Shown: piece after piece, positions 1 through 64,000 of the stretch | Position numbering within the stretch: position 1 is the first letter of the stretch | Layout of the letters: the number at the start of each line of letters is the position of its first letter | Assembly: GCF_004217615.1 (NCBI RefSeq) | Contig: NZ_SHLD01000001.1 | Span: forward strand, 868,001 to 932,000 | Length of the DNA: 64,000 nucleotides | Direction of reading: 5' to 3' | DNA from: Micromonospora kangleipakensis | GTDB taxonomy: Bacteria > Actinomycetota > Actinomycetes > Mycobacteriales > Micromonosporaceae | Notes under the pieces: generated by a model | Database searches by the model: none | Seen by the model: the letters and a program-made list of their open reading frames with translations, nothing else | What the model was told of the DNA's origin: nothing | Translations under genes and position numbers: made by a program

Positions 1-2
1 TG

Positions 3-1961
3 TTGCTGCTGGACGCGGCGGAACGGGCACCCGATCCGGTGGCCGAGGCGCTGCGCCGGCTGGTCGCCGCGACGCCGACCCTGCGGGTGCTGGTGACCGG
101 TCGGCACCCGGTCGGCCTGCCGGGCGAGCTGGTCCGGCCGGTGGCGCCGCTCGACGTACCGCCGGCCGGGACCGTCCCGGCGGCACCGGCGGAGCTGGAC
201 CGCTGGCCGGCGGCGGCCCTCTTCACCGCCCGCCTCGCCCAGGTGCGCCGCGAGCCACCCACCTCGACCGAGCTGCCGGCGGTGGCCGCGCTGGTCCGTC
301 GGCTGGGCGGCCTACCGCTGGCGATCGAGCTGATGGCCGCCCGCGGCCGGATCCTCGACGTCACCGAGCTGCTCGACCGGTACGGCGATCGGGTCCTCGA
401 CCTCGCCACCCCGCCCGGCGGCCGGCCCGGTTGGGACCCGGTGGACCGCGCGGTGACCCTGCGCGAGGCGGTGGCGACCAGCTACCGCCTGCTCGCGCCC
501 GCCGAGCGGGCGGCGCTGCGCCGGCTGTCGGCGTTCTGCAACCGCTGGTCGGTGGAGCTGGCCGAGGAGCTGCTCGCCGACGGCGGCGAGCGGCGGGACG
601 CGGTCCCCCTGCTGGACCGGCTGCTCGAACTCGGCCTGCTCAGCGTCCGGGGCACCGGGCCGTTCCGGTTCCGCCTCCTCGACGCGGTACGCGACTTCGC
701 CAGCGAGCAGGCGGCCGGCGAGGGGGAGCTGACCTGCGTCCGGCGCCGGCACGCGCAGGTCGTCACCGGCCTGGTGGTCCGGACCGCCCCCGACCTGGTC
801 GGTCCGGACCTCACCGCCGCCGTGCACCTGCTCGACGAGGCGACCGGCGACATCATCGCCGCCCTGGCGCACGCCGCCGTCGACGATGCGGTCACCGCGC
901 TGCGGCTGGCGGCCGCGCTGCCCCGCTGGTGGCGGTTCCGGGGGCGGGACGTCTCCGGACGCCGCTGGCTGCACCGGTTGCTGGCCGATCCGCGTACCGC
1001 CGACGCCGATCCGGTGCTGCGGGCCTGGGCGCTGCTCGGGGTGGCCCAGCTGGCCGCCGAGCACGGCGCGGGGACGGAGGAGTTACCGGCGGCGCGCGCC
1101 GCGTTGGAGGTCTTCCGGGACGTCGGCGAGGTGACCGGGGAACTCTCCGCGCGGTCGGTGCTCTGCGCGCTGCTGCATGCCACCGGCGGCCACGACGAGG
1201 CCAGGGCGCACGGCGAGGCGGTGCTGGAGCTGGCCACCCGGCACGGCCGGGTGCGGGACATGGCGGTCGCCCAGAACAACCTGACCTGGCACGACATCCG
1301 GGTAGGCGACCTGGCCGGGGCGCGGCGTCGGCTGGCCACGGTGGACCGGCTGGCCGCCCAGTGCGGTGAGCGGCGGCTGCGGCTGCTCGCCCGCGCCAAC
1401 CTGGCCGAGGTGATGCGCCTCGCGGGCCGGTACGCGGACGCGGTGGCGCAGGGACGGCGGGTGGCGGCGACGCTGGCCGAGCTGGGCGATCCGGGGCACC
1501 GCCGCCGGGTGCTGGGCACGGTGGGGTTGGCGCTGGCCCAGGAGGGCCGGGCCGCCGAGGCGCTGGAGGTGGTGGCCGAGCTGCGGCTGGGTGCGGCCGG
1601 TTCCCCGGTGCCCGGGCAGCGCCGTCCGCCACGGGGCGCGGGGGGCACCGCAGCCGGGCGGCCGGAGGACGCGGTCTGCGCGCTGATCGAGGGGCACCTC
1701 GCCCTGTACCAGGGCGACCGGGAGTTGGCGGCCGAGTGGTTCGCCGCCGCGGCCGAGGCGGGCGTCGACGGCCAGGACCGGCGGGACGTGGTGGAGGCGC
1801 TGGTCGGGCTCGCGGCGAGTAGGGCCGACGTGACGGTGCTGAGTCGGCTGGACGAGGTTCGCCGGGCGGGCGGGGTAAGTCTGCTGCCGCAGGAGGAGGC
1901 CCTGCTGTACGCGTTGGTGGCGCGCCGCGCGGCGGGCGCCCGACGGGGTGCGCCCGGCTGA
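3..1961 (+). CDS. C-terminal part of a SARP/LuxR-type ATPase transcriptional regulator (5' truncated by the window)
   Basis: About 652 residues are visible and the gene starts before the window. The first residues read like the Walker B strand of an NB-ARC/STAND ATPase (LLLDAAE). They are followed by a sensor-like arginine strand (VLVTGRH), the GLPLAIEL motif near residue 105, and a winged-helix-like segment (APAERAALRRLSAF). The rest is alpha-helical, Ala/Leu-rich and TPR-like. In this family an N-terminal SARP/BTAD or other DNA-binding domain would precede the ATPase, but it is outside the window, so the class cannot be fixed. The gene ends with TGA and is followed by a non-coding gap of about 260 bp. 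The partner genes it controls are not visible. Confidence 0.8.
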   Translation: MLLDAAERAPDPVAEALRRLVAATPTLRVLVTGRHPVGLPGELVRPVAPLDVPPAGTVPAAPAELDRWPAAALFTARLAQVRREPPTSTELPAVAALVRRLGGLPLAIELMAARGRILDVTELLDRYGDRVLDLATPPGGRPGWDPVDRAVTLREAVATSYRLLAPAERAALRRLSAFCNRWSVELAEELLADGGERRDAVPLLDRLLELGLLSVRGTGPFRFRLLDAVRDFASEQAAGEGELTCVRRRHAQVVTGLVVRTAPDLVGPDLTAAVHLLDEATGDIIAALAHAAVDDAVTALRLAAALPRWWRFRGRDVSGRRWLHRLLADPRTADADPVLRAWALLGVAQLAAEHGAGTEELPAARAALEVFRDVGEVTGELSARSVLCALLHATGGHDEARAHGEAVLELATRHGRVRDMAVAQNNLTWHDIRVGDLAGARRRLATVDRLAAQCGERRLRLLARANLAEVMRLAGRYADAVAQGRRVAATLAELGDPGHRRRVLGTVGLALAQEGRAAEALEVVAELRLGAAGSPVPGQRRPPRGAGGTAAGRPEDAVCALIEGHLALYQGDRELAAEWFAAAAEAGVDGQDRRDVVEALVGLAASRADVTVLSRLDEVRRAGGVSLLPQEEALLYALVARRAAGARRGAPG

Positions 1962-2156
1962 TCCTGGCGTTGTCCGCGCGGGGACCGATCCCGGGACGGT
2001 CTCCCACGGGCAAGGAGGCGCGGGGGTGGCGCGAGCGAAAAAGCCCCCTGGTGTTGCCCCTCGCTCATCGCTCGCGCCGGCACCCCCCGGTGCGCCCCCG
2101 CTCAGCGAAGACTATCCGCTCCTGCTGGGCGATTTGGTGGATTTTACGCCGCTATA

Positions 2157-2187
2157 GACCGGCGGTAGGTCGGTTCTGCCGGTCTTT
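2157..2187 (+). terminator. possible terminator between the regulator and the MarR gene
   Basis: A 7-bp inverted repeat, GACCGGC (2157-2163) and GCCGGTC (2178-2184), is followed by TTT. It sits between the end of the plus-strand regulator (1961) and the end of the minus-strand MarR gene (2221), so it could serve both. The stem is short and the loop is 14 nt, so support is modest. Confidence 0.35.
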
Positions 2188-2220
2188 CTGCCGGTGGGCG
2201 GGCGGAACGGCGGATTCCGC

Positions 2221-2730
2221 TCAGCAGGCGGTCTCCGCCGGCACCTCGGCCGGCCCGGAACCGGAGCTCCCCGCGGTCGCGCACGGGTGCACCGCGTCGC
2301 GGATCCGGCGCAGGCCGTCGAGGAGGGCCGCCAGCGCGTCCGGTTCGAGCTGTCCGGTGAACCACTCCTCGATGATCCGCAGGTGCCCGGGGAGGGTCTC
2401 GTCCAGCCGGGCCAGGCCGGCGCCGGTGATCACCGCGTAGGAGCTGCGCCGGTCGGAGGGGCAGGCCTGGCGGCAGAGCAGGCCGTCGCGCTCCATCCGG
2501 TCGACCACCCGGGTCACCCCGCTGGTGGAGAGGGAGGTCTGCGCCGCGAGGTCGGTCATCCGCAGCTGGTTGCCGGGCGAGCGGGCGAGTCGGGTCAGCA
2601 CCTCGAACTCGACCGGGGAGAGGCCGTGCTCCTCGAACTGGGCGGCGAACCGGGTCGTCAGGCCGGCGTGCACCTCGTAGAAGAGGCCGACGGCGGTGAT
2701 CCGGGGGTCGTCGAACACGTTCTCGTCCAC
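2221..2730 (-). CDS. MarR-family transcriptional regulator
   Basis: 169 residues, GTG start. The protein has the MarR winged-helix layout: an N-terminal dimerisation helix (residues about 12-35), the motif SPVEFEVLTRLARSPG, a recognition region (LSTSGVTRVVDRMERDGLL) near residues 65-85, and a wing with SDRRSSYAVITGAG. The C-terminal tail is longer than usual and rich in Ser, Gly and Pro. The gene is divergent from the YceI-family gene at 2832, so it probably regulates that gene and itself from the shared 100-bp spacer. A TAGGAT-like -10 lies only 6 nt before the GTG on this strand, suggesting a leaderless transcript (inference). MarR proteins usually respond to phenolic, oxidative or lipophilic signals; the ligand here cannot be told. 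Confidence 0.9.
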   Translation of the reverse strand: MDENVFDDPRITAVGLFYEVHAGLTTRFAAQFEEHGLSPVEFEVLTRLARSPGNQLRMTDLAAQTSLSTSGVTRVVDRMERDGLLCRQACPSDRRSSYAVITGAGLARLDETLPGHLRIIEEWFTGQLEPDALAALLDGLRRIRDAVHPCATAGSSGSGPAEVPAETAC

Positions 2731-2749
2731 GTGGCCATCCTAGCAGTAC

Positions 2750-2780
2750 TTGACACACGGAATATTGCTGTGCTTATAGT
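2750..2780 (+). promoter_or_regulatory. promoter of the YceI gene, overlapping a candidate MarR operator
   Basis: TTGACA (2750-2755) and TATAGT (2775-2780) form near-consensus -35 and -10 boxes, spaced 19 bp, slightly long. The spacer holds an imperfect AT-centred palindrome (ACACGGAATATTGCTGTG). That is the usual size and place for a MarR dimer site between divergent genes. Confidence 0.55.
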
Positions 2781-2831
2781 TGCTCAGTCAGTCGTTGGGT
2801 TACTAAACAATCTCCCCTGGAGGGCAGCACC

Positions 2832-3413
2832 ATGACCAGCAGCACCGAATCGGTTACCCGCGACTGGGAGGGTCTGACCATCCCGGCTGCCGGCACCTAC
2901 CTGCTGGACGCGGCTCACAAGCGGGTCGGGTTCGTCGCCCGTCACATGATGGTCAGCAAGGTGCGTGGCGAGTTCGCGGACGCGACCGCCACGATCACCA
3001 TCGCGGAGGACCCGATGGAGTCCTCCGTCACCGCCACCATCCAGGCGGCCAGCATCCACACGGCAATGGCCGACCGTGACGCGCACCTGCGCAGCGGGGA
3101 CTTCCTGGACGTGGAGAAGTTCCCGACGCTGGAGTTCCGCAGCACCGGTGTGAAGTCCCGGAACGGGAACGAGTTCATCCTCGCCGGCGAGCTGACCATC
3201 AAGGACGTCACCCGTCCGGTCGAGCTGGAGGTCGAGTTCGAGGGTGTCGGCCGCAGCCCGTTCGGTCAGGACATCTTCGGCTTCTCCGCGAGCACCGAGA
3301 TCGACCGCGAGGCCTTCGGTCTCACCTGGAACGTCGCCCTGGAGACCGGCGGCGTCCTGGTCGGCAAGAAGATCAAGATCGAGATCGAGGGCGAGGCCGT
3401 CCGCCAGGCCTGA
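2832..3413 (+). CDS. YceI-family polyisoprenoid-binding lipocalin-like protein
   Basis: 193 residues, ATG start behind a CTGGAGG ribosome-binding site. The YceI fold is clear: WEGLTIPAAGTYLLDAAHKRVGFVARHMMVSKVRGEF at the start, alternating beta strands, and a central HLRSGDFLDVEKFPTLEFRST motif, the family signature for small-molecule (isoprenoid) binding. No signal peptide is visible, so it is probably cytoplasmic, like many actinobacterial members. It is divergent from the MarR gene, an arrangement common for YceI genes induced by lipophilic or oxidative stress. The native ligand is unknown. Confidence 0.92.
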   Translation: MTSSTESVTRDWEGLTIPAAGTYLLDAAHKRVGFVARHMMVSKVRGEFADATATITIAEDPMESSVTATIQAASIHTAMADRDAHLRSGDFLDVEKFPTLEFRSTGVKSRNGNEFILAGELTIKDVTRPVELEVEFEGVGRSPFGQDIFGFSASTEIDREAFGLTWNVALETGGVLVGKKIKIEIEGEAVRQA

Positions 3414-3430
3414 TTCCCCCGTACGATCCG

Positions 3431-3467
3431 ACGGGCCCGCGCTGTCTCACCGACGGCGCGGGCCCGT
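3431..3467 (+). terminator. intrinsic terminator after the YceI gene
   Basis: A perfect 12-bp stem, ACGGGCCCGCGC (3431-3442) and GCGCGGGCCCGT (3456-3467), has a 13-nt loop. It starts 17 bp after the YceI stop codon. It is followed by TCGTGT rather than a U-run, as is usual in high-GC actinobacteria. Confidence 0.75.
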
Positions 3468-3619
3468 TCGTGTACGCCGGTGAGGGTGCGAATTGTCACG
3501 ACTCATTCGTCTCCGGCCAACGGTGTTCGGGGCACCGGCTGGGTAGTGATGCCTCCGGGAGCGCATCGCGGGACCGGTCCCCCTGGTCTCGGCCATGCGC
3601 GCGCTCTTAACGTGAATGG

Positions 3620-3650
3620 TTCACAATGCGTTCCGGAACGGTACTGTTCC
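3620..3650 (+). promoter_or_regulatory. promoter and palindrome before the glutamate-cysteine ligase-family gene
   Basis: TTCACA (3620-3625) and TACTGT (3642-3647), spaced 16 bp, form a plausible promoter. The -10 region lies inside a hyphenated palindrome, GGAACGGTACTGTTCC (3635-3650), the kind of site bound by TetR-type repressors. The regulator is not identified. Confidence 0.45.
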
Positions 3651-3675
3651 GTTGCGCCTCGCGCCGGGAGGACAC

Positions 3676-5154
3676 ATGGGCAGGGACGTCGAGCAGGGCG
3701 CCTTCTCCCGGGAGGACCGGGTCCGCTACCGGCAGAAGGTCCGGCGGTGCCTGGACGTCTTCGCGCTGATGCTGGACGACTTCGGGTTCGACGCCGACCG
3801 CCCGATGACCGGGCTGGAGATCGAGCTCAACCTGGTCGACTCGGCCGCCGAGCCGGCCATGCGCAACGACCAGATCCTCGCCGACATCGCCGACCCGCTC
3901 TTCCAGACCGAGCTGGGGCAGTTCAACCTGGAGCTGAACGCCCCACCCCGGCTCATCGAGGGCGGCGGCTTCGCCGACTACGAGCAGGACCTGCGCAGCA
4001 GCCTCAGCCGCGCCGACGAACGCGCGGCGAAGTCGGACGCCAAGATCGTCCTGGTGGGCATCCTGCCCACCCTCACCGAACGCCACCTGGTGGCCGACAA
4101 CCTCTCCACCAACGAGCGCTACCGGGTGCTCAACGACCAGATCGTCGGCGCCCGGGGCGAGGACATCGAGCTGGACATCCGCGGGGTCGAGCGGCTCCAG
4201 ACGCACACCGACTCGATCGCCCCCGAGGCCGCCTGCACCAGCCTCCAGTTCCACCTCCAGGTCGCGCCGGACAGCTTCGCCGACTACTGGAACGCCTCCC
4301 AGGCGATCGCCGGGGTGCAGGTCGCGATCGGCGCCAACTCGCCGTTCCTCTACGGCCGGCAGCTCTGGGCGGAGACCCGGATCGCCCTCTTCGGACAGGC
4401 CACCGACACCCGCCCGGACGAGCTCAAGGCGCAGGGCGTACGGCCCCGGGTGTGGTTCGGCGAGCGGTGGATCACCTCGATCTTCGACCTCTTCGAGGAG
4501 AACGTCCGGTACTTCCCGCCGCTGCTGCCGATCTGCGGGGACGAGGACCCGGTCGAGGTGCTGCACGCCGGCGGGGTGCCCGAGCTGAGCGAGCTGCGGC
4601 TGCACAACGGGACCGTCTACCGCTGGAACCGGCCGGTCTACGACATCATGAACGGCCGCCCGCACCTGCGGGTGGAGAACCGGGTGCTGCCCGCCGGCCC
4701 GACGGTGGTGGACATGCTGGCCAACGCCGCCTTCTACTTCGGGCTGGCCCGGGGGCTGGCCGAGTCGGACCGGCCGATCTGGAGCCAGCTCACCTTCAGC
4801 TCGGCCGAGGAGAACTTCCACGCCGCCGCCCGCCGCGGCATGGACGCCGTGCTGCACTGGCCCCGGCTGGGTGAGGTCCCCGTGACCAAGCTGGTGCTCG
4901 ACGTCCTGCTGCCGAAGGCCGCCCAGGGGCTGGACCGGTTCGGCGTCGCCCCGGCCGAGCGGGACCGGCTGCTCGGCATCATCGAGCACCGCTGCCGTAC
5001 CGGCCGCAACGGGGCGGTCTGGCAGACCGAGGCCGTCTGGGCGGCCGAGCGGCACCGGGGCATGGACCGGGACGCCGCGCTGCACCACATGCTCCAGCGC
5101 TACGCCGAGCTGCAGCGCGGCAACGAGCCCGTGCACACCTGGCCGGTCGACTGA
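3676..5154 (+). CDS. glutamate-cysteine ligase-family (GCS2-like) protein
   Basis: 492 residues from the ATG at 3676, chosen because GGGAGGA lies directly upstream; an in-frame ATG at 3616 has no such site and would precede the likely promoter. The N-terminal part has MTGLEIELNLVD, the acidic metal/substrate motif of glutamate-cysteine ligases, followed by FNLELNAPPR near residue 90 and LQFHLQV near residue 190. The family makes the gamma-glutamyl amide bond between glutamate and an amino-group acceptor. Micromonosporaceae make mycothiol rather than glutathione, so this paralog may act on another amine, for instance in ergothioneine synthesis, but no egt genes are adjacent. It appears to be a single-gene transcript; the convergent neighbour ends at 5307. 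Confidence 0.8.
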   Translation: MGRDVEQGAFSREDRVRYRQKVRRCLDVFALMLDDFGFDADRPMTGLEIELNLVDSAAEPAMRNDQILADIADPLFQTELGQFNLELNAPPRLIEGGGFADYEQDLRSSLSRADERAAKSDAKIVLVGILPTLTERHLVADNLSTNERYRVLNDQIVGARGEDIELDIRGVERLQTHTDSIAPEAACTSLQFHLQVAPDSFADYWNASQAIAGVQVAIGANSPFLYGRQLWAETRIALFGQATDTRPDELKAQGVRPRVWFGERWITSIFDLFEENVRYFPPLLPICGDEDPVEVLHAGGVPELSELRLHNGTVYRWNRPVYDIMNGRPHLRVENRVLPAGPTVVDMLANAAFYFGLARGLAESDRPIWSQLTFSSAEENFHAAARRGMDAVLHWPRLGEVPVTKLVLDVLLPKAAQGLDRFGVAPAERDRLLGIIEHRCRTGRNGAVWQTEAVWAAERHRGMDRDAALHHMLQRYAELQRGNEPVHTWPVD

Positions 5155-5306
5155 CCCGCCGGGACCGCGCCACGCCAGCTTCTCCGCCGGTACGACGAAC
5201 CGCGCCGGCCCGGCCGCGCCGACTCCACCGGCAGGGTCGCGGCGCCGACGCGCCGGGTGGTGGACGTGGTGGTCCGGGGTGACTTCCCGCCCGACCGGCG
5301 GCGGGA

Positions 5307-6656
5307 TCAGCGGCTGCGGCGGCCGGGTCTGGTCTTCGGGCCGGTGGTCGGCGGGGTCGTCGGGCCGCTCTTCGGCCGGTCGGTTCCGCTCGCCTCGCCC
5401 GCCGACGGCACGTCCGCCGCTGCCGGGTCCGGCGCGGGCGCGACGTCCGCCGCTGCCCCGTCGCGTGGCCGCGGGATGCTCCGGTCGGAAGCCGTGCCCG
5501 GACCGGGGGGCGTGCCCGGTTCCGCCACCGCCAGCCCTGCCGCGGTCTCCGGCGTCGCTCTGGCCGCCCCGGTGCCGCGGGTCGCCCCGGCGGGCCGCCG
5601 GCCTGATCGGCCGGTGCGGGCGCCGGTGGTCGGCTCATCGGTCCCCGGCGCCGCGTCGGCGCTCCCGGCTGCCTCGTCGACGGGCGGAAGGTCGAGGGCT
5701 TCCCGGTCGGTACCGGAGAGGTCGTCCGGCTCGGCGGTGCGCTGCCGGGGCAGGGTCACCCGCACGGCGGTGCGGCCCTCCGCCCGCTGGGCCAGCACGG
5801 CCACCAGCGCCGAGCCGCCCACCCCGGCGATCACCGCGTACGGGGCGATCAGGTGGGCCGAGACCTGCTCGGCGGCGATCGCGGCGAGCCGCGGCACGGC
5901 CAGCAGGTACGCCACCGCCACGAGCAGCGGTCCGGCCGCTCCCGACGCGACCGCCCCGACCCGCCGCTCCGGCAGCCGGGCGGTAGGCCGCGCGGCCAGC
6001 GCGCCGATCACCAGCGCGGAGCCCATCGCGAGGAGCGCCCCCGGCCAGTAGAAGTAGTCCCGGATCCAGAACCGGTCGCTGTCCGCGCTGATCTGCCAGA
6101 TGCCGAGCTGCGCGCTGGTCAGGCCCCGCCCGGCGAGCACGCTGTCGACCACCGAGACCACGGCGAGCAGCCAGAGCCACCCGGTCGTGGCGATCAGGTT
6201 GATGGCGGCCGCCCGTGAGTGCAGCGCCCAGGTCGCCACCAGCACGCCGACCAGCAGTCCGACGGCGGCGTAGCCCGCGGCGACGGTCTGCGGGGAGAAG
6301 GTGTCCGGCACCCGTGCCGCGCGGGCCGGTACGGCGACCAGCAGCACCGTGACCAGCGCGCCGACCGCCCCGGCGACGGCCAGGGTGATCTTCCCCAGCG
6401 TCCCGCCCGGCTCCTCGTCCTCGCCGCCCCGCTCCCGCAGCCGCTGGGCGCAGACCGCGCCCGCGACCACCGAGGTGGCGGAGATCCAGGTGGCCCAGGC
6501 GAGGCTCGCCACCCACGCCGCCTCGACCGTCGCGGCCTCGGTCGGCGTCCAGTTGATGATGCCCAGGCCGTAGCCGAAGCCCAGTTGCGCCGCGCCCGCA
6601 CCGGCAGCGACACCGATCGCGGTGGCGACCGATCCTCCCCAGCCCAGTCTGGCCAT
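5307..6656 (-). CDS. polytopic membrane protein with disordered cytoplasmic tail (unknown function)
   Basis: 449 residues. About eight hydrophobic segments lie in the first 300 residues, including one around INLIATTGWLWLLAVVSVV and one around WPGALLAMGSALVIGALAA. The last 150 residues are Ala/Pro/Asp-rich and low-complexity, end in an Arg cluster (RPGRRSR) and look disordered. I recognise no enzyme or transporter motif. It is convergent with the glutamate-cysteine ligase-family gene and divergent from the PASTA gene at 6777. Topology prediction would place the charged tail in the cytoplasm if the segment count is even. Function unassigned. Confidence 0.75.
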   Translation of the reverse strand: MARLGWGGSVATAIGVAAGAGAAQLGFGYGLGIINWTPTEAATVEAAWVASLAWATWISATSVVAGAVCAQRLRERGGEDEEPGGTLGKITLAVAGAVGALVTVLLVAVPARAARVPDTFSPQTVAAGYAAVGLLVGVLVATWALHSRAAAINLIATTGWLWLLAVVSVVDSVLAGRGLTSAQLGIWQISADSDRFWIRDYFYWPGALLAMGSALVIGALAARPTARLPERRVGAVASGAAGPLLVAVAYLLAVPRLAAIAAEQVSAHLIAPYAVIAGVGGSALVAVLAQRAEGRTAVRVTLPRQRTAEPDDLSGTDREALDLPPVDEAAGSADAAPGTDEPTTGARTGRSGRRPAGATRGTGAARATPETAAGLAVAEPGTPPGPGTASDRSIPRPRDGAAADVAPAPDPAAADVPSAGEASGTDRPKSGPTTPPTTGPKTRPGRRSR

Positions 6657-6776
6657 GCCGGGGAGCGTAGCGTCCCAGCGTCGGCGCGGCGAGTCGTGGC
6701 GGGCGGCCGGGACCGGCTCGCGGCCGGGGGTTTGCTGGCGGCGGCTACGGTCGCCGGTGATGAGGCGGTGGACGCG

Positions 6777-7460
6777 ATGACAAACGGGTACCCGGAGCGG
6801 CAGGGCTCACCCGGGCCGGCTGACCAGGGGCCGGACCGGGTCAGGCTGCTGCTCGGCGGCGGCCTCGCGGTGGTGCTGCTGGCCGTGATCGGCGCCAGCG
6901 GCGGCTGGATCCTCGCCGGTGGCGACTCCGGTCCGGCCGACCGGCCCGTCGCGGCGGCGACCACCGCGCCGGCCCCGACCGGGGCGACGCCGACCACCGA
7001 GGCGCCCCGCAGCACGCCCCCGGTGACCCGGACGACCACCGCGGCCGGCGGGCTGACGGTGCCGGTGCTGGTCGGCGTCGACTTCGAGGACGCCCGCCGG
7101 CAGTTGCACGAGCGGAAGCTCGGCTGGCGGCTGGTCTTCGGCGCGGGCGCCGGCCGGAACGTCGAGCGCACCTCGCCGGAGCCCGGTACGCCGGTGCGGC
7201 GGGGCGTCACCGTCACCCTCTGGGTGGCCGGGCCGGCGCCGGCCGTGGCCGTACCGGACCTGGTCGGCGACGACTGCGACGACGCCGCGGACGACCTGGT
7301 CGAGGCGGGCCTCTACCCGCGCTACCGCACCGGGCGGCGCGGCACCGTCACCGTGCAGGATCCGGCCGCCGGCGCCGCAGCCCGGTGGAACGACCCGGTC
7401 GCCCTCGTCTGCGGCGCCCCGCCGTCGACCCCGCCGGCCAGTCCCGCACCGACCCCCTGA
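6777..7460 (+). CDS. membrane-anchored PASTA-domain protein
   Basis: 227 residues from the ATG at 6777; the reading frame is open further upstream but overlaps the divergent gene. A short cytoplasmic head is followed by one membrane helix (LLLGGGLAVVLLAVIGASGGWILAG, residues about 23-47). A Thr/Pro/Ala-rich linker leads to two extracytoplasmic PASTA modules. The first begins VPVLVGVDFEDARRQL; the second begins VPDLVGDDCDDAADDL and ends VALVCG, so its two Cys could form a disulfide. PASTA modules bind peptidoglycan or muropeptides in kinases and PBPs, but no kinase domain is present here. A second PASTA protein follows at 7561. Role inferred: an envelope sensor or adaptor. Confidence 0.8.
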   Translation: MTNGYPERQGSPGPADQGPDRVRLLLGGGLAVVLLAVIGASGGWILAGGDSGPADRPVAAATTAPAPTGATPTTEAPRSTPPVTRTTTAAGGLTVPVLVGVDFEDARRQLHERKLGWRLVFGAGAGRNVERTSPEPGTPVRRGVTVTLWVAGPAPAVAVPDLVGDDCDDAADDLVEAGLYPRYRTGRRGTVTVQDPAAGAAARWNDPVALVCGAPPSTPPASPAPTP

Positions 7461-7560
7461 GCGACGGCTCGCCGTGCTGATTCCCGCCGATGGCGGTCCG
7501 GACCGCTAACTTGGATGATCGAGGGCCAGGGCGCCCGCCCCGGTGGGGAAAGGACGTGCG

Positions 7561-8382
7561 ATGAGCGACGACCGCCAGGAACCACCCGCCGGGGACGACG
7601 CCGACGCGACCCGCGCGCTGCCGCCGGACCACGCCGCCGGCGGGACGGACGCCGATGCCACCCGCGCGCTGCCGCCGGACCGCGCCGCCGGTGGGGAGGA
7701 CGCCGACGCCACGCGGAGGCTGCCACCGACCGGTGACCGGAGCGCGGGGCAGGAGCCCGGGGACACCAGCGCCCGGCAGCAGCCCGTCGACCGGACGGCG
7801 CCCATCCCGGCGGCCTGGTCCGGGCGCGCCGGGGTTCCGCCGCCCCGGCCGGTCGGCTACCAGGAGGCCGGCGCCGAGTGGTACACCGAGGAGCAGGCCG
7901 GCCGACGCTGGTGGATGCCGATCCTGCTGGGCATCCTCGCCCTGCTGCTGATCGCGCTGATCGGGGTGGGCGTCTGGCTGGCACTGCGGGCGGCGGACCG
8001 GGGCCCCGGGCCGTCGCCCTCGCTCACGCCCGCGCCGACCACCGCCCCGGCGACCACCGCCGCGCCGACCTCGGCGGCCCCGAGCACCGAGCCGCCGACC
8101 ACCCCGCCCACCCCCACCGCCGCGGCCCCGGTGCCGATGCCGCCGCTGGTGGGGCTGCCGGAGGCGGCCGCCCGGGCGGCCCTCGACCGGTTGGGCGTGG
8201 ACTACCGGGTGGTCAGCCGGACGTCGGACCGACCGGCCGGCACGGTGATCGAGACCGACCCGGCCCCCGGCGAGGCGATCTCCGAGGGTGACCAGGTCAC
8301 CGTCGTGGTCGCCGAGGCCGCGGCCCCGACGACCGGCGCCGGCACTCCCACGCCCGGCCCCTCGGCCAGCGGAACCCCCTGA
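7561..8382 (+). CDS. membrane-anchored PASTA protein with N-terminal Thr-Arg repeats
   Basis: 273 residues from the ATG at 7561, preceded by GGGGAAAGG at 7542-7551. The cytoplasmic head carries three copies of a 17-residue repeat built on DADATRALPPD and ending AAGG. A single membrane helix follows near residue 120 (WMPILLGILALLLIALIGVGVWLAL), then a Thr/Pro/Ala linker, then one PASTA module (MPPLVGLPEAAARAALDRL to VTVVVAEA). The regularly spaced Thr in an acidic context could be kinase phosphorylation sites read by FHA domains; this is inference, prompted by the PknB/FhaA operon 9 kb away. It is tandem with the PASTA gene at 6777 and tail-to-tail with 8386. Confidence 0.8.
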   Translation: MSDDRQEPPAGDDADATRALPPDHAAGGTDADATRALPPDRAAGGEDADATRRLPPTGDRSAGQEPGDTSARQQPVDRTAPIPAAWSGRAGVPPPRPVGYQEAGAEWYTEEQAGRRWWMPILLGILALLLIALIGVGVWLALRAADRGPGPSPSLTPAPTTAPATTAAPTSAAPSTEPPTTPPTPTAAAPVPMPPLVGLPEAAARAALDRLGVDYRVVSRTSDRPAGTVIETDPAPGEAISEGDQVTVVVAEAAAPTTGAGTPTPGPSASGTP

Positions 8383-8385
8383 TCC

Positions 8386-8829
8386 TCACCACTGCCGTCG
8401 TCTGGTGCCGACCAGGCCGAGCCCGGCCAGCGAGATGGCGAGCCCCAGGAGGCCCGAGTAGAACAGTGACCGACTGAGCTCCTCCGCCGGCGTCCGTACG
8501 CCGGTCGGGCCGGCCGGCCCCTCGGCCAGCGCGCCCTCCCCGGCCCCGCCGCCGGCCCGGTCGGGGGTCGTGAGCGGCGGCGCGCCGGGTGGGTCGCCGC
8601 CGGCCCAGCCGGGCTCGTCCGGCTCGTCGGGCGGTGCGGAGCCCTCCCCGACCACGGTGATCTCCGGAGCCGGTACCGGCTCGCTGAGCTGCTGGGTGGA
8701 GGAGAGAGCGGGGTGGTTGGCCACGACCGCGAGCGCGGTCGCGGCGCCAAGGAGCGCGAGGAGCCCGAAGGCGTAACCGACACGGGACCGGTGGTGCCGC
8801 CGCGCGGCGGGCAGATTGACCATGGCCAT
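8386..8829 (-). CDS. small two-helix membrane protein (unknown)
   Basis: 147 residues. An N-terminal basic stretch and helix (GYAFGLLALLGAATALAVVA) are followed by a Pro/Gly/Glu-rich extracytoplasmic stretch of about 65 residues. A C-terminal helix (LLGLAISLAGLGLVG) ends in TRRRQW. The hydrophobic helix plus basic tail resembles a cell-wall sorting tail, but I see no LPxTG or LAxTG pentapeptide before it. Sortase anchoring is therefore not supported despite the class E sortase later in the window. It overlaps nothing and sits 3 bp from the convergent PASTA stop. Confidence 0.55.
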   Translation of the reverse strand: MAMVNLPAARRHHRSRVGYAFGLLALLGAATALAVVANHPALSSTQQLSEPVPAPEITVVGEGSAPPDEPDEPGWAGGDPPGAPPLTTPDRAGGGAGEGALAEGPAGPTGVRTPAEELSRSLFYSGLLGLAISLAGLGLVGTRRRQW

Positions 8830-8929
8830 CCCAGGTTCAGGGTCCGGGACGCGCGGGGTGGAGACTTCGCCGGGGTGGGCGTACCGATTCTATGGCGGCG
8901 GTACGCCCCCCGACCTGGCAATCGCGGTG

Positions 8930-9214
8930 TCAGCCCACCTGAACCGGGGTCCGGGCGACCGGGCGCCGGGTGCGTACGGTGTGCGGGCGGGGCGCCGGCG
9001 CGGCCTGGACCTGACGCAGCCCCTCCGACTGCACGAAGATCGACCGCCGGTTGACCGCGTCCCCCGCCGCGTTCAACTCGTAGCCGTCGAGCCACAGCCA
9101 GCCGTCGTAGGTCGGCCAGTCGAGCACCCGGATCAACCGGAACATGATCGGTCGAAGGAACTGGACACTCGCCGCGCGAGTCACGTGCAGTACGTCACCG
9201 GAGCGGGGAAGCAC
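8930..9214 (-). CDS. conserved hypothetical small protein
   Basis: 94 residues from the GTG at 9214. This start is preferred because CCAGGAG lies at the right distance upstream; a GTG at 9319 is also in frame but lacks a ribosome-binding site. The core (FRLIRVLDWPTYDGWLWLDGYELNAAGDAVNRRSIFV) is soluble and Trp-rich with alternating hydrophobic residues, suggesting a small beta-rich fold. The C-terminal 25 residues are Pro/Arg-rich. I do not recognise the family. The adjacent XRE-DUF397 pair is divergent, so the two may share regulation. Confidence 0.55.
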   Translation of the reverse strand: MLPRSGDVLHVTRAASVQFLRPIMFRLIRVLDWPTYDGWLWLDGYELNAAGDAVNRRSIFVQSEGLRQVQAAPAPRPHTVRTRRPVARTPVQVG

Positions 9215-9847
9215 ATGGACTCCTGGGAAGAGTCGGCCGGCGGGCGAGCCGGCGGGCGCTGATTCGGGGGACACTTCGGGTCCGGCGACGGGGTCGTGCC
9301 TCGTGGACCGGCTGATCACGTTGCGGTGCTGGTCGGGCCGTACCCGCGGTGGCGCGCCGCCACCCGACCATCACCCGGCTGCTCCCGGTTACCGCTCCCA
9401 CCGCCGCAGCCATCAGGCGTGCAGCGGCGGGGTCTCCACCCCGGGGCAGGTCTCGTTGCCGCAGCTCGGGCCGGCTCACCCTCCGCCGGCCAGCGACCGG
9501 CGGGATCACCACGTCGGGAGATCAAGTGGAGACGGTGAGTAACCCGTGCCATACCGACAGAGTGCATCAGCGACGTGCCACATGCAAGTTGCACGTCGAC
9601 TTTTGCCGATACGGGAGCAGGACACGTGAACGGCATGCTTGATGACCTCGGTACCGGGGCGGCACACTGGACGCCGGTTTCGCCCGTCGCGGCCGGTCGA
9701 CGACCGGCACCACCCCTGCCGCGAACGATCACCCGCCGTACTACGGTCGCGCCCCCGGCGGGAGTCGAACCGGGCGCGATCGACCGGAGGTGGCCGGGTG
9801 AGCGCGAGGGGCCGGGGTTCCCGCACCACGACCCGCGGGGCGGCGTC
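9215..9847. other. 633-bp non-coding stretch between the small protein and the XRE gene
   Basis: No gene can be supported here. The frames that stay open have Arg/Pro-rich compositions typical of antisense or non-coding high-GC DNA. The main signal is the inverted repeat at 9571-9598, listed separately. Its distance from the GTG at 9848 leaves about 250 bp that could be a long leader. Confidence 0.5.
9571..9598. promoter_or_regulatory. nested inverted repeat, candidate operator of the XRE-DUF397 system
   Basis: The outer arms CGACGTGC (9571-9578) and GCACGTCG (9591-9598) are perfect inverted repeats. Overlapping the right arm is TGCAAGTTGCA (9583-9593), itself a palindrome around one base. 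WhiJ-like XRE/DUF397 loci commonly have such TGCAA/TTGCA sites, so this is a reasonable autoregulatory site (inference). Confidence 0.4.
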
Positions 9848-10729
9848 GTGAGCGAGCGGCGCAGCCCCACCATCCGGCGTCGTCGCCTGGGGGCGGAACT
9901 CCGCCGCCAGCGGGAGGCCGCCGGCATCACCATCGAGACGGTCGCCGAGCAGCTCGAGTGTTCGGCCTCCAAGATCTCCCGCATCGAGACCGGCCACACC
10001 AGCGCCACCCCGCGCGACGTCCGGGACATGCTCCGGATCTACGGGGTGGTGGGCGCCGAGAGTGACGAGCTGGTGCAGATCGCCCGGGAGGCCCGGCAGA
10101 AGGGCTGGTGGCATCCGTACAGCACGGTGCTGGTCGGGGCGTACGTGGGGCTGGAGGCGGCGGCCAGCTCGATCCGGGCGTACGAGCAGCAGGTGGTGCC
10201 GGGCCTGCTGGAGACCGAGGAGTACGCGGGGGCGATGATCCGGGCCGCCCGGCCCGACTTCACCCCCGACCAGGTCCACCAGCGGGTGCGTGTCCGTCTG
10301 GGCCGTCAGTCGTTGTTGACGCAGGACGATCCGGTCGATCTGTGGGTGGTGCTCGATGAGGCGGTGCTGAGCCGGCCGGTGGGCGGCGACGCGGTGATGC
10401 GTGGCCAGCTCAAGCGGCTGGTGGAGGTGGCCGAACTGCCGAACGTGACGTTGCAGGTCCTGCCCTTCGAGGTGGGCGCGCACGCCGGCATGGACGGGAC
10501 CTTCACGATCCTCAGCTTCCCCGAACCGAGTGATCCCGATGTCGTGTACGCGGAGAACGCCACGGGTGGGCTCTTCCTCGAGAAGAGCGACGAACTGCAG
10601 AAGTACAGCTTCATCTTCGATCACATTCGAGCCGCGGCCATACGCCCGGAGGAATCCATCGCACACATCGCAAAACTGGCAGAGGAGCCACTGTGGAAAT
10701 GGCGACCAAGGAGTTCCCCGTGGACCTGA
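9848..10729 (+). CDS. XRE-family regulator with DUF5753 (Scr1/WhiJ-like)
   Basis: 293 residues, GTG start. The N-terminal HTH is clear (RRRLGAELRRQREAAGITIETVAEQLECSASKISRIETG, residues about 9-47). A DUF5753 domain follows: the motif YEQQVVPGLLETEEYA, then VDLWVVLDEAVLSRPVGG, LPNVTLQVLPFEVGAHAGMDGTF and VVYAEN. These regulators are paired with DUF397 proteins in Streptomyces and Micromonospora, where they affect development and antibiotic production. The DUF397 gene overlaps its 3' end by 37 bp, as expected for a translationally coupled pair. Confidence 0.9.
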   Translation: MSERRSPTIRRRRLGAELRRQREAAGITIETVAEQLECSASKISRIETGHTSATPRDVRDMLRIYGVVGAESDELVQIAREARQKGWWHPYSTVLVGAYVGLEAAASSIRAYEQQVVPGLLETEEYAGAMIRAARPDFTPDQVHQRVRVRLGRQSLLTQDDPVDLWVVLDEAVLSRPVGGDAVMRGQLKRLVEVAELPNVTLQVLPFEVGAHAGMDGTFTILSFPEPSDPDVVYAENATGGLFLEKSDELQKYSFIFDHIRAAAIRPEESIAHIAKLAEEPLWKWRPRSSPWT

Positions 10730-10920
10730 CGCAGGCAACCTGGTTCAAGAGCTCCAAGAGCGGACCGAACTGTGACAACTGCGTTGAGGTCGCGTACGTG
10801 ACCGGGGCGGTCGGCGTCCGGGACTCGAAGGACAAGACGGGCCCGGCCCTGGTCTTCGCCCCGGGTGACTGGCACGCCTTCGTCGCCGGTGCCAGGGACG
10901 GTGTGTTCGCCCGGGCCTGA
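10693..10920 (+). CDS. DUF397 protein, partner of the XRE regulator
   Basis: 75 residues, GTG at 10693 behind GAGGAG; an ATG two codons later is a minor alternative. The DUF397 signature is plain: ATWFKSSKSGPNCDNCVEVAYV, then GVRDSKDKTGPALVF and WHAFVAGARDG. The family has no known catalytic role and acts with its XRE partner, by analogy as a small antagonist or co-regulator. The gene overlaps the XRE gene and is closed by the terminator at 10949. Confidence 0.92.
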   Translation: MEMATKEFPVDLTQATWFKSSKSGPNCDNCVEVAYVTGAVGVRDSKDKTGPALVFAPGDWHAFVAGARDGVFARA

Positions 10921-10948
10921 CCCGGCGACCCGGACTTGGAAGCGTGGT

Positions 10949-10974
10949 CCCGCCCGGCAGCGTGGCCGGGCGGG
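10949..10974 (+). terminator. terminator after the XRE-DUF397 pair
   Basis: A perfect 10-bp stem, CCCGCCCGGC (10949-10958) and GCCGGGCGGG (10965-10974), has a 6-nt loop and starts 28 bp after the DUF397 stop codon. Confidence 0.75.
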
Positions 10975-11092
10975 CCCATTCCGTCCATTCCGGCCAGCCC
11001 ACGCGGGGCCGGCGCGCGGGTCACCCGTCGCCACTTCCGCTCCGCCTCGTTGAACCGCACAGATCGGCAACCGAGCGAGGCAGGCGAGACGG

Positions 11093-11494
11093 ATGACGAC
11101 GATCGGTTCAGATAACCTCACCAACGGCCCGGGCAAGCCGGAGCGGTTCGGCGGCAAGTACCGCGGCGCCCGCCGGGACACCGTGCTCACCGAGGTGGTC
11201 TCCGCCGACAGCGAGATCGGCGGCCGGGACGACGCCCCGCCGGAGCAGGCCGGTCCGCCGCTGTCCCTGCCGTCGCTGGACCCGAACCCGCTCACCGAGC
11301 CGTCGTTCCCGCCGGCCGGCTGGCCACTGGAGCCCACCGAGTCCCTGGTGGACCATCCGCTGCTGCGCGGCCTGCTGATGGAGCTGCCGCCGAGGGGCAG
11401 CGTCCCGCCGCCCGGCTGGCTGGACCGCTGGTTCGAGGCGACCCGGGCGATCCTCGAACTGCTATACGTGCAGGGGACCGGCCGCCCGCGGTGA
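11093..11494 (+). CDS. hypothetical Pro-rich protein
   Basis: 133 residues, ATG start after a weak AGGCGAG site. A polar N-terminus (MTTIGSDNLTNGPGKPERFGGKYRG) is followed by a Pro-rich middle and a C-terminal amphipathic region (GWLDRWFEATRAILELLYVQG). There are no membrane segments and no recognisable domain. Its 3' end overlaps the 3' end of the minus-strand membrane gene by 33 bp, so the two transcripts collide. Coding potential is supported by strong G/C at third positions but not by a known family. Confidence 0.5.
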   Translation: MTTIGSDNLTNGPGKPERFGGKYRGARRDTVLTEVVSADSEIGGRDDAPPEQAGPPLSLPSLDPNPLTEPSFPPAGWPLEPTESLVDHPLLRGLLMELPPRGSVPPPGWLDRWFEATRAILELLYVQGTGRPR

Positions 11495-12061
11495 GCTGAC
11501 GGCCGCCGGCATCGCCCGCTCGGCGAGCCGGTTGTGCCGCAGCGCGTGGCGTACCCCGATCGCGGCGATCCCCAGGGTGCCGACGGTGACCGCGGCCCCG
11601 GTCGCGCCGTCTCCGGTGAACAGGTCGAGTCCCGCGGCCGAGACCACGGCCGGGACGGCCGCCAGCGCGGTGACCTGCAACGGCAGCCCGATGAGCGGGT
11701 GCGCCGAGGCGGCCCGCAGGCCGTGCGGGGCCGGGGTCTCCGGCGCCCGGGCGAACGCCCCGGCGCCGGCCCGCAGCCGCCGGACCCGCCGGACCGTGCA
11801 GACCGCGACCACCAGCGCCGGGACCGCCGCGAGGGCGAGGCCGGGGGCGGCCCGGTCGACCGGCGTGCCGCCCGCGCTCTGCAGGCCGGTGAGCAGCACC
11901 GCGGCGGTCAGCGCGAGGCCGGTGAGGATCAGGGCGGACAACCATCCGGTACGCCGGCGGAGGGCGCGGGCGTGGTCCAGCCGGGGCAGTCCGTCCGCGA
12001 CGACGGCGGCGGCCACCCAGACGGCGGCGACCGGGAGCAGCACGGCGAGATGGTCCTCCAT
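11462..12061 (-). CDS. multi-pass membrane protein (unknown)
   Basis: 199 residues from the ATG at 12061; an upstream GTG/ATG extension would add a hydrophilic head of lower quality. There are about five hydrophobic segments, for example HLAVLLPVAAVWVAAAVVADG, LSALILTGLALTAAVLLTG, ALAAVPALVVAVCTV and GAAVTVGTLGIAAIGV. Basic loops between them (RRVRRLR, RHALRHNRLAERA) fit inside-positive topology. No family signature is recognised. It is divergent from the S8 protease gene. Confidence 0.6.
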   Translation of the reverse strand: MEDHLAVLLPVAAVWVAAAVVADGLPRLDHARALRRRTGWLSALILTGLALTAAVLLTGLQSAGGTPVDRAAPGLALAAVPALVVAVCTVRRVRRLRAGAGAFARAPETPAPHGLRAASAHPLIGLPLQVTALAAVPAVVSAAGLDLFTGDGATGAAVTVGTLGIAAIGVRHALRHNRLAERAMPAAVSSPRAAGPLHV

Positions 12062-12276
12062 GACGCCAGCCTTGCCCAGTTCGACGTTCGCCGAATCCGG
12101 GCCGGTCCCGGGTTCGCCCCCTACGTCAGCCCGTAGGGGCCATCCCACCGGTGATATGGAAACTTCGGCATGTCCCACCTTCCTCCCGCTGCTCTAATCT
12201 CAGCTTGATCGGTCATCGTCGATCTGCCTGCCTCACCGGGCGGACGATCGTGTGCCGGTCGGAGGGAGGTAGGGAG

Positions 12277-14286
12277 ATGGGTCTCCCACACAGGTCCGTA
12301 CTCGTCGGCGTGGCCACCCTGACGATGCTCGCGGCGGCCAGCCCCGCGCTGGCCGCCGAACCGACCGGCGTGATCCGGGCCGCCGGCGGCACCACCGCGG
12401 TGGCCGACAGCTACATCGTCGTGCTGAAGGACAGTGCCGTCGCCCCCAGCCGGGTCGCCGACACCGCGCGGCGGCTGACCGCCCGGCACGGCGGCAGCGT
12501 CGCTCGCACCTGGCGCGCCGCGCTGCGCGGCTTCGAGATCCGGGTCGGCGCGCCGGCCGCCGCCCGGATCGCCGCCGACCCCGCCGTCGCGTTCGTCGAG
12601 CAGAATCACACCGTTACGATCTCCGGCACCCAGACCAACCCGCCGTCCTGGGGCCTGGACCGGATCGACCAGCGCAACCTGCCGCTGAACAGCTCGTACA
12701 CCTACCCGAACACGGCGAGCAACGTGCGCGCCTACATCATCGACACCGGCGTGCTGTTCGGGCACAACGACTTCGGCGGCCGGGCGGTCTCCGGCTTCGA
12801 CGCCGTGGACGGCGGCTCCGCCGACGACTGCAACGGCCACGGCACGCACGTCGCGGGCACCGTGGGCGGCTCCTCGTACGGGGTGGCCAAGGGCGTGCAG
12901 ATCGTCGGCGTCCGGGTGCTCAACTGCCAGGGCAGCGGCACCAACGCCCAAGTGGTGTCCGGTATCGACTGGGTCACCGCGAACGCGGTCAAGCCGGCGG
13001 TGGTGAACATGAGCCTCGGTGGCTCCGCCAACAGCTCGATCGACACCGCGGTCACCAACTCCATCAACTCCGGCATCACCTACGCGGTGGCGGCCGGCAA
13101 CGGCGACATCTTCGGCAACCGGCAGAACGCCTGCAACTACTCCCCAGCCCGGGTCGCGTCGGCGATCACCGTCGGCGCCACGCAGAACAACGACGCCGCC
13201 GCGAGCTTCTCCAACTACGGCACCTGCGTCGACATCCTGGCGCCGGGCGTCAACATCACCTCCGCCTGGTACACCGGCAACAGCGCGACGAACACCATCA
13301 GCGGCACGTCGATGGCGTCGCCGCACGTCGCCGGCGCCGCGGCGCTCGTGCTCTCGACGAACCCGTCATGGAGCCCGCAGCAGGTGCGGGACAGCCTGGT
13401 CAACAACGCCACCCCGAACGTGGTGACCAACGTGGGCACCGGCACCCCGAACCGGCTGCTCTACGTGGTCAACGGCAGCACCCCGCCGCCGACCAACGAC
13501 TTCTCCGTCTCGGTGTCGCCCACCTCCGGCTCCACCGCCCCCGGCGGCTCGGTGAGCGCCACCGTCGCCACGGCCACCACCAGCGGCTCGGCCCAGTCGG
13601 TCAGCCTCTCGGCCAGCGGCCTGCCGGCCGGCGCCACCGCCTCGTTCAACCCGGCGACGGTGACCTCCGGCGGCTCGTCCAGCCTCACCATCACCACTTC
13701 GGCAAGCACCCCGGCCGGCACGTACGCCGTGACCATCAGTGGCACGGCGGCCTCGGGGACGAAGACGGCGACGTACTCGCTCACCGTGACCGGCACCGGT
13801 GGCTGCACCGGCGCCGGTCAAAAGCTGGCCAACCCGGGCTTCGAGTCCGGTAACACCGGGTGGACCGCCACCTCCGGCGTGATCGGCCAGCACGGCGCGT
13901 CCGGCCAGCCGCCCCGCTCCGGCACCTGGAACGCCTGGCTGGACGGCTACGGCAGCTCGCACACCGACACGCTGGCCCAGTCGGTCGCCCTGCCGGCCGG
14001 CTGCTCGTCGTACAGCCTGAGCTTCTGGCTGCACATCGACACCGCCGAGACCACCACCAGCACGGCGTACGACACGCTGCGGGTGCAGGTGCTCAACAGC
14101 AGCGGTTCGGTGCTGGCGACGCTCGCCACCTACTCGAACCTGAACAAGAACACCGGCTACGCGCAGCGGTCGTTCAACCTGGGCGCCTACGCCGGGCAGA
14201 CGTTACAGATCAAGTTCATCGGGGTGGAGGACTGGTCCCTGCAGACCTCGTTCGTCATCGACGACACCGCGCTGAACGTCTCCTGA
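12277..14286 (+). CDS. secreted subtilisin-like (S8) serine protease with inhibitor prodomain and C-terminal binding modules
   Basis: 669 residues from the ATG at 12277, behind GGAGGGAGGTAGGGAG. In order: a signal peptide (residues 1-28, ending SPALAA); an I9-type prodomain ([14 protein letters not shown] to [10 protein letters not shown], about 41-112); and the S8 catalytic domain (about 125-400) with Asp156 in YIIDTGV, His188 in [10 protein letters not shown] and Ser345 in [11 protein letters not shown], all intact. An Ig-like Ser/Thr-rich module ([11 protein letters not shown] to YSLTVTG) follows. The C-terminal module ([13 protein letters not shown] onwards) resembles carbohydrate-binding or P-type domains of secreted actinobacterial proteases. 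It is probably exported by Sec, self-processed and extracellular. A convergent terminator follows at 14304. Confidence 0.93.
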
Positions 14287-14303
14287 ACCAACCTTCCCAC
14301 CGG

Positions 14304-14338
14304 CGTCCGGCGGTCACCTCCACGGTGGCCGCCGGGCG
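14304..14338. terminator. bidirectional terminator between the protease and the glycosyltransferase
   Basis: A 15-bp stem with two wobble pairs (CGTCCGGCGGTCACC at 14304-14318, and 14324-14338) has a 5-nt loop. It sits between convergent stop codons at 14286 and 14350. Confidence 0.7.
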
Positions 14339-14349
14339 TCGTTCCGGGG

Positions 14350-15156
14350 TCAGACCGCGAAGCCGGCGGGGCGCTCGGTGGCCGGAGCCGGCGGGGTGGC
14401 CTTCCACAGGCCGGTCTTCTGCGCCGCCAGGCGGGCCAGGTAGGCCGGGTTGAGGATGACGTACCGCCGCCAGAGCCGCTTCGGCTCCAGGCCGAGCCGC
14501 CAGAACCACTCCAGCCCGGCGCGCTGCATCCACGGCGGCGGATTGCGCAGCAGGCCGGCGTGGTAGTCGAAGGCCGCGCCGACCGCCATCAGCGGCATGT
14601 CCAGCAGCGGTCGCATGGCGTACGCGAAGACCTCCTGCCGGGGGCAGCCGAGCCCGACCAGGACGAGCCGGGAACCGCTGGCCCTGATCCGGTCGGCGAT
14701 CTCGACATCCTCGCCGGGCTGCACCTGGCGGAACTTCGACGGCTCGACGCCGGCGATCTTCAGCGCCGGGAACTTCTCCTCCAGCGCCGGGATCAGCCGC
14801 GCCAGGGTCTCCTCGGTGGAGCCGTACAGGTAGACCGGCAGCCCCTCGTCGGCGAAACGGGCGAGCACCCTGAGGGTGAGCTCCGGCCCGTACACCCGGT
14901 CGGTGAGACCCGCGCCGTGCAGCAGGTTGAGCGCCCAGCGGACCGGCTGGCCGTCCGGCGTGACCACGTCGAACGAGTTGAGCCGGGCGTTGTGCGCCGG
15001 GTCGAGCACCCCGGTCATCACCCCGTGCACGGCCAGCGCGGTCAGCGCCATCGGCCGGCGCTCCCGCGCCGCGGTGACGACCGCCTCGGTGGCCGCGGCG
15101 TAGTCGGTCGCGTCGACGAGCACGCCGAGCACGTTCCGCTTGGTGCTGGTGGTCAT
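14350..15156 (-). CDS. WecG/TagA/CpsF-family glycosyltransferase
   Basis: 268 residues, ATG at 15156. Family markers are visible: [13 protein letters not shown] near the N-terminus, [12 protein letters not shown] with the Asp typical of the active site, [34 protein letters not shown], and the C-terminal [19 protein letters not shown]. The family moves a sugar such as N-acetylmannosaminuronate or a glucose derivative from a nucleotide donor to a lipid-linked acceptor on the inner membrane face. The start overlaps the stop of the upstream epimerase by 4 bp (ATGA), so the two form an operon. Context suggests cell-surface glycan or exopolysaccharide synthesis. Confidence 0.9.
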
Positions 15157-16226
15157 GCCTGCGGCACCCACTTGTCCACGTTGGCCTCGTAGATCTCCCG
15201 CATGATCATCGGCACGTCGTAGACCTGCTTCCAGTCCGGGTAGTCGGCCTGGAACGCCTCGTTCGAGCCGATCCACCACTTGTGGTCGCCGATCCGGTTC
15301 GCCTCGACGTACTCCGTGATCATCTCGTGGCCGGTGATCTGCCCGGCCAGCGCGAACGCCTCCCGGTTGGAGGTGTTGGAGTGCCGGCCGCCGCCCAGGT
15401 TGTAGACCGCCGCCGAGCGCGGGTTGCGGAAGAACGCCTCGAACGCGGAGACCACGTCCGAGCTGTGGATGGCGTCCCGGACCTGCTTGCCCTGGTAGCC
15501 GAAGATCTTGTACGTCCGGCGCTCCATGTTCGCCCGCATCACGTACCCGAGGAAGCCGTGCAGCTCCGTGGCCGAGTGCGCCGGGCCGGTCAGCGTGCCG
15601 CCCCGGAAGCAGGCGGTCTTCATGCCGAAGTAGCGGCCATACTCCTGGACCATCACGTCGGCCGCGACCTTCGAGGCGCCGAAGACCGAGTGCAGGCAGG
15701 CGTCGATCGACATGTCCTCGCGGATGCCCTGCTCGTACGGGTGCCCCGGCTCGATCTCCCAGCGCGTCTCCAGCTCGACCAGCGGGAGGCTGTTCGGCCG
15801 GTCGCCGTAGACCTTGTTGGTCGAGCAGTGGATCACCGGTGCCTCGATGCAGTGCTCGCGGACGTTCTGCAGCACGTTGAGGGTGCCGCCGGCGTTCACG
15901 TCGAAGTCGGTGAACGGGTCCCGGACGGCCCAGTCGTGCGACGGCTGCGCGGCGGTGTGGATCACCACGGCGATGTCCCGGCCGTACCGGGCGAAGAGCT
16001 TCGCCAGCGCGTCCCGGTCCCGGATGTCGATGCTGTGGTGCGAGTACGCCGAGCGCAGCTCGTCGGTCAGCCGGCGGACGTTCCAGGCGGTCGACGCCTC
16101 GGCGCCGAAGAACTCCTGACGCATGTCGTTGTCGATGCCGACCACGTCGAGACCGAGGCCGGCGAAGTGCCGGACCGCCTCGGAGCCGATGAGACCGCCC
16201 GAACCGGTCACCAACGCGACACTCAC
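15153..16226 (-). CDS. NAD-dependent epimerase/dehydratase (SDR family, CDP-paratose 2-epimerase-like)
   Basis: 357 residues, GTG at 16226; the next codons [21 protein letters not shown] place the Rossmann GxxGxxG at the very start as expected. A catalytic Ser/Thr-Tyr-Lys region is visible in [17 protein letters not shown], and a second one around [45 protein letters not shown] and [13 protein letters not shown] are also typical. Length and motifs resemble CDP-tyvelose/paratose epimerases, but the exact sugar cannot be read. It is co-transcribed with the WecG/TagA transferase, so the epimerised sugar may feed that step (inference). Confidence 0.88.
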
Positions 16227-16301
16227 ACGCCACTCCTGGTCAGTAGGAGGCAGGGAAACCATCGGAGCATAGCGTGACGTCCGCCACGCCCCGATACGGC
16301 G

Positions 16302-16330
16302 CGAGGGCCCCGCAGCCTGCGGAGCCCTCG
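16302..16330 (-). terminator. terminator of the tRNA-Leu gene
   Basis: CGAGGGC (16302-16308) pairs with GCCCTCG (16324-16330), with a further inner CCGCA/TGCGG stem. It begins 4 bp beyond the CCA end of tRNA-Leu, in its direction of transcription. Confidence 0.7.
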
Positions 16331-16333
16331 TGA

Positions 16334-16419
16334 TGGTGGGGAAGGGGGGAGTTGAACCCCCACGTCCTTTCGGACACACGGACCTGAACCGTGCGCGTCT
16401 GCCATTCCGCCACTTCCCC
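16334..16419 (-). tRNA. tRNA-Leu (anticodon CAG)
   Basis: Read on the minus strand the gene starts GGGGAAG and ends CTTCCCC-A-CCA, so the CCA end is encoded. The anticodon arm CACGG-TTCAGGT-CCGTG has anticodon CAG. A long variable arm (GTCCGAAAGGAC) makes it a class II tRNA, as expected for leucine. The T arm reads GGGGGTTCAACTCCCCC. The acceptor stem is perfectly paired. No integrated element uses this gene here. Confidence 0.96.
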
Positions 16420-16503
16420 GTGGCTTCACCTGCAACACCGTATCTCATCGCGGTCCCGCCGCCTGCGGCAGGTGCCCGAACATATTACGCTGTCACCGGT
16501 CAT

Positions 16504-16530
16504 CGCCACGAGCGGTCACCGCTCGTGGCG
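16504..16530. promoter_or_regulatory. 27-bp perfect palindrome upstream of the fha-pst-pkn operon
   Basis: CGCCACGAGCGGT (16504-16516) and ACCGCTCGTGGCG (16518-16530) are perfect inverted arms around one base, 125 bp before the fhaA start codon. The one-base centre fits a dimeric protein-binding site better than a terminator. It is the only large symmetrical site between tRNA-Leu and fhaA. The binding protein is unknown. Confidence 0.45.
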
Positions 16531-16655
16531 GACGAAACTGTAGCACGACCCGAGGGGTCCGTTCGAACGGACCGTCGGCGGCCGGCCGAGCGGCATGTGA
16601 GCTGCGAGGGCGGTGTCCAGATACCATCATTGCCTCGGGACCCGAGGAGGAGCCG

Positions 16656-17420
16656 GTGAGCGTGCTGCAACGCTTCGAGAAGCGTCTGGAAGGCCTGGTC
16701 GAGGGGGCCTTCGCCAAGGTCTTCAAGGGGGTTGTCCACCCCGTGGAGATCCTCAACGCCATGCAGCGGGAGGCTGAGGCGCACAAGGCGATCCTGGCCG
16801 GTGGGCGCACGCTGGTGCCCAACCGCTACGTGATCGATCTCTCGCCCTACGACCACAGCAGGCTGGCGCCGTACGCCGCCGCGCTGGCCCAGGAGCTGGC
16901 CCAGTCGCAGGCGGAGTTCATCGGCGAGCAGGCCTGGACGGTCTACGGCGACGTGATCGTCGAGATCGAGCGCGGCGAGGGGCTGGACACCGGCATGTTC
17001 CGGGTCACCGCCGAGGTCTACACCGGCGGCGACGTCGCCCCGGTCTCCGCGCCCGGCGGCTACGACGCCGGCCCGCCGGCGTACCCGGCGTACGAGCAGG
17101 GCGGCGGCTACGGCCCCCCGCCCGGCCAGGGCGGCGGCCGCAACGTGCGGCTGGTCTCCGGCGACGGTCGCACCTACCCGCTCCAGATGGGCTCGACGGT
17201 GATCGGCCGCGGCGACCAGGCCAACCTGCGCCTGCCCGACGTCGGGATCTCCCGGCGACACGCCCGGCTGGACTTCGACGGCGGCCAGGTCGTGCTGACC
17301 GACCTCGGCTCCACCAACGGCACGATGGTCAACGGCCAGCGCGTCTCCGCCGTCGCCCTCAACCCCGGCGACATGATCCAGCTCGGCACGACCACCCTGA
17401 CCTTCCGCGTGGACGGCTGA
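16656..17420 (+). CDS. fhaA: FhaA: DUF3662 and FHA-domain protein of the PknB pathway
   Basis: 254 residues, GTG start behind GAGGAGG. The N-terminal DUF3662 domain (MSVLQRFEKRLEGLVEGAFAKVFKG to about residue 120) is joined by a short Gly/Pro/Tyr-rich linker to a C-terminal FHA domain (about 163-254). The FHA phosphothreonine pocket is intact: VIGRGDQANLRLPDVGISRRHARL and DLGSTNGTMVNGQRV. In mycobacteria FhaA binds phosphorylated MviN/MurJ and is a PknB substrate, linking kinase signalling to peptidoglycan precursor export. The linker is much shorter than that of Mycobacterium FhaA. First gene of a seven-gene operon. Confidence 0.95.
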   Translation: MSVLQRFEKRLEGLVEGAFAKVFKGVVHPVEILNAMQREAEAHKAILAGGRTLVPNRYVIDLSPYDHSRLAPYAAALAQELAQSQAEFIGEQAWTVYGDVIVEIERGEGLDTGMFRVTAEVYTGGDVAPVSAPGGYDAGPPAYPAYEQGGGYGPPPGQGGGRNVRLVSGDGRTYPLQMGSTVIGRGDQANLRLPDVGISRRHARLDFDGGQVVLTDLGSTNGTMVNGQRVSAVALNPGDMIQLGTTTLTFRVDG

Positions 17421-17426
17421 CCCGCC

Positions 17427-17912
17427 TTGCCGGAACTCGTCATCACCGTCGCCCGGTTCGGGTTCCTCATCCTGCTGTGGATCTTCGTGTTCACGGTGGT
17501 CGGCGTCATCCGCCGGGACCTCTTCGCCGGGGCCCGATCGGGTCGGTTGGTGGCCGCGCCGCGCGCGGTCGGCGCCCCGACCGGTCAGGCGGCGAAGCCG
17601 GCGAAGGTGAAGCGGGGCAGGGCCGCCCACCAGCTCGTGGTCACCGCCGGCCAGCTGGCCGGCACCCGGATCACCCTCGGCGAAGCCCAGATCACCATCG
17701 GGCGCGCCGAGGACTCCACTCTGGTGATCACCGATGACTACGCGTCAGCGCGGCACGCCCGGCTCGTGCCGCGCGACGGGCAGTGGTTCGTCGAGGATCT
17801 CGGCTCGACTAACGGCACCTATCTGGATCGCGCTAAGGTCACCGGACCAACCCCCGTCCCCCTCGGCGTGCCGATCCGGATCGGCCGCACTTCTCTCGAA
17901 TTACGGCCATGA
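17427..17912 (+). CDS. fhaB: FhaB/FipA-type membrane FHA protein
   Basis: 161 residues, TTG start 6 bp after fhaA. One N-terminal membrane helix (FGFLILLWIFVFTVVGVI, residues about 9-26) and a basic linker are followed by a C-terminal FHA domain with ITIGRAEDSTLVITDDYASARHARL and DLGSTNGTYLDRAKV, so the phosphopeptide-binding Arg, Ser and Asn are present. The mycobacterial counterpart bridges PknA/PknB signalling with FtsZ/FtsQ at the septum. It overlaps pstP by 4 bp (ATGA), so the two are translationally coupled. Confidence 0.94.
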   Translation: MPELVITVARFGFLILLWIFVFTVVGVIRRDLFAGARSGRLVAAPRAVGAPTGQAAKPAKVKRGRAAHQLVVTAGQLAGTRITLGEAQITIGRAEDSTLVITDDYASARHARLVPRDGQWFVEDLGSTNGTYLDRAKVTGPTPVPLGVPIRIGRTSLELRP

Positions 17913-19324
17913 CTCTGACCCTGCGCTATGCGGCCCACAGCGACCGCGGTCTGATCCGAGACGGTAACCAGGATTCCGTCTACGCCGGGCCGCGGCTTCT
18001 CGCCGTCGCCGACGGCATGGGCGGTATGGCCGCCGGTGACGTCGCCAGCAACATCGTCATCGGTGCCATGGCGCCCCTCGACGAGGACGTCCCAGGGGAC
18101 GCCCTCGTCGACGCGTTGCGTTCGGCCGTCGGCACCGCCAACCAACAACTCCGCGACACCGTGGACGCCAACCCGCAGCTGGAGGGGATGGGCACCACGC
18201 TCACCGCCACCCTCTTCTCGGGCAGCAAGCTCGGCATGGTCCACATCGGTGACTCGCGGGCCTACCTCCTGCGCAACGGCGAGTTCGCGCAGATCACCAA
18301 GGACGACACGTACGTCCAGATGCTCGTCGACGAGGGTCGGATCAGCGCGGAGGAGGCGAGCAGCCACCCCCAGCGCTCGCTGCTCACCCGTGCGCTGGAC
18401 GGCCGCGACATCGACCCGGAGTACAGCGTCCGCCAGGTCCTGCCGGGCGACCGCTACCTGATCTGCAGCGACGGGCTCTCCGGTGTGGTCAGCGCGGACA
18501 CCATCGCCGACACCATGCGGGAGTACACCGACCCGCAGCAGTGCGTCGAGCGCCTGGTGCAGCTCGCGCTGCGAGGCGGCGGCCCGGACAACGTCACGGT
18601 GATCATCGCCGACGCCACCGACCAGGACATCGTCGAGGCCTCCCCGATCGTCGGCGGCGCCGCCGCCCGGGACCGTGGCATGGCCACCTCGGCCGACGTC
18701 TCCACCCCGGCGGCCCGTGCCTCGGCCCTGTCGGCCCCGCGCCCGCCGGCCCCGGAGGAGCCGGCGGACAACCGGGACGACGAGTCGGAGCGGCGCGGGC
18801 ACCACCCGCTGCGCAGCGCGGCGATGCTGCTGGCGCTGCTGGTCATCCTCGGCGGCGGCCTCTTCGCCGGGTGGAGCTACACCCAGCGGCAGTACTACGT
18901 CGGCACCACCGAGCAGGGTCAGCTCGCCGTCTTCCGCGGCGTGCCGGGCCAGATCGCCGGCCTTGACCTGTCCAGCGTGCACTCCACCAGCGGAGCCAAG
19001 CTGGACGACCTCACGCTGGCCGCGCAGGAGCAGGTCAAGCAGGGCATCCAGGCCAAGAGCGAGCCGGACGCGCAGCGCCGGCTGGCCGAGCTGACCAGCG
19101 ACGACCCGGCGAACCCGAACCTGAAGCCGATCTGCCCGCCGAGCCCGACGGCCGCCGCGGTCAGCCCGACGCCGGCCGTCACCGCCTCCGCGGTGGCCCC
19201 GGCCGTCAGCGCCAGCGGTCGGCCGCCGGTCACCGCCACCCCCGCGCCGACCACCACACCCGACGCCGTCCCCTCCGACACCGTTCCGCCGGTCGACCCG
19301 GCGGGCTGCCGGTCGCCGGAGTGA
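17909..19324 (+). CDS. pstP: PstP: PP2C-family Ser/Thr phosphatase with membrane anchor
   Basis: 471 residues. The PP2C domain occupies about 1-240 with all metal motifs: DRGLIRDGNQDSVYAG, LAVADGMGGMAAGDVAS, GTTLTATLF, HIGDSRAYLLRNG, LICSDGLSGVV and GGGPDNVTVIIAD. A basic juxtamembrane stretch and one helix (AAMLLALLVILGGGLFAGW, about 308-326) follow, then an extracytoplasmic domain ending in a Thr/Pro/Ala-rich tail. PstP removes phosphates placed by PknA and PknB on themselves, on FHA proteins and on division proteins. It is coupled to fhaB and followed by rodA after 28 bp. Confidence 0.95.
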   Translation: MTLTLRYAAHSDRGLIRDGNQDSVYAGPRLLAVADGMGGMAAGDVASNIVIGAMAPLDEDVPGDALVDALRSAVGTANQQLRDTVDANPQLEGMGTTLTATLFSGSKLGMVHIGDSRAYLLRNGEFAQITKDDTYVQMLVDEGRISAEEASSHPQRSLLTRALDGRDIDPEYSVRQVLPGDRYLICSDGLSGVVSADTIADTMREYTDPQQCVERLVQLALRGGGPDNVTVIIADATDQDIVEASPIVGGAAARDRGMATSADVSTPAARASALSAPRPPAPEEPADNRDDESERRGHHPLRSAAMLLALLVILGGGLFAGWSYTQRQYYVGTTEQGQLAVFRGVPGQIAGLDLSSVHSTSGAKLDDLTLAAQEQVKQGIQAKSEPDAQRRLAELTSDDPANPNLKPICPPSPTAAAVSPTPAVTASAVAPAVSASGRPPVTATPAPTTTPDAVPSDTVPPVDPAGCRSPE

Positions 19325-19352
19325 GCGTCGGCTCGACACCGAGGACCCATCC

Positions 19353-20840
19353 GTGACCGCAGCGGCCGTACCGGCAGCCTCGCCCGCCTCGACGGGCGAG
19401 GCTGCCGGCGTACGCCTGGCCCGGTCCCGCCGCAACGCCGAGCTGTCGCTGCTCCTGCTCGCCATGGTCCTGGTGGCGGCGTACGCGGCGACGGTCGAGG
19501 CGAACGTGCTGGACACGGTCACCCCGGACTTCTGGATGCCGGCGGCCGCGCTGGGGCTGGTCTTCCTCGGCCTGCACCTGGTGATCCGGTGGCTGGCGCC
19601 GTTCGCCGACCCGGCGCTGCTGCCGGCGGTCGCCCTGCTCAACGGCATCGGCGTGGGCTTCCTGCGCCGGTACGACCTGGCCAAGGCGGTCCCGGCGGAC
19701 CGGGAGACGCTGGCGATCTTCGCCGGTACGGGCGGCCGGCAGCTCGCCTGGACGCTGGGCGCGGTGATCCTCGCCGCCGGGCTGCTCGCCATCATGCGGG
19801 ACCACCGCTCGCTCTCCCGGTACGCGTACACCCTGGGGCTGGCCGGCATCGTGCTGGTGATGATCCCGGCGGTGCTGCCGGCCCGGTTCTCCGAGATCAA
19901 CAACGCCAAGCTGTGGATCCGGATCGGCGGCTTCTCGATCCAGCCGGGTGAGTTCGCCAAGCTCGCCCTGCTCGCCTTCTTCGCCTACTACCTGGTCCGC
20001 AAGCGTGAGGTGCTGTCGCTGGCCAGCCGGCGGGTGCTCGGCATCGACTTCCCGCGCGGGCGCGACCTCGGTCCGGTCCTCGTGGTCTGGATCATCAGCC
20101 TGCTGGTCCTGGTCTTCGAGAAGGACCTGGGCACCTCGCTGCTCTACTTCGGCATGTTCGTGGTGACGCTCTACATCGCCACCGAACGGGTCAGCTGGCT
20201 GCTCATCGGTCTGATCCTCTTCTTCGGCGGCGCCTACCTGGCGTACCTCCTGGGCAGCACGGTCGGCGGTCCGTTCCTCAACTTCTACGACCGGGCGCAG
20301 ATCTGGCTGGACCCGTTCGCCGAGCCGTACGACCGGGGCTACCAGATCGTCCAGGGTCTGCTCACCCTCGGCACCGGTGGCCTCTTCGGTGCCGGCCCGG
20401 GCGGCGGCCAGCCGACCCTGCTGCCCGAGGTGCAGACCGACTTCATCTTCGCCGGCATCGGCGAGGAGATCGGGCTCTTCGGCCTCTCCGCGCTGCTCGT
20501 GGTCTACCTGCTGGTCGTCGAGCGGGGCCTGCGGGCGGCGCTGGCCGTACGGGACTCGTTCGGCAAGCTGCTCGCCGGCGGTCTCGCCTTCACCCTGGGC
20601 CTCCAGGTCTTCGTGATCGTCGGCGGGATCAGCAAGCTCATCCCGCTGACCGGCCAGACCACCCCGTTCCTCTCCGCCGGCGGCTCGTCGCTGATGGCGA
20701 ACTGGCTGCTCATCGCGGTGCTGCTCCGGGTCTCCGACGGGGCCCGCCGGCCGATGACCGGGGGTGGCCCGGCGGCCCGGCCGTCCGGCGGTGCGCCGGA
20801 GCAGCTGCACGGGGCTCAGACGGAGGTGATCCGGCCGTGA
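19353..20840 (+). CDS. rodA: RodA: SEDS peptidoglycan polymerase
   Basis: 495 residues, GTG start. About ten to twelve membrane segments lie between residues 25 and 460. SEDS motifs are present: AKLWIRIGGFSIQPGEFAKLALLAFFAYYL, VFEKDLGTSLLYFGMF, RGYQIVQGLLTLGTGGLFGAGPG and TDFIFAGIGEEIGLFG, followed by TTPFLSAGGSSLMANW. SEDS proteins polymerise lipid II glycan strands with a class B PBP partner. The gene overlaps pbpA by 4 bp (GTGA), so polymerase and transpeptidase are coupled. The operon also encodes the kinases that regulate this step. Confidence 0.95.
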   Translation: MTAAAVPAASPASTGEAAGVRLARSRRNAELSLLLLAMVLVAAYAATVEANVLDTVTPDFWMPAAALGLVFLGLHLVIRWLAPFADPALLPAVALLNGIGVGFLRRYDLAKAVPADRETLAIFAGTGGRQLAWTLGAVILAAGLLAIMRDHRSLSRYAYTLGLAGIVLVMIPAVLPARFSEINNAKLWIRIGGFSIQPGEFAKLALLAFFAYYLVRKREVLSLASRRVLGIDFPRGRDLGPVLVVWIISLLVLVFEKDLGTSLLYFGMFVVTLYIATERVSWLLIGLILFFGGAYLAYLLGSTVGGPFLNFYDRAQIWLDPFAEPYDRGYQIVQGLLTLGTGGLFGAGPGGGQPTLLPEVQTDFIFAGIGEEIGLFGLSALLVVYLLVVERGLRAALAVRDSFGKLLAGGLAFTLGLQVFVIVGGISKLIPLTGQTTPFLSAGGSSLMANWLLIAVLLRVSDGARRPMTGGGPAARPSGGAPEQLHGAQTEVIRP

Positions 20841-22351
20841 ACGCACCCCTGCGCCGCGTCGGCGTGGTCGTCATGATCCTCTTCGGCCTGCTCTTCGCGA
20901 ACCTCAACTGGATCCAGGCCTACAAGGCCGACGAGTACCGCAACAGCGACTACAACGGCCGGGTCCAGGTGGCCGAGTACGAGCGCAAGCGCGGCAACAT
21001 CGAGGTCGGCGGCACCGCGGTCGCGCTCAGCAAGGAGACCGGCGGCAAGCTGAAGTTCCGGCGCACCTACCCGGGCGAGGAGACGTACGCGCACGTGCTC
21101 GGCTACAAGCCGGTCAACCTCGCGGAGACCGGCATCGAGCGCACCGAGAACGACTTCCTCGCCGGCACCAGCGACCAGCTGATCGCCAACCGGGTGAAGG
21201 ACATGTTCACCGGGGACGAGACCGGTGGCGGCAACGTGCTGCTCACCCTCTCCAAGCGGGCCCAGGACACGGCGTTCAAGCAGCTCCAGGACAACCAGGT
21301 CGGGGCGAAGCGGGGCGCGGCCATCGCGATCGACCCGCGGACCGGTGCCGTGCAGGCCCTGGTCTCCATGCCCAGCTTCGACCCGAACCCGCTGGCCAGC
21401 CACGACACCAACGAGGCGACGGCGGCGCACAACGAGCTGGAGAAGGACCCGGACCGGCCGCTGGCCAACCGGGCGCTGTCGGAGACGCTGCCGCCCGGCT
21501 CCACCTTCAAGATCGTGGTGGCGGCGGCGGCGCTGGAGAGCGGGATCGGCCAGAGCACCGAGATCCCGGCCGGGACGAGCTACACCCCGCCGACCTCGGG
21601 CCAGCCGATCCGCAACGCCGCGCCCTCGATCTGCCCCGGGCCGCCCGGCACCACCGTGACGCTGAAGGAGGCGGTCACCGAGTCCTGCAACACCGGCTTC
21701 GCCCAGCTCGGCGTCAAGCTCGGCGCCGACAAGCTGAAGGAGAAGGCCCGCCAGTTCGGCTTCGAGCAGGAGGACCTCACCGTCGGGCAGCTCGGCGAGG
21801 GCGGCCTCGGCGTGGCGGCCAGCCGGACCGGGGACATGGAGGCCCCGGGCGGGGCCACCGATCCGGCCGCCCTGGCCCAGTCCTCCATCGGGCAGCGGGA
21901 CGTGCGGATGACCCCCCTCCAGGGCGCGCTGATCGCCGGGGCGGTCGCCAACGGCGGCAGCCAGATGCGGCCGTACCTGGTCAAGCAGCTGCTCGCCCCG
22001 GACCGCACCACCAGCTACTACACCGCCAAGCCGCGGGAGCTGCGGCGGCCGGTGAGCGGCCAGGTCGCCAGCGACCTGAGGGACATGATGGTCAGCGTGG
22101 TCGAGAGCGGCACCGGCCGGAAGGCGGCGTTCTCCGGCTACACGGTCGGCGGCAAGACCGGCACCGCCCAGTCCGGGCCGAACACCCCCGACCACGGTTG
22201 GTTCATCGGCTTCGCCCTCGACAAGAACGGCACCCCGGTCTCCGCGGTCTGCGTGGAGCTGGAGCAGGCCGGCAGCGGCGGCAGCGCCGAGGCGGCCCGG
22301 ATCGCCGGCAGGATCATGCAGGCGGCCATCGCCGACTCCGGGGGCCGCTGA
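20837..22351 (+). CDS. pbpA: PbpA: class B penicillin-binding transpeptidase
   Basis: 504 residues, GTG start overlapping rodA. An N-terminal membrane helix (VGVVVMILFGLLFANLNWIQ) anchors the protein. A pedestal region (to about 160) leads to the transpeptidase domain with SxxK at Ser222 (PPGSTFKIVVAA), SxN in ESCNTGFAQLG and KTG in VGGKTGTAQSG. It cross-links peptide stems on glycan made by RodA. Its mycobacterial counterpart is needed for septation and is a PknB substrate. Length is normal for the family. Confidence 0.95.
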   Translation: MNAPLRRVGVVVMILFGLLFANLNWIQAYKADEYRNSDYNGRVQVAEYERKRGNIEVGGTAVALSKETGGKLKFRRTYPGEETYAHVLGYKPVNLAETGIERTENDFLAGTSDQLIANRVKDMFTGDETGGGNVLLTLSKRAQDTAFKQLQDNQVGAKRGAAIAIDPRTGAVQALVSMPSFDPNPLASHDTNEATAAHNELEKDPDRPLANRALSETLPPGSTFKIVVAAAALESGIGQSTEIPAGTSYTPPTSGQPIRNAAPSICPGPPGTTVTLKEAVTESCNTGFAQLGVKLGADKLKEKARQFGFEQEDLTVGQLGEGGLGVAASRTGDMEAPGGATDPAALAQSSIGQRDVRMTPLQGALIAGAVANGGSQMRPYLVKQLLAPDRTTSYYTAKPRELRRPVSGQVASDLRDMMVSVVESGTGRKAAFSGYTVGGKTGTAQSGPNTPDHGWFIGFALDKNGTPVSAVCVELEQAGSGGSAEAARIAGRIMQAAIADSGGR

Positions 22352-22352
22352 C

Positions 22353-23695
<1,343 letters not shown>

Positions 23696-23699
<4 letters not shown>

Positions 23700-25504
23700 C
23701 AGCGCAGGCCCGCCTGCTCGGTGGCAGGTACCAGGTCGGCGAGCTGCTCGGCTACGGCGGCATGGCGGAGGTGCACCGCGGTCGCGATCTCCGGCTCGGT
23801 CGGGATGTCGCGATCAAGATGCTCCGGGCCGACCTCGCCCGGGACGCCACCTTCCAGATGCGGTTCCGCCGGGAGGCGCAGAACGCCGCCTCGCTCAACC
23901 ACCCGGCCATCGTCGCCGTGTACGACACCGGCGAGGAGACCGCGCCGACCGGCGAGACGCTGCCGTTCATCGTGATGGAGTTCGTCAACGGACGGACCCT
24001 CAAGGAGGTCCTCGGCGTCGAGGGGCGGCTCCAGCCGCGCCGGGCGCTGGAGATCTGCGCCGACATGTGCGCGGCGCTGGAGTTCAGCCACCGGCACGGC
24101 ATCATCCACCGGGACATCAAGCCCGGCAACGTGATGCTCACCCAGACCGGCCAGGTCAAGGTGATGGACTTCGGCATCGCCCGCGCGCTGGCCAGCGGCG
24201 TCACCACGATGACCCAGACCAGCGCGGTCATCGGCACCGCGCAGTACCTTTCGCCCGAGCAGGCGCGCGGCGAGGCGGTCGACGCCCGCTCCGACGTGTA
24301 CGCCGCCGGCTGCGTTCTCTTCGAACTGCTCTGCGGGCACCCGCCGTTCGTCGGGGACAGCCCGGTCAGCGTCGCGTACCAGCACGTCCGGGAGGCGCCG
24401 CCCACCCCGAGCGACATCAACCCGGACGTCAACCCGGCCGTCGACGCGATCGTGCTGAAAGCGCTGTCGAAGAACCCGCTCAACCGCTACCAGAGCGCCG
24501 GCGAGATGCGGGCCGACCTGCTGCGGGCGGCCGCCGGCCGGCCGGTGATGGCCACCCCGGTGCTGCGCGAGGACGAGACCGCCCCGATGGCCCCGGCCGC
24601 GGCGGGCTACCAGACCCAGGTGATGGGACCGCAGACCCGGCAGGTCCCGGCCCGGGTCGGCGACGCGGGGAAGCGCAAGAGCTCCTCCTGGGTGATCGCC
24701 ACCTTCGCCGCCCTCGGCGTGCTCGCGGTGATCGCCCTGGCCACCGCCCTCTGGCTCAACCAGAACGGCACCGACAAGGTCGCCGTCCCGAACCTCAAGG
24801 GCATGGACCAGGCCACCGCCATTACGCAGATCCAGCAGGCGGGCCTGAGACCGCAGCTCGGCGAAGCGGTGCTCAACAACACCTGCGAGAAGGGCAAGGT
24901 TGTCGAGCAGCGCCCGCCGGCCAACACCCAGCTGGAGAAGACCCGGGACGTGACCATCCAGGTCTGCGGCGGCAAGAAGGACGTCACTATCCCTCCTGGC
25001 CTGCAAGGCTCCCAGTTCACGAACGTCAAGGCGCAGCTTGAGGGTCTGGGCCTCAAGGTCGACGACAGCCGGGTCGACAACGGTCTGCCGGAGGGGACGG
25101 TCGTCACGGTCGACCCGAAGGAAGGTAGCCTGGTGGCCCCCAGCAGCACCGTCAAGGTGACGGTGTCCCGGGGCAACGTCAACGAGGTGCCCAACGTCCG
25201 CGGCTACACCAAGGATCTGGCCATCCAGCGGCTGAAGGATTCCGGCTACGAGGTGCGGGTCCGGGACGGCGTCGAGGTGCCGGCGGACCAGGCCGGCAAG
25301 GTGAGCGACCAGAGCCCGAACGCCGGCCAGAAGCTGGCGAAGGGTAAGACGGTCACCATCTACGTGGACATTCCGCTGCCCGAGGTGACCGAGAGCCCCA
25401 CCCCGACCCCGACCCCGACCCCCACCGGGACGCCCACCGCCCCCGGCGGGGGTGGCGGCCTGCCCGTCCCCACCTCGCCACCCGCGCGGCTTTCCGCCGA
25501 GTGA
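23696..25504 (+). CDS. pknB: PknB: PASTA Ser/Thr protein kinase
   Basis: 602 residues. Kinase domain at about 11-275 with LGYGGMAEVHRGRDL, VAIKML, HRDIKPGNVML, DFGIARAL and the activation loop Thr in SGVTTMTQTSAVIGTAQYLSPEQA, matching the two autophosphorylated Thr of PknB. A membrane helix (VIATFAALGVLAVIALATALWL) lies near residues 333-355. Three PASTA modules follow (VAVPNLKGMDQATAI, then TIPPGLQGSQFTNVK, then EVPNVRGYTKDLAI), and a Pro/Thr-rich tail. Mycobacterium PknB has four PASTA modules, so this one is shorter. The modules sense muropeptides or lipid II outside the cell. Last gene of the operon. Confidence 0.96.
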
Positions 25505-25510
25505 CACCGA

Positions 25511-25539
25511 AGGGCCCTGACGTCGTACGCCGGGGCCCT
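25511..25539 (+). terminator. terminator at the end of the fha-pkn operon
   Basis: AGGGCCC (25511-25517) and GGGCCCT (25533-25539) form a 7-bp GC stem with a 15-nt loop. It begins 6 bp after the pknB stop codon and before the convergent trpG stop at 25578. Confidence 0.55.
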
Positions 25540-25577
25540 GCTGGTGTTCGCTGAATGTTCCGGACCGGAAAGCCGCG

Positions 25578-26228
25578 TCAGGCGGCGGCGAAGGCGGCCC
25601 GGCGGCGAGCGTCCACCTCGGCGGCCAGCTCCGGGGCACGTTCGAGCGCCTCCGGGTAGCCGCAGACGGCCAGCCAGTTCGCCAGCATGAGGTGCCCGCC
25701 CTCGGTCAGCACCGACTCGGGGTGGAACTGGACCCCCTCGATCGGCAGCGTCCGGTGCCGCATCGCCATCACCACGCCGGACTCCGTCCGGCCGGTGACC
25801 TCCAGCTCGTCCGGCAGCGTCTCCGGCAGCACGGCCAGCGAGTGGTACCGGGTCGCGGTGAACGGGTCCGGCAGCCCGGCGAGCACCCCGACCCCCTGGT
25901 GGCGTACCTCGGAGGTCTTGCCGTGCAGCAGCTCGGGCGCCCGGGTGACGGTCGCGCCGAACGCCTCGCCGATGGCCTGGTGACCGAGGCAGACGCCGAA
26001 GAGGGGCAGCTTGCCGGCGTACTCCCGGATGACGTCCAGGCAGATGCCGGCGCGGTCGGGACTGCCCGGCCCCGGGGAGAGCAGCACGCCGTCCGCGCCC
26101 ACCTGACCGACCTCGGCGACGTCGATCTCGTCGTTGCGCCGGACCTCGCAGTCGACGCCGAGCTGGCCCAGGTACTGCACCAGGTTGAAGACGAACGAGT
26201 CGTAGTTGTCGATCACCAGGACGCGCAT
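25578..26228 (-). CDS. trpG: class I glutamine amidotransferase, anthranilate/aminodeoxychorismate synthase component II
   Basis: 216 residues. Class I amidotransferase features: VLVIDNYDSFVFNLVQYLGQ at the start, oxyanion region LLSPGPGSPDRAG, nucleophile Cys in FGVCLGHQAIGEAFG, and the His-Glu pair in GVQFHPESVLTEGG. The enzyme hydrolyses glutamine and passes ammonia to a chorismate-binding component I for anthranilate or 4-amino-4-deoxychorismate; the two roles (TrpG/PabA) cannot be separated by sequence alone. No component I gene is nearby. Its position after pknB is conserved in actinobacteria. It follows the small membrane gene by 4 bp in a minus-strand operon. Confidence 0.92.
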   Translation of the reverse strand: MRVLVIDNYDSFVFNLVQYLGQLGVDCEVRRNDEIDVAEVGQVGADGVLLSPGPGSPDRAGICLDVIREYAGKLPLFGVCLGHQAIGEAFGATVTRAPELLHGKTSEVRHQGVGVLAGLPDPFTATRYHSLAVLPETLPDELEVTGRTESGVVMAMRHRTLPIEGVQFHPESVLTEGGHLMLANWLAVCGYPEALERAPELAAEVDARRRAAFAAA

Positions 26229-26232
26229 CGAT

Positions 26233-26511
26233 TCACCTGCTCGGGGTCGAGGGCGGGGCGTTGTTCGTTTCGGTGCTGTACGGCAGTTCCTCGTCGGTGG
26301 GCGCGTTGCTGGGCACGGTGAGGTCGCCCTCCTGGCCCCCGGTGTCGCCGGAGTCCTGGGTGACCTGGACGTCGTCGAAGGGGAGCAGCGGCTCCGCCCA
26401 CGGGAAGACCACGAACCAGAGCAGCGCCACCGTCGCGGCGGTGAGCAGCACCGAGCCGACCAGCTTGCCGGCCAGCCCGAACGGGAGCTTGCGCCAGATC
26501 CACGCGTACAT
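26233..26511 (-). CDS. small single-pass membrane protein next to the sortase
   Basis: 92 residues from the ATG at 26511 (MYAWIWRKLPFG). One membrane helix (GLAGKLVGSVLLTAATVALLWFVVFPW, about 12-38) is followed by an acidic, Thr/Pro-rich extracytoplasmic tail. It is wedged between the class E sortase (2 bp upstream) and trpG (4 bp downstream), a position where small membrane proteins are conserved in related actinobacteria. No catalytic motif. A role with the sortase is only suggested by context. Confidence 0.75.
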   Translation of the reverse strand: MYAWIWRKLPFGLAGKLVGSVLLTAATVALLWFVVFPWAEPLLPFDDVQVTQDSGDTGGQEGDLTVPSNAPTDEELPYSTETNNAPPSTPSR

Positions 26512-26513
26512 CG

Positions 26514-28553
26514 TCAGCCTCCCAGCTCCGCCGGGCGACCTGCCGACTTGGCCTGGGCGTGGTCCAGCCGGGCATGGATGATCAGGCGCTGGTAGTTGTC
26601 GAACTTGGGGTTGCAGGTGGTCAGGGTGAGCAGCTTCTCGGTCGGCTCGGCGTTCGGCTTCATCGGCACCGGCGCCACCACCTCGACCTGGTTCGGCTTG
26701 ACGATGTGGCTCCGGTAGACCTTGTAGATGAACCACTCGGTCTTGCCCTCGACCACGATGTCGTCGCCGGTCCTGAGCTCGTCCAGCCGCCAGAAGGTGG
26801 CCCGGATGCGGTGCCCCGCCACGGCGAAGTTGCCCACCTCGCCGGGGAGCGCGCTCTTCGGGTAGTGGCCCGGGGCGTACCGGATGTCGTCCTGGCTGAC
26901 CCCCTCGACCACCACCCAGTGCTTGTCGAACTTGGGGATGTAGAGGCCGGCGATCGGCTTGCCCTCCACCGGCGGCCCGGGCTTCGCGCTGGGCGCGGTC
27001 GGCCCGACGGTCGGGTCGGGTGCCCACTCCTGCGCCAGCTCGCTGGTCAGGTCGTTCTGATGGGCGTCGACGATGACCGACTTGCCCCAGATCTCGTAGC
27101 CGGCGAAGAGTAGCACCACCAGGCCGAAGGTGATCAGCACCTCGCCGGTGAGCCGGACGCCGGTCCGCAGCCGGGACGCCAGGGAGGGGCGGGTGAGCTC
27201 GGAGTAGACGCTCTTGTAGCCCTCGCCGGTCTGCTCGGGACGGAGCTGCACGACCCGTTCGCCCCGGCGCGGGCGCGGCGGCTCGGCCGGGGTGTCGGTC
27301 TCACCGTCGGGTCCGTCGCCGGTGTCCCGGACGGGCGGTACGGCGCCCATCAGCGCGGTCGAGTCCAGGCCCGGGCGGCTGGCCGGTCGACCGGTGACGG
27401 CCGGGATCACGGCCGTGGCCGCCGGGTCCACGGGACCCGCACCGGCTCCCGGCCGCACCGGGCCGCCGTCGGCCGGCGTGCCGGCACGGGTGACGCCGTC
27501 GGTGGGCGTGCCACCCCGCCCGACTCCGACGCCCGGCGTTGCACCCCGGGCCACGCCGTCGGCCGGCGCTCCGGCCCGGGTGACGCCCTCGCCCGGCGCT
27601 CCGGCCCGGAGGACGCCGCCCGCCGGGGTTCCGGCCGCGGTTGCGTCGCCGGCCCGGGCGTCGGCGGGCGTTCCGGCACGAGGTGCGCCGGGGGTCCGTC
27701 CGGCGTTGCCGGTGGCGGGCGAGCCGCCGTCCGGGGCCGCCGCGGATCGGTTCTCCGCCCGGCTGCTCACCTTGGGAATGATCGCGGTCGGGGCGTCGCC
27801 GACGGCCGCTGGACGTACGCCCGGGGTGGTGGGCTGGGCCGCGGGGGGACGGGCGGTGGGCCCGTCGGCGGTCCGGGCAGCGGCGGCGCGGGCCGGCGGC
27901 GCCTCGGCGGGGCCGGGGCCGGCCGGCCGGCGGTCCGGCTGCTCGCCGAACGGGGTCGCGGCGCTGCGCATCACCGGCTCGCCCGGACGGCGTGGCACCT
28001 GCTCGGCCGGGCCGCGCTCAGCCTGCTCCGCCGGGTCGGCCTGGCGGGCCGGAAGCTGGTCGGCCGGGTAGCGTGGGGCCGGGTCGGCCTGGCGGGCCGG
28101 AAGCTGGTCGGCCGGGTGGCGTGCGACCTGGTCGGCCGGCGCGGCGGGGGGAATCCGGGGCGCGGGCTCGTCGGCGGGACGGTGCCCGGCCCGTTCGGCA
28201 GCGACCTGCCAGGCAGGGGGCGCCGACCGGCGTGGCTCATGGGCGGGGGCGGCCGGCGCCGACGGTCGTGCCTGGGCGTTTCCGGGCCAGGCCGGTGGCG
28301 GGGACCGGTACGGGTCGACCGGGGCGGCGGGGGCGCCGGTCGGGCCCGGGGTGTCCGGCCGGTGCGCCGGCGCCGGCGCGGGCGCTGGTGGACGGGGCGC
28401 CGGGGAGCGGGGCCCGGTCGGCTCCGGCCAGGGCAGGTCGAGCGCGGGTCGGGGCGGGGCCGGACGGTCGATCTTGGGGAGGAACGCGGTCGGGTCCTCG
28501 CTCTGGTCGCGGTGGCGCCCGTCCTGCCCCGCGGGGCGGCCGTCTTCAGTCAC
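26514..28553 (-). CDS. class E sortase with long repetitive N-terminal region
   Basis: 679 residues. The C-terminal 230 residues hold the sortase: a membrane helix ([24 protein letters not shown]), then [32 protein letters not shown], catalytic His in VAGHRI, Cys in [11 protein letters not shown] and Arg in [10 protein letters not shown], so the triad is complete. The first 420 residues are cytoplasmic, Pro/Ala/Arg-rich and low-complexity, with a 16-residue repeat (near [13 protein letters not shown]) and about six 11-residue repeats of the type AGTPADGVTR. Class E sortases usually cleave LAxTG-type signals in high-GC actinobacteria. The head is far longer than usual for the family. The start overlaps the end of the DUF881 gene by 8 bp. 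Confidence 0.9.
28031..28117. repeat. 48-bp-period tandem repeat inside the sortase gene
   Basis: A 39-bp stretch (28031-28069) recurs identically at 28079-28117, a period of 48 bp or 16 codons. It encodes the [19 protein letters not shown] repeat of the sortase head. Identical DNA over 39 bp suggests recent duplication. Confidence 0.8.
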
Positions 28554-29355
28554 CGGGCACCGTCGCGGACTGGAGGGCCGTCGAGTCCTCGAACGCCGGC
28601 ACGGTCACCATGGACACCCTCTCGGAGTAGCCGAGCTGGTAGTGGCTGACCGCTTCCCTGAACCACCGGACTCCCTCGGACTCGGCGAGCGCCTGCTGGA
28701 GGGCAGCGGGATCGCCGATCGCAACGATCTTGAAAGGAGGGGAGTACACCCGGCCGTGCAGCAGCAGGGTGTTACCGACGCAGCGTACCGCGCTGGTGCT
28801 GAGCACGCGGACATTCATGATTGACATGGCCTCGGCGCCGCCCGCCCAGAGCGCGTTCACGACCGCCTGGACGTCGCCCTGGTGGACGACCAGGTCGTCG
28901 TTGCTGGCACCTTTGGGCAGCGCCTGGTCGTTGCGCCGGGGCGCGTCGTTCAGCTCGACGGTGACCCCGGTGCCGGTGAGCGCGGTGAACCCGGCGGCCT
29001 GCCGGCTGGCGGCGGCCCGGTCCCGCTGGTCCTTGATCGGGCCGTCGGTGTCGGCGAGGGCGGCGGTCTGGCTCTCGACCTCGGCGCGCAGCCGCGCGGC
29101 GCGCTGCTCGCTCGCCTCGACCTGCTCGCGCCGGTCCTCGATCAGCTGGGTGAGCTGGGGTCGCCGGTCCTCCCGCAGGGAGGTGCCGCCGGCGGTGGTC
29201 GCGGTGGTGGTGAAGAGCAGTCCCGCCGCGGCGGCGATCAGCGGCACCCCGATCGACCAGCCCGGTCGTCGCTGCCGTGGCCGCCGCGGCAGGAGGCCGG
29301 CAACGGCCCGCCGGAGGACCTTCTGCCAGGAGGCGGCGCCGGACGTGTACTCCAC
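28546..29355 (-). CDS. DUF881-family membrane protein
   Basis: 269 residues from the GTG at 29355, chosen because GGAAGG precedes it; an in-frame ATG at 29430 would add a poorly supported basic head. One membrane helix ([22 protein letters not shown]) is followed by an extracytoplasmic coiled coil ([30 protein letters not shown]), then the DUF881 core with [62 protein letters not shown] and LGYSERV. DUF881 genes regularly neighbour crgA and the pknB cluster. The function is not established; structure and context suggest an envelope or division accessory. Confidence 0.88.
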
Positions 29356-29584
29356 CGGGCGTTTCCTTCCCCGTCGTCTCGGGCCGGTCCGCGAGGCGCG
29401 GACCGTGCTGCTCGACCCGAAAAGTCCCACCCTTTTCGGTCACTCCGTGCACCGGCCTGACCCCATTCGTGGCCGGGACGGTCCGTCGGGACTACGCTAG
29501 CTGTCGAACATTATTGGCCATGGACCGTCGCCCCCGCGCCCGGTTGTCAGGCCGGACGAGGTCGTCACCCCTCTGGAGAGCGTC

Positions 29585-29848
29585 GTGCCCAAGTCTCAGG
29601 TCCGCAAGAAGAAGGTGTACACCCCGCCGACGGACGTGCGTCCGACGGCGACGGCGGCGACGCGCAAGCCTAGCCCGGTCTGGCTGCCGATCACCGCCGT
29701 CGCGCTGATCGTCGCCGGGATCGGCTGGCTGGTCGTGTACTACCTCTCCGAGCAGGCGTACCCGGTCATGTCGTGGGGTTACTGGAACCTCGCGGTGGGC
29801 TTCGGCGCGATGGTCGCCTCGCTGATTCTGCTTTCCCGCTGGCGCTGA
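29585..29848 (+). CDS. crgA: CrgA: cell-division membrane protein
   Basis: 87 residues, GTG start. A basic, Pro-rich N-terminus (PKSQVRKKKVYTPP) and two membrane helices (VWLPITAVALIVAGIGWLVVYYL and LAVGFGAMVASLILLSRW) joined by SEQAYPVMSWGYWN match CrgA closely. CrgA recruits FtsZ, FtsQ and PBPs to the septum and in Streptomyces delays septation in aerial hyphae. It is divergent from the DUF881-sortase operon, which is the conserved actinobacterial arrangement. Confidence 0.95.
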   Translation: MPKSQVRKKKVYTPPTDVRPTATAATRKPSPVWLPITAVALIVAGIGWLVVYYLSEQAYPVMSWGYWNLAVGFGAMVASLILLSRWR

Positions 29849-29860
29849 CCGGCGCGACGT

Positions 29861-29893
29861 CCGGCCCGGTTCCCCGTCCGGGGGCCGGGCCGT
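29861..29893 (+). terminator. probable crgA terminator
   Basis: GGCCCGG (29863-29869) pairs with CCGGGCC (29885-29891) around a 15-nt loop, starting 14 bp after the crgA stop codon. Confidence 0.5.
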
Positions 29894-30051
29894 CGGCGTG
29901 TGGTGCGTCGGGTCGGCCGCCGCCGCCGGCCGGCCCCGCGGCCGCGTCCGCGGCGGATGTACGTCACGCCACGACGCCCCTGCCCGGCGCGCGCCGCCCG
30001 GTCCACCTAAGGTGTCCGCAGGGCGGCGTGGCCGGATGCGAGATGACTCAC

Positions 30052-30081
30052 GTTACTGCTGGGTAACCTTGCGCGTAGGCT
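30052..30081 (+). promoter_or_regulatory. promoter with inverted repeat before the EtfD-like gene
   Basis: GTTAC-TGCTGG-GTAAC (30052-30067) is a perfect 5-bp inverted repeat. TTACTG (30053-30058) and TAGGCT (30076-30081), spaced 17 bp, fit -35 and -10 boxes, so a protein bound to the repeat would cover the -35 region. TTACT/GGTAA-type sites are typical of TetR-family regulators of fatty-acid genes in actinobacteria; assignment here is inference. Confidence 0.45.
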
Positions 30082-30217
30082 GCACTGCATGACCGAGCGG
30101 AGCGAGGTCATCGACCGGTCGGGTCGGGGCAGCGGGAGCGGCGCAACGCCACCCGCGCCGTGAGCCGTACCCGGTCGCCGAGCCGCTCGACAGGCAGCAG
30201 ACCGGGAGGCCAACTCG

Positions 30218-32416
30218 ATGGGCAGCGTCCAGATCGTCACCACGATCCTCGCGGCCGCCATCACCGCCGTGGCGGTGTGGCTTGCGGTGCGCGCGGTCAT
30301 GAAGATGACGGCCGTCATCCGGCTCGGGCAACCCGCCCCAGAGCGGTTCACCGACAAGGGCGCCCGCGCGAAGACCATGCTGGTGGAGACCGCCGGTCAC
30401 ACCCGCATGCTGAAGTGGAGCGTGGTGGGCGCCGCGCACTGGTTCGTGATGGTCGGCTTCATCGTGCTGTCGCTGCTGGTGCTCGAGGCGTACTTCGAGG
30501 TGGTCACCCCGACCGGCGGGCTGCCGATCATCGGGCACTGGACGATCTTCGGCCTGGCCACCGAGGTCATCGGCGTGCTGGGCCTGGTCGGCATCCTGGT
30601 GCTGATGGCGATCCGGCTGCGCAACCGGCCCACCCGGCCGGGCGGGCGCTCCCGGTTCACCGGCTCGACGATGTGGCAGGGCTACTTCGTCGAGTGGATC
30701 GTGCTGCTGGTCCTGATCTTCGGGTTCGTGATCCGGGGCTTCAAGGTCGCCACCGACCACTTCGAGTACCCGGTCTGGGCCACCCCGGTCAGCCACGCGG
30801 TCGGGGCGGTGCTGCCCGACTGGCAGGACGGGGCCAGCGTCGCCGCGCTCATCAAGATCGTTATCTCGATGACCTGGCTGATCGTCATCTCGCTGAACGT
30901 GACCATGGGTGTCGCCTGGCACCGCTTCCTGGCGTTCCCCAACATCTTCTTCAAGCGGGAGCCGGCCAAGCCCGCCGGGTCCGGCCTCGGCGCGCTGCGG
31001 CCGATGATGAGCGACGGCAAGCCGCTCGACTTCGAGGAGGCCGACCCGGAGAAGGATCAGTTCGGCGTCGCCCAGGTCGAGCAGTTCTCCTGGAAGGGCC
31101 TGCTGGACTTCAGCACCTGCACCGAGTGCGGTCGCTGCCAGTCGCAGTGCCCGGCCTGGAACACCGGCAAGCCGCTGTCGCCGAAGCTGCTCGTGCTGAG
31201 CCTCCGCGACCACGCGTACGCCAAGGCGCCGTACCTGCTGGCCGGCGGCGGCAAGGACCTGACCGGTGAGGAGAAGGCCACCGCCGCGCAGCTCGCCCAC
31301 ATGGACGTGCTGGCCCTCGCCGAGGCCGAGAGGCCGCTGATCGGCACCGCCGAGGAGGGTGGTGTCATCGACCCGGACGTGCTCTGGTCCTGCACCACCT
31401 GCGGTGCCTGCGTCGAGCAGTGCCCGGTCGACATCGAGCACGTCGACCACATCGTCGACATGCGCCGCTACCAGGTGCTGATCGAGTCGAGCTTCCCGTC
31501 CGAGGCCGGCGTCATGCTGCGCAACCTGGAGAACAAGGGCAACCCGTGGGGCGCCCCGCAGAACACCCGCGAGGACTGGACCAAGGGCCTCGACTTCGAG
31601 GTGCCGCGGGTCGGTGAGGTCGAGGACTTCGAGTACCTGTTCTGGGTCGGCTGCGCCGGCGCGTTCGAGGACCGGGCCAAGAAGACCACCCGGGCGGTCG
31701 CCACGCTGCTCAACGAGGCCGGCGTGACGTTCGCGATCCTCGGCGAGGGCGAGACCTGCTCCGGCGACCCGGCCCGCCGGATCGGCAACGAGTTCGTCTT
31801 CCAGATGCTCGCCCAGCAGAACGTCGAGACCCTCAACGAGGCGTTCGAGGGTCGGGAGAAGGCCAAGCGCAAGATCGTGGCCACCTGCCCGCACTGCTTC
31901 AACACCCTGGGCAACGAGTACGGCCAGCTCGGCGGCGAGTTCGAGGTGGTCCACCACACCCAGCTCCTGGCCCACCTGGTCAGCACGGGCAAGCTCACCC
32001 CGGTGCAGCCGGTCGACGGCGGCGTGACCTACCACGACCCCTGCTACCTGGGCCGGCACAACCGGGTCTTCGCCGCGCCGCGTGAGGTGCTCGGCGACGC
32101 GATCCAGGGCGAGCTCACCGAGATGCCGCGCAACAGCGAGCGCTCCTTCTGCTGCGGTGCCGGCGGCGCCCGGATGTGGATGGAGGAGAAGATCGGCAAG
32201 CGGATCAACGTGGACCGGGTCGAGGAGGCCATGGCCACCGGGGCGAAGACGGTCGCCGTCGGCTGCCCGTTCTGCTCGACGATGCTCAACGACGGGGTCA
32301 ACGGCAAGGGCGCCGGCGAGCAGGTCGAGGTCATCGACGTGGCCAGCGTGCTGCTCCGCTCGGTCAAGCCGGAAGCCGCGCCGGGCGAGAAGGAGACCGC
32401 GCCGGTCGCCGGCTGA
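30218..32416 (+). CDS. membrane iron-sulfur reductase, EtfD-like (heterodisulfide-reductase type)
   Basis: 732 residues, ATG start. Five to six membrane segments in the first 240 residues (for example VVGAAHWFVMVGFIVLSLLVLEAYF) form the quinone-side module. Two 4Fe-4S ferredoxin motifs follow, CTECGRCQSQCP and CTTCGACVEQCPVDIEHVDH. Two CCG-type cluster-binding repeats come next: CPHCFNTLGNEY with YHDPCYLGRHNRV, and FCCGAGGARMWMEE with GCPFCSTMLNDG. The architecture equals mycobacterial Rv0338c/EtfD, which passes electrons from electron-transfer flavoprotein to menaquinone during beta-oxidation. The symbol is withheld because it rests on architecture alone. Single-gene transcript, closed by a strong terminator at 32442. 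Confidence 0.85.
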   Translation: MGSVQIVTTILAAAITAVAVWLAVRAVMKMTAVIRLGQPAPERFTDKGARAKTMLVETAGHTRMLKWSVVGAAHWFVMVGFIVLSLLVLEAYFEVVTPTGGLPIIGHWTIFGLATEVIGVLGLVGILVLMAIRLRNRPTRPGGRSRFTGSTMWQGYFVEWIVLLVLIFGFVIRGFKVATDHFEYPVWATPVSHAVGAVLPDWQDGASVAALIKIVISMTWLIVISLNVTMGVAWHRFLAFPNIFFKREPAKPAGSGLGALRPMMSDGKPLDFEEADPEKDQFGVAQVEQFSWKGLLDFSTCTECGRCQSQCPAWNTGKPLSPKLLVLSLRDHAYAKAPYLLAGGGKDLTGEEKATAAQLAHMDVLALAEAERPLIGTAEEGGVIDPDVLWSCTTCGACVEQCPVDIEHVDHIVDMRRYQVLIESSFPSEAGVMLRNLENKGNPWGAPQNTREDWTKGLDFEVPRVGEVEDFEYLFWVGCAGAFEDRAKKTTRAVATLLNEAGVTFAILGEGETCSGDPARRIGNEFVFQMLAQQNVETLNEAFEGREKAKRKIVATCPHCFNTLGNEYGQLGGEFEVVHHTQLLAHLVSTGKLTPVQPVDGGVTYHDPCYLGRHNRVFAAPREVLGDAIQGELTEMPRNSERSFCCGAGGARMWMEEKIGKRINVDRVEEAMATGAKTVAVGCPFCSTMLNDGVNGKGAGEQVEVIDVASVLLRSVKPEAAPGEKETAPVAG

Positions 32417-32441
32417 GGTCGTACCCCGCGACAGCTCACGC

Positions 32442-32480
32442 ACGACGGCGGTGGCACCCACGAGGTGCCACCGCCGTCGT
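32442..32480 (+). terminator. strong intrinsic terminator after the EtfD-like gene
   Basis: A perfect 17-bp stem, ACGACGGCGGTGGCACC (32442-32458) and its complement at 32464-32480, has a 5-nt loop. Confidence 0.9.
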
Positions 32481-32567
32481 CGTCCCAGGAGGCGCCCGCC
32501 ACCACGGCCGGGCGCGAACTCGTGCCCCGGGCCGGCCCGTGCCACAATCTCGCTCATCGACGGTTTA

Positions 32568-33890
32568 TTGCTCGGCACGCTGTTGCCCCTGGTCGGCTTC
32601 GTGCTGCTGACCGCCGGCAACGCGTTCTTCGTCGCGGCCGAATTCGCCCTGGTCACCGTCGACCGCGCCGAGATCGACCGGCGGGCCGCCGCCGGCGACG
32701 CCCGGGCCGTCACCGTACGCACGGCGCTGCGGGAGCTCTCCTTCCAGCTCTCCGGCGCGCAGCTCGGCATCACCATCACCGCGCTGCTCACCGGCTACCT
32801 GGCCGAACCGGCCCTGGCCCGGCTCTTCACCCCGCTGCTGCGACCCGTCGGCGGCGCCGACCGGTTCAGCCCGCTGCTCGCCCTGGCCCTCGCGACGCTG
32901 ATCTCGATGCTCTTCGGCGAGCTGGTGCCGAAGAACCTGGCGCTGGCCCGGCCGATGCCGGCCGCGCTGGCCACCGCCGCGCCGATGCGCGGCTTCGCCC
33001 GGGCGTTCCGCTGGCTGATCCGGGGGCTGAACAACGCCGCGAACCGGCTGGTCCGCCAGCTCGGCGTGGAGCCGCAGGAGGAGCTGGCCAGCGCCCGGTC
33101 ACCCGAGGAGCTGGGGCTCCTCGCGGCGATCTCCGCCCGGGCCGGCGCGCTGCCGCCGGACACCGCGATGCTGCTGCGCCGGACCATCCGCTTCGGCGAC
33201 AAGCGGGCCGCCGAGGCGATGACCCCCCGGGTCGACGTGATCGCGCTGCGGGCCACCGCCACGGTGGCCGAGCTGCTGAGCCTCTCCCAGCAGACCGGGC
33301 GGACCAGGTTCCCGGTCTTCGAGGAGACCCTGGACCTGGTCACCGGGGTGGCCGGGGTGCCGGACGCGCTCGGCGTGCCGCTGGACCGCCGGGCGTCCAC
33401 CACCGTCGCCGCGGTCGCCCGGGAACCGGTGTACGTCCCGGAGAGCCTGGACCTGGACGGCGTCCTCGCCGCGCTGAAGGCGGCCGGCGCCGACCTCGCC
33501 ATCGTGGTCGACGAGTATGGCGGCACGGACGGCGTGGTGACCGTGGAGGACCTGGTCGAGGAGCTGGTCGGGGAGATCGCCGACGAGTTCGACCCGGATG
33601 CGGTCCACCACCTCGGGCCGGCCGAGCTGACCGTGCCGGGCGGCGAGCGGACCGTCCTGGTGGACGGTGTGCTGCGCGAGGACGAGCTGGCCGAGCAGAC
33701 CGGCTTCCGGCTGCCCGAGGGCCCGTACGAGACCCTGGCGGGCTTCCTGATGGCCCGGCTCGGCCACATCCCGGTGCCGGGCGAGACGGTCGCGGAGGGC
33801 GGGCACGAGTTCACCGTGGTCGAGGTCGAGCGGCACCGGATCGAGCAGGTCCGGGTGCTCCGTCCGGAGGAGCCCGACGACGATGACTGA
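32568..33890 (+). CDS. CNNM/CorC-type membrane protein with CBS pair and CorC_HlyC domain
   Basis: About 440 residues if the TTG at 32568 is used. The true start is uncertain because no good ribosome-binding site or ATG/GTG is seen, but the first membrane helix begins right here (LLPLVGFVLLTAGNAFFVAAEFALV). A DUF21/CNNM domain of four hydrophobic segments contains FGELVPKNLALARP. A CBS pair follows (RFGDKRAAEAMTPRVDVIALR, then VVDEYGGTDGVVTVEDLVEELVGEI), and a C-terminal CorC_HlyC domain ends the protein. Such proteins act in Mg/Co ion handling; the old name hemolysin is misleading. It overlaps the paralog at 33883 by 8 bp. Confidence 0.88.
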   Translation: MLGTLLPLVGFVLLTAGNAFFVAAEFALVTVDRAEIDRRAAAGDARAVTVRTALRELSFQLSGAQLGITITALLTGYLAEPALARLFTPLLRPVGGADRFSPLLALALATLISMLFGELVPKNLALARPMPAALATAAPMRGFARAFRWLIRGLNNAANRLVRQLGVEPQEELASARSPEELGLLAAISARAGALPPDTAMLLRRTIRFGDKRAAEAMTPRVDVIALRATATVAELLSLSQQTGRTRFPVFEETLDLVTGVAGVPDALGVPLDRRASTTVAAVAREPVYVPESLDLDGVLAALKAAGADLAIVVDEYGGTDGVVTVEDLVEELVGEIADEFDPDAVHHLGPAELTVPGGERTVLVDGVLREDELAEQTGFRLPEGPYETLAGFLMARLGHIPVPGETVAEGGHEFTVVEVERHRIEQVRVLRPEEPDDDD

Positions 33891-34887
33891 GCTGCTGCTC
33901 GCCGTCCTGCTGCTGCTCGGCAACGCCTTCTTCGTGGGCAGCGAGTTCGCGCTGATCGCCTCCCGCCGTACGGTGCTCGAACCGCTCGCCGCCAGCTCCA
34001 AGCGGGCCCGGTGGGCGCTGTCGGCGATGAACCAGATCCCGCTGATGATCGCCGGGGCACAGCTCGGGATCACCATCTGCTCGCTGGGGCTGGGCGCGAT
34101 CGCCGAGCCGGCGCTGGCCCACCTGCTGGAGACGCCGTTCGAGGCGCTCGGACTGCCCGTCGGCGCAGTGCACCCGCTGGCGTTCGTGATCGCCCTCGGG
34201 GTCGTGGTCTTCCTGCACACCGTGGTCGGCGAGATGGTGCCGAAGAACATCACCCTGGCCGGGCCGGAGCCGTCGGCGCTCTGGCTGGGGCCGGCGATGC
34301 TGGCGTTCTGCGTGGCCACCAAGCCGCTGTTGCTGGCGATGAAGTGGTCGGCCCGGCAGGTGCTGCGGCTGTGGCGGGTCGAGGCGACCGAGGCAGTGAA
34401 GACGGTGTTCACGGCGGAGGAGCTGGCCGGGCTGGTCTCCCAGGCGCGTACCGAGGGGCTGCTCGACGCGGAGGAGCATGCCCGGATCACCGGCGCGCTC
34501 GCCCTGCACAGCCGGACGGCGGCGGACGCGTTGCAGCCGTGGTCGACGGTGACCACGGTGGCCGAGGACGTCTCACCCGCCTCGCTGGAGGTGCTGGCCA
34601 CCGGCACCGGCCGGTCCCGCTTCCCGGTGGTCCAGCGCTCCACCCGCCGGGTGCTCGGCTTCGTGCACGTCAAGGACGTGCTCGGGTACGCCGGCGCGCG
34701 CCGGCGCGAGCCGGTGCCGGCGGAGGTCTACCGGCCGCTGGCCGTGGTGCCGCCGGACCGTACGCTGGCCGACCTCCTGCTGTCGATGCGGCGCGAGCGG
34801 CGGCACATGGTCCTGGTGAGTGACGGCCGCCGGCCGCTCGGTGTGGTGACACTCGATGACGTATTGACAGCGATCGTTGGAAAGTGA
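33883..34887 (+). CDS. second CNNM/CBS membrane protein, lacking the CorC_HlyC domain
   Basis: 334 residues, ATG start. The DUF21 domain shows LLLGNAFFVGSEFALIASRRTVLEP, AGAQLGITICSLGLGAI and VGEMVPKNITLAGPEPSA. A CBS pair follows (around ADALQPWSTVTTVAEDVS and MVLVSDGRRPLGVVTLDDVLTAIVG). The protein ends there, about 100 residues shorter than its neighbour, without the C-terminal CorC_HlyC domain. Tandem long/short pairs of this family are common in actinobacteria, and the 8-bp overlap suggests the two subunits are made together, perhaps as a heteromer (inference). Confidence 0.88.
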   Translation: MTELLLAVLLLLGNAFFVGSEFALIASRRTVLEPLAASSKRARWALSAMNQIPLMIAGAQLGITICSLGLGAIAEPALAHLLETPFEALGLPVGAVHPLAFVIALGVVVFLHTVVGEMVPKNITLAGPEPSALWLGPAMLAFCVATKPLLLAMKWSARQVLRLWRVEATEAVKTVFTAEELAGLVSQARTEGLLDAEEHARITGALALHSRTAADALQPWSTVTTVAEDVSPASLEVLATGTGRSRFPVVQRSTRRVLGFVHVKDVLGYAGARRREPVPAEVYRPLAVVPPDRTLADLLLSMRRERRHMVLVSDGRRPLGVVTLDDVLTAIVGK

Positions 34888-35057
34888 ATGAATACCCTTG
34901 GTGTGCAAGCGGTTGCTCAGACGTGATTGAACAAATGGCCGCCTTGATATCACCCCGCGCCTTCCCTAATGTGGGGCACCGACCGCTGTGGGTCGTCTGC
35001 CTCGATCTTCCCCCTCACGAGGCGCCCGGCGGTCGGTTGCAAAAGGAGTCGGTGCCG

Positions 35058-36068
35058 GTGGCAACCATGCCCCCTCATCGTCACGCCCGGAGTCAGCCGC
35101 CCGTCCGACCGGTCGGCGCGCGCCGGGTCGTACACCGTCTGCTCACCCTGGTCGCTGCCGTCGCCGTCGGCGCCGGACTCGTCGCCGCGCCGGCGCACGC
35201 CGCGCCGTCCGTGGACGAGATCGAGGCGCAGATCGACAAGCAGTGGGAGCAGTTGGAGCCCACCATTGAGGGCTACAACAAGGTTCGCGCCCAGCTGAAG
35301 GTCAACAAGAAGAAGTCGGCGGACCTGCAGAAGAAGATGGCGCCGCTGGAGCTGGAGTCCGCGCTCGCCATGAACCGGGTCGGCGACCTGGCCTCCCGCT
35401 ACTACATGCGGGGCCCGTCCCAGGAGGTCGGCGCCCTGCTGGTCGACGCCAAGCCCGGGACGCTCGCCGAGCAGCTCACCATCCTCGACCGGCTGGCCGC
35501 CCAGCAGCGCAAGCAGGTCGCCGGGATCCTCGCCATCCGCGACAAGTACAACCGCGAGAAGCAGAAGCTCGACGCGCTGATCGCCACCCAGGTCAAGCAG
35601 GAAGCCGAGCTGAGGGCGAAGAAGAAGCAGATCGACGCCGAGATCAAGCGCCTCACCGCCTCGCTGCCGAAGACCACCGTGAAGGTGGCGGGCTGCCCGA
35701 CCATCAACGGCGTGGTCAGCAGCGCCGCGCAGACCGCCATCCGGGTCGCCTGCCAGCAGGTCGGTGACCCGTACGTCTGGGGCGCCACCGGCCCGAACTC
35801 GTTCGACTGCTCCGGCCTCACCCAGTACGCCTACAAGGCGGCGGGCATCTACCTCACCCACTTCACCGGAGCCCAGTGGAACGAGGGCCGAGCGGTCTCC
35901 CGCTCCGACGCCCGCCCCGGTGATCTGGTCTTCTTCTACAGCGACCTGCACCACGTCGGCCTCTACCTCGGCAACGGCCTGATGGTGCACGCGCCCCGGA
36001 CCGGCAAGCCGGTCCAGGTGACGCAGGTCAACTACATGCCGGTGGCCGGCTACCGCCGGGTCACCTGA
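35058..36068 (+). CDS. secreted NlpC/P60 peptidoglycan endopeptidase (first paralog)
   Basis: 336 residues from the GTG at 35058, which has AAAAGGAG at a good distance; the GTG at 35052 is too close to that site. A signal peptide (RVVHRLLTLVAAVAVGAGLVAAPAHA) is followed by a long coiled coil (about 50-200, VDEIEAQIDKQWEQLEPTIEG and RAQLKVNKKKSADLQKKM). The NlpC/P60 domain has catalytic Cys251 in FDCSGLTQYAY and His in HHVGLYLG, with MVHAPRTG further on. It resembles RipA/RpfA-operon type endopeptidases that cut stem peptides (D-Glu to diamino acid). A closely related gene lies at 38551. About 170 bp upstream is non-coding and lacks the riboswitch found before that paralog. Confidence 0.92.
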   Translation: MATMPPHRHARSQPPVRPVGARRVVHRLLTLVAAVAVGAGLVAAPAHAAPSVDEIEAQIDKQWEQLEPTIEGYNKVRAQLKVNKKKSADLQKKMAPLELESALAMNRVGDLASRYYMRGPSQEVGALLVDAKPGTLAEQLTILDRLAAQQRKQVAGILAIRDKYNREKQKLDALIATQVKQEAELRAKKKQIDAEIKRLTASLPKTTVKVAGCPTINGVVSSAAQTAIRVACQQVGDPYVWGATGPNSFDCSGLTQYAYKAAGIYLTHFTGAQWNEGRAVSRSDARPGDLVFFYSDLHHVGLYLGNGLMVHAPRTGKPVQVTQVNYMPVAGYRRVT

Positions 36069-36077
36069 TCCGATCCG

Positions 36078-36120
36078 ACGACGAAGGCCCCCGGTCGAGC
36101 TGACCGGGGGCCTTCGTCGT
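36078..36120. terminator. strong bidirectional terminator
   Basis: A perfect 18-bp stem (36078-36095 with 36103-36120) has a 7-nt loop, between the NlpC stop codon and the convergent amidase gene. Confidence 0.9.
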
Positions 36121-36131
36121 GGATGCGATGA

Positions 36132-38167
36132 CTACTGCGGCGCGCCCACCGCGGCCGGCAGGATCAGCACGTCGTCCAGGTTCGCGAACATCACCCGGTG
36201 GCCGAACTGGATCTGCACGTACCGGTTCTCGCCCCGGACCACCGTCCGGTCGCCGGGGGCGGAGCCGTCAAAGGAGACCGCCCGGTAGTACTCGCCCGGC
36301 AGGACGCCGCCGAGCGCGTACCGCTGGCCCGCCGGGAAGGTGTACTGCAACGGCGAGATCGACTGGTACGGGATGGTGGCCGGGTAGGCCGCCTGCTCCG
36401 GGTAGGCCCGCCCGTACACCGGGATGGTGGCCCTGCCCGGCTTCGGGGTCACCACGAAGCCCTGCGCCCACTTCGCCGTCGGCGCCGAGGCCGGGTTGAG
36501 GAACCAGGCCTTCTGGCCGAGGTACCAGATCGCGGTCCAGTCACCCTGGACGTCCGCCAGGGCGTACGTCTGACCGGCCGAGGCGCGGGCGCCGTGGTCG
36601 GAGACGTACATGGTGTCCGGCGTGCCGTTCGGCCGCAGGCCGCGGTCGTTGACCAGCGGGGCGTCCGGGCTCGGCGCGGTGCGCAGGATGACCGAGGAGG
36701 AGGCGCGCAGCGGGCACGGCACGGCCGGCGGCACCGGCTTCGGCACGCCCGGCGGCTGCTGGTTGCAGCCGATGAAGGCCGGCTGGTTGGTGGCGTAGTC
36801 CGGGTCGATGGTGACCAGGCCGGTCTGCGGCGTGCCGGTCGAGTGGAACGGCGCCTTCATCAGGTCGAAGTAGTGCGACCAGTCCCAGTACGGGCCCGGG
36901 TCCCAGTGCATCCCGGCCACGTTGCCGGCAACGGTGCCGGGGACGTTGTCGTGGCCGAGGATGTGCTGCCGGCCAGCGGGATCTGGAACCGCAGCGCCAG
37001 GTGCCGGACCAGCTTGGCCGAGGTCCGGTACATCGCCTCGGTGTACCAGGTGCCGTGGCCGGCGAAGCCCTCGTGCTCGATGCCGATGGACTTGGCGTTG
37101 ACGTACCAGTTGCCGGCGTGCCAGCCGACGTCCTTCGCCTTGATGTGCTGGGCCACGTAGCCGTCCACCGAGCGCAGCGTGTAGTGCCAGCCCAGGTAGG
37201 TCTTGGTCTGCACCAGCTTCACGCTCGGGCCGAAGTAGCCCTCGGTGTCGTGGATGACGATGTACTCGATCTTCTGCTGGGCCGGCCGGTCGCCGAGGTC
37301 GTGGTTGCCGTAGTCGCCCGGGTTCGGGCCGTACTTCTCGTACGGCGCGGGGATCCACTCACAGGCCAGGCGGACCGGGCATTCCAGGCCGTCGGGCCGC
37401 TCGGCGCGGCGCAGCCCGAGCCGGTGCAGCCCGGACTCGTCGGGGGTCACCTCCCGGGCGGCGAGGGTGACCCGCTGGCCGTCGTCGGTGGTCCGGGCGG
37501 CACCGACGCTGATCTGGTCGTACACCTCGTCGGCGAAGGCCGCCGCGGCGTCCTCGGTGTCCGCGCCGGAGTACCGGGCCACCGCGCCGTACCAGGCCGC
37601 CGGGTCGCTGCCGGCGCCGACCGGCGCGGCCAGTTCCCGCTGGTACGACGCGAGCAGCGCCGCCCCGCCGCGGATGTTGGCGGTGGCGTCGGTGCGCAAC
37701 GTCTCCTCGGGTACGCCGGTGAGCGCGGCGGCGGCGTCGAGGGTCTGCAGGGACGCCCGTGGCAGCAGGTCCCCGGTCGGCTCGGCCGCCACGGTGGAAT
37801 CGACGACCAGGGGCCGGGACTCGTCGCCCCGGGGGTCCTCGTTCTCGTCGACGTGCGAGCCGGAGGGCGTGGCGGCGACCTGGTCGGCGTCGGTCAGGTG
37901 CATCGGCCCGTAGCCGCCGCTGGTGCTGGGCTGGCCGGGGTGGGTGTCCCAGCGGGACTCCAGGTACGACACGCCGAGCAGGACGCTCTCCGGCACGCCG
38001 TATTCGGCCGCGGCCGCGGCGTACTGCTGCTGACGGTCGGTGGGTTCGGTCGGTCCGGCGGTGAGGGGTTCCGCGGCGACCGGTCCGGTGGAGAGGAGCG
38101 CGGTGGCCGCCGCCATGGCGGCGGCGAGCAGGATCCGGCCGCGTGGCGGCGAGGGTGGGCGGTGCAT
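36132..38167 (-). pseudogene. secreted N-acetylmuramoyl-L-alanine amidase, split by a one-base frameshift
   Basis: The gene starts at the ATG at 38167 (GGGAGG upstream). A signal peptide (ILLAAAMAAATALLSTGPVAA) precedes a lysozyme-like/SLT region (YGVPESVLLGVSYLESRWDTHPG, residues about 55-80). An amidase_2 domain follows (KIEYIVIHDTEGYFG, HYTLRSVDGYVAQHIKAKDVGWHAGN, SIGIEHEGF). At FQIPL the frame breaks: one base is missing near 36972-36973, and the continuation (RQHILGHDNVPGT, then the Zn-binding HWDPGPYWDW) lies in the next frame down to 36132, including SH3-like segments. Without the break the protein would be about 678 residues. This is either a true null mutation or a sequencing error; the downstream frame is otherwise intact, which favours error or a very recent event. 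Confidence 0.85.
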
Positions 38168-38550
38168 GGAACCTCCCGGTCAGGTGGGGGTAACTGCGTG
38201 CTCACCCTCGCCCCGGAGGCAGTCTCGGGTCAATACTTACCTGTAAACGATGTTCGATGAAAGTTTTCTTCAGCCGGTTCTCGCCGGATCCGAACTTCGG
38301 GTACGGAGTGTCACGGCGTCGCGGGTTGCGGATCAATAACAGCCATCTCTACTCTGGTCAATCGTCGGCCGGTGTGTGCACCGTCCAACCCGGGTGGTGA
38401 CGGTCCGACACCGCCGAGTCGCCTCCGGGCGAGCCGGGGACCCAGGTAACCGGGGTGAATCCGCAGCACTGCGGTAGGGCGGCTCCCTTCCCGTCCGAAC
38501 CCGTCAGCTAACCCGGTAGGCGGTCAGCGAAGAAGGAGTACGGAAGCCCG
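38168..38550. other. 383-bp leader region before the second NlpC gene
   Basis: The stretch between the divergent amidase and NlpC starts is non-coding. Its right half (38410-38524) is the c-di-AMP riboswitch, listed separately. Upstream sequence is lower in GC (around 38230-38360), fitting two divergent promoters, but no single -10/-35 pair stands out. Confidence 0.6.
38410..38524 (+). promoter_or_regulatory. ydaO-type cyclic di-AMP riboswitch
   Basis: The P1 arms ACCGCC (38410-38415) and GGCGGT (38519-38524) enclose the conserved ydaO core in order: GAGCCGGGGACCCA, then GGGGTGAATCC, then GCGGTAGGGC, and finally AACCCGTCAGCTAACCC. Riboswitches of this class sit before cell-wall hydrolase genes (NlpC/P60, Rpf) in actinobacteria and reduce expression when c-di-AMP is high. 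The ribosome-binding site of the next gene (AAGGAG, 38533) lies only 9 nt past P1, so translational or transcriptional control is possible. Confidence 0.9.
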
Positions 38551-39585
38551 GTGGCACACCATGCCCCGCGGCGACCGTCGGTCCGGTCGGTCGACCGGAT
38601 GACGGCTGCGCCGCGTCCACGCTGGTCCCGCTTCACCACCGCACTCGCCGCCCTGGCCGGCACCGCCGTCATCCTGACCGGCGGCGCCACGGCGGCCCAC
38701 GCCGAACCGACGGTCGCCGAGATCGAGCGCCAGATCGACCAGGACTGGAACAAGCTCGAACCGATCATCGAGCAGCACAACGCCACTCGCCAGGACCTAG
38801 CCGTCAAGCGGAAGCAGGCGGCGGCCCTGGCCAAGCAGATCACCCCGTTGCAGCTCCAGGTCGACCTCGCCATGGGCCAGGTCGGCGGTCTCGCCGCCGA
38901 CGCGTACAAGGGCGACAACCTGTCGACCGTGAACGCGCTGCTGGGCAGCCGGTCGCCGAGCGACGTGGTCGCCGGCCTCGAACTGCTTGACCGCTTCGCC
39001 CACCGTCAGCAGCAGCAGGTGCGCAACGTCGTCGTACTCCGCGACCAGCTGGCCGCCAAGAAGAAGCCGCTGGACGAGATGGTCGCCCAGCTGACCCGGA
39101 CCGAGGCCCAGCTCGCGGCGAAGAAGAAGCAGATCAACGCCGAGATCGCCCGCCTCGACAAGCTCCGGCTGAAGGTCTACGGCAGCGGCGGCGGCGGTCC
39201 GCTGCGGCCCGCGCCCTGTCCGTCCGGCTATCCGGGCGGCCCCGCCGGAATCGCGGTCAAGTTCGCCTGCGCCCAGATCGGCAAGATCTACGTCTGGGGC
39301 GCCGCCGGCCCGGACCACTACGACTGCTCCGGCCTGACCATGGCCGCCTGGGCCAAGGCCGGCGTCTCGCTGCCGCACAACGCCCGCCAGCAGCACGACG
39401 TCACCCGCCGGGTGAGCCGGAGCGAGCTGCGCGCCGGGGACCTCGTCTTCTACTACAGCGACCTGCACCACGTCGCCATGTACGTCGGCGGCGGCTGGGT
39501 GGTGCACGCCTCCCAGTCCGGCAAGCCGATCACGATGAAACGCGTCGACGACGGCCAGATCAACAGCTACGGCCGACCGGGCTGA
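38551..39585 (+). CDS. secreted NlpC/P60 peptidoglycan endopeptidase (second paralog, riboswitch-controlled)
   Basis: 344 residues, GTG start. Signal peptide (FTTALAALAGTAVILTGGATAAHA), coiled coil (VAEIERQIDQDWNKLEPIIEQ to AKKKQINAEIARLDKL), and NlpC/P60 domain with Cys259 in YDCSGLTMAAW and His in HHVAMYVGGGW. The coiled coil starts almost identically to the paralog at 35058, so the two arose by duplication. It cleaves peptidoglycan stem peptides during growth or division. The c-di-AMP riboswitch upstream ties it to osmotic or envelope signalling. The downstream terminator was probably shared with the convergent dcd gene before an island inserted (see findings). Confidence 0.93.
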   Translation: MAHHAPRRPSVRSVDRMTAAPRPRWSRFTTALAALAGTAVILTGGATAAHAEPTVAEIERQIDQDWNKLEPIIEQHNATRQDLAVKRKQAAALAKQITPLQLQVDLAMGQVGGLAADAYKGDNLSTVNALLGSRSPSDVVAGLELLDRFAHRQQQQVRNVVVLRDQLAAKKKPLDEMVAQLTRTEAQLAAKKKQINAEIARLDKLRLKVYGSGGGGPLRPAPCPSGYPGGPAGIAVKFACAQIGKIYVWGAAGPDHYDCSGLTMAAWAKAGVSLPHNARQQHDVTRRVSRSELRAGDLVFYYSDLHHVAMYVGGGWVVHASQSGKPITMKRVDDGQINSYGRPG

Positions 39586-39590
39586 TCCAC

Positions 39591-39626
39591 CGGAAGGGGC
39601 TCCCGCGTGGCGGGGGCCCCCTTCCG
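39591..39626. terminator. terminator after the second NlpC gene
   Basis: CGGAAGGGGCTCCCGC (39591-39606) pairs imperfectly with GCGGGGGCCCCCTTCCG (39610-39626). It also faces the displaced dcd end, so it was probably the shared terminator of two convergent genes. Confidence 0.85.
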
Positions 39627-39637
39627 CCGTCAGCGGA

Positions 39638-39654
39638 TCGGCCAGGTGCGCCAG
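39638..39654. repeat. left attachment repeat of the dcd island
   Basis: TCGGCCAGGTGCGCCAG is an exact 17-bp match to 44236-44252 inside the 3' end of dcd. Together they bracket a 4.6-kb block that has a recombinase stub at its right end. Confidence 0.75.
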
Positions 39655-39985
39655 AGATGCCATGCGGGCTTGGCTGTCACTGGTGGCGGTGGTCATCGTG
39701 CCTCTCACCTGCGGCGGGAGTGGTGAGGCGTGGGGGACATCGGTGGCCGGTCGCGAACCTGTGACGGCCTGGAGACGGCCTGGCGGTCGCGGAAACCGAA
39801 CGCCAGGCCTGCTCCGCTGACCGGAATCGAAGCGCACTGTCAGCTTGGGCAAGATCGGCTCGAAGGGTCGCGTTCCGCCTGTTCGTCGCGCTCTCAGGTG
39901 GTGGGGTTGACTGTGGCGTGTCGACGTAGAAGCCGGCGCGCAGTCGCACGAGATAACCCCGGCGACGTCGGTGGTCATTTCCGCA

Positions 39986-40741
39986 ATGATGGCCGACATG
40001 GACGTAGACGAGGTCGAGGTTGTCGTCGCCCATAACGAGCGCGCGACCCTGCGCGTCGGCGACGTGTTCGTGAAGATCGACGCTGATCAGACCCGCACCG
40101 ACGTCGAGGTCGAGGCGATGGCGATGGCGCCGGTCCCAACCCCGGAGATCCTGTGGCGGAAGCCGCCCGTACTCGCGCTCGCCGCTCTCCCGGGGACGGC
40201 ACTCGGCCACCTCGGCGAGCCATCTACCGCTTCGTCGGCCGCGTGGGCCGCGGCGGGTGCCGCCGCCCGGATGCTGCACGACGCGCCGCTGCCGCCATGG
40301 CCCGGTCGGAGCCTCGACGAGCTCGCATCGCGCCTCGCCGATGAGTGCGAGTGGCTCGTCGCCAACGACGTCCTTCCCGCCGACGTGGTCACACGCAACC
40401 GCCGGCTCGCCGAGACTGCGCTCCGGCCGTGGACACCGGTGTTCATCCACGGCGACCTGCAGGTCGACCACGTCTTCGTCGCCGGTGACGAGGTCACCGG
40501 CGTCGTCGACTGGTCCGAGGCGTCCCAGGGCGACGCGCTCTTCGACCTCGCCGTCCTCACGCTCGGACACAAGGAGCACCTTGGCGACGTCGTCGCCGGC
40601 TACGGCACCGACGTCGACCGCGACCTCATCCGCGCATGGTGGTCGTTGCGATGCCTGACTAACGTACGCTGGCTGGCCGAGCACGGCTACGGCTCGCCGG
40701 ACGAGTTCCCCGAGGTCGCCGTGCTGCGATCCCGGCCGTAA
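39986..40741 (+). CDS. phosphotransferase (APH/choline-kinase-like)
   Basis: About 251 residues; ATG at 39986, 39989 or 39998 could be used and none has a clear ribosome-binding site. The catalytic part of the aminoglycoside phosphotransferase fold is present: FIHGDLQVDHVFVAGDEVTGVVDWSEASQGD, with the Brenner-type HGDxxxxx and DWxEA motifs. The N-terminal lobe is short (VGDVFVKIDADQ supplies the Lys) and the protein is about 40-50 residues shorter than typical APH enzymes. Substrate unknown; resistance should not be assumed. It is the first gene of the island inserted in dcd. Confidence 0.8.
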   Translation: MMADMDVDEVEVVVAHNERATLRVGDVFVKIDADQTRTDVEVEAMAMAPVPTPEILWRKPPVLALAALPGTALGHLGEPSTASSAAWAAAGAAARMLHDAPLPPWPGRSLDELASRLADECEWLVANDVLPADVVTRNRRLAETALRPWTPVFIHGDLQVDHVFVAGDEVTGVVDWSEASQGDALFDLAVLTLGHKEHLGDVVAGYGTDVDRDLIRAWWSLRCLTNVRWLAEHGYGSPDEFPEVAVLRSRP

Positions 40742-41384
40742 GGCTGCAATAGCCCGCCTGCTACGAGTGCCCGTTCTGCCGCGATCGCCGGGCCATCTCC
40801 CGAAACCCGTCGTCTTCCCGGCCGCCGAGGTCATGGTCCTGGTGAACATGAGGTGGTGGCCGAACACCCGCGGACATATCGGGTTGGGGCACCGCCCCGA
40901 TGTGCCGTTGGAGGACAGGGCGAACGTTGCCTGACGCGGCAGGAGACGCTCCAACCACGCTCGCGGTCGTTGTCATGTTCGCGTGGGTCGCCTACCGCAT
41001 GGTGCGGCCGAGAACTCGCATCAATCGAATACGCAGTCCTACCGGTCCCGTAGATGGCCCGGCCGGTCCTCTGATCCGTAGCCTCGGCGGCGTCGTGTCC
41101 GCTGTCACCTCATGGAATCGGCAGGCCCCAGCTCACCGGCCGACCCGGCCGATGCCGGCCGGAGGTCGCCAGCAGGCCGAGGCCGGACCGGTGCGGCCCG
41201 CTTGCGGGCCGCCTTGATCTGATGGAGCGGAATTCGGCAACGCGCGGACAGCGCGGCGTGTCCCGTCACGGGACATGCTTGACAGTGGCGTCCCACCAGA
41301 TGCTAGACATGATCGAGAAACTCGCTTGCAGGACCTCCGCTTGTCGGCGGCATGGTTCCAGAGCGGCCGAGGAGGTTGTCGAGC
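40742..41384. other. 643-bp stretch with gene remnants only
   Basis: No intact gene is supported. A decayed sequence on the minus strand around 41255-41300 reads WDATVKHVP and then hits a stop. It parallels WDSDLKHLPG in the HEAT-like fragment at 43701, so it may be a degraded copy. Other open frames look like background. Confidence 0.4.
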
Positions 41385-41918
41385 GTGGCAGAGCCGAATC
41401 AGCTCGATGTGGCCCGCCGTCGCTTTCCTGTGGGTGACCACGTCACGGGTCAAGTCATCCGCATACCGAGGCCTGGCGCCATCGGGCTGCTTGTGGACCT
41501 GGGCCAAGAGCCGGAGGGCTTCGTTGACGTCCTGGCCTTGCCGCACGATCCGGTCGACTGGCCTTCGCTGGGCACAGTGATGAGGTTCGAGGTTCTCCAG
41601 CACAGGCCAGGTCAGGTCGGGCTACTGCCTCTCGACGCGTCGTTCCGCTCAGGGACCTACCTGCCCACCAGCCTGAGCCACGACGAGTGGCTGTCCATCA
41701 AAATGCGCTTCCCGGTCGGCTCCGCGATCACCGGGACCGTCACTCACGTTTTCACCTCCAACAGGGAGTACGTGGTGCGGTTCGAAGACTGCTCGTCGGC
41801 CCTGGAATGGAGCCGCGGGGCCCCAACGGTTGGCGCCACCGGCAGGTACACGATTGCCCGGCATCTAGATCACACTCGACGGGTCATGCTTACGCCGGCC
41901 GACTCAACCCCCCATTGA
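41385..41918 (+). CDS. S1-domain protein (two OB-like domains)
   Basis: 177 residues from the GTG at 41385, chosen for GAGGAGG at good spacing. The first domain reads FPVGDHVTGQVIRIPRPGAIGLLVDLGQEPEGFVDVLALP, which is a classic S1 RNA-binding strand pattern. The second begins FPVGSAITGTVTHVFTSNREYVVRF. The family binds single-stranded RNA or acts as a small translation-related or immunity-type protein. It belongs to the island, with no co-transcribed partner. Exact role unknown. Confidence 0.7.
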   Translation: MAEPNQLDVARRRFPVGDHVTGQVIRIPRPGAIGLLVDLGQEPEGFVDVLALPHDPVDWPSLGTVMRFEVLQHRPGQVGLLPLDASFRSGTYLPTSLSHDEWLSIKMRFPVGSAITGTVTHVFTSNREYVVRFEDCSSALEWSRGAPTVGATGRYTIARHLDHTRRVMLTPADSTPH

Positions 41919-41931
41919 TCTAGACCGGCCG

Positions 41932-41975
41932 GTCAAATATGTGGTGGGACGGATCCGTCAAACATGTGGTGGGAC
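41932..41975. repeat. two tandem 19-bp direct repeats
   Basis: GTCAAATATGTGGTGGGAC (41932-41950) and GTCAAACATGTGGTGGGAC (41957-41975) differ at one base and start 25 bp apart. They lie just after the S1 gene and before a non-coding stretch. They could be recombinase or repressor sites or the end of a decayed insertion sequence. Confidence 0.6.
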
Positions 41976-42144
41976 CCGACAGCGGACAGCACGGCGTGTC
42001 CTCCGTCGACTGATGCGCGACATTCGTCCGCCAGCTGATCTGCGACACCTCGGCGCGCTGATCGCGGCTGAGCGGAAGCGCGGGCTGCACGTTGCGGTCG
42101 TGGCGGGGGTGCGCACCGGACGGTCACCATTCGGTTGGGTCAGC

Positions 42145-42642
42145 TCAGGCGAGCCATTCGTTGATGGTGGTGAAGTCCGTGGCGGTGAGGCCGTGGCGGG
42201 GGTCGACACGGTGCAGCAGCGCAGCTACCGGATGGTGGGCCGACACCCACGCACGGTCGGCTTCCGTGATCTCGTCATCGATCCAGACGAAGCAGCGACC
42301 GGCCGCCCGTTCGACGAGGTCACGGGTCTTCCAGTGCAGCCCGCTGTCATGCTGATCGGCCCTGTCGGACCACGTTACGAGCGGAAGCTGCGGCAGTCCG
42401 AGCAGCGGCCCGATCACCTCGTTCGCCTCGGCCATCCAACTCGTGGCCCACACCAGGTCACACCGTAGCGCCAGCAGCCGCGGTCCGTCGTCCGGGTCGA
42501 GCCGGGTGAGCAGCGGATTGGCGAACTCGATCGGACCCACCGCCATCTCTCGGTGTGGACGGCCAGCCGGGCGAGATCCGAACGGAATCAGCGGCCCATC
42601 GACATCAAGGAAGAGCAACGGACGCTCGACGGCACCCGGCAT
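42145..42642 (-). CDS. HAD-like hydrolase-fold protein
   Basis: 165 residues, ATG start. The N-terminal RPLLFLDVDGPLIPFG is HAD motif I (DxDG). LLALRCDLVWATSWMAEANEV supplies motif II (T/S), and RCFVWIDDEITEADRAW is motif IV with the paired acids. The layout fits the small cap-less HAD proteins found alone or in RNA-repair fusions, more than sugar phosphatases. No operon partner. Part of the dcd island. Confidence 0.75.
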   Translation of the reverse strand: MPGAVERPLLFLDVDGPLIPFGSRPAGRPHREMAVGPIEFANPLLTRLDPDDGPRLLALRCDLVWATSWMAEANEVIGPLLGLPQLPLVTWSDRADQHDSGLHWKTRDLVERAAGRCFVWIDDEITEADRAWVSAHHPVAALLHRVDPRHGLTATDFTTINEWLA

Positions 42643-42771
42643 GGTCGAACCCTATCGACCGGCCTCTGCTGTCGACGCGCACGTAGCGGCACGACGGTGC
42701 CCGCGCACAGCGGCAGATCAGAATGCCCGACGCACTTGATCACCCGCGCCTGCGGTCTGGCCGGCGCGCGT

Positions 42772-43554
42772 TCAGCTGCTGTTTGCTGCGGCGTAGAGCA
42801 CGTACCACAGCGCCGCACTCAGGGCACCGCTTGAGATGGCTGCGGTAAGCAGCATCGGCCATGCGCGCCAGAGGCGGTGCGCCGTGGCCAGCCAGGCCAG
42901 GACGACGATCGGAAGCACGATCTTGACGAGTTCCCCGACCACAACGCCTCGGAAGAACTCTGCTTGGTACGGGTCGGCCACGGTCAACAGCTGCCAGGGC
43001 GGTGCCTGCATCACGGCCTGCCAGCCCTCGCCGGAGAGAAGGCCGCATATCGCACCCGCGGCCAGCGTCGAGGTCGACGCTTTGCCGACTCGCACGATAT
43101 GGCCGAGCAGTCCGAGCATCGGTCCCGCGACGAGGGACCCGGTCAGCCACAGCGCCGTCATGATGGCAACCGAGCGCAGCCCCAGCAGGTCGGCCGACGT
43201 GCCGTCCTCCAGGGTGCCCCCACTCCAGCGGCGACTGACCATCAGCACAAGCAGGTAATAGAGCAGCGTGGCCAGCACCAACAGCGAGGTGGCACCGCCA
43301 ACCGCTCTTTTCGCCGTGGCAGCCGAACGGCCGGCCAGGAAGGCTGCCATGCCCCAAGCGAAGCCGCTGCTGGTCAGCGCGATCAGGACCTGCCCCACAA
43401 CGCCCGCGACGGAGTCGGCCGCGAACGCGAGCAGGCCAAGCGCAACAGCGGCAGTTGCGACCACCGCGGCATGGGTACGACGGGATCCCTCAACAGCAAC
43501 GTCGGTCACGCCCACATCCTCGGAAGGGGCGCCGAACATTCCAAGATCCAGCAT
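42772..43554 (-). CDS. multi-pass membrane protein (DUF6518-like)
   Basis: 260 residues from the ATG at 43554, preceded by GGAAGGAACC. An acidic N-terminal head of about 35 residues is followed by about seven hydrophobic segments (such as AAVVATAAVALGLLAFAADSVAG, GGATSLLVLATLLYYLLVLMV, SVAIMTALWLTGSLVAGPMLGLLG and LVKIVLPIVVLAWLATA). GAICGLLSGEGWQAVMQAPPWQLLTVADP in one loop resembles actinobacterial DUF6518 proteins. No transport or enzyme motif. Encoded in the dcd island. Confidence 0.6.
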   Translation of the reverse strand: MLDLGMFGAPSEDVGVTDVAVEGSRRTHAAVVATAAVALGLLAFAADSVAGVVGQVLIALTSSGFAWGMAAFLAGRSAATAKRAVGGATSLLVLATLLYYLLVLMVSRRWSGGTLEDGTSADLLGLRSVAIMTALWLTGSLVAGPMLGLLGHIVRVGKASTSTLAAGAICGLLSGEGWQAVMQAPPWQLLTVADPYQAEFFRGVVVGELVKIVLPIVVLAWLATAHRLWRAWPMLLTAAISSGALSAALWYVLYAAANSS

Positions 43555-43700
43555 TGCCGCGGTTCCTTCCGGCACCGAAGGGAAAGCATCCTCATCTCGG
43601 CTATGACAGGCCGTTTCGTCGGCGGCCAACCGGCCGCCCCTAGGTCGCTGGACCTGTCGCACATCTGTTGGCGGGCATGTGCCGCGGATCTCTTGTCGGA

Positions 43701-43990
43701 TCACAGCGACAGCGCGGCGGACAGCGCGACGTGCTGTCCCGGCAGATGCTTGAGATCGGAGTCCCAGTACCTGCCTGACGCGATCACGTGGTCTGTTCTC
43801 GGGCGCGTGCTTTCCGCCGGTGTTTGCGGATGTTTTCGCAGCGTCTTCAGCGCCTTCTTGGCGGTACTGACGTGCCCGCCGGTTCGCACCGTGGCGTGGT
43901 CCTCGGCGGCGAGGTGCGTCAGCAGCTTCTCGGCTCGTTCGTCGCCGGTAGCGCCGAGTGCTCGTGCTGCCCAGAAGCGCCGGAGACGGT
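43701..43990 (-). pseudogene. fragment of a HEAT-repeat-like protein
   Basis: The frame reads FWAARALGATGDERAEKLLTHLAAEDHATVRTGGHVSTAKKALKTLRKH and ends WDSDLKHLPGQHVALSAALSL. The repeated helix pattern (WAARALGATGDERAEKLLTHL) is typical of HEAT repeats. The 5' part runs into the antisense of the recombinase stub and has no start of its own. It is therefore a truncated fragment rather than a full gene. Confidence 0.4.
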
Positions 43991-44040
43991 CCGGCTTTTC
44001 ATCTCCACTTCGATGCAGACGGCGGTTAACCGCAAATGAG

Positions 44041-44193
44041 GCGGTGTCGGAGTATCTCGGCCACCACGATCCTGGATTCACGCTGCGTACGTACACGCAT
44101 CTCATGCCGGAGAGCGAGGCGCGTACGAGGCGGGCGGTGGACGCGATCCTCGGCCGTGGCCTGATCGATGCTCACGGCCTGGGGACGGCCTGA
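44041..44193 (+). pseudogene. C-terminal stub of a tyrosine recombinase
   Basis: The translation VSEYLGHHDPGFTLRTYTHLMPESEARTRRAVDAILG is the end of a phage-type tyrosine recombinase: the GHHD region and the catalytic Tyr in LRTYTHLMP. It ends at TGA (44193), 43 bp before the 17-bp repeat in dcd, the usual place for an integrase next to its attachment site. Upstream sequence is degraded, so the enzyme is inactive. Confidence 0.8.
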
Positions 44194-44221
44194 GATGCGA
44201 GTGGATCTATTGCACAGCAGG

Positions 44222-44806
44222 TCAGCGCCTACTTGTCGGCCAGGTGCGCCAGTTCTGCCACGATCGGCTCGGCGTCGGGCCGCGCTGCCCCTGGTAGCGG
44301 GAGCCGTAGACCGCCGACCCGTACGGGTGCTCGGCCGGCGAGGAGAGCCGGAAGATGCAGAGCTGCCCGATCTTCATCCCCGGCCAGAGGGTGATCGGCA
44401 GGTTCGCCACGTTGGAGAGCTCCAGCGTGACGTGACCGGAGAAGCCCGGGTCGATGAAACCGGCGGTGGAGTGGGTGAGCAGCCCGAGCCGGCCCAGTGA
44501 GCTCTTCCCTTCGAGGCGCCCCGCGAGCTGGTCGCCGAGCGAGATCACCTCGAGCGTCGAGGCGAGCACGAACTCGCCCGGGTGCAGCACGAACGGCTCG
44601 CCCTCCGGCACCTCCACCATCGAGGTCAGGTCGTCCTGCTGGACCGACGGGTCGATGTGCGTGTAGAGGTGGTTGTTGAAGACCCGGAAGAGCTTGTCCA
44701 GGCGTACGTCGATGCTGGACGGTTGCACCAGCGTGGGCTCGAACGGCTCCAGCGCGAGCGTGCCCGTCTTGATCTCGGAGACCAGGTCGCGGTCGGAGAG
44801 CAGCAT
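44222..44806 (-). CDS. dcd: dCTP deaminase with remodelled 3' end
   Basis: 194 residues, ATG at 44806. Dcd signatures: [40 protein letters not shown], the catalytic Glu region [20 protein letters not shown], and [12 protein letters not shown] with [14 protein letters not shown]. It converts dCTP to dUMP or dUTP for dTMP synthesis; actinobacterial forms can be bifunctional with dUTPase activity. The last residues are [11 protein letters not shown] displaced copy at 39630 reads WRTWPIR, so an island appears to have entered the 3' end and supplied a new last few codons. The core enzyme is intact. Confidence 0.95.
44236..44252. repeat. right attachment repeat of the dcd island, inside dcd
   Basis: TCGGCCAGGTGCGCCAG is identical to 39638-39654 and encodes the WRTWP end of Dcd. 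A recombinase using a gene 3' end as target preserves the coding sequence in this way. Confidence 0.75.
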
Positions 44807-44856
44807 CGGAACACCATAGCGACCAGTACGGTCGACCTGCGTGTCGGACTGCGCGT

Positions 44857-44878
44857 TCGTACGTGTGTTCGATAGAAT
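44857..44878 (+). promoter_or_regulatory. LexA-like SOS box and -10 for a leaderless oxidase-family gene
   Basis: TCGTAC-GTGT-GTTCGA (44857-44872) matches the actinobacterial LexA consensus TCGAAC-N4-GTTCGA with one mismatch. TAGAAT (44873-44878) directly follows as a -10 box, 6 nt before the ATG at 44885, implying a leaderless mRNA. The box lies 51 bp upstream of the divergent dcd start, so it could also affect dcd, a nucleotide-pool gene. Inference until tested. Confidence 0.5.
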
Positions 44879-44884
44879 GTCGGC

Positions 44885-45445
44885 ATGGCTTCCTGGTCCG
44901 AATTCGCCGCCGACGAGCCGCGCCTCGCCGACGAGATCCGCCTTCTCATGCAGCAGTACGGGCCGGGCTTCGGCTATCTCGCCACGGTCCGCGCCGACGG
45001 CGGCCCCCGGGTCCACCCGGTCTCGCCGGTCATCACCGACGAGGGGCTCTTCTGCTTCGTCATCGACTCGCCGAAACGGCGCGACCTCGAACGCGACGGC
45101 CGCTACGCGCTGCACTCGTTCCCGCCCGAGGAGAGCGACGACGAGGCGTACGTGGCGGGCCGCGCCCGCCCGGTCACCGACCAGGCCCGGGTGGCCCGGG
45201 TCGCCGAGATCGGTCGGGCCGCGCCGCAGGTCGACTGGCGGCTCTTCGAGTTCACCGTCGACGTGGCGATGCTGACCCGGCGCGACCAGGGTGGCGCGGC
45301 CGGTCCGGTCGAGGGTTCCGCCGGTCCGGCGGTGCAGGTCTGGCTCGATCCGCGGGCGAGCCCTCCGGCGCGTCGGGTCGGCGCCGCCGCTGCCGAGGGG
45401 CGGCGCGGCCGGCACGGCTTCGACACCCGCCGCTCGGCCGCCTGA
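44885..45445 (+). CDS. pyridoxamine 5'-phosphate oxidase-family (FMN/F420-binding split barrel) protein
   Basis: 186 residues, ATG start. The split-barrel core shows [59 protein letters not shown], where the short strands and the Pro-Lys-Arg turn bind the cofactor phosphate. The family includes FMN and F420 enzymes, and Micromonospora make F420, so the cofactor is unresolved. The C-terminal 40 residues are Pro/Ala/Arg-rich and likely disordered. Transcript probably leaderless behind a LexA-like box. Convergent with the metalloprotease. Confidence 0.8.
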
Positions 45446-45460
45446 GGCCCTCGCAAACGC

Positions 45461-45496
45461 CGGTGCCGACCCCGTCCGAGGACGGAGCCGGCACCG
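45461..45496. terminator. bidirectional terminator
   Basis: The outer arms CGGTGCC (45461-45467) and GGCACCG (45490-45496) continue into an inner CCGTCC/GGACGG stem. It lies between the convergent oxidase-family and metalloprotease genes. Confidence 0.75.
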
Positions 45497-45514
45497 AGTC
45501 GTCGTACGGCTGCG

Positions 45515-46498
45515 TTACGCGGCGCGGTAGGCGTTCCACGCGGTCAGCATGCGGCTCGCCTGACCAGGGGTGAACTGGTACATGCACGAGTCGTAGGTGT
45601 AGTCCATGAAGTTGGTGATCGGGTCCAGGCCGGCCGTGGTGCAGGTGTCCCGCCCGGTCGGGCACTGGAACGCCGGCGACGACTCCGCCGGGGTGTCGCT
45701 GACGCTGTCACCGGAGCCGGAGCAGCCGCCCTGGAAGGTGTGGTAGAGGTTCAGCCAGTGGCCGACCTCGTGGGTACCGGTGTCGCCCTGGTTGTAGTTG
45801 GTGGCGGTGCCGCCCGGCAGGGACTCGCTCAGCGCGACCACGCCGTCCATGCTGTCCAGCTTGCGCTTCGGGAAGGTCGCCCAGCCCAGCAGGTTGTCGC
45901 TGAGCTCGCCCAGGTAGATGTTGAGCGTGTTCTTGCCGCCCTCGCGCAGCGAGGTCTTCATCTGCCGCTCCGCGGAGGAGCCCTGCACGATCGGGTACCA
46001 CGCGGCGTTGGTCACGTGGTGGACCTTCTGCAGCTGGAAGCCGAAGGCCGTGGGCGCGCCGCCGGTGGCGCCGCCGTAGGCCTCGTTGAGCACGTCGATC
46101 TGGGCGGTGACCATCGAGTCCGGAATGTTGCCGCCGGCCCGGGTGGTGTCGCGCTGGATGACGTGTACGACAACGGGGACGGTGACCGTGGCCAGGGTGG
46201 TCGCACCGGCGCCGGCGCGGAAGTTCGCCCGCTCGCGCAGCGCGGCGGCGAGGTCGGCCTCGCGGTCACGGACCTGCTTGGCGGTCAGCTCGTTCGGGTC
46301 CAGCTTGGCCGAGCCGCCCTTCTTCACCCGGGCGTCCGAGTGGACGTCGGTCGGCTCGGCGCAGGACGCGCCGGGGGCGGCCGAGAGGGCGGAAGCAGCG
46401 GGAACGACGCCCACGGCAGCGGTGCTGAGCAGCAGCGCGAGGGTCGTCGACGCGACACCGGCGGCACGCCGGGTCAGCAGGTTGGGACGCAGTCCCAT
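45515..46498 (-). CDS. secreted zinc metalloprotease, pappalysin-like (M43)
   Basis: 327 residues from the ATG at 46498 (AGAGG upstream); an upstream in-frame extension lacks these signals. Signal peptide (GVASTTLALLLSTAAVGVVPAASA). A propeptide region (VKKGGSAKLDPNELTAKQV) precedes the catalytic domain with VPVVVHVIQRD and the zinc motif HEVGHWLNLYHTF, followed by NFMDYTYDSCMYQFTPGQASRM with the Met-turn. These are hallmarks of M43 metzincins. Cys pairs (CSGSGDS, CPTGRDTC, CMYQF) suggest disulfides. Function: extracellular protein degradation. Confidence 0.92.
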   Translation of the reverse strand: MGLRPNLLTRRAAGVASTTLALLLSTAAVGVVPAASALSAAPGASCAEPTDVHSDARVKKGGSAKLDPNELTAKQVRDREADLAAALRERANFRAGAGATTLATVTVPVVVHVIQRDTTRAGGNIPDSMVTAQIDVLNEAYGGATGGAPTAFGFQLQKVHHVTNAAWYPIVQGSSAERQMKTSLREGGKNTLNIYLGELSDNLLGWATFPKRKLDSMDGVVALSESLPGGTATNYNQGDTGTHEVGHWLNLYHTFQGGCSGSGDSVSDTPAESSPAFQCPTGRDTCTTAGLDPITNFMDYTYDSCMYQFTPGQASRMLTAWNAYRAA

Positions 46499-46753
46499 GG
46501 GCCCACCTCTTTCTGGCGGCACGACAGGGGGTATGTCGCACCGTGGCTGAGAACGTGCGGGTGACGTTACAACCGATCGACGGATTTGAGAACGGCCATA
46601 TGTTGCCGCACGGAAACTTTTTGCTGCATCCGAGCACGCCGGTGATTTCAAGATCGTGTCAGGCCGGTTTCGCCGGGGCCGGGGGTCGGGACGGGCGCGC
46701 CGGGGGTACCTGGATGTACGGGCGCGGTGACCTCAGGTACAGTGGTGCCGCCT

Positions 46754-46827
46754 GCGGGTGTAGTTCAATGGCAGAACATCAGCTTCCCAAGCTGACAGTG
46801 CGGGTTCGATTCCCGTCACCCGCTCCA
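46754..46827 (+). tRNA. tRNA-Gly (anticodon CCC), target of integration
   Basis: GCGGGTG pairs with CACCCGC; discriminator T and CCA are encoded. The anticodon arm TCAGC-TTCCCAA-GCTGA gives anticodon CCC. The last 44 bp (46784-46827) recur at 55986-56029 and form the left attachment site of an integrated element. The tRNA is intact because the element restores its 3' end. dcd and this tRNA are neighbours in many actinobacteria, so the locus is ancestral. Confidence 0.96.
46784..46827. mobile_element. attL of the tRNA-Gly element (44-bp direct repeat)
   Basis: The 44-bp 3' part of tRNA-Gly, starting TTCCCAAGCTGACAG and ending CCCGCTCCA, recurs exactly at 55986-56029. The integrase gene lies just inside, oriented toward the site. 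Together the repeats delimit a 9.2-kb element. Confidence 0.92.
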
Positions 46828-46832
46828 CGATC

Positions 46833-46870
46833 GAGGCCCTGGCCAGGACGACAGTCCCAGCCAGGGCCTC
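46833..46870. terminator. terminator at the left end of the element
   Basis: GAGGCCCTGGC (46833-46843) and GCCAGGGCCTC (46860-46870) form a perfect 11-bp stem, 12 bp before the integrase stop codon. It serves both the tRNA and the convergent integrase. A near-copy follows the right attachment site at 56034. Confidence 0.9.
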
Positions 46871-46881
46871 ATTCATTCAGA

Positions 46882-48024
46882 TCACTTCTTCGGCTTGCCG
46901 TGCCCGCTACGTGCCCGATCGCGGCCCTTCTTGATCTGCTCGCTGAGGCCGTCGGCGATGTGCTGGTCACGCTCCTTAGCGGTGTGCTGGTAGATCAACG
47001 CTGCCCGGGTCGAGGCGTGACCCATCCGGGCCATCAGGTCGGCGAGGCTTGCCCCGGTCCGCGAAGCGAGGGTGTTCCCGGTGTGCCGCAGGTCGTGGAA
47101 GTGGAAGCCGGGCAAGCCGACCGCCGCCACGGACACGCGCCAGTTGCAGGTGCGCTGGAAGTTGGAGCGGCGCAGGACAGCGCCGGTCGCGCCGGTAAAG
47201 ACGAGCGCGCCCTGGTCCTCATCAACGAAGTCGGCCAAGTGCGTACGCACGTCGCGGCGGATCGCCGCAGGGATGGTGACGGTCCGCACGCCGGCATCGG
47301 TCTTGGGCGGACCGAAAGTCAGGGTGCCGTCCTGGCGCTCGACCAGAGTCGCGCGGACCGTCAGGGTCCGACAGCGCGGGTCGAAGTCGCGGCGACGAAG
47401 GGCGGCCAGCTCTCCGTAGCGGAGGCTGGCGAAGGCAGCCAGCAGGATGAGGACGCGCAGACGTCGGGGCACGATGTCGGCGAGCTGGAAGACCTGGGCG
47501 ACTGTGGCAGTCGGTCGCTCCGTGGGCCGTTCGATGCCCGCACCCTGAATACGGCAGGGGTTACGCCGGATCAGCTCATCATCAACAGCGGTGTTCAGCA
47601 CGGCACGAAGAAGGCGGTACGCCTTGGCCGTCATGGTGGCGCTCACCCCGTCAGCGAGGAGATCAGCGCGCCAGGCCCGGATGGCACCGGGCGTCAGGTC
47701 AGTGAGGAAGTAGTCGTCGAGTCCAGGCGCGATGTGCTTCCGGTGCAGCCAGCGGTAGAGGTCGAGGGTCCGGGGCCGCAGGCCCGGCCGGTGATCGATC
47801 CACTCGGTGAGGTAGTCGCCGAGAGCGACACGGCCGAGATCAGGGTTACGCCAGGTTCCCCGGTTCAAATCCGTCTCGACACCAGAGAGCCACCGGTCGG
47901 CGTCGGTCTTGCTGGCGAAGGTGTGCGGTGCCGGTCGATCGACGCCGTCCGGGCCGAGATAGCGAGCTTGGAAGCGGCCCGAAGGCAGCTTTCGGACGCG
48001 GCCGAAGCGGCGCTTGCTAGCCAT
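46882..48024 (-). CDS. tyrosine integrase of the tRNA-Gly element
   Basis: 380 residues from the ATG at 48024, behind GGGAGAG. An N-terminal Arm/AP2-like DNA-binding segment (GRVRKLPSGRFQARYLGPDG), a SAM-like core-binding domain, then the catalytic domain with Arg in SLRYGELAALRRRDF, HxxR in FHDLRHTGNTLASRTG and Tyr in RAALIYQHTAKERD. It catalyses integration at the 3' end of tRNA-Gly and, with the excisionase, excision. It overlaps the xis gene by 8 bp. Two related damaged integrases occur at 56408 and 58728. Confidence 0.95.
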   Translation of the reverse strand: MASKRRFGRVRKLPSGRFQARYLGPDGVDRPAPHTFASKTDADRWLSGVETDLNRGTWRNPDLGRVALGDYLTEWIDHRPGLRPRTLDLYRWLHRKHIAPGLDDYFLTDLTPGAIRAWRADLLADGVSATMTAKAYRLLRAVLNTAVDDELIRRNPCRIQGAGIERPTERPTATVAQVFQLADIVPRRLRVLILLAAFASLRYGELAALRRRDFDPRCRTLTVRATLVERQDGTLTFGPPKTDAGVRTVTIPAAIRRDVRTHLADFVDEDQGALVFTGATGAVLRRSNFQRTCNWRVSVAAVGLPGFHFHDLRHTGNTLASRTGASLADLMARMGHASTRAALIYQHTAKERDQHIADGLSEQIKKGRDRARSGHGKPKK

Positions 48025-48226
48025 AGACGTGCTCTCCCTTCCGGTAGCGCAGGACAGGCCGGATGGCGTCAATGCGGCCTTGACGGATGTAGTCGGTGAG
48101 GTCGTCGGGGTGGAACCGGACGTACTTGCCGACCTTGTAGAAGCGGATGCGGCGCTCAGCGACAATGCGGCGCACGAAGCGGACTCCGGTGCCGAGGCGC
48201 TGTGCGGCTTGCTCGACGGTGAGCAT
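48017..48226 (-). CDS. excisionase / AlpA-type DNA-binding protein
   Basis: 69 residues, ATG start. The winged-HTH excisionase pattern is evident: MLTVEQAAQRLGTGVRFVRRIVAERRIRFYKVGKYVRFHPDDLTDYI. It overlaps the integrase gene by 8 bp, the usual Xis-Int coupling in actinomycete integrative elements. It would bind near the attachment sites to direct excision. Confidence 0.9.
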   Translation of the reverse strand: MLTVEQAAQRLGTGVRFVRRIVAERRIRFYKVGKYVRFHPDDLTDYIRQGRIDAIRPVLRYRKGEHVYG

Positions 48227-48290
48227 GTCGACGTCGCGGGGTTCGTTCAGCGCGGTACTCCTCTCGTGATGACGGGCGGGTCGTGCGGGG

Positions 48291-49853
48291 TCAGGCAGCA
48301 GCGGTCATCTCCTCTCGTGCGATCTCGTGTCGCTCCCGGGCCATGGCGGCGGCGGTGTTGGCCAGGAGGGCGTCTCCGGTGGTGCGCCAGCCGGAGCCGG
48401 CGTAGGTCAGCAGGCCGACGATGAGGGTGGTGTCGTCGCCGTCGGGTTGGTCGGCGTATTCGTGGCCGGTTTCGGTGCGTCGCCAGAGGATCCTGGCGTC
48501 GCGGAGGATGCGGAAGGTGGTGGAGTAGCGGCGGCTCTTGGTGAGGAAGTGGCCGCCGAAGCCGAGCATGTGCGCCCACCGTCGGAGCTGTTGCCAGTCG
48601 CGGTGTGCGCCGAGGGTCCAGCAGGCGTCAACAAGCCTCTCGGGGTGGGTGCCGTGCTCGTTGGCGTACAGGTCGATGACCTCGCCGTCGAGGCGGCGCG
48701 AGACGTGCCCGGTGGCTTCGGTGCTCTTGGTGGCGTACTTGGCGAGGTAGCCGGCGACCTTCCCGTCGGTGATCTCCCCGTCCGCGCTGATCGGCCGCAC
48801 GTCGACCTGTTCACCCCAGGTGATGCGCCAGCCGGCCGGGTTGGTTGGGTGGGGGCGGGTGGTGAAGGCGACGGCGGCGGCGGCGTGTTCGACGGCGGCG
48901 ACCAGGTCGTCAACGCCGATTCCGGCCGGTGGCGGCACGATGGCCTCGGGGTCGGTGGGGTGGACGCCGTCGAGGCGGATGACGGCGTGGTAGTGCACGA
49001 CGGCGCGGCGTTGCATCTCGGCGACCTTGCCGAACGACGGTTTGACCGGCGGCACCCGGCGAGTCTTCCCGCTCGCGGTGAGTTGGGCGACCCATGGCAG
49101 GCCGAGCGCGCGGGCGCGGGCGTTCAGATGGCGGGTGACGGCGATCGTGGTGCGGCGCCACAACTCAGGGGCGGAGTGGTTCCACACGACCTGTGCCTGG
49201 TAGTCGTAGCAGTCCAGGCACAGCGGCTGACCGAGCCGGGGATCGCCGTCTTCGTGGCGTGCCCAGCAGACCGACGGTTGGCCGTGCTCACACGGGGCGG
49301 CGGTGGGGTCGCTGGCGCGGCGGGGGTGGCACGGTTCGGGCCGGCAGTCGCAGCGGCGGCGGTTGCCGCAGGTGTGGCGCTTCACGACCCGGGTGTGCAC
49401 CGTGCCGAACGACGGCGCGGTGAAGGTGACGAACACGGCCGGGTGCCGGGCGACGGTGGAGGGGATGCCTTTGCCGCCGGCGAGGCCGGCGCGCAGCAGC
49501 TGGTAGGCGTCGCGTTGGTAGGTGTGGGCGCAGGAGGGGCAGACGGCGTGGCGGCGGTTGCCGCAGGGCTTGTAGATCTCTCCGTCCGGCATGTCCTCGG
49601 TCCGAGTCGCGGCCAGGAGTTGGCCGGTGCCCCGGTCGATGGTCGCGACCTCGCCCGAGAGGCGGATGGGGTGGGAGCAGCCCGCGGCTGCCTTCACGTG
49701 CTCCAGCCAGCCGAAGTAGTCCGGGGTGGTGGCCCGGGTGAAGGCGGACTCGTCACGGCCGACGAAGCCGGTCGAGGCGGCGGGGTGGGGCCGGTGCCCC
49801 GGACCAGACGGGTGAGCCTGGCCCGGGACAACGGTCGTGAGGTCAGCGGCCAC
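48291..49853 (-). CDS. RepSA-type replication initiator
   Basis: 520 residues, GTG start. Family features: a Cys-rich zinc region (CGNRRHAVCPSCAHTYQRDAYQLL), YFGWLEHVKAAAGCSHPIRLSG, VVHYHAVIRLDG (metal-binding HxH of HUH endonucleases), and VAGYLAKYATKSTEATG, which supplies a Tyr near the catalytic position. Such proteins nick a replication origin for rolling-circle replication of excised AICEs (pSAM2 type). The start overlaps the upstream 97-residue gene by 11 bp. Confidence 0.92.
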   Translation of the reverse strand: MAADLTTVVPGQAHPSGPGHRPHPAASTGFVGRDESAFTRATTPDYFGWLEHVKAAAGCSHPIRLSGEVATIDRGTGQLLAATRTEDMPDGEIYKPCGNRRHAVCPSCAHTYQRDAYQLLRAGLAGGKGIPSTVARHPAVFVTFTAPSFGTVHTRVVKRHTCGNRRRCDCRPEPCHPRRASDPTAAPCEHGQPSVCWARHEDGDPRLGQPLCLDCYDYQAQVVWNHSAPELWRRTTIAVTRHLNARARALGLPWVAQLTASGKTRRVPPVKPSFGKVAEMQRRAVVHYHAVIRLDGVHPTDPEAIVPPPAGIGVDDLVAAVEHAAAAVAFTTRPHPTNPAGWRITWGEQVDVRPISADGEITDGKVAGYLAKYATKSTEATGHVSRRLDGEVIDLYANEHGTHPERLVDACWTLGAHRDWQQLRRWAHMLGFGGHFLTKSRRYSTTFRILRDARILWRRTETGHEYADQPDGDDTTLIVGLLTYAGSGWRTTGDALLANTAAAMARERHEIAREEMTAAA

Positions 49854-50136
49854 GGGTGCGGACCGCCTTGGTGGGTAGGTGGGTGATGGGGCCAGTGCCG
49901 AACGGGTTCGGGTGTTCGAAGATCCGGCCGAGCAAGGACGCCACGTGCGCGGGCAGGTCGGCCCGGTGGTGTTCCCACAGGTAGATGTCGCGGATGAGCT
50001 GGTAGGTCTTCGGCAGCTCGATCCCGTCCCGTTGGGCGAGGATCTTCATGCGGCCGATGAGCTGGACGGGTTCCCAGCCTCGGGCCAGCCGGGGTTGACG
50101 CCAGCGGTAGACGGTGGGTGCGGGGGTGGTGGTCAT
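49843..50136 (-). CDS. conserved AICE small protein
   Basis: 97 residues from the ATG at 50136. It reads TVYRWRQPRLARGWEPVQLIGRMKILAQRDGIELPKTYQLIRDIYLWEHHRADLPAHVASLLGRIF. The sequence is soluble, basic and helix-forming, and looks like a small nucleic-acid-binding or partner protein. Similar small genes sit before RepSA in actinomycete elements. The start overlaps the stop of the XRE gene by 1 bp (TGATG). No catalytic motif is seen. Confidence 0.75.
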   Translation of the reverse strand: MTTTPAPTVYRWRQPRLARGWEPVQLIGRMKILAQRDGIELPKTYQLIRDIYLWEHHRADLPAHVASLLGRIFEHPNPFGTGPITHLPTKAVRTRGR

Positions 50137-50996
50137 CAGGCCACCGCCCGCAAGGTCGTGGAGGCCGCCGGGATGGCGGTTTCGGTGATGGTGTCGAGGC
50201 TGGTCAGGTAGAGCCGGGACAGCGGCCCGTTGGGCAGGGCGCGTAGGTGGATGATCGGGGCGAAGGCGGCGGGGCAGCCGTCGATGCCGGTGCGCACGAT
50301 CAGGTCGTCGTCGACCCACAGGATCGTGGTGGCCAGATTGCCCGGGTAGCGGGCGACGTTGACGCCGTGGTCGGTCAGGGGCAGGTAGGTGGCCTCGGCC
50401 GCGAGGGCGCGGGCCGTGTCGATGGGGTTGGTGGCCGTGTGCGGGTCCGTGATGATGATCCGGACTTGGATGCGTCGGGCGGTTTTGTCGGCCAGGAGGC
50501 GTGGCAGGTTGGGGATGAGGTCGGGCAGACCGAAGTCGCCCATGATGGTGATTCGCCGTTGCGCTTCGGTGAGCAGGCGGGGCCACAGGTCGTGGGGGAC
50601 GGCGGCGCGGCCGGGCCAGCAGGCGGTCAGCTCATCGCTGCCGGAGATCTTGCTGGTGCGGTTGCCGTGGATGGATGGCCACAGGTAGGTGACGTCGACG
50701 TCGAGCAGCCGCGCGGCCAGGTAGGCGGTACGCGGGTGCGGGTGGCGGTTGGCGTTGCCGATCCACCGTTCCACGGTCTTCGGATCGACGCCGAGCTTGC
50801 CGGCGAAGTCAGCCGGTGACTCGTTGAGCGAGAGCAGAGTCTCGCGGAGCCGTTCGTTGCAGGGACTGGTGACGGTGCGGATGGTGGTGGGCCGAAGGTC
50901 AGCGGGAGACAGGTGCGAGCAAGCACCAGCAGGCGCGTCGACAGACGCCCTCACAGGGGTCGACGCCACCGGCCGACGGATCGAGGTGGCCGTCAT
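50136..50996 (-). CDS. XRE-type HTH regulator with a C-terminal ligand- or phosphodiesterase-like domain
   Basis: 286 residues, ATG start. A 45-residue low-complexity head is followed by an HTH (RLRETLLSLNESPADFAGKLGVDPKTVERWIGNANRHP, about 48-85). The C-terminal 170 residues contain ITIMGDFGLPDLIPNLPRLLADK, VRIIITDP and TTILWVDDDLIVRTGIDG, a layout seen in DUF5919-type regulators of actinomycete elements. It overlaps the Cys-rich gene (ATGA, 4 bp) and the 97-residue gene, so the three plus RepSA are one operon. Probably the element regulator. Confidence 0.75.
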   Translation of the reverse strand: MTATSIRRPVASTPVRASVDAPAGACSHLSPADLRPTTIRTVTSPCNERLRETLLSLNESPADFAGKLGVDPKTVERWIGNANRHPHPRTAYLAARLLDVDVTYLWPSIHGNRTSKISGSDELTACWPGRAAVPHDLWPRLLTEAQRRITIMGDFGLPDLIPNLPRLLADKTARRIQVRIIITDPHTATNPIDTARALAAEATYLPLTDHGVNVARYPGNLATTILWVDDDLIVRTGIDGCPAAFAPIIHLRALPNGPLSRLYLTSLDTITETAIPAASTTLRAVA

Positions 50997-51436
50997 CGGG
51001 CCACCGCCACGGGCAACTCAGTGTCGACCTGGGTGAGGCCGCCCCAGCAGGAGCAGGGGAGCGAGGAGGCCGGGTCGGCTCCGGCTCCGTGGCACTGGTT
51101 GCAGACCGCCCATGCGGTCTGCGCGAACTCGGCGATACATGCCGGGGACTGGCAGGCCTGGTGGCCGCACATGACGCAGTAACCGGCGAAGTTGCAACGT
51201 GGCGGCAGGTAGGAGCCGCGCGGTGCGCGCACGGTGGTGGGGGTGGAGTTCGTGCCGAGCACGGACAGGCAGGCCAGCAGAGCGGTGTGATCGAGCACCG
51301 CAGGCAGGTTCAGCGCCTCACCCGGGGCCAGCGCGTCCCGAAGCGTCGCCAGAGCAGACAGCAGGCGAGCATCGGACAGCGCCGAGGAGTGGCCCGAGGC
51401 GCAGTGAGCAGGGTGAACGGTACGCTGGACAGGCAT
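50993..51436 (-). CDS. Cys-rich protein with paired zinc knuckles
   Basis: 147 residues from the ATG at 51436 (AAAGGA upstream). The first 75 residues are Ala/Leu-rich and helical. The C-terminal half has CVMCGHQACQSPACI, CNQCHGAG and CSCWGG, arranged like a DnaJ-type or rubredoxin-type zinc ribbon. It leads the minus-strand operon that ends with xis-int. Divergent from the HTH-PP2C cassette at 51650. Role unknown; a small zinc regulator is plausible. Confidence 0.7.
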   Translation of the reverse strand: MPVQRTVHPAHCASGHSSALSDARLLSALATLRDALAPGEALNLPAVLDHTALLACLSVLGTNSTPTTVRAPRGSYLPPRCNFAGYCVMCGHQACQSPACIAEFAQTAWAVCNQCHGAGADPASSLPCSCWGGLTQVDTELPVAVAR

Positions 51437-51535
51437 CGTCGTTCCTTTCGCAGAGGGCCGATGCACTGGGCCTCGACGGGCCGCAATCCCGTCGGGGCCT
51501 CCTCTTTGCGCTCCCCATATCCCTTGTAAAGGGGG

Positions 51536-51592
51536 ATTGCGCATCGATGTATGACCGAGGGTAGGCAAGGGCTATTGCGCGGGTCAAGCCCT
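51536..51592. promoter_or_regulatory. control region between divergent operons of the element
   Basis: ATTGCGC occurs at 51536-51542 and again at 51574-51580. The second copy sits inside the inverted repeat AGGGCT (51568-51573) / AGCCCT (51587-51592). The spacer between the Cys-rich gene (51436) and the HTH gene (51650) is AT-richer than its flanks. The element's regulators probably act here. Confidence 0.4.
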
Positions 51593-51649
51593 GTAGTGCG
51601 ATAAGCTTCCATGTGTCGCTTGAGCGAGGCGGCAAGCAGGAGGAGACCC

Positions 51650-52492
51650 GTGGAAATCAGCCCGCACGGCCTGGCCGACATCCAGGACCCAGGCGAGAGA
51701 GCGCGCAAGGCTAGCGACCTGATCGATGAGCATCAGGCGGCCGTCAACGAGCTGTCGCGGCTGCGCCGCGAAGCGCTGGACGAGATGGTGTCGCAGGGCA
51801 TGACGCACGCGCAGATTGCCCAGGTCGTCGGCATGACCCGCGCGCGGGTGGGCCAGCTCCTGTCATCCGGACCCCGCCCCGAGCGTGCGATGCTCGGCAC
51901 CGGGCCGCTGACCGTTGCCGTAGGTGGGAAGTTCGAGGCGGGCAAGAAGGACCCGTACGCGGTCGTCTCGGCCGAGATGCTGGCCGCGTACGAGAAGCTT
52001 TCCAACCTCGCACGTGGGCTTGGTTTGAAGACGGAGTACGAGGTGGTGCCCCCGCCGGGCATGGTCGACCTGAACCGCACCAATCTGGTTGTGGTCGGCA
52101 GCCCTCGGATCCTGCCCTTCGTCGGGCAGGTGCTCGCCTCTGACCCGAAGCTCGGTTTCGGCAAGGACGACGGCGGCCTGTATCTGGTTAACCACCAGAC
52201 CGGCGAGGAGTTCCACTCTCCGTCGGACAGCGGCGAGCCGGTCGACTACGGGTACATCGGCCGGCTACCCCGGCCCGACGGGCGTGGCACCTTCCTGTAC
52301 CTGGCGGGCATCCACGCCATGGGCACTCTCGGCGTCACGCAGTACCTGGAAGACCACCTAGACGAGCTGTACCGCGAGGTGAAGAACCGCCGGTTCTCGC
52401 TGCTGGTGAGGTGCACGTACGACCCGGCGAAGCGGGCCGTGACGAAGGTCGACGCGTTGACGCCGATCTACCGCAGCGAGGGTGTGGCCTGA
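51650..52492 (+). CDS. HTH protein with unrecognised C-terminal domain, partner of a PP2C phosphatase
   Basis: 280 residues from the GTG at 51650, behind GGAGGAG. An N-terminal amphipathic helix (ARKASDLIDEHQAAVNELSRLRREALDEMV) is followed by a sigma-region-4-like HTH (MTHAQIAQVVGMTRARVGQLLSSG, about 60-83). The C-terminal 190 residues are alpha/beta: PLTVAVGGKFEAG, NLVVVGSPRILPFVGQVL, FGKDDGGLYLVNHQTGEEF, DYGYIGRLPRP, FLYLAGIHAMGTLGVTQYLEDHLDELY and FSLLVRCTYDP. I do not recognise this domain; the Rossmann-like strands and the GIHAMG turn suggest ligand binding. The stop overlaps the PP2C start by 1 bp (TGATG). Confidence 0.8.
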   Translation: MEISPHGLADIQDPGERARKASDLIDEHQAAVNELSRLRREALDEMVSQGMTHAQIAQVVGMTRARVGQLLSSGPRPERAMLGTGPLTVAVGGKFEAGKKDPYAVVSAEMLAAYEKLSNLARGLGLKTEYEVVPPPGMVDLNRTNLVVVGSPRILPFVGQVLASDPKLGFGKDDGGLYLVNHQTGEEFHSPSDSGEPVDYGYIGRLPRPDGRGTFLYLAGIHAMGTLGVTQYLEDHLDELYREVKNRRFSLLVRCTYDPAKRAVTKVDALTPIYRSEGVA

Positions 52493-53298
52493 TGCGCGTC
52501 GCCACCGCGTCGGAGGCCGGCAACCCGAAGTCGCCCAACGAGGACTGGGCAATGGCTAGCGAGAACCTGATCGTGGTTCTCGACGGTGCCACCGCCCGCA
52601 CCGGCACCGGCTGTGTCCATGGCATCGCCTGGTACGCCGCCAAGCTCGGCTCGGCCCTCGCCGGCCTGGCCGCCGACCGCGACTCCGCGCTGTCCAACGC
52701 GCTGATGTACGCCATCCGGTTCACCGCCGATCAGCATCGAGACACCTGCGACCTCAGCCACCCCGGCACTCCCTCGGCGGCGACGGCGATCCTGCGGCTC
52801 AAGGACACCGCTTTGGAGTACCTGGTGCTCGGTGATGTCACGGTGCTCATCGACACCGTCGATGGCATCCAGGTCATCACCGACGACCGGGTGGACAAGA
52901 CCGCCCGCGCGGAACGCGAGGAAGCCGACCGGTACCCGTTCGGGTCGGCCGAGAAGCAGGCCGCGTTGCTGCGGATGAAGCACGCCGAGCTTGCTGCCCG
53001 CAACCAGCCCGGCGGGTACTGGGTGGCAGCCGCGGACCCGTTCGCCGCACAGCACGCCATCACCGGGGAGGTGCCGCTCGACAGCGTCCGGCGAGTCGCC
53101 GTGCTGACCGACGGAGCCGCGCGACTCGTGGCCCTGTTCGGTCTGCTCGACTGGCCCGACGTGCTCGACGTCCTGGAGCAGAACGGCCCGACCGAGCTGA
53201 TCAGCCGGGTGCGCGCCATTGAGGCCGCCGACCCGTCCTGCATGAAGTGGGCACGCAACAAACGCAGCGACGACGCCACCGCCGTCTACGCAGCCTGA
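52492..53298 (+). CDS. PP2C-family protein phosphatase
   Basis: 268 residues, ATG start coupled to the HTH gene. Diverged PP2C motifs are in order and complete: SEAGNPKSPNEDWA (N/E-D), NLIVVLDGAT (DG), GTPSAATAILRL, YLVLGDVTVLI (GD), AVLTDGAARLV (DG) and KRSDDATAVYA (D-D instead of D-N). The active-site acids look intact, so catalysis is likely. It is cytoplasmic, with no membrane helix. The nearest kinase genes (PknA/PknB) are in the host backbone, so its phosphoprotein substrate could be the HTH partner or a host protein. Cargo of the element. Confidence 0.85.
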   Translation: MRVATASEAGNPKSPNEDWAMASENLIVVLDGATARTGTGCVHGIAWYAAKLGSALAGLAADRDSALSNALMYAIRFTADQHRDTCDLSHPGTPSAATAILRLKDTALEYLVLGDVTVLIDTVDGIQVITDDRVDKTARAEREEADRYPFGSAEKQAALLRMKHAELAARNQPGGYWVAAADPFAAQHAITGEVPLDSVRRVAVLTDGAARLVALFGLLDWPDVLDVLEQNGPTELISRVRAIEAADPSCMKWARNKRSDDATAVYAA

Positions 53299-53999
53299 GC
53301 AGCCAATACGCGAGCAGAGCCGCCGGCTGCCGGCCGAGGTGGTGAGAACTTTCTGTACGTCTTCAAGGCGGCCCTGAACGGGCCGCGCGCGCCGCCGCCA
53401 GGGCGCGCGTCCGTCGCTCCGCTGGCGCTCCGACTCCGGCCACGCAACACGCCCGGCGGCTGGCGCGGACAGCGGGAAGCCCACGGGGCCGCCGAAGAAC
53501 GACAGCAGCCTTGACCGGCGATGTGGTGGGCCGGCAGCCGGCCGGGCCGCGCGGCCGGGACCCACGCGGGGTAGCGGATCGCACGCCGGCCACGTCGGCG
53601 AGCTGACACCGCGCGGGGTTGCGGCTACTGCGCCTCCGGCGGGGGCGCTCCGGCTCCGGGATGGCGAAGATCGTCGGCAGCCGCCGGGTCCGTGGGTGGT
53701 TGCGGTAGGCCATCCCGCCTGCCATCGACCCGGGCGAGCCGAGCAGACCACCGCCCGACCCGCCAGCGCCCGTTCGAGCCGTCAAGGTCCGCTTGACGGT
53801 GGCGGGCCGGGCGGTGGCCCGCTCCCCAGGAGGGCGGGTCGACGGCAGCCGGGATGGCGGACAGTCGGGTGGCGTATCTCAGGGACCTGCCGATGAAAGT
53901 GCGTACATGTGTGCCACCAGGTGGTGGTGCTTTCGTGCGTTACGAGCCGTAATACGGGTAGGTAGTGGCGCGGTCGATGAGGTGAGATGGGAGGGCTGG
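53299..53999. other. 701-bp non-coding stretch between the PP2C gene and the GH15 gene
   Basis: No gene can be supported. The stretch is very GC-rich with related short motifs, such as GCTGGCGCTCCGACTCCGG near 53421 and GGGCGCTCCGGCTCCGG near 53644. A spacer of this size next to an element's right end is where a transfer or replication origin would lie, but no single oriT-like hairpin stands out. Confidence 0.4.
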
Positions 54000-55832
54000 G
54001 TGGACTCGTACCCTGCGGTGGAGGCCCACGGCTTGATCGGTGATCTGCAGACCGCGGCGCTGGTGGCGATGGACGGGACGCTGGACTGGTTCTGCGCCCC
54101 ACGCTTCGATTCGCCGAGCGTGTTCGGTGGGCTGCTCGATCGACACAGCGGCGGCTACTTCAAGGTCTCGCCCGATGGCGTCGACTACACGAGTAAGCAG
54201 TTGTACCTGCCCGGCACGCCGATCCTGATCACCCGCTTCCTCAGCGCGGACGGCGTAGGTGAGCTGGTGGATTTCATGCCCGTCGCGGGGGATCAGCCTA
54301 CCGACCGCCACCGCCTGGTGCGGATGCTGCGGATGGTCCGAGGCACGATGCGGTTCCGGATCGACTGCCAACCCCGCTTCAACTACGGGCGGGATCCGCA
54401 CGAGATCGAGACCTACCCCGAGGGGCACGTTTTCCGCAGCCCTGCGCTCTCCCTTGCCGCGAGCCTCGTTCAATACCCCGAAACCCGGCCGCTCGAGCAC
54501 GGAGTCCTGAGTAAGGAGGGCGGCATGTGGACCATCACCACGCTGCGCGAGGGCGAGGCCGGGGCTGTGGTCCTGGAAACAGGAGTGTCGCCTGACCGGC
54601 CACGCACTTACACCCCCTGCGCGGTGCAGGAGCTGCTGGAGCAGACCCGTGACTTCTGGCGGCGTTGGCTGGCCCGCTCCCGCTACACCGGCCGGTGGCG
54701 GGAAATGGTCCATCGGTCCGCGATCACGCTCAAACTCATGACGTACGCGCCGACCGGCGCGCTGGTCGCCGCCCCCACCGCCGGGCTGCCGGAGCAGATC
54801 GGCGGGGAACGCAACTGGGACTACCGCTACACCTGGATCCGCGACTCGTCAATCTCCATACACGCCCTGCTCGCCCTGGGCTTCACCGACGAAGCGCGGC
54901 AGTACATGCACTGGCTGGACGACCGGGTCCGGGAGGCCAGGGAACGGGCGGTGCCGCTCCAGATCATGTACCGCGTCGACGGCTCACCCGATCTCAGCGA
55001 GGAGGTGCTCGACCACTTCGAGGGGTACCGCGGATCAGCACCCGTGCGCATTGGCAACGGCGCCGCGAACCAGCTGCAACTCGACATCTACGGCGAGGTA
55101 CTCAACTCCCTCCACGTCGCCGACTGTCACGGTCTGCAGGTCCCTCACGAGGGGTGGGTGAACACGGTAGGGCAGATGGACTGGCTGTGCGACAACTGGG
55201 ACCAGCCCGAGGACGGGATCTGGGAAACGCGCGGTGGCCGGCAGGACTTCACCTACGGGCGCCTGATGTCCTGGGCAGCCCTGGACCGCGCGGTCCGCCT
55301 CGCTGATCGACGCGGACGACCAGCCGACACGAGCCGGTGGGTGGGTACCCGGAACCAGATCTACGACCAGATCATGTCGCGTGGCTTCCACCCCGGACGC
55401 CGTGCCTTCGTGCAGCACTACGCGACCGACGTCCTGGACGCGTCGCTGCTTGTGATGCCCTGGCTCGGATTCGTGTCGCCCGACGACCCGATGTGGCAGT
55501 CGACGCTGCGGGCCATGGACACAGAACTGGTCGCCGACAGCCTGGTCTACCGGTACGACCCGGCCGCGTCACCTGACGGCCTGCCCGGCCAGGAGAGCAC
55601 CTTCACCATGTGCAGCTTCTGGTACGTCCGGGCCCTCGCGCAGTCCGGACGGCTCGAAGACGCCAGGCTGACCTTCGAGAAGATGCTCACCTACAGCAGC
55701 CCCCTCGGCCTCTACTCAGAGGAAATCGCCCCCACCGGCGAGCAGACCGGCAACTTCCCGCAGGCGTTCAGCCACCTCTCCCTGATTGGCGCGGCCGTGG
55801 AACTCGACCGCCTACTCGACGCCCGCCCCTGA
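54000..55832 (+). CDS. glycoside hydrolase family 15 protein (glucoamylase/trehalase-like)
   Basis: 610 residues if the GTG at 54000 is used (MDSYPAVEAHGLIGDLQTAALVAMDGTLDWFC matches the family start); GTG at 53982 is the alternative. A beta-rich N-terminal domain (RFDSPSVFGGLLD, DFMPVAG) precedes the (alpha/alpha)6 catalytic domain from about 260: RNWDYRYTWIRDSS, catalytic-type Glu in DGIWETRGGRQDFTYGRLMSWAALDRA, and the second acid region GLYSEEIAPTGEQTGNFPQAFSHLSLIGAA. Actinobacterial members include trehalases. Cytoplasmic, no signal peptide. It ends 153 bp before the right attachment site, so it is element cargo, an unusual metabolic passenger. Confidence 0.9.
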   Translation: MDSYPAVEAHGLIGDLQTAALVAMDGTLDWFCAPRFDSPSVFGGLLDRHSGGYFKVSPDGVDYTSKQLYLPGTPILITRFLSADGVGELVDFMPVAGDQPTDRHRLVRMLRMVRGTMRFRIDCQPRFNYGRDPHEIETYPEGHVFRSPALSLAASLVQYPETRPLEHGVLSKEGGMWTITTLREGEAGAVVLETGVSPDRPRTYTPCAVQELLEQTRDFWRRWLARSRYTGRWREMVHRSAITLKLMTYAPTGALVAAPTAGLPEQIGGERNWDYRYTWIRDSSISIHALLALGFTDEARQYMHWLDDRVREARERAVPLQIMYRVDGSPDLSEEVLDHFEGYRGSAPVRIGNGAANQLQLDIYGEVLNSLHVADCHGLQVPHEGWVNTVGQMDWLCDNWDQPEDGIWETRGGRQDFTYGRLMSWAALDRAVRLADRRGRPADTSRWVGTRNQIYDQIMSRGFHPGRRAFVQHYATDVLDASLLVMPWLGFVSPDDPMWQSTLRAMDTELVADSLVYRYDPAASPDGLPGQESTFTMCSFWYVRALAQSGRLEDARLTFEKMLTYSSPLGLYSEEIAPTGEQTGNFPQAFSHLSLIGAAVELDRLLDARP

Positions 55833-55985
55833 GCCCGACTCTAGGCTTGCTGACAAGCTCGTGCCCGACCCGTGCCCGATGCAGGGGTCAACAGGGGTAC
55901 GACTCGACACGGCACAGGGCCGTCAATTGACGGTGCGTAGCCGCTGGCCGGGTCAGGTAGTCACCGGGGGTGTAGATCAACCCGA

Positions 55986-56029
55986 TTCCCAAGCTGACAG
56001 TGCGGGTTCGATTCCCGTCACCCGCTCCA
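55986..56029. mobile_element. attR of the tRNA-Gly element (44-bp repeat)
   Basis: An exact copy of 46784-46827, the tRNA-Gly 3' end from TTCCC to CCA. The 5' half of the tRNA is absent, so no functional tRNA is made here. It also serves as the left end of the next, remnant element, because it is followed by a second terminator and integrase in the same order as at the left end. Confidence 0.92.
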
Positions 56030-56033
56030 TCGA

Positions 56034-56073
56034 GAAGGCCCTGGCCAGGACGCAAGTCCCAGCCAGGGCCTTC
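56034..56073. terminator. terminator following attR, near-copy of the left-end terminator
   Basis: GAAGGCCCTGGC (56034-56045) and GCCAGGGCCTTC (56062-56073) form a perfect 12-bp stem. It differs from the 46833-46870 hairpin by a few bases only, and both are preceded by the att core. Confidence 0.88.
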
Positions 56074-56123
56074 GACGTTTCCCAGGCTGCGGCTGTTGCC
56101 CGTGCCATTGGCGTGCCATTAGC

Positions 56124-56405
56124 GTGCGGTCGGAGGTGAGCGACCTGGCAGCGAAACTGACCCGAGACGAGGCGATTGCCCTCGTGGAGCGGATCATGAG
56201 CGGCGACTACGCGGACGACGCTGAGGCGGACGGGTGGCTGGACCAACTTGAGCGAGACCTCGTCTGCCCGGACGGCAGTGTCTCCGGCCTGATCTTCTGG
56301 ACTGACCCCGAGTTGACGGCTGCTGAGGTGGTTGACCGAGCCTTGGCCTATCAGCCGATCCAGATGCGGTCCACGCCATGGACGCAGCCGCCGCCGAGCA
56401 CATAG
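56124..56405 (+). CDS. colicin/pyocin immunity-like protein (orphan)
   Basis: 93 residues, GTG at 56124 (GTG at 56136 also possible). LTRDEAIALVERIMSGDYADDAEADGWLDQLERDLVCPDGSVSGLIFWTDPELTAAEVVDRALAYQPIQ fits the small acidic four-helix fold of E-type colicin/pyocin immunity proteins, with the conserved D-x-IFW-type strand/turn and the trailing AxEVV-helix. Such proteins bind and block a cognate nuclease bacteriocin. No toxin gene is adjacent, and the gene lies between an att site and the integrase remnant. It could be a solitary immunity gene picked up by the element. Confidence 0.65.
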   Translation: MRSEVSDLAAKLTRDEAIALVERIMSGDYADDAEADGWLDQLERDLVCPDGSVSGLIFWTDPELTAAEVVDRALAYQPIQMRSTPWTQPPPST

Positions 56406-56407
56406 CC

Positions 56408-57602
56408 TCACCCTTCCCCACGCTCCTTCTCCCTTTGCCGGCCCTGTCCTTGGGCCTGCCATTGCCGGCTGACTTTCTTCGCCTTCTTCCGGTCCGCGCG
56501 TACCGCCTCGTGCAGCGCCTGGGCGATGGCCCGATCCGCCTCAGCGGTGGCGTGCTGGTAGATCAGCGCGGCCTGGGATGAGTCGTGCCCCATCCGGGCC
56601 ATCAGGTCGCGGGTGCTCGCTCCGGTCCGCACGGCGAGGGTGTTCCCGGTGTGCCGCAGGTCGTGGAAGTGCAAATGCGGTTGCCCGATCCGCGCGACGG
56701 CCGCCTTCCAGTCGATCAGCTTGTTGAGGTTGCCGCGCCAGATCGGCCGCCCGCTCTCGGTGGTGAACACGAACGCGTCCGGCCTGTCGTCGACCTCTGC
56801 CGGCAGGTGCTCGCAGACGACCTCGACCACGGCCGGCGGCAGGCTGACCCTGCGCTGGCTGGCCCGGGACTTCGGTGGACTGAGGACCAGGCCGACGCCG
56901 CGCTGTTCGGTGTACGCCTGCCGGACCCGGATTGTGCCGGCTGCGGTGTCGAAATCCTGTCGTTGGAGGGCGGCGACCTCACCCCAACGCAGGCAGCCGA
57001 ACGTGGTGACCAGGACCAGGGCGCGGTACCGGGACGGCACGATGCCGGCCAGCTTGAAGACCTGGGCGAGGGTCAGCACCGGACGCTCGGCCGGCTTCTC
57101 CTGGTCGGCGCCCGGTATCTCGCACGGGTTCCGAGTCAGGATCTCGTCTTCCTTGACCGCCGTCATCAGTACCGCACGCAGTAGCCGGTACGCCTTGGCG
57201 GCCATGGTCTCCGCGACGCCGTTGCCGAGCAGTTTTGCCCGCCAGTCGCGGACCATTGGCGTGTCCAGCCGGCCCAGCTCCACCCCGCCGAGGTACGGCA
57301 CGATGTGTATGTCCAGGAGCCAGCCGTACAGGTGAACCGTCCGGGGCCGCAGGTTCGGCCGCTGATCGATCCACAACCGCGCATAGTCCCCAAGCGTCAC
57401 CTTGGCTCGGTCAGGATCGACCCACTCCCGCCGCGCCATCTGCGCCTCTACCAGCGTGAGGTATCGATCCGCGTCGGACTTGCGCCCGAACGTCTCCGGG
57501 GCGTTGCGCATGCGGCCGTCCGGCCCTGGGTAGCGCGCTTGGTAACGCCCGGACGGCAGCTTGCGGACGTTGCCGAACCGGGTGCCCTTCCTTGTTCGCC
57601 AT
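56408..57602 (-). pseudogene. second tyrosine integrase, frameshifted near the start
   Basis: The catalytic part is intact: LRWGEVAALQRQDF, LHFHDLRHTGNTLAVRTGAS and Tyr in QAALIYQHATAEAD. The expected start (ATG at 57602, MANKEG) runs into the wrong frame. One extra base near 57587-57592 separates it from TRFGNVRKLPSGRYQARYPGPDG, which continues into the main frame. A short ORF could start at the ATG at 57511, but this would delete the Arm-binding domain. The integrase resembles that of the neighbouring element in the same order (att, terminator, integrase). Inactive unless the frameshift is a sequencing error. Confidence 0.85.
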
Positions 57603-57932
57603 TACGCCACCTGCCGCAGCTCGCGCCACACACCCGACCTCCGGCCGGCATCGGCCGGGCCGGCCGGCCACGCTTGGGACGACTAAAGCCCTTGAAGACC
57701 TCGGGGCTCTGCCCCGGACCCCGGCCCTCCTCAGAGATCGGCCGGGGCGGTCACCTCATCGGGCACCACGAGGGCTACCAGCCTCCCCGGACGGGGCCAA
57801 GGTCGTACGTCCGGTGGGGCGCTCCACCTTGTCCCCGTCCGGGGAGGCTGGACGGTCTACGACTGCCCGATGAGGAGATCCGCTAAGCGGCGGACAACGC
57901 TGGACGACTGTCTGCGCACCATGATGGTTCGC
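57603..57932. other. 330-bp non-coding stretch dominated by a nested palindrome
   Basis: The region between the integrase remnant and the P-loop gene has no supported gene. Its right half is the 122-nt nested palindrome at 57754-57875, listed separately. Confidence 0.6.
57754..57875. repeat. 122-nt nested imperfect palindrome
   Basis: Outer arms: CCTCATCGGGCA (57754-57765) and TGCCCGATGAGG (57864-57875), a perfect 12-bp match. Inner arms: 57778-57800 (starting CCAGCCTCCCCGG) and 57829-57851, 23 bp with one mismatch. The central loop (57801-57828) has a further GGTGG/CCACC hairpin. The structure could be a replication or transfer origin (rolling-circle dso, oriT or sso), a large RNA hairpin, or a regulatory palindrome. 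Its element context favours an origin, but no initiator gene is adjacent. Confidence 0.75.
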
Positions 57933-58625
57933 TCAGCTCAAACGGAGCGATTCCACCGACTGGCCAGGACGCCAGTTACCTGCGGGCTCTGGTCGATGGT
58001 TCGTTGCTGGCTCGATCGGTAACGAGCCGCCTCCCGTTCTTGACGGCCCAAGCAGGGCGACGACTGCTGCCACGATCGTCTCGATGGCCGGAGCTTCATC
58101 GTCTGAGGTGTCGATCTCAACGACGGCGTCGACGCCCTCCGGCGGTTCGAAGATCGACCGTTTCATTTTACCCCGCTGGAACAGGGATAGGAGCTGCTGG
58201 TCGATGGCCCCGCCTTCGGCCGCCCGAGCGCCAAGTCGCCGGCCGATGACCGCCTCCTGGGCGACGACGTGAACAGCCAGCACTCGGGTGTCACACGCAA
58301 GCAGCACGCCTAGCAGCTCGCGGGACAACACCGAGGACTCCACGACGAAGCTCACCCCTGAGGCCGCGAGCAGCCGGATTGCGTCGACCATCACGGCCTC
58401 AGCCCGGCGGCTGACGGGACCACCGGCAACGTGGAAGTCCCGGTCGAGCCGGACCCGCCCGTCCTCGGCGACGGAGGCGGAGGACAGCCCAAGACCTGTC
58501 TTGATCTCATCGCGCGTCAGGAACGGGATACCGAAGCGGCCAGCCGTTGCAGAGGCAATGGTGGTCTTCCCGGCCCCCGGACACCCGCATACAGCAATCA
58601 CCACCGGCCGTTCCCTCACCAACAT
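57933..58625 (-). CDS. P-loop kinase-like (zeta-toxin/AAA-type) ATPase
   Basis: 230 residues from the ATG at 58625 (AGGAT upstream); the open frame extends further but has no better start. Walker A is VVIAVCGCPGAGKTTIASATAGRFG near residue 7. A small-kinase pattern follows: FLTRDEIKTGL, VVESSVLSRELLGVLLACD and VHVVAQEAVIGRRLGARAAEGGA. This fits P-loop kinases of the zeta-toxin, shikimate-kinase or chloramphenicol-phosphotransferase group. No antitoxin gene is visible. Substrate unknown; small-molecule or UDP-sugar phosphorylation is possible. Confidence 0.65.
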   Translation of the reverse strand: MLVRERPVVIAVCGCPGAGKTTIASATAGRFGIPFLTRDEIKTGLGLSSASVAEDGRVRLDRDFHVAGGPVSRRAEAVMVDAIRLLAASGVSFVVESSVLSRELLGVLLACDTRVLAVHVVAQEAVIGRRLGARAAEGGAIDQQLLSLFQRGKMKRSIFEPPEGVDAVVEIDTSDDEAPAIETIVAAVVALLGPSRTGGGSLPIEPATNHRPEPAGNWRPGQSVESLRLS

Positions 58626-58727
58626 CCGCCGATCCTGGCAGACCCGCAGACGCGCTGTCGACGTGCCGAGCGTGAGCACCAGGGCGTGACGGGCCATCCA
58701 TGGGCCAGTAGCGGCGGCCGGCAGCGG

Positions 58728-59068
58728 TCATGAGCGGGCACCAGGGGCAAGTAGCGGTTCCCGTGTGCTCGCCCCGGTGCGCGCCGCGATCGTGTTACCG
58801 GTGTGCCGCAGATCGTGGAAGTGCAGACCCGGCACGCCGAGCTTGCCGATCGCCCCCGACCAGCCGATGACCTTGTTGAGGTTGCCGCGCCAGATTGGCC
58901 GCCCGTTCGGACTGCCGAAGACGAGCGCCGCGGGGTTGTCGTCGACGAAGGCCGCCAGGTGATCCCGCAGCACCGGCAGGATCGCCGCCGGCACCGACAC
59001 GCACGCAGGCCAGCACGCGACTTCGGCGGACCGAGGATCAACCCGCCGTCCAGTCTCAGGGTGTCCAC
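58728..59068 (-). pseudogene. third tyrosine integrase fragment
   Basis: The segment SVPAAILPVLRDHLAAFVDDNPAALVFGSPNGRPIWRGNLNKVIGW, followed by VPGLHFHDLRHTGNTIAARTGAS, is closely related to the integrase at 56408 and ends before the catalytic Tyr. The upstream end (LRLDGGLILGPPKSR) is in another frame. It is a remnant of an earlier insertion and overlaps no functional gene. Confidence 0.8.
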
Positions 59069-59204
59069 ATCTCAGGGGGAAGCCCAGAGGTCGTCAACGC
59101 CGACGCTTGACAACCGCCATTGAGACTCCCGGCACCCCGACGAATGAGACCACAACCGGGACCGCCCGTGGCAATGGTTGCTCTCCTCCCGGTCCTGGAG
59201 CAGC

Positions 59205-60863
59205 TCAGAAGTAAAGCCTGCCGCCGCTCTGCGGCCCAGCGATTCGCATGCCATAACTCTGGGGCCAGATGCGGTCGGTGCGCAGGGACAGACCGCTCCA
59301 CGAGGTGGACTGCGGTACGAGCCCGCCGGTGGAGCCGTCGAAACGAGCCATGAGCCCCGACCCGTTTCCGGCGAGGTCGCCGGCTACCTCTTCCCCGGTC
59401 GCGGCCACGACGGCGTCCAGCCCGCCGGTGCCGTTGAGGTTGAGCAGCGCGACGGAAGCGCCGAAGTAGTCTCCGGTCTCCCGCGCGCTGGGGACGACCG
59501 GGTGGTTCTGGTCGAACTCCTGGGCACCGCTCCCGGTCAGACCGGCGGCGGAGCCCTTGAGCAGGGTGATGACGCCCGCCTGAGTTGCCGAGACGATAGT
59601 CTCGCCGGGCGCACCGACCAGCACATCCGCCTTGCCGTCGCCGGTCACGTCGCCGACCGCGAGCGTCCCACCGAACCGGTCGTCTGCCTCGGGCTCTCCC
59701 GGTACGCCCGCCGTGCGCTGGGTGATGACCCGTACGGCGCTGCTGGACAGGCCACCGGAGCGGCCCGTGAAGACCGCGATGAGACCAGCGTTGATGGCCG
59801 TGGTCTGGGCTAAGGGCGCCCCGGCGATCACCTCGCCCAGTCCGTCGCCGTTCACGTCGCCGACGGCGAGAGCCTCACCCAGGTACCACGCGACGGTGTC
59901 CGGGTGGCCCGTCGCCCCGTGCACCGCGGCGCCGGTGACCCCGGTGGCGCCGGTGGACTGGACACCACCCGCCGAGCCCCACATCAGGGTGACCATGCCG
60001 CTGCCGTTCCAGGCCTGGCCGTCGTCTTCATTTTGAGTGCCGATGACCAGGTCGGCGTACCGGTCGTTGTTGACCTTCCCGATCGCGAGGGTCCAGCCGA
60101 AGTGGTCGTTGCGCTCCGCCGTGCCGGGCACCGCGGCTTGGTCCTGGTGGAAGTACTGGGCGCCGGTGCCCGTCAAGCCACCCGATCCGCCGAAGAGGAC
60201 GGTGACCACGCCGGCCTCCACCTTGGTCCCGAACGACTCCTTGAACGCGCCGATCGCGAGGTCATCGCGGCCGTCTCCGTTGATGTCGCCAGCCGCGAGC
60301 GCCGCCCCGAACGAGTCGAAGTTCTCCGGGTCGCCGGGCACGCCCGGCGAGCGCTGGTTGAAGTGACGCACCGAGTCGACCAGCAGGCCCGTGCGGCTGC
60401 CCGGGATGACCCAGACGCTGCCGGCGTGGGCCCGGTTGCTCGGATCGACCTCGTCCGAGTCACCAATCGCCAGATCGTCGTAACCGTCGCCGTTGAAGTC
60501 CCCCGCCACCAGCGCGATGCCGAAGCAGAGACAGCCGCCGTCCGACGAGAAGGCACCCATGAAGTAGTCGACCTGCGGCGCCGACGAGTAACGGACGGCG
60601 ACCACACCGGTCGGGCTGTACGGCAGCACGTACTGGAAGGGATCGGCGGTGGCCGCCACGTCGTCGATGCCGTCGCCATCGAAGTCGGAGCGGGTGGCGC
60701 CGGTCCCCTTCACCGGGGTGCTCGTCTTCGCCACCCGGTGGTACTGCAGGACGACGCCGTCCCGGATGACGGTCCGAACGTCGTCCGCCGCCTCCGCGGG
60801 GGCACTGAATGCCAGTCCGGCCAACACAGCCAGAACCGACACGCTCGCAATTTTCCGACGCAC
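59205..60863 (-). CDS. secreted FG-GAP/integrin-alpha-like repeat protein
   Basis: 552 residues from the GTG at 60863, where the signal peptide starts (MRRKIASVSVLAVLAGLAFSAPAEA). About seven FG-GAP repeats follow, each with a DxDGDGxDD-type calcium loop, for example DFDGDGIDDVA, DFNGDGYDDLAIG, DINGDGRDDLAIG, DVNGDGLGEVIAG and DVTGDGKADVLVG, spaced about 60-65 residues. They form a beta-propeller like the integrin alpha N-terminus. A role in surface binding or adhesion is likely. It marks the return to backbone-like genes. Confidence 0.9.
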   Translation of the reverse strand: MRRKIASVSVLAVLAGLAFSAPAEAADDVRTVIRDGVVLQYHRVAKTSTPVKGTGATRSDFDGDGIDDVAATADPFQYVLPYSPTGVVAVRYSSAPQVDYFMGAFSSDGGCLCFGIALVAGDFNGDGYDDLAIGDSDEVDPSNRAHAGSVWVIPGSRTGLLVDSVRHFNQRSPGVPGDPENFDSFGAALAAGDINGDGRDDLAIGAFKESFGTKVEAGVVTVLFGGSGGLTGTGAQYFHQDQAAVPGTAERNDHFGWTLAIGKVNNDRYADLVIGTQNEDDGQAWNGSGMVTLMWGSAGGVQSTGATGVTGAAVHGATGHPDTVAWYLGEALAVGDVNGDGLGEVIAGAPLAQTTAINAGLIAVFTGRSGGLSSSAVRVITQRTAGVPGEPEADDRFGGTLAVGDVTGDGKADVLVGAPGETIVSATQAGVITLLKGSAAGLTGSGAQEFDQNHPVVPSARETGDYFGASVALLNLNGTGGLDAVVAATGEEVAGDLAGNGSGLMARFDGSTGGLVPQSTSWSGLSLRTDRIWPQSYGMRIAGPQSGGRLYF

Positions 60864-61204
60864 TGGAACCCCCGCTCGCTGTGGACGCCTCGACACTAAA
60901 GGAGGTGATCAATAGCCATAGCCAGGTGGATGGGCATATTCAACGACGACTGGGTATCGCCGCCGACCAAACGGTCGATGCGGCCGGGATGGTAATTCCA
61001 TCCTCATCTGCCCACGCACGGCCGTGAGAGGCGCATCTCCGGGCCCCCCACCAGCGGCCGGTGGAACAGCGCCCGGTGGCGCCCTCGCGCTCGAGTCGGG
61101 ACAGCGGCGCTGGGAAGGGGTGCCTGTCCTACCAGCCATCTGCGATCGTCTTCTAATCGCAAGGCCAGTGCGGGCTGTCGTACCCGGCTGACAGCATTCG
61201 GGGC
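60864..61204. other. 341-bp spacer with a perfect anti-Shine-Dalgarno match and a 33-codon ORF
   Basis: AAAGGAGGTGATC (60898-60910) is fully complementary to the 3' end of 16S rRNA. A GTG at 60926 opens a 33-residue frame to 61027 (ends SSSAHARP), but the spacing is long. No other gene can be supported. The right part leads into the Nudix promoter region. Confidence 0.4.
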
Positions 61205-61765
61205 ATGCGGGTGGAGGCGGAGATCCGGGAGCTGGTCGAGGCGCTGACGCCGGTGGACGAGTTGGCGGCGCGGCACCGGGCGGAGTGCCTGGCCTGGCTG
61301 GCCGGGACCGACGACATCTTCCGCCGGGAGAAGCCCCGCACCCCCTCGCCGCACCTGGTGGCGTATTTCCTGCTCCACGACGAGGCGGACGGCAGCGTGC
61401 TGCTGGTCGACCACCGCAAGGCCGGGTTGTGGCTGCCCAGCGGAGGTCACGTCGAGCCGGGTGAGCATCCGGCCGAGACCGTGCGCCGGGAGGTGGTGGA
61501 GGAGTTGGGTGTGCCGGCCGTCTTCGCACCGCGCTTCGGCGAGCGTCCGGCCTTCCTCACCGTGACCGACACCGTCGGCGCGCCGGAGGAGCGGCACACC
61601 GACGTCAGCCTCTGGTTCGTGTTGAGCGGCAGCCGGGATCAGAAGCTGATCCCCGACCCGGGTGAGTTCCGCGGCGTCCGCTGGTGGACGCCGCAGGAGG
61701 TCGCCGCCGACCGGTCGAGGTGCGAACCCCACCTCGGCCGGATGCTGGCCGGCCTGGCCGCCTGA
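61205..61765 (+). CDS. Nudix hydrolase
   Basis: 186 residues, ATG start. The Nudix box is intact: GHVEPGEHPAETVRREVVEELG (Gx5Ex7REUxEExGU). An N-terminal helical region (residues 1-50) precedes it. Nudix enzymes cleave nucleoside diphosphates linked to another group; the substrate here is unknown. Single gene, 20 bp after the last non-coding motif, followed by the MerR-PP2C gene. Confidence 0.9.
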   Translation: MRVEAEIRELVEALTPVDELAARHRAECLAWLAGTDDIFRREKPRTPSPHLVAYFLLHDEADGSVLLVDHRKAGLWLPSGGHVEPGEHPAETVRREVVEELGVPAVFAPRFGERPAFLTVTDTVGAPEERHTDVSLWFVLSGSRDQKLIPDPGEFRGVRWWTPQEVAADRSRCEPHLGRMLAGLAA

Positions 61766-61836
61766 TCCGACCCGCGCCGCCGACCTCAGCCGGCGGCGAC
61801 CGCCAGTCCGAGCGTGATCGGTCCCCGGTCGCGACC

Positions 61837-61858
61837 TTGACCTTGACCTTGGGGCAAG
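61837..61858 (+). promoter_or_regulatory. MerR-type operator before the MerR-PP2C gene
   Basis: TTGACC is doubled (61837-61842 and 61843-61848). CTTGACCTTGGGGCAAG (61842-61858) is a palindrome (CTTG..CC / GG..CAAG) of MerR operator size. The gene's own N-terminal HTH is MerR-like, so autoregulation is likely. Confidence 0.45.
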
Positions 61859-61910
61859 CCACAGCCTGGTCCGTGCCGGTCATCCGGACCGGTACGAGGA
61901 GGATGCCGAC

Positions 61911-62981
61911 GTGGAGTTGCTGACCATCGGGGCGTTCGCCCGGGCAGCGCGGCTGACGCCGAAGGCCCTGCGTCTCTACGACGAACTCGGGCTGCTGCCG
62001 CCGGCGGCCGTCGACCCGCATTCCGGGTACCGGCTGTACGAGCCGGGTCAGCTCGACCGAGCCCGGCTGATAGCCGCGCTGCGCCGGGCCGGGATGCCGC
62101 TGGCGGACGTCCGCGCCGTCTGCGGTCTCGACCGGGCCGCGGCCGCGAAGGCGATCGACGCCTACTGGCGACGGGTCAGCGCCGACACCGCCGCCCGCGC
62201 CCGCGTCGTCACCGACCTCGTCGAACAGCTCTCCGGAGGGAGCAGCACCATGTCCGACACCAGACCCGCCCTCGGTTTCCGCCACGCCGTCCGCTGCGAG
62301 GCCGGCGCCGTCCGGGACAGCAACGAGGACACCGCGTACGCGAGCGGGAACCTGCTGGCCGTGGCGGACGGCCTGCGCGGTCCGGGCGGCGCCGCCGCCA
62401 GCGCCGCCGCCGTCGACGCGCTGAGGCCGCTGGAACTCGCCGACGCGCCGGCCGCCGACCTGCTCGCCACGCTGGCCGGGGCGGTCCAGTCGGCCGAGCG
62501 CACGGTACGCGACGCGGCGACGGAGGAGCACCAGCCGGTCACCACCCTGACCGCGCTGCTCCGGCGCGGATCGCAACTCGCACTGGTGCACGTCGGGGAC
62601 ACCCGGGCGTACCTGCTGCGCGCGGGCGAGCTGTTCCGGCTGACCCAGGACCACACGTACGTGCAGTCGCTGGTCGACCAGGGTCGACTCGCGCCCGACC
62701 AGGTCGCCGCGTACCCGCAGCGTGCCCTGCTGGTGCGGGCCCTCGGCGCCGGTGGCAACCAGGTCGAGGCGGATCTGGCGCTGCGGACCGCCCTGGCCGG
62801 GGACCGCTACCTGCTCTGCTCCGACGGAATCTCCGCCGTCGTCGGGCAGGAGGCGCTGCACCGCGCGCTCGCCGGGGCCGACGACCCGGAGAGCGCAGTG
62901 GGGCGCCTGGTCGACCTCGCGTACGCCGAGGGCGCGCCGGACAACATCGCCTGCGTGGTCGCCGACGTCGTGGCGGACTGA
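61911..62981 (+). CDS. MerR-type regulator fused to a PP2C phosphatase domain
   Basis: 356 residues, GTG start with GAGGAGG upstream. N-terminal MerR HTH (ELLTIGAFARAARLTPKALRLYDELGLLPPAAVDPHSGYRLY, then DRARLIAALRRAGMPLADVRAVCGL, to residue 105). The PP2C domain is at about 125-356 with RDSNEDTAYA, NLLAVADGLRGPGG, TTLTALL, HVGDTRAYLLRAG, LLCSDGISAVV and APDNIACVVADV. All metal acids appear present; the usual DGMGG is DGLRG. The architecture suggests a transcription factor whose activity is tied to dephosphorylation or a phosphatase recruited to DNA. The PstP-like sequence relation (FRLTQDHTYVQSLVDQGRL) indicates origin from a PstP-type phosphatase. Confidence 0.88.
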   Translation: MELLTIGAFARAARLTPKALRLYDELGLLPPAAVDPHSGYRLYEPGQLDRARLIAALRRAGMPLADVRAVCGLDRAAAAKAIDAYWRRVSADTAARARVVTDLVEQLSGGSSTMSDTRPALGFRHAVRCEAGAVRDSNEDTAYASGNLLAVADGLRGPGGAAASAAAVDALRPLELADAPAADLLATLAGAVQSAERTVRDAATEEHQPVTTLTALLRRGSQLALVHVGDTRAYLLRAGELFRLTQDHTYVQSLVDQGRLAPDQVAAYPQRALLVRALGAGGNQVEADLALRTALAGDRYLLCSDGISAVVGQEALHRALAGADDPESAVGRLVDLAYAEGAPDNIACVVADVVAD

Positions 62982-63040
62982 TCCCGTCCTGGCCGGCCGG
63001 ACCCGCTCGGGCCGGGCGGCCACGCCGTAGTCTGGCGATC

Positions 63041-63922
63041 ATGCGGATTGGCATCGTGATCCTCCCGGACCAGCGCTGGTCGGAATCGCAGCGCCGCTGG
63101 CGCCAGGCCGACGAGTGGGGCTTCGACCACGCCTGGACGTACGACCACCTGGGCTGGCGGGACCTGGTCGACGGGCCGTGGTTCGACTCGATGACCACGC
63201 TGACCGCCGCCGCGACGGTGACCTCGCGGATCCGGCTCGGCACGCTGGTCGCATCGCCCAACTTCCGGCACCCGGCGGCCTTCGCCCGGCAGGTGACCGC
63301 GTTGGACGACGTCTCGGACGGCCGGCTGCTGCTCGGTATCGGCGCCGGCGGGATCGGCTTCGACGCCACCGTGCTGGGCGGCGACACGCTGCCGCCGCGG
63401 CAGCGGGTGGACCGGTTCGCCGAGTTCATCGAGCTGCTGGACCTGATCCTGCGGGAGGACGGGACGACCTGGCGCGGCGAGTGGTTCGCCGCCGTGGACG
63501 CCCGGAACAACCCGGGCTGCGTGCAGCAACCCCGGGTGCCGTTCGTGCTCGCCGCGAACGGGCCGCGTTCGATGCGGCTGGTCGCCCGCTTCGGTCAGGG
63601 CTGGGTGACCACCGGCACGGGCGGTGACGATCTGGAGAGCTGGTGGTCCTCGGTCGCGGAGGTCTCGGCCCGGATGGACGAGACGCTGGAGAAGGCGGGC
63701 CGCGACCCGGCCACCCTCGACCGTCACCTGTCGCTCGACGCGGCCCCGGTCTTCTCGCTGAGCAGCGCGGACTTCTTCGCCGAGCAGGTCGGCCGGGCCG
63801 CCCGGCTGGGCTTCACCGACGTCGCCACGCACTGGCCCCGGGCCAGCAGCTGGTACGCCGGCGACGAGCAGGTCCTGGTCGACGTCGCCACCCGGCTCCT
63901 GCCGGAGCTGCGTCGCGCCTGA
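63041..63922 (+). CDS. LLM-class (luciferase-like) flavin oxidoreductase
   Basis: 293 residues, ATG start. The luciferase-like TIM barrel is clear: MRIGIVILPDQRWSESQRRWRQADEWGFDHAWTYDHL, IRLGTLVASPNFRHPAAFARQVTALDDVSDGRLLLGIGAGG, and RVPFVLAANGPRSMRLVARFGQGWVTTG. The family uses FMN or F420; in Micromonosporaceae F420 is common, so this may be an F420-dependent enzyme. The substrate cannot be deduced. No operon partner within the window. Confidence 0.9.
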   Translation: MRIGIVILPDQRWSESQRRWRQADEWGFDHAWTYDHLGWRDLVDGPWFDSMTTLTAAATVTSRIRLGTLVASPNFRHPAAFARQVTALDDVSDGRLLLGIGAGGIGFDATVLGGDTLPPRQRVDRFAEFIELLDLILREDGTTWRGEWFAAVDARNNPGCVQQPRVPFVLAANGPRSMRLVARFGQGWVTTGTGGDDLESWWSSVAEVSARMDETLEKAGRDPATLDRHLSLDAAPVFSLSSADFFAEQVGRAARLGFTDVATHWPRASSWYAGDEQVLVDVATRLLPELRRA

Positions 63923-63934
63923 GGACGGGCCCGC

Positions 63935-64000
63935 TCAGGTGCTCAGGTCGCCGGTGCTGATGCCGCCGTCGCCGCCCGAGACCAGCCGGAAGCGGATGCA
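63935..64000 (-). CDS. C-terminal end of a gene running off the window
   Basis: The last 21 residues of an open minus-strand frame (CIRFRLVSGGDGGISTGDLST, stop at 63935-63937). Convergent with the LLM-class gene. Too short for identification. Confidence 0.35.
   Translation of the reverse strand, partial: CIRFRLVSGGDGGISTGDLST

Follow-up and report, generated by a model that had tools for sequence, protein, structure and literature searches.

The dCTP deaminase gene dcd of the soil bacterium Micromonospora kangleipakensis (194 aa; 44222..44806, minus strand; TIGR02274, 2.4e-62, with the tails of relatives) and its convergent chromosomal neighbour, an NlpC/P60 gene (38551..39585, plus strand; PF00877, 1.1e-23, and synteny), are separated by 4642 bp in the 64-kb window, that is, the whole stretch of DNA analysed in this study. 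This raises the question of how the intervening DNA arrived and what it did to the end of dcd. Our reading, to which we give a probability of about 0.9, is that the island is what remains of an AICE-like element for which dcd served as attB, and that this element swapped the tail of the gene and parted dcd from its terminator region.

A 17-bp core, TCGGCCAGGTGCGCCAG, was found in exact copies at 39638..39654 and 44236..44252, both on the plus strand and with starts 4598 bp apart, so that a direct repeat bounds the island at both ends, as expected for integration. When up to two mismatches were allowed, the core word had three matches in the window, compared with 0.04 expected from shuffles; the third match, at 42855, has two mismatches. 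Beyond the core, agreement between the copies resumes past three mismatches with five more identical bases, TGCCA. The right copy (attR side) lies within the 3' end of dcd and is in frame with the gene end on the minus strand. The left copy (attL side) reads WRTWPIR-stop on the minus strand (39630-39653) and is assigned, by the empty-site comparison described below, to the stranded original dcd tail; it adjoins a hairpin (approximately 39591..39626, given no strand, recognised from the sequence) between the NlpC gene and the old dcd end. The earlier note had reported both the direct repeat and the left copy beside a hairpin convergent with the NlpC gene, and the present data agree, with the frame of the stranded tail now placed at 39630-39653. 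Base composition was no marker of the island.

The comparison with empty sites proposed in that note was performed in 151 Micromonospora genomes, all of which had a dcd match and in all of which NlpC was sought. The gap between dcd and NlpC was measurable in the 135 genomes in which both listed matches lay on one contig, and it was 207 bp or shorter in 132 of them, the others being G115 (380 bp), G131 (1795 bp) and M. kangleipakensis itself. The remaining 16 genomes comprised 13 with no syntenic NlpC gene among the matches listed, one with no full dcd among them (G097) and two with the genes on separate contigs (G135 and G147). Their dcd tails, read directly, were native in 15 and occupied in G147, Micromonospora sicca. 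Besides M. kangleipakensis and M. sicca, the tail was WPTR or WPIR in 46 of the 47 genomes read, with WPTGRR in G131 as the sole exception, and a single core per locus was found in 16 loci (L044-L059). By gap or by tail, the island carriers amount to two of the 151 genomes. Since the relatives have WPTR/WPIR tails and short NlpC gaps, the TSRR end of the M. kangleipakensis protein is non-native, and the left copy is what a stranded original tail would look like; an island-free relative with native TSRR, which the note had named as the outcome against its reading, did not occur among these tails. The G131 tail, present without an island, could be cited in favour of TSRR being native to the lineage and the left copy being a chance or duplicated sequence. 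We regard this as hardly credible, because TSRR and TSRH were confined to the two island genomes.

The two other long gaps were considered as islands and rejected. In G131 a second core was absent in the stretch read and the genes appeared host-like by eye, while the G115 gap consists, by eye, of tandem repeats.

Of the tyrosine recombinase beside one end of the island, only a C-terminal stub is left, approximately 58 aa long and convergent with dcd (44020..44193, plus strand; tblastn, family search, and PF00589 of relatives). Pfam applied to the stub alone gave no integrase match. The stub was approximately 53-81% identical to the C-termini of other integrases in the tblastn and family searches, and the six full-length relatives scanned were all Phage_integrase, two of them (L065 and L290) being the same gene by position. 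It retains LGH and the tyrosine in TYTH. The earlier note had recognised the stub from the letters; homology now supports that assignment, the spacing to the right core being corrected from 43 to 42 bp, and places its integrase group at other gene 3' ends as well.

These other sites emerged from a search with the stub in 354 genomes of the family, 126 of which had matches at 1e-9 or better, and from 30 fetched loci. Among the latter, the junction was the metH 3' end in six (L253, L257, L262, L272, L275 and L278), a Smr-domain gene in two (L276 and L279), a recurrent site X in about 11 and dcd in one, namely M. kangleipakensis, the rest being different; the listed match of M. sicca also lies at dcd. 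Domain scans confirmed Met_synt_B12 at one locus and Smr at one. Eight 20-kb regions around related integrases (L285-L292) were also fetched, and in seven of them the junction sequence was repeated upstream over 13-21 bp, a second core being absent within the 20-kb stretch of L285. In six of the eight, located at metH or at site X (L290 and L291), the repeats span 11.8-14.2 kb (L286, 13.2; L287, 12.2; L288, 13.9; L289, 13.7; L290, 11.8; L291, 14.2 kb), although L289 also contains a 14-bp repeat that looks unrelated and exceeds its 13-bp core copy in length. L292, which has a truncated integrase, has a span of 3.2 kb. L286 carries RepSA (pSAM2-type) next to its integrase, with no FtsK/SpoIIIE found among 9 ORFs, and L290 carries both RepSA next to the integrase and FtsK/SpoIIIE; these two gene sets are AICE-type. 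In the relatives and the island alike, the integrase points at the junction and stops approximately 40-60 bp from the core.

An integrase remnant homologous to AICE-type integrases therefore stands at the core repeat, and through this stub an AICE ancestry of the M. kangleipakensis island appears probable. The specificity of the lost enzyme for dcd is deduced from position, since no full-length integrase at dcd was found among the 30 fetched loci from the 354 family genomes, and the site-specific crossover would presumably have taken place at dcd itself.

The interior shows how far the element has decayed. A 3'-half relic of tRNA-Gly(CCC) lies at 39818..39849 on the minus strand and, together with 39850-39901, resembles sequence that adjoins the 3' halves of tRNA-Gly genes elsewhere in the genus; the approximately 50 bp adjoining the relic were found beside such halves in five other genomes of the genus. 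Rfam gave the relic no score, only an intact tRNA being above chance. The tRNA-Gly gene of M. kangleipakensis starts approximately 2 kb upstream of dcd. The cargo includes an APH-family phosphotransferase of 256 aa with an open frame (39971..40741, plus strand; PF01636, 9.5e-18), for which all NCBIfam matches were far below their cut-offs and no specific resistance family was reached; a 188-aa protein with weak S1-like similarity (41352..41918, plus strand; rpsA, 4.2e-4, below cut-off); a HAD-domain protein (HAD_SAK_2; 42145..42642, minus strand; PF18143, 1.5e-7); and a 310-aa protein without a Pfam or NCBIfam family, by eye a membrane protein (42772..43704, minus strand). The stretch 42708-43601 has 97% DNA identity elsewhere in genome G032, and individual cargo genes have counterparts dispersed over the genomes of relatives.

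Compared with an AICE, the island lacks a complete integrase; no replication initiator (RepSA, RepAM or Prim-Pol) was found among its six ORFs and the stub, and no FtsK/SpoIIIE or other recognised Tra gene among the six ORFs scanned. Based on the scattered cargo homologues and the tRNA-Gly-type scrap, we consider the island to be a composite. The claim that a 4.6-kb element entered dcd therefore holds for the insertion, while the 4.6 kb correspond to a decayed and partly refilled remnant, with a scrap of a tRNA-Gly element in addition.

Such a patchwork could also suggest that illegitimate recombination piled cargo between dcd and NlpC, the 17-bp repeat being what is left of a duplicated dcd end; cargo homologues scattered in relatives, the scraps of other elements, and the gap of G131, which holds other genes without a core repeat, would all suit this explanation. 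It is nevertheless very improbable in our view, because the core is exact at both ends, the integrase stub lies 42 bp from it in an orientation and at a distance like those of the metH elements, and the stop codon is in frame on the element side. The relic of an integrated element remains our preferred reading.

The second occupied site provides an indication of age. M. sicca 4G51 (NZ_QGKS01000172.1) is occupied at the same dcd site, with the tail TSRH and one mismatch in its left core; the site is split over the ends of two contigs (L043 and L032), and its island sequence is not closed. The left arm of the M. kangleipakensis island (39655..39901, plus strand) is 92.5-95.5% identical to M. sicca, the upper value coming from an alignment of 223 bases. 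For the right arm (44083..44235, plus strand) the identity is approximately 93% (92.7% over 150 bases), and for the flanking genes it is 96.4% (dcd) and 95.4% (nlpC). As arms and flanks are similarly diverged, the data fit an element that has been in place for about as long as the flanks have been diverging. The part of the M. sicca interior that was read mostly had no match to the M. kangleipakensis island; outside the arms, the matches were a 35-bp stretch and a multi-copy repeat of approximately 106 bp. The site named in the earlier note is thus occupied in M. sicca too, the M. sicca cargo being largely different.

These differing interiors could reflect two independent insertions of the same specificity, and local trees of seven genomes, in which M. 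sicca joins the empty G032 with M. kangleipakensis outside (ultrafast bootstrap 87 on the left, 77 on the right and 97 joined), point in the same direction. Because of this pairing, a single gain requires loss or recombination in G032. Two gains are nevertheless unlikely, at perhaps one chance in a handful or slightly better, because both genomes share the same composite left arm, tRNA-Gly scrap included, and their arms have diverged about as much as the flanks. Based on this common left arm, we prefer one old insertion in the ancestry of M. kangleipakensis and M. sicca, which G032 would later have lost or had replaced, as the probable history of the two sequences.

What happened to dcd can be described at the level of residues. 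Sequence on the island side of the core supplies the final SRR and the stop codon, and on the best reading of the sequences the final IR of the M. kangleipakensis protein was swapped for TSRR. The earlier note had concluded that dcd carries element-derived final residues, and the restriction of TSRR and TSRH to the two island genomes among the tails read bears this out. The hairpin that follows dcd in relatives is approximately 4.6 kb from the dcd stop in M. kangleipakensis, and in a simple consensus scan the first minus-strand terminator-like site downstream of dcd was met at 42638, with none between. The closest solved Dcd by sequence, 2qxx, aligns to residues 1-186 of the query; since the changed residues lie beyond this part, the M. 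kangleipakensis enzyme is expected still to work. These data suggest that a core metabolic enzyme can bear element-derived last residues and be separated from its terminator region.

An intact element or further occupied sites were sought in larger collections. The attR-arm pattern had three matches in GTDB genome contigs. One was M. sicca; the other two were MAG contigs labelled as Acidobacteria and Gemmatimonadetes, where tblastn detected no dcd and none of the integrases used as queries. In IMG/VR, the attR arm taken one base longer had no match, and of the 19 stretches that contained the dcd core, none matched dcd. Two of these, L234 and L238, do not differ over 2020 bp and have an integrase ORF of a different type that ends approximately 350 bp from the core, which is probably a chance match there, being within a further open frame. 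The right junction had no match in phage records and three short partial matches in plasmids, and none of the 31 plasmid records matching the whole island covered 80% of it. The search for other elements with a recombinase next to dcd, suggested in the earlier note, thus yielded the M. sicca match and no intact element among the matches examined.

The observations that a history of the island has to accommodate are the target duplication, the empty sites, the one occupied relative, the homology of the stub and the kin elements at other gene ends. We propose that an AICE-type tyrosine-recombinase element integrated at the 17-bp core, which covers the closing codons of dcd (read along the gene, CTGGCGCACCTGGCCGA). 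The att site of the element would have carried its own copy of the dcd end, followed by codons making TSRR-stop, so that the dcd frame would have stayed open with its final IR changed to TSRR, while the tail that dcd had before, with its stop codon and the terminator region, would have been moved to the far side of the island. Subsequently, the element would have decayed, its integrase to the C-terminal stub and its Rep/Tra genes beyond recognition, leaving an interior patchwork of cargo and repeats. Extending this to the relatives, one AICE integrase group of the Micromonosporaceae may repeatedly have switched its target among the 3' ends of unrelated housekeeping protein genes (dcd, metH and the Smr-domain gene) and one or more further sites, a look-alike gene tail in the att site re-sealing the frame each time; we offer this tentatively, at somewhat under even odds. 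If true, target change in tyrosine integrases could be followed in this group as in a natural series.

Several known systems resemble the dcd island. In actinobacterial AICEs with tyrosine integrases, the integrase adjoins the att site (PMC3218068), and the relatives of the dcd stub share RepSA and FtsK-type genes with the AICEs covered there; according to the same source, most described AICEs reside in tRNA genes, except for the pSLS subfamily, whereas the dcd island lies in a protein gene and has no recognised Rep or Tra gene. Among Streptomyces AICEs, 14 of 51 insertion sites were in protein genes, and decay to a partial integrase plus repeats was described in a Streptomyces population (PMC9513070). 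That work concerns another genus, and the target here is dcd, a word that occurs 0 times in its main text. PAISt and its kin at the bacA 3' end in Streptomyces also place a tyrosine recombinase beside a protein-gene end, and in the sedentary relatives of PAISt an integrase remnant persists together with a degenerate core; the dcd island likewise retains an integrase remnant. However, PAISt has an 8-bp palindromic core and its islands measure 105-674 kb, versus 17 bp and 4.6 kb here (PMC4057263). Within the genus itself, the Micromonospora metH/Smr elements resemble the island: their integrases are homologous at the C-terminus, face the target gene convergently and stop at a similar distance from the core, and part of the metH group also shares the word GCAGGTCAG before the core. 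Their target genes are others, and several of these elements are near intact by look (11.8-14.2 kb). Judged by title and opening of the abstract, no paper listed in the literature searches described dcd as an integration site of an element; to the extent of this search, the element is of a known kind and its target gene is new. The gene thereby joins the protein genes whose 3' ends receive actinobacterial elements, and the case comes with a genus-wide comparison of empty and filled sites and with a second occupied genome. The integrase group, with several gene-end targets, could serve retargeting studies or Micromonospora integration vectors.

The tRNA-Gly(CCC) region close to dcd (46754-61170) is a second integration spot in the window, and it carries an integrase (46882-48165, minus strand), a second copy of the tRNA-Gly(CCC) 3' half (~55986-56029) and a large ORF (56408-57511, minus strand), a portion of which resembles sequence adjoining tRNA-Gly in another sampled genome, G084. 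The similarity between the window and M. sicca 4G51 picks up again at ~61173, past this region, which perhaps comprises two elements in tandem.

Pieces of a multi-copy repeat were located at 41136-41314 and 41992-42071 in the island and at 57635-57886 outside it. Two repeat pieces directly adjoin each other near 821.6-821.8 kb of the M. kangleipakensis genome, and in the island the two are separated by the segment with the S1-like gene.

At the dcd locus of G131, the dcd tail reads WPTGRR and other genes fill the 1.8 kb separating dcd from NlpC; no second core was found in the stretch read. The 18-bp dcd end was also present in two viral contigs (L234:1658-1675 and L238:7504-7521), which are identical across 2020 bp. 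An integrase ORF there terminates about 350 bp away from this dcd end, but the dcd end itself falls within a different open frame.

Among the loci around integrases related to the island stub, the metH-located element L286 encodes an AbiTii-domain protein (12263-13054; 1.6e-23), a possible defence cargo. In a genus other than Micromonospora, L267 (G164:C1, about 3.90-3.96 Mb) contains five same-family integrase matches, whose spacing of roughly 16 kb suggests a tandem array.
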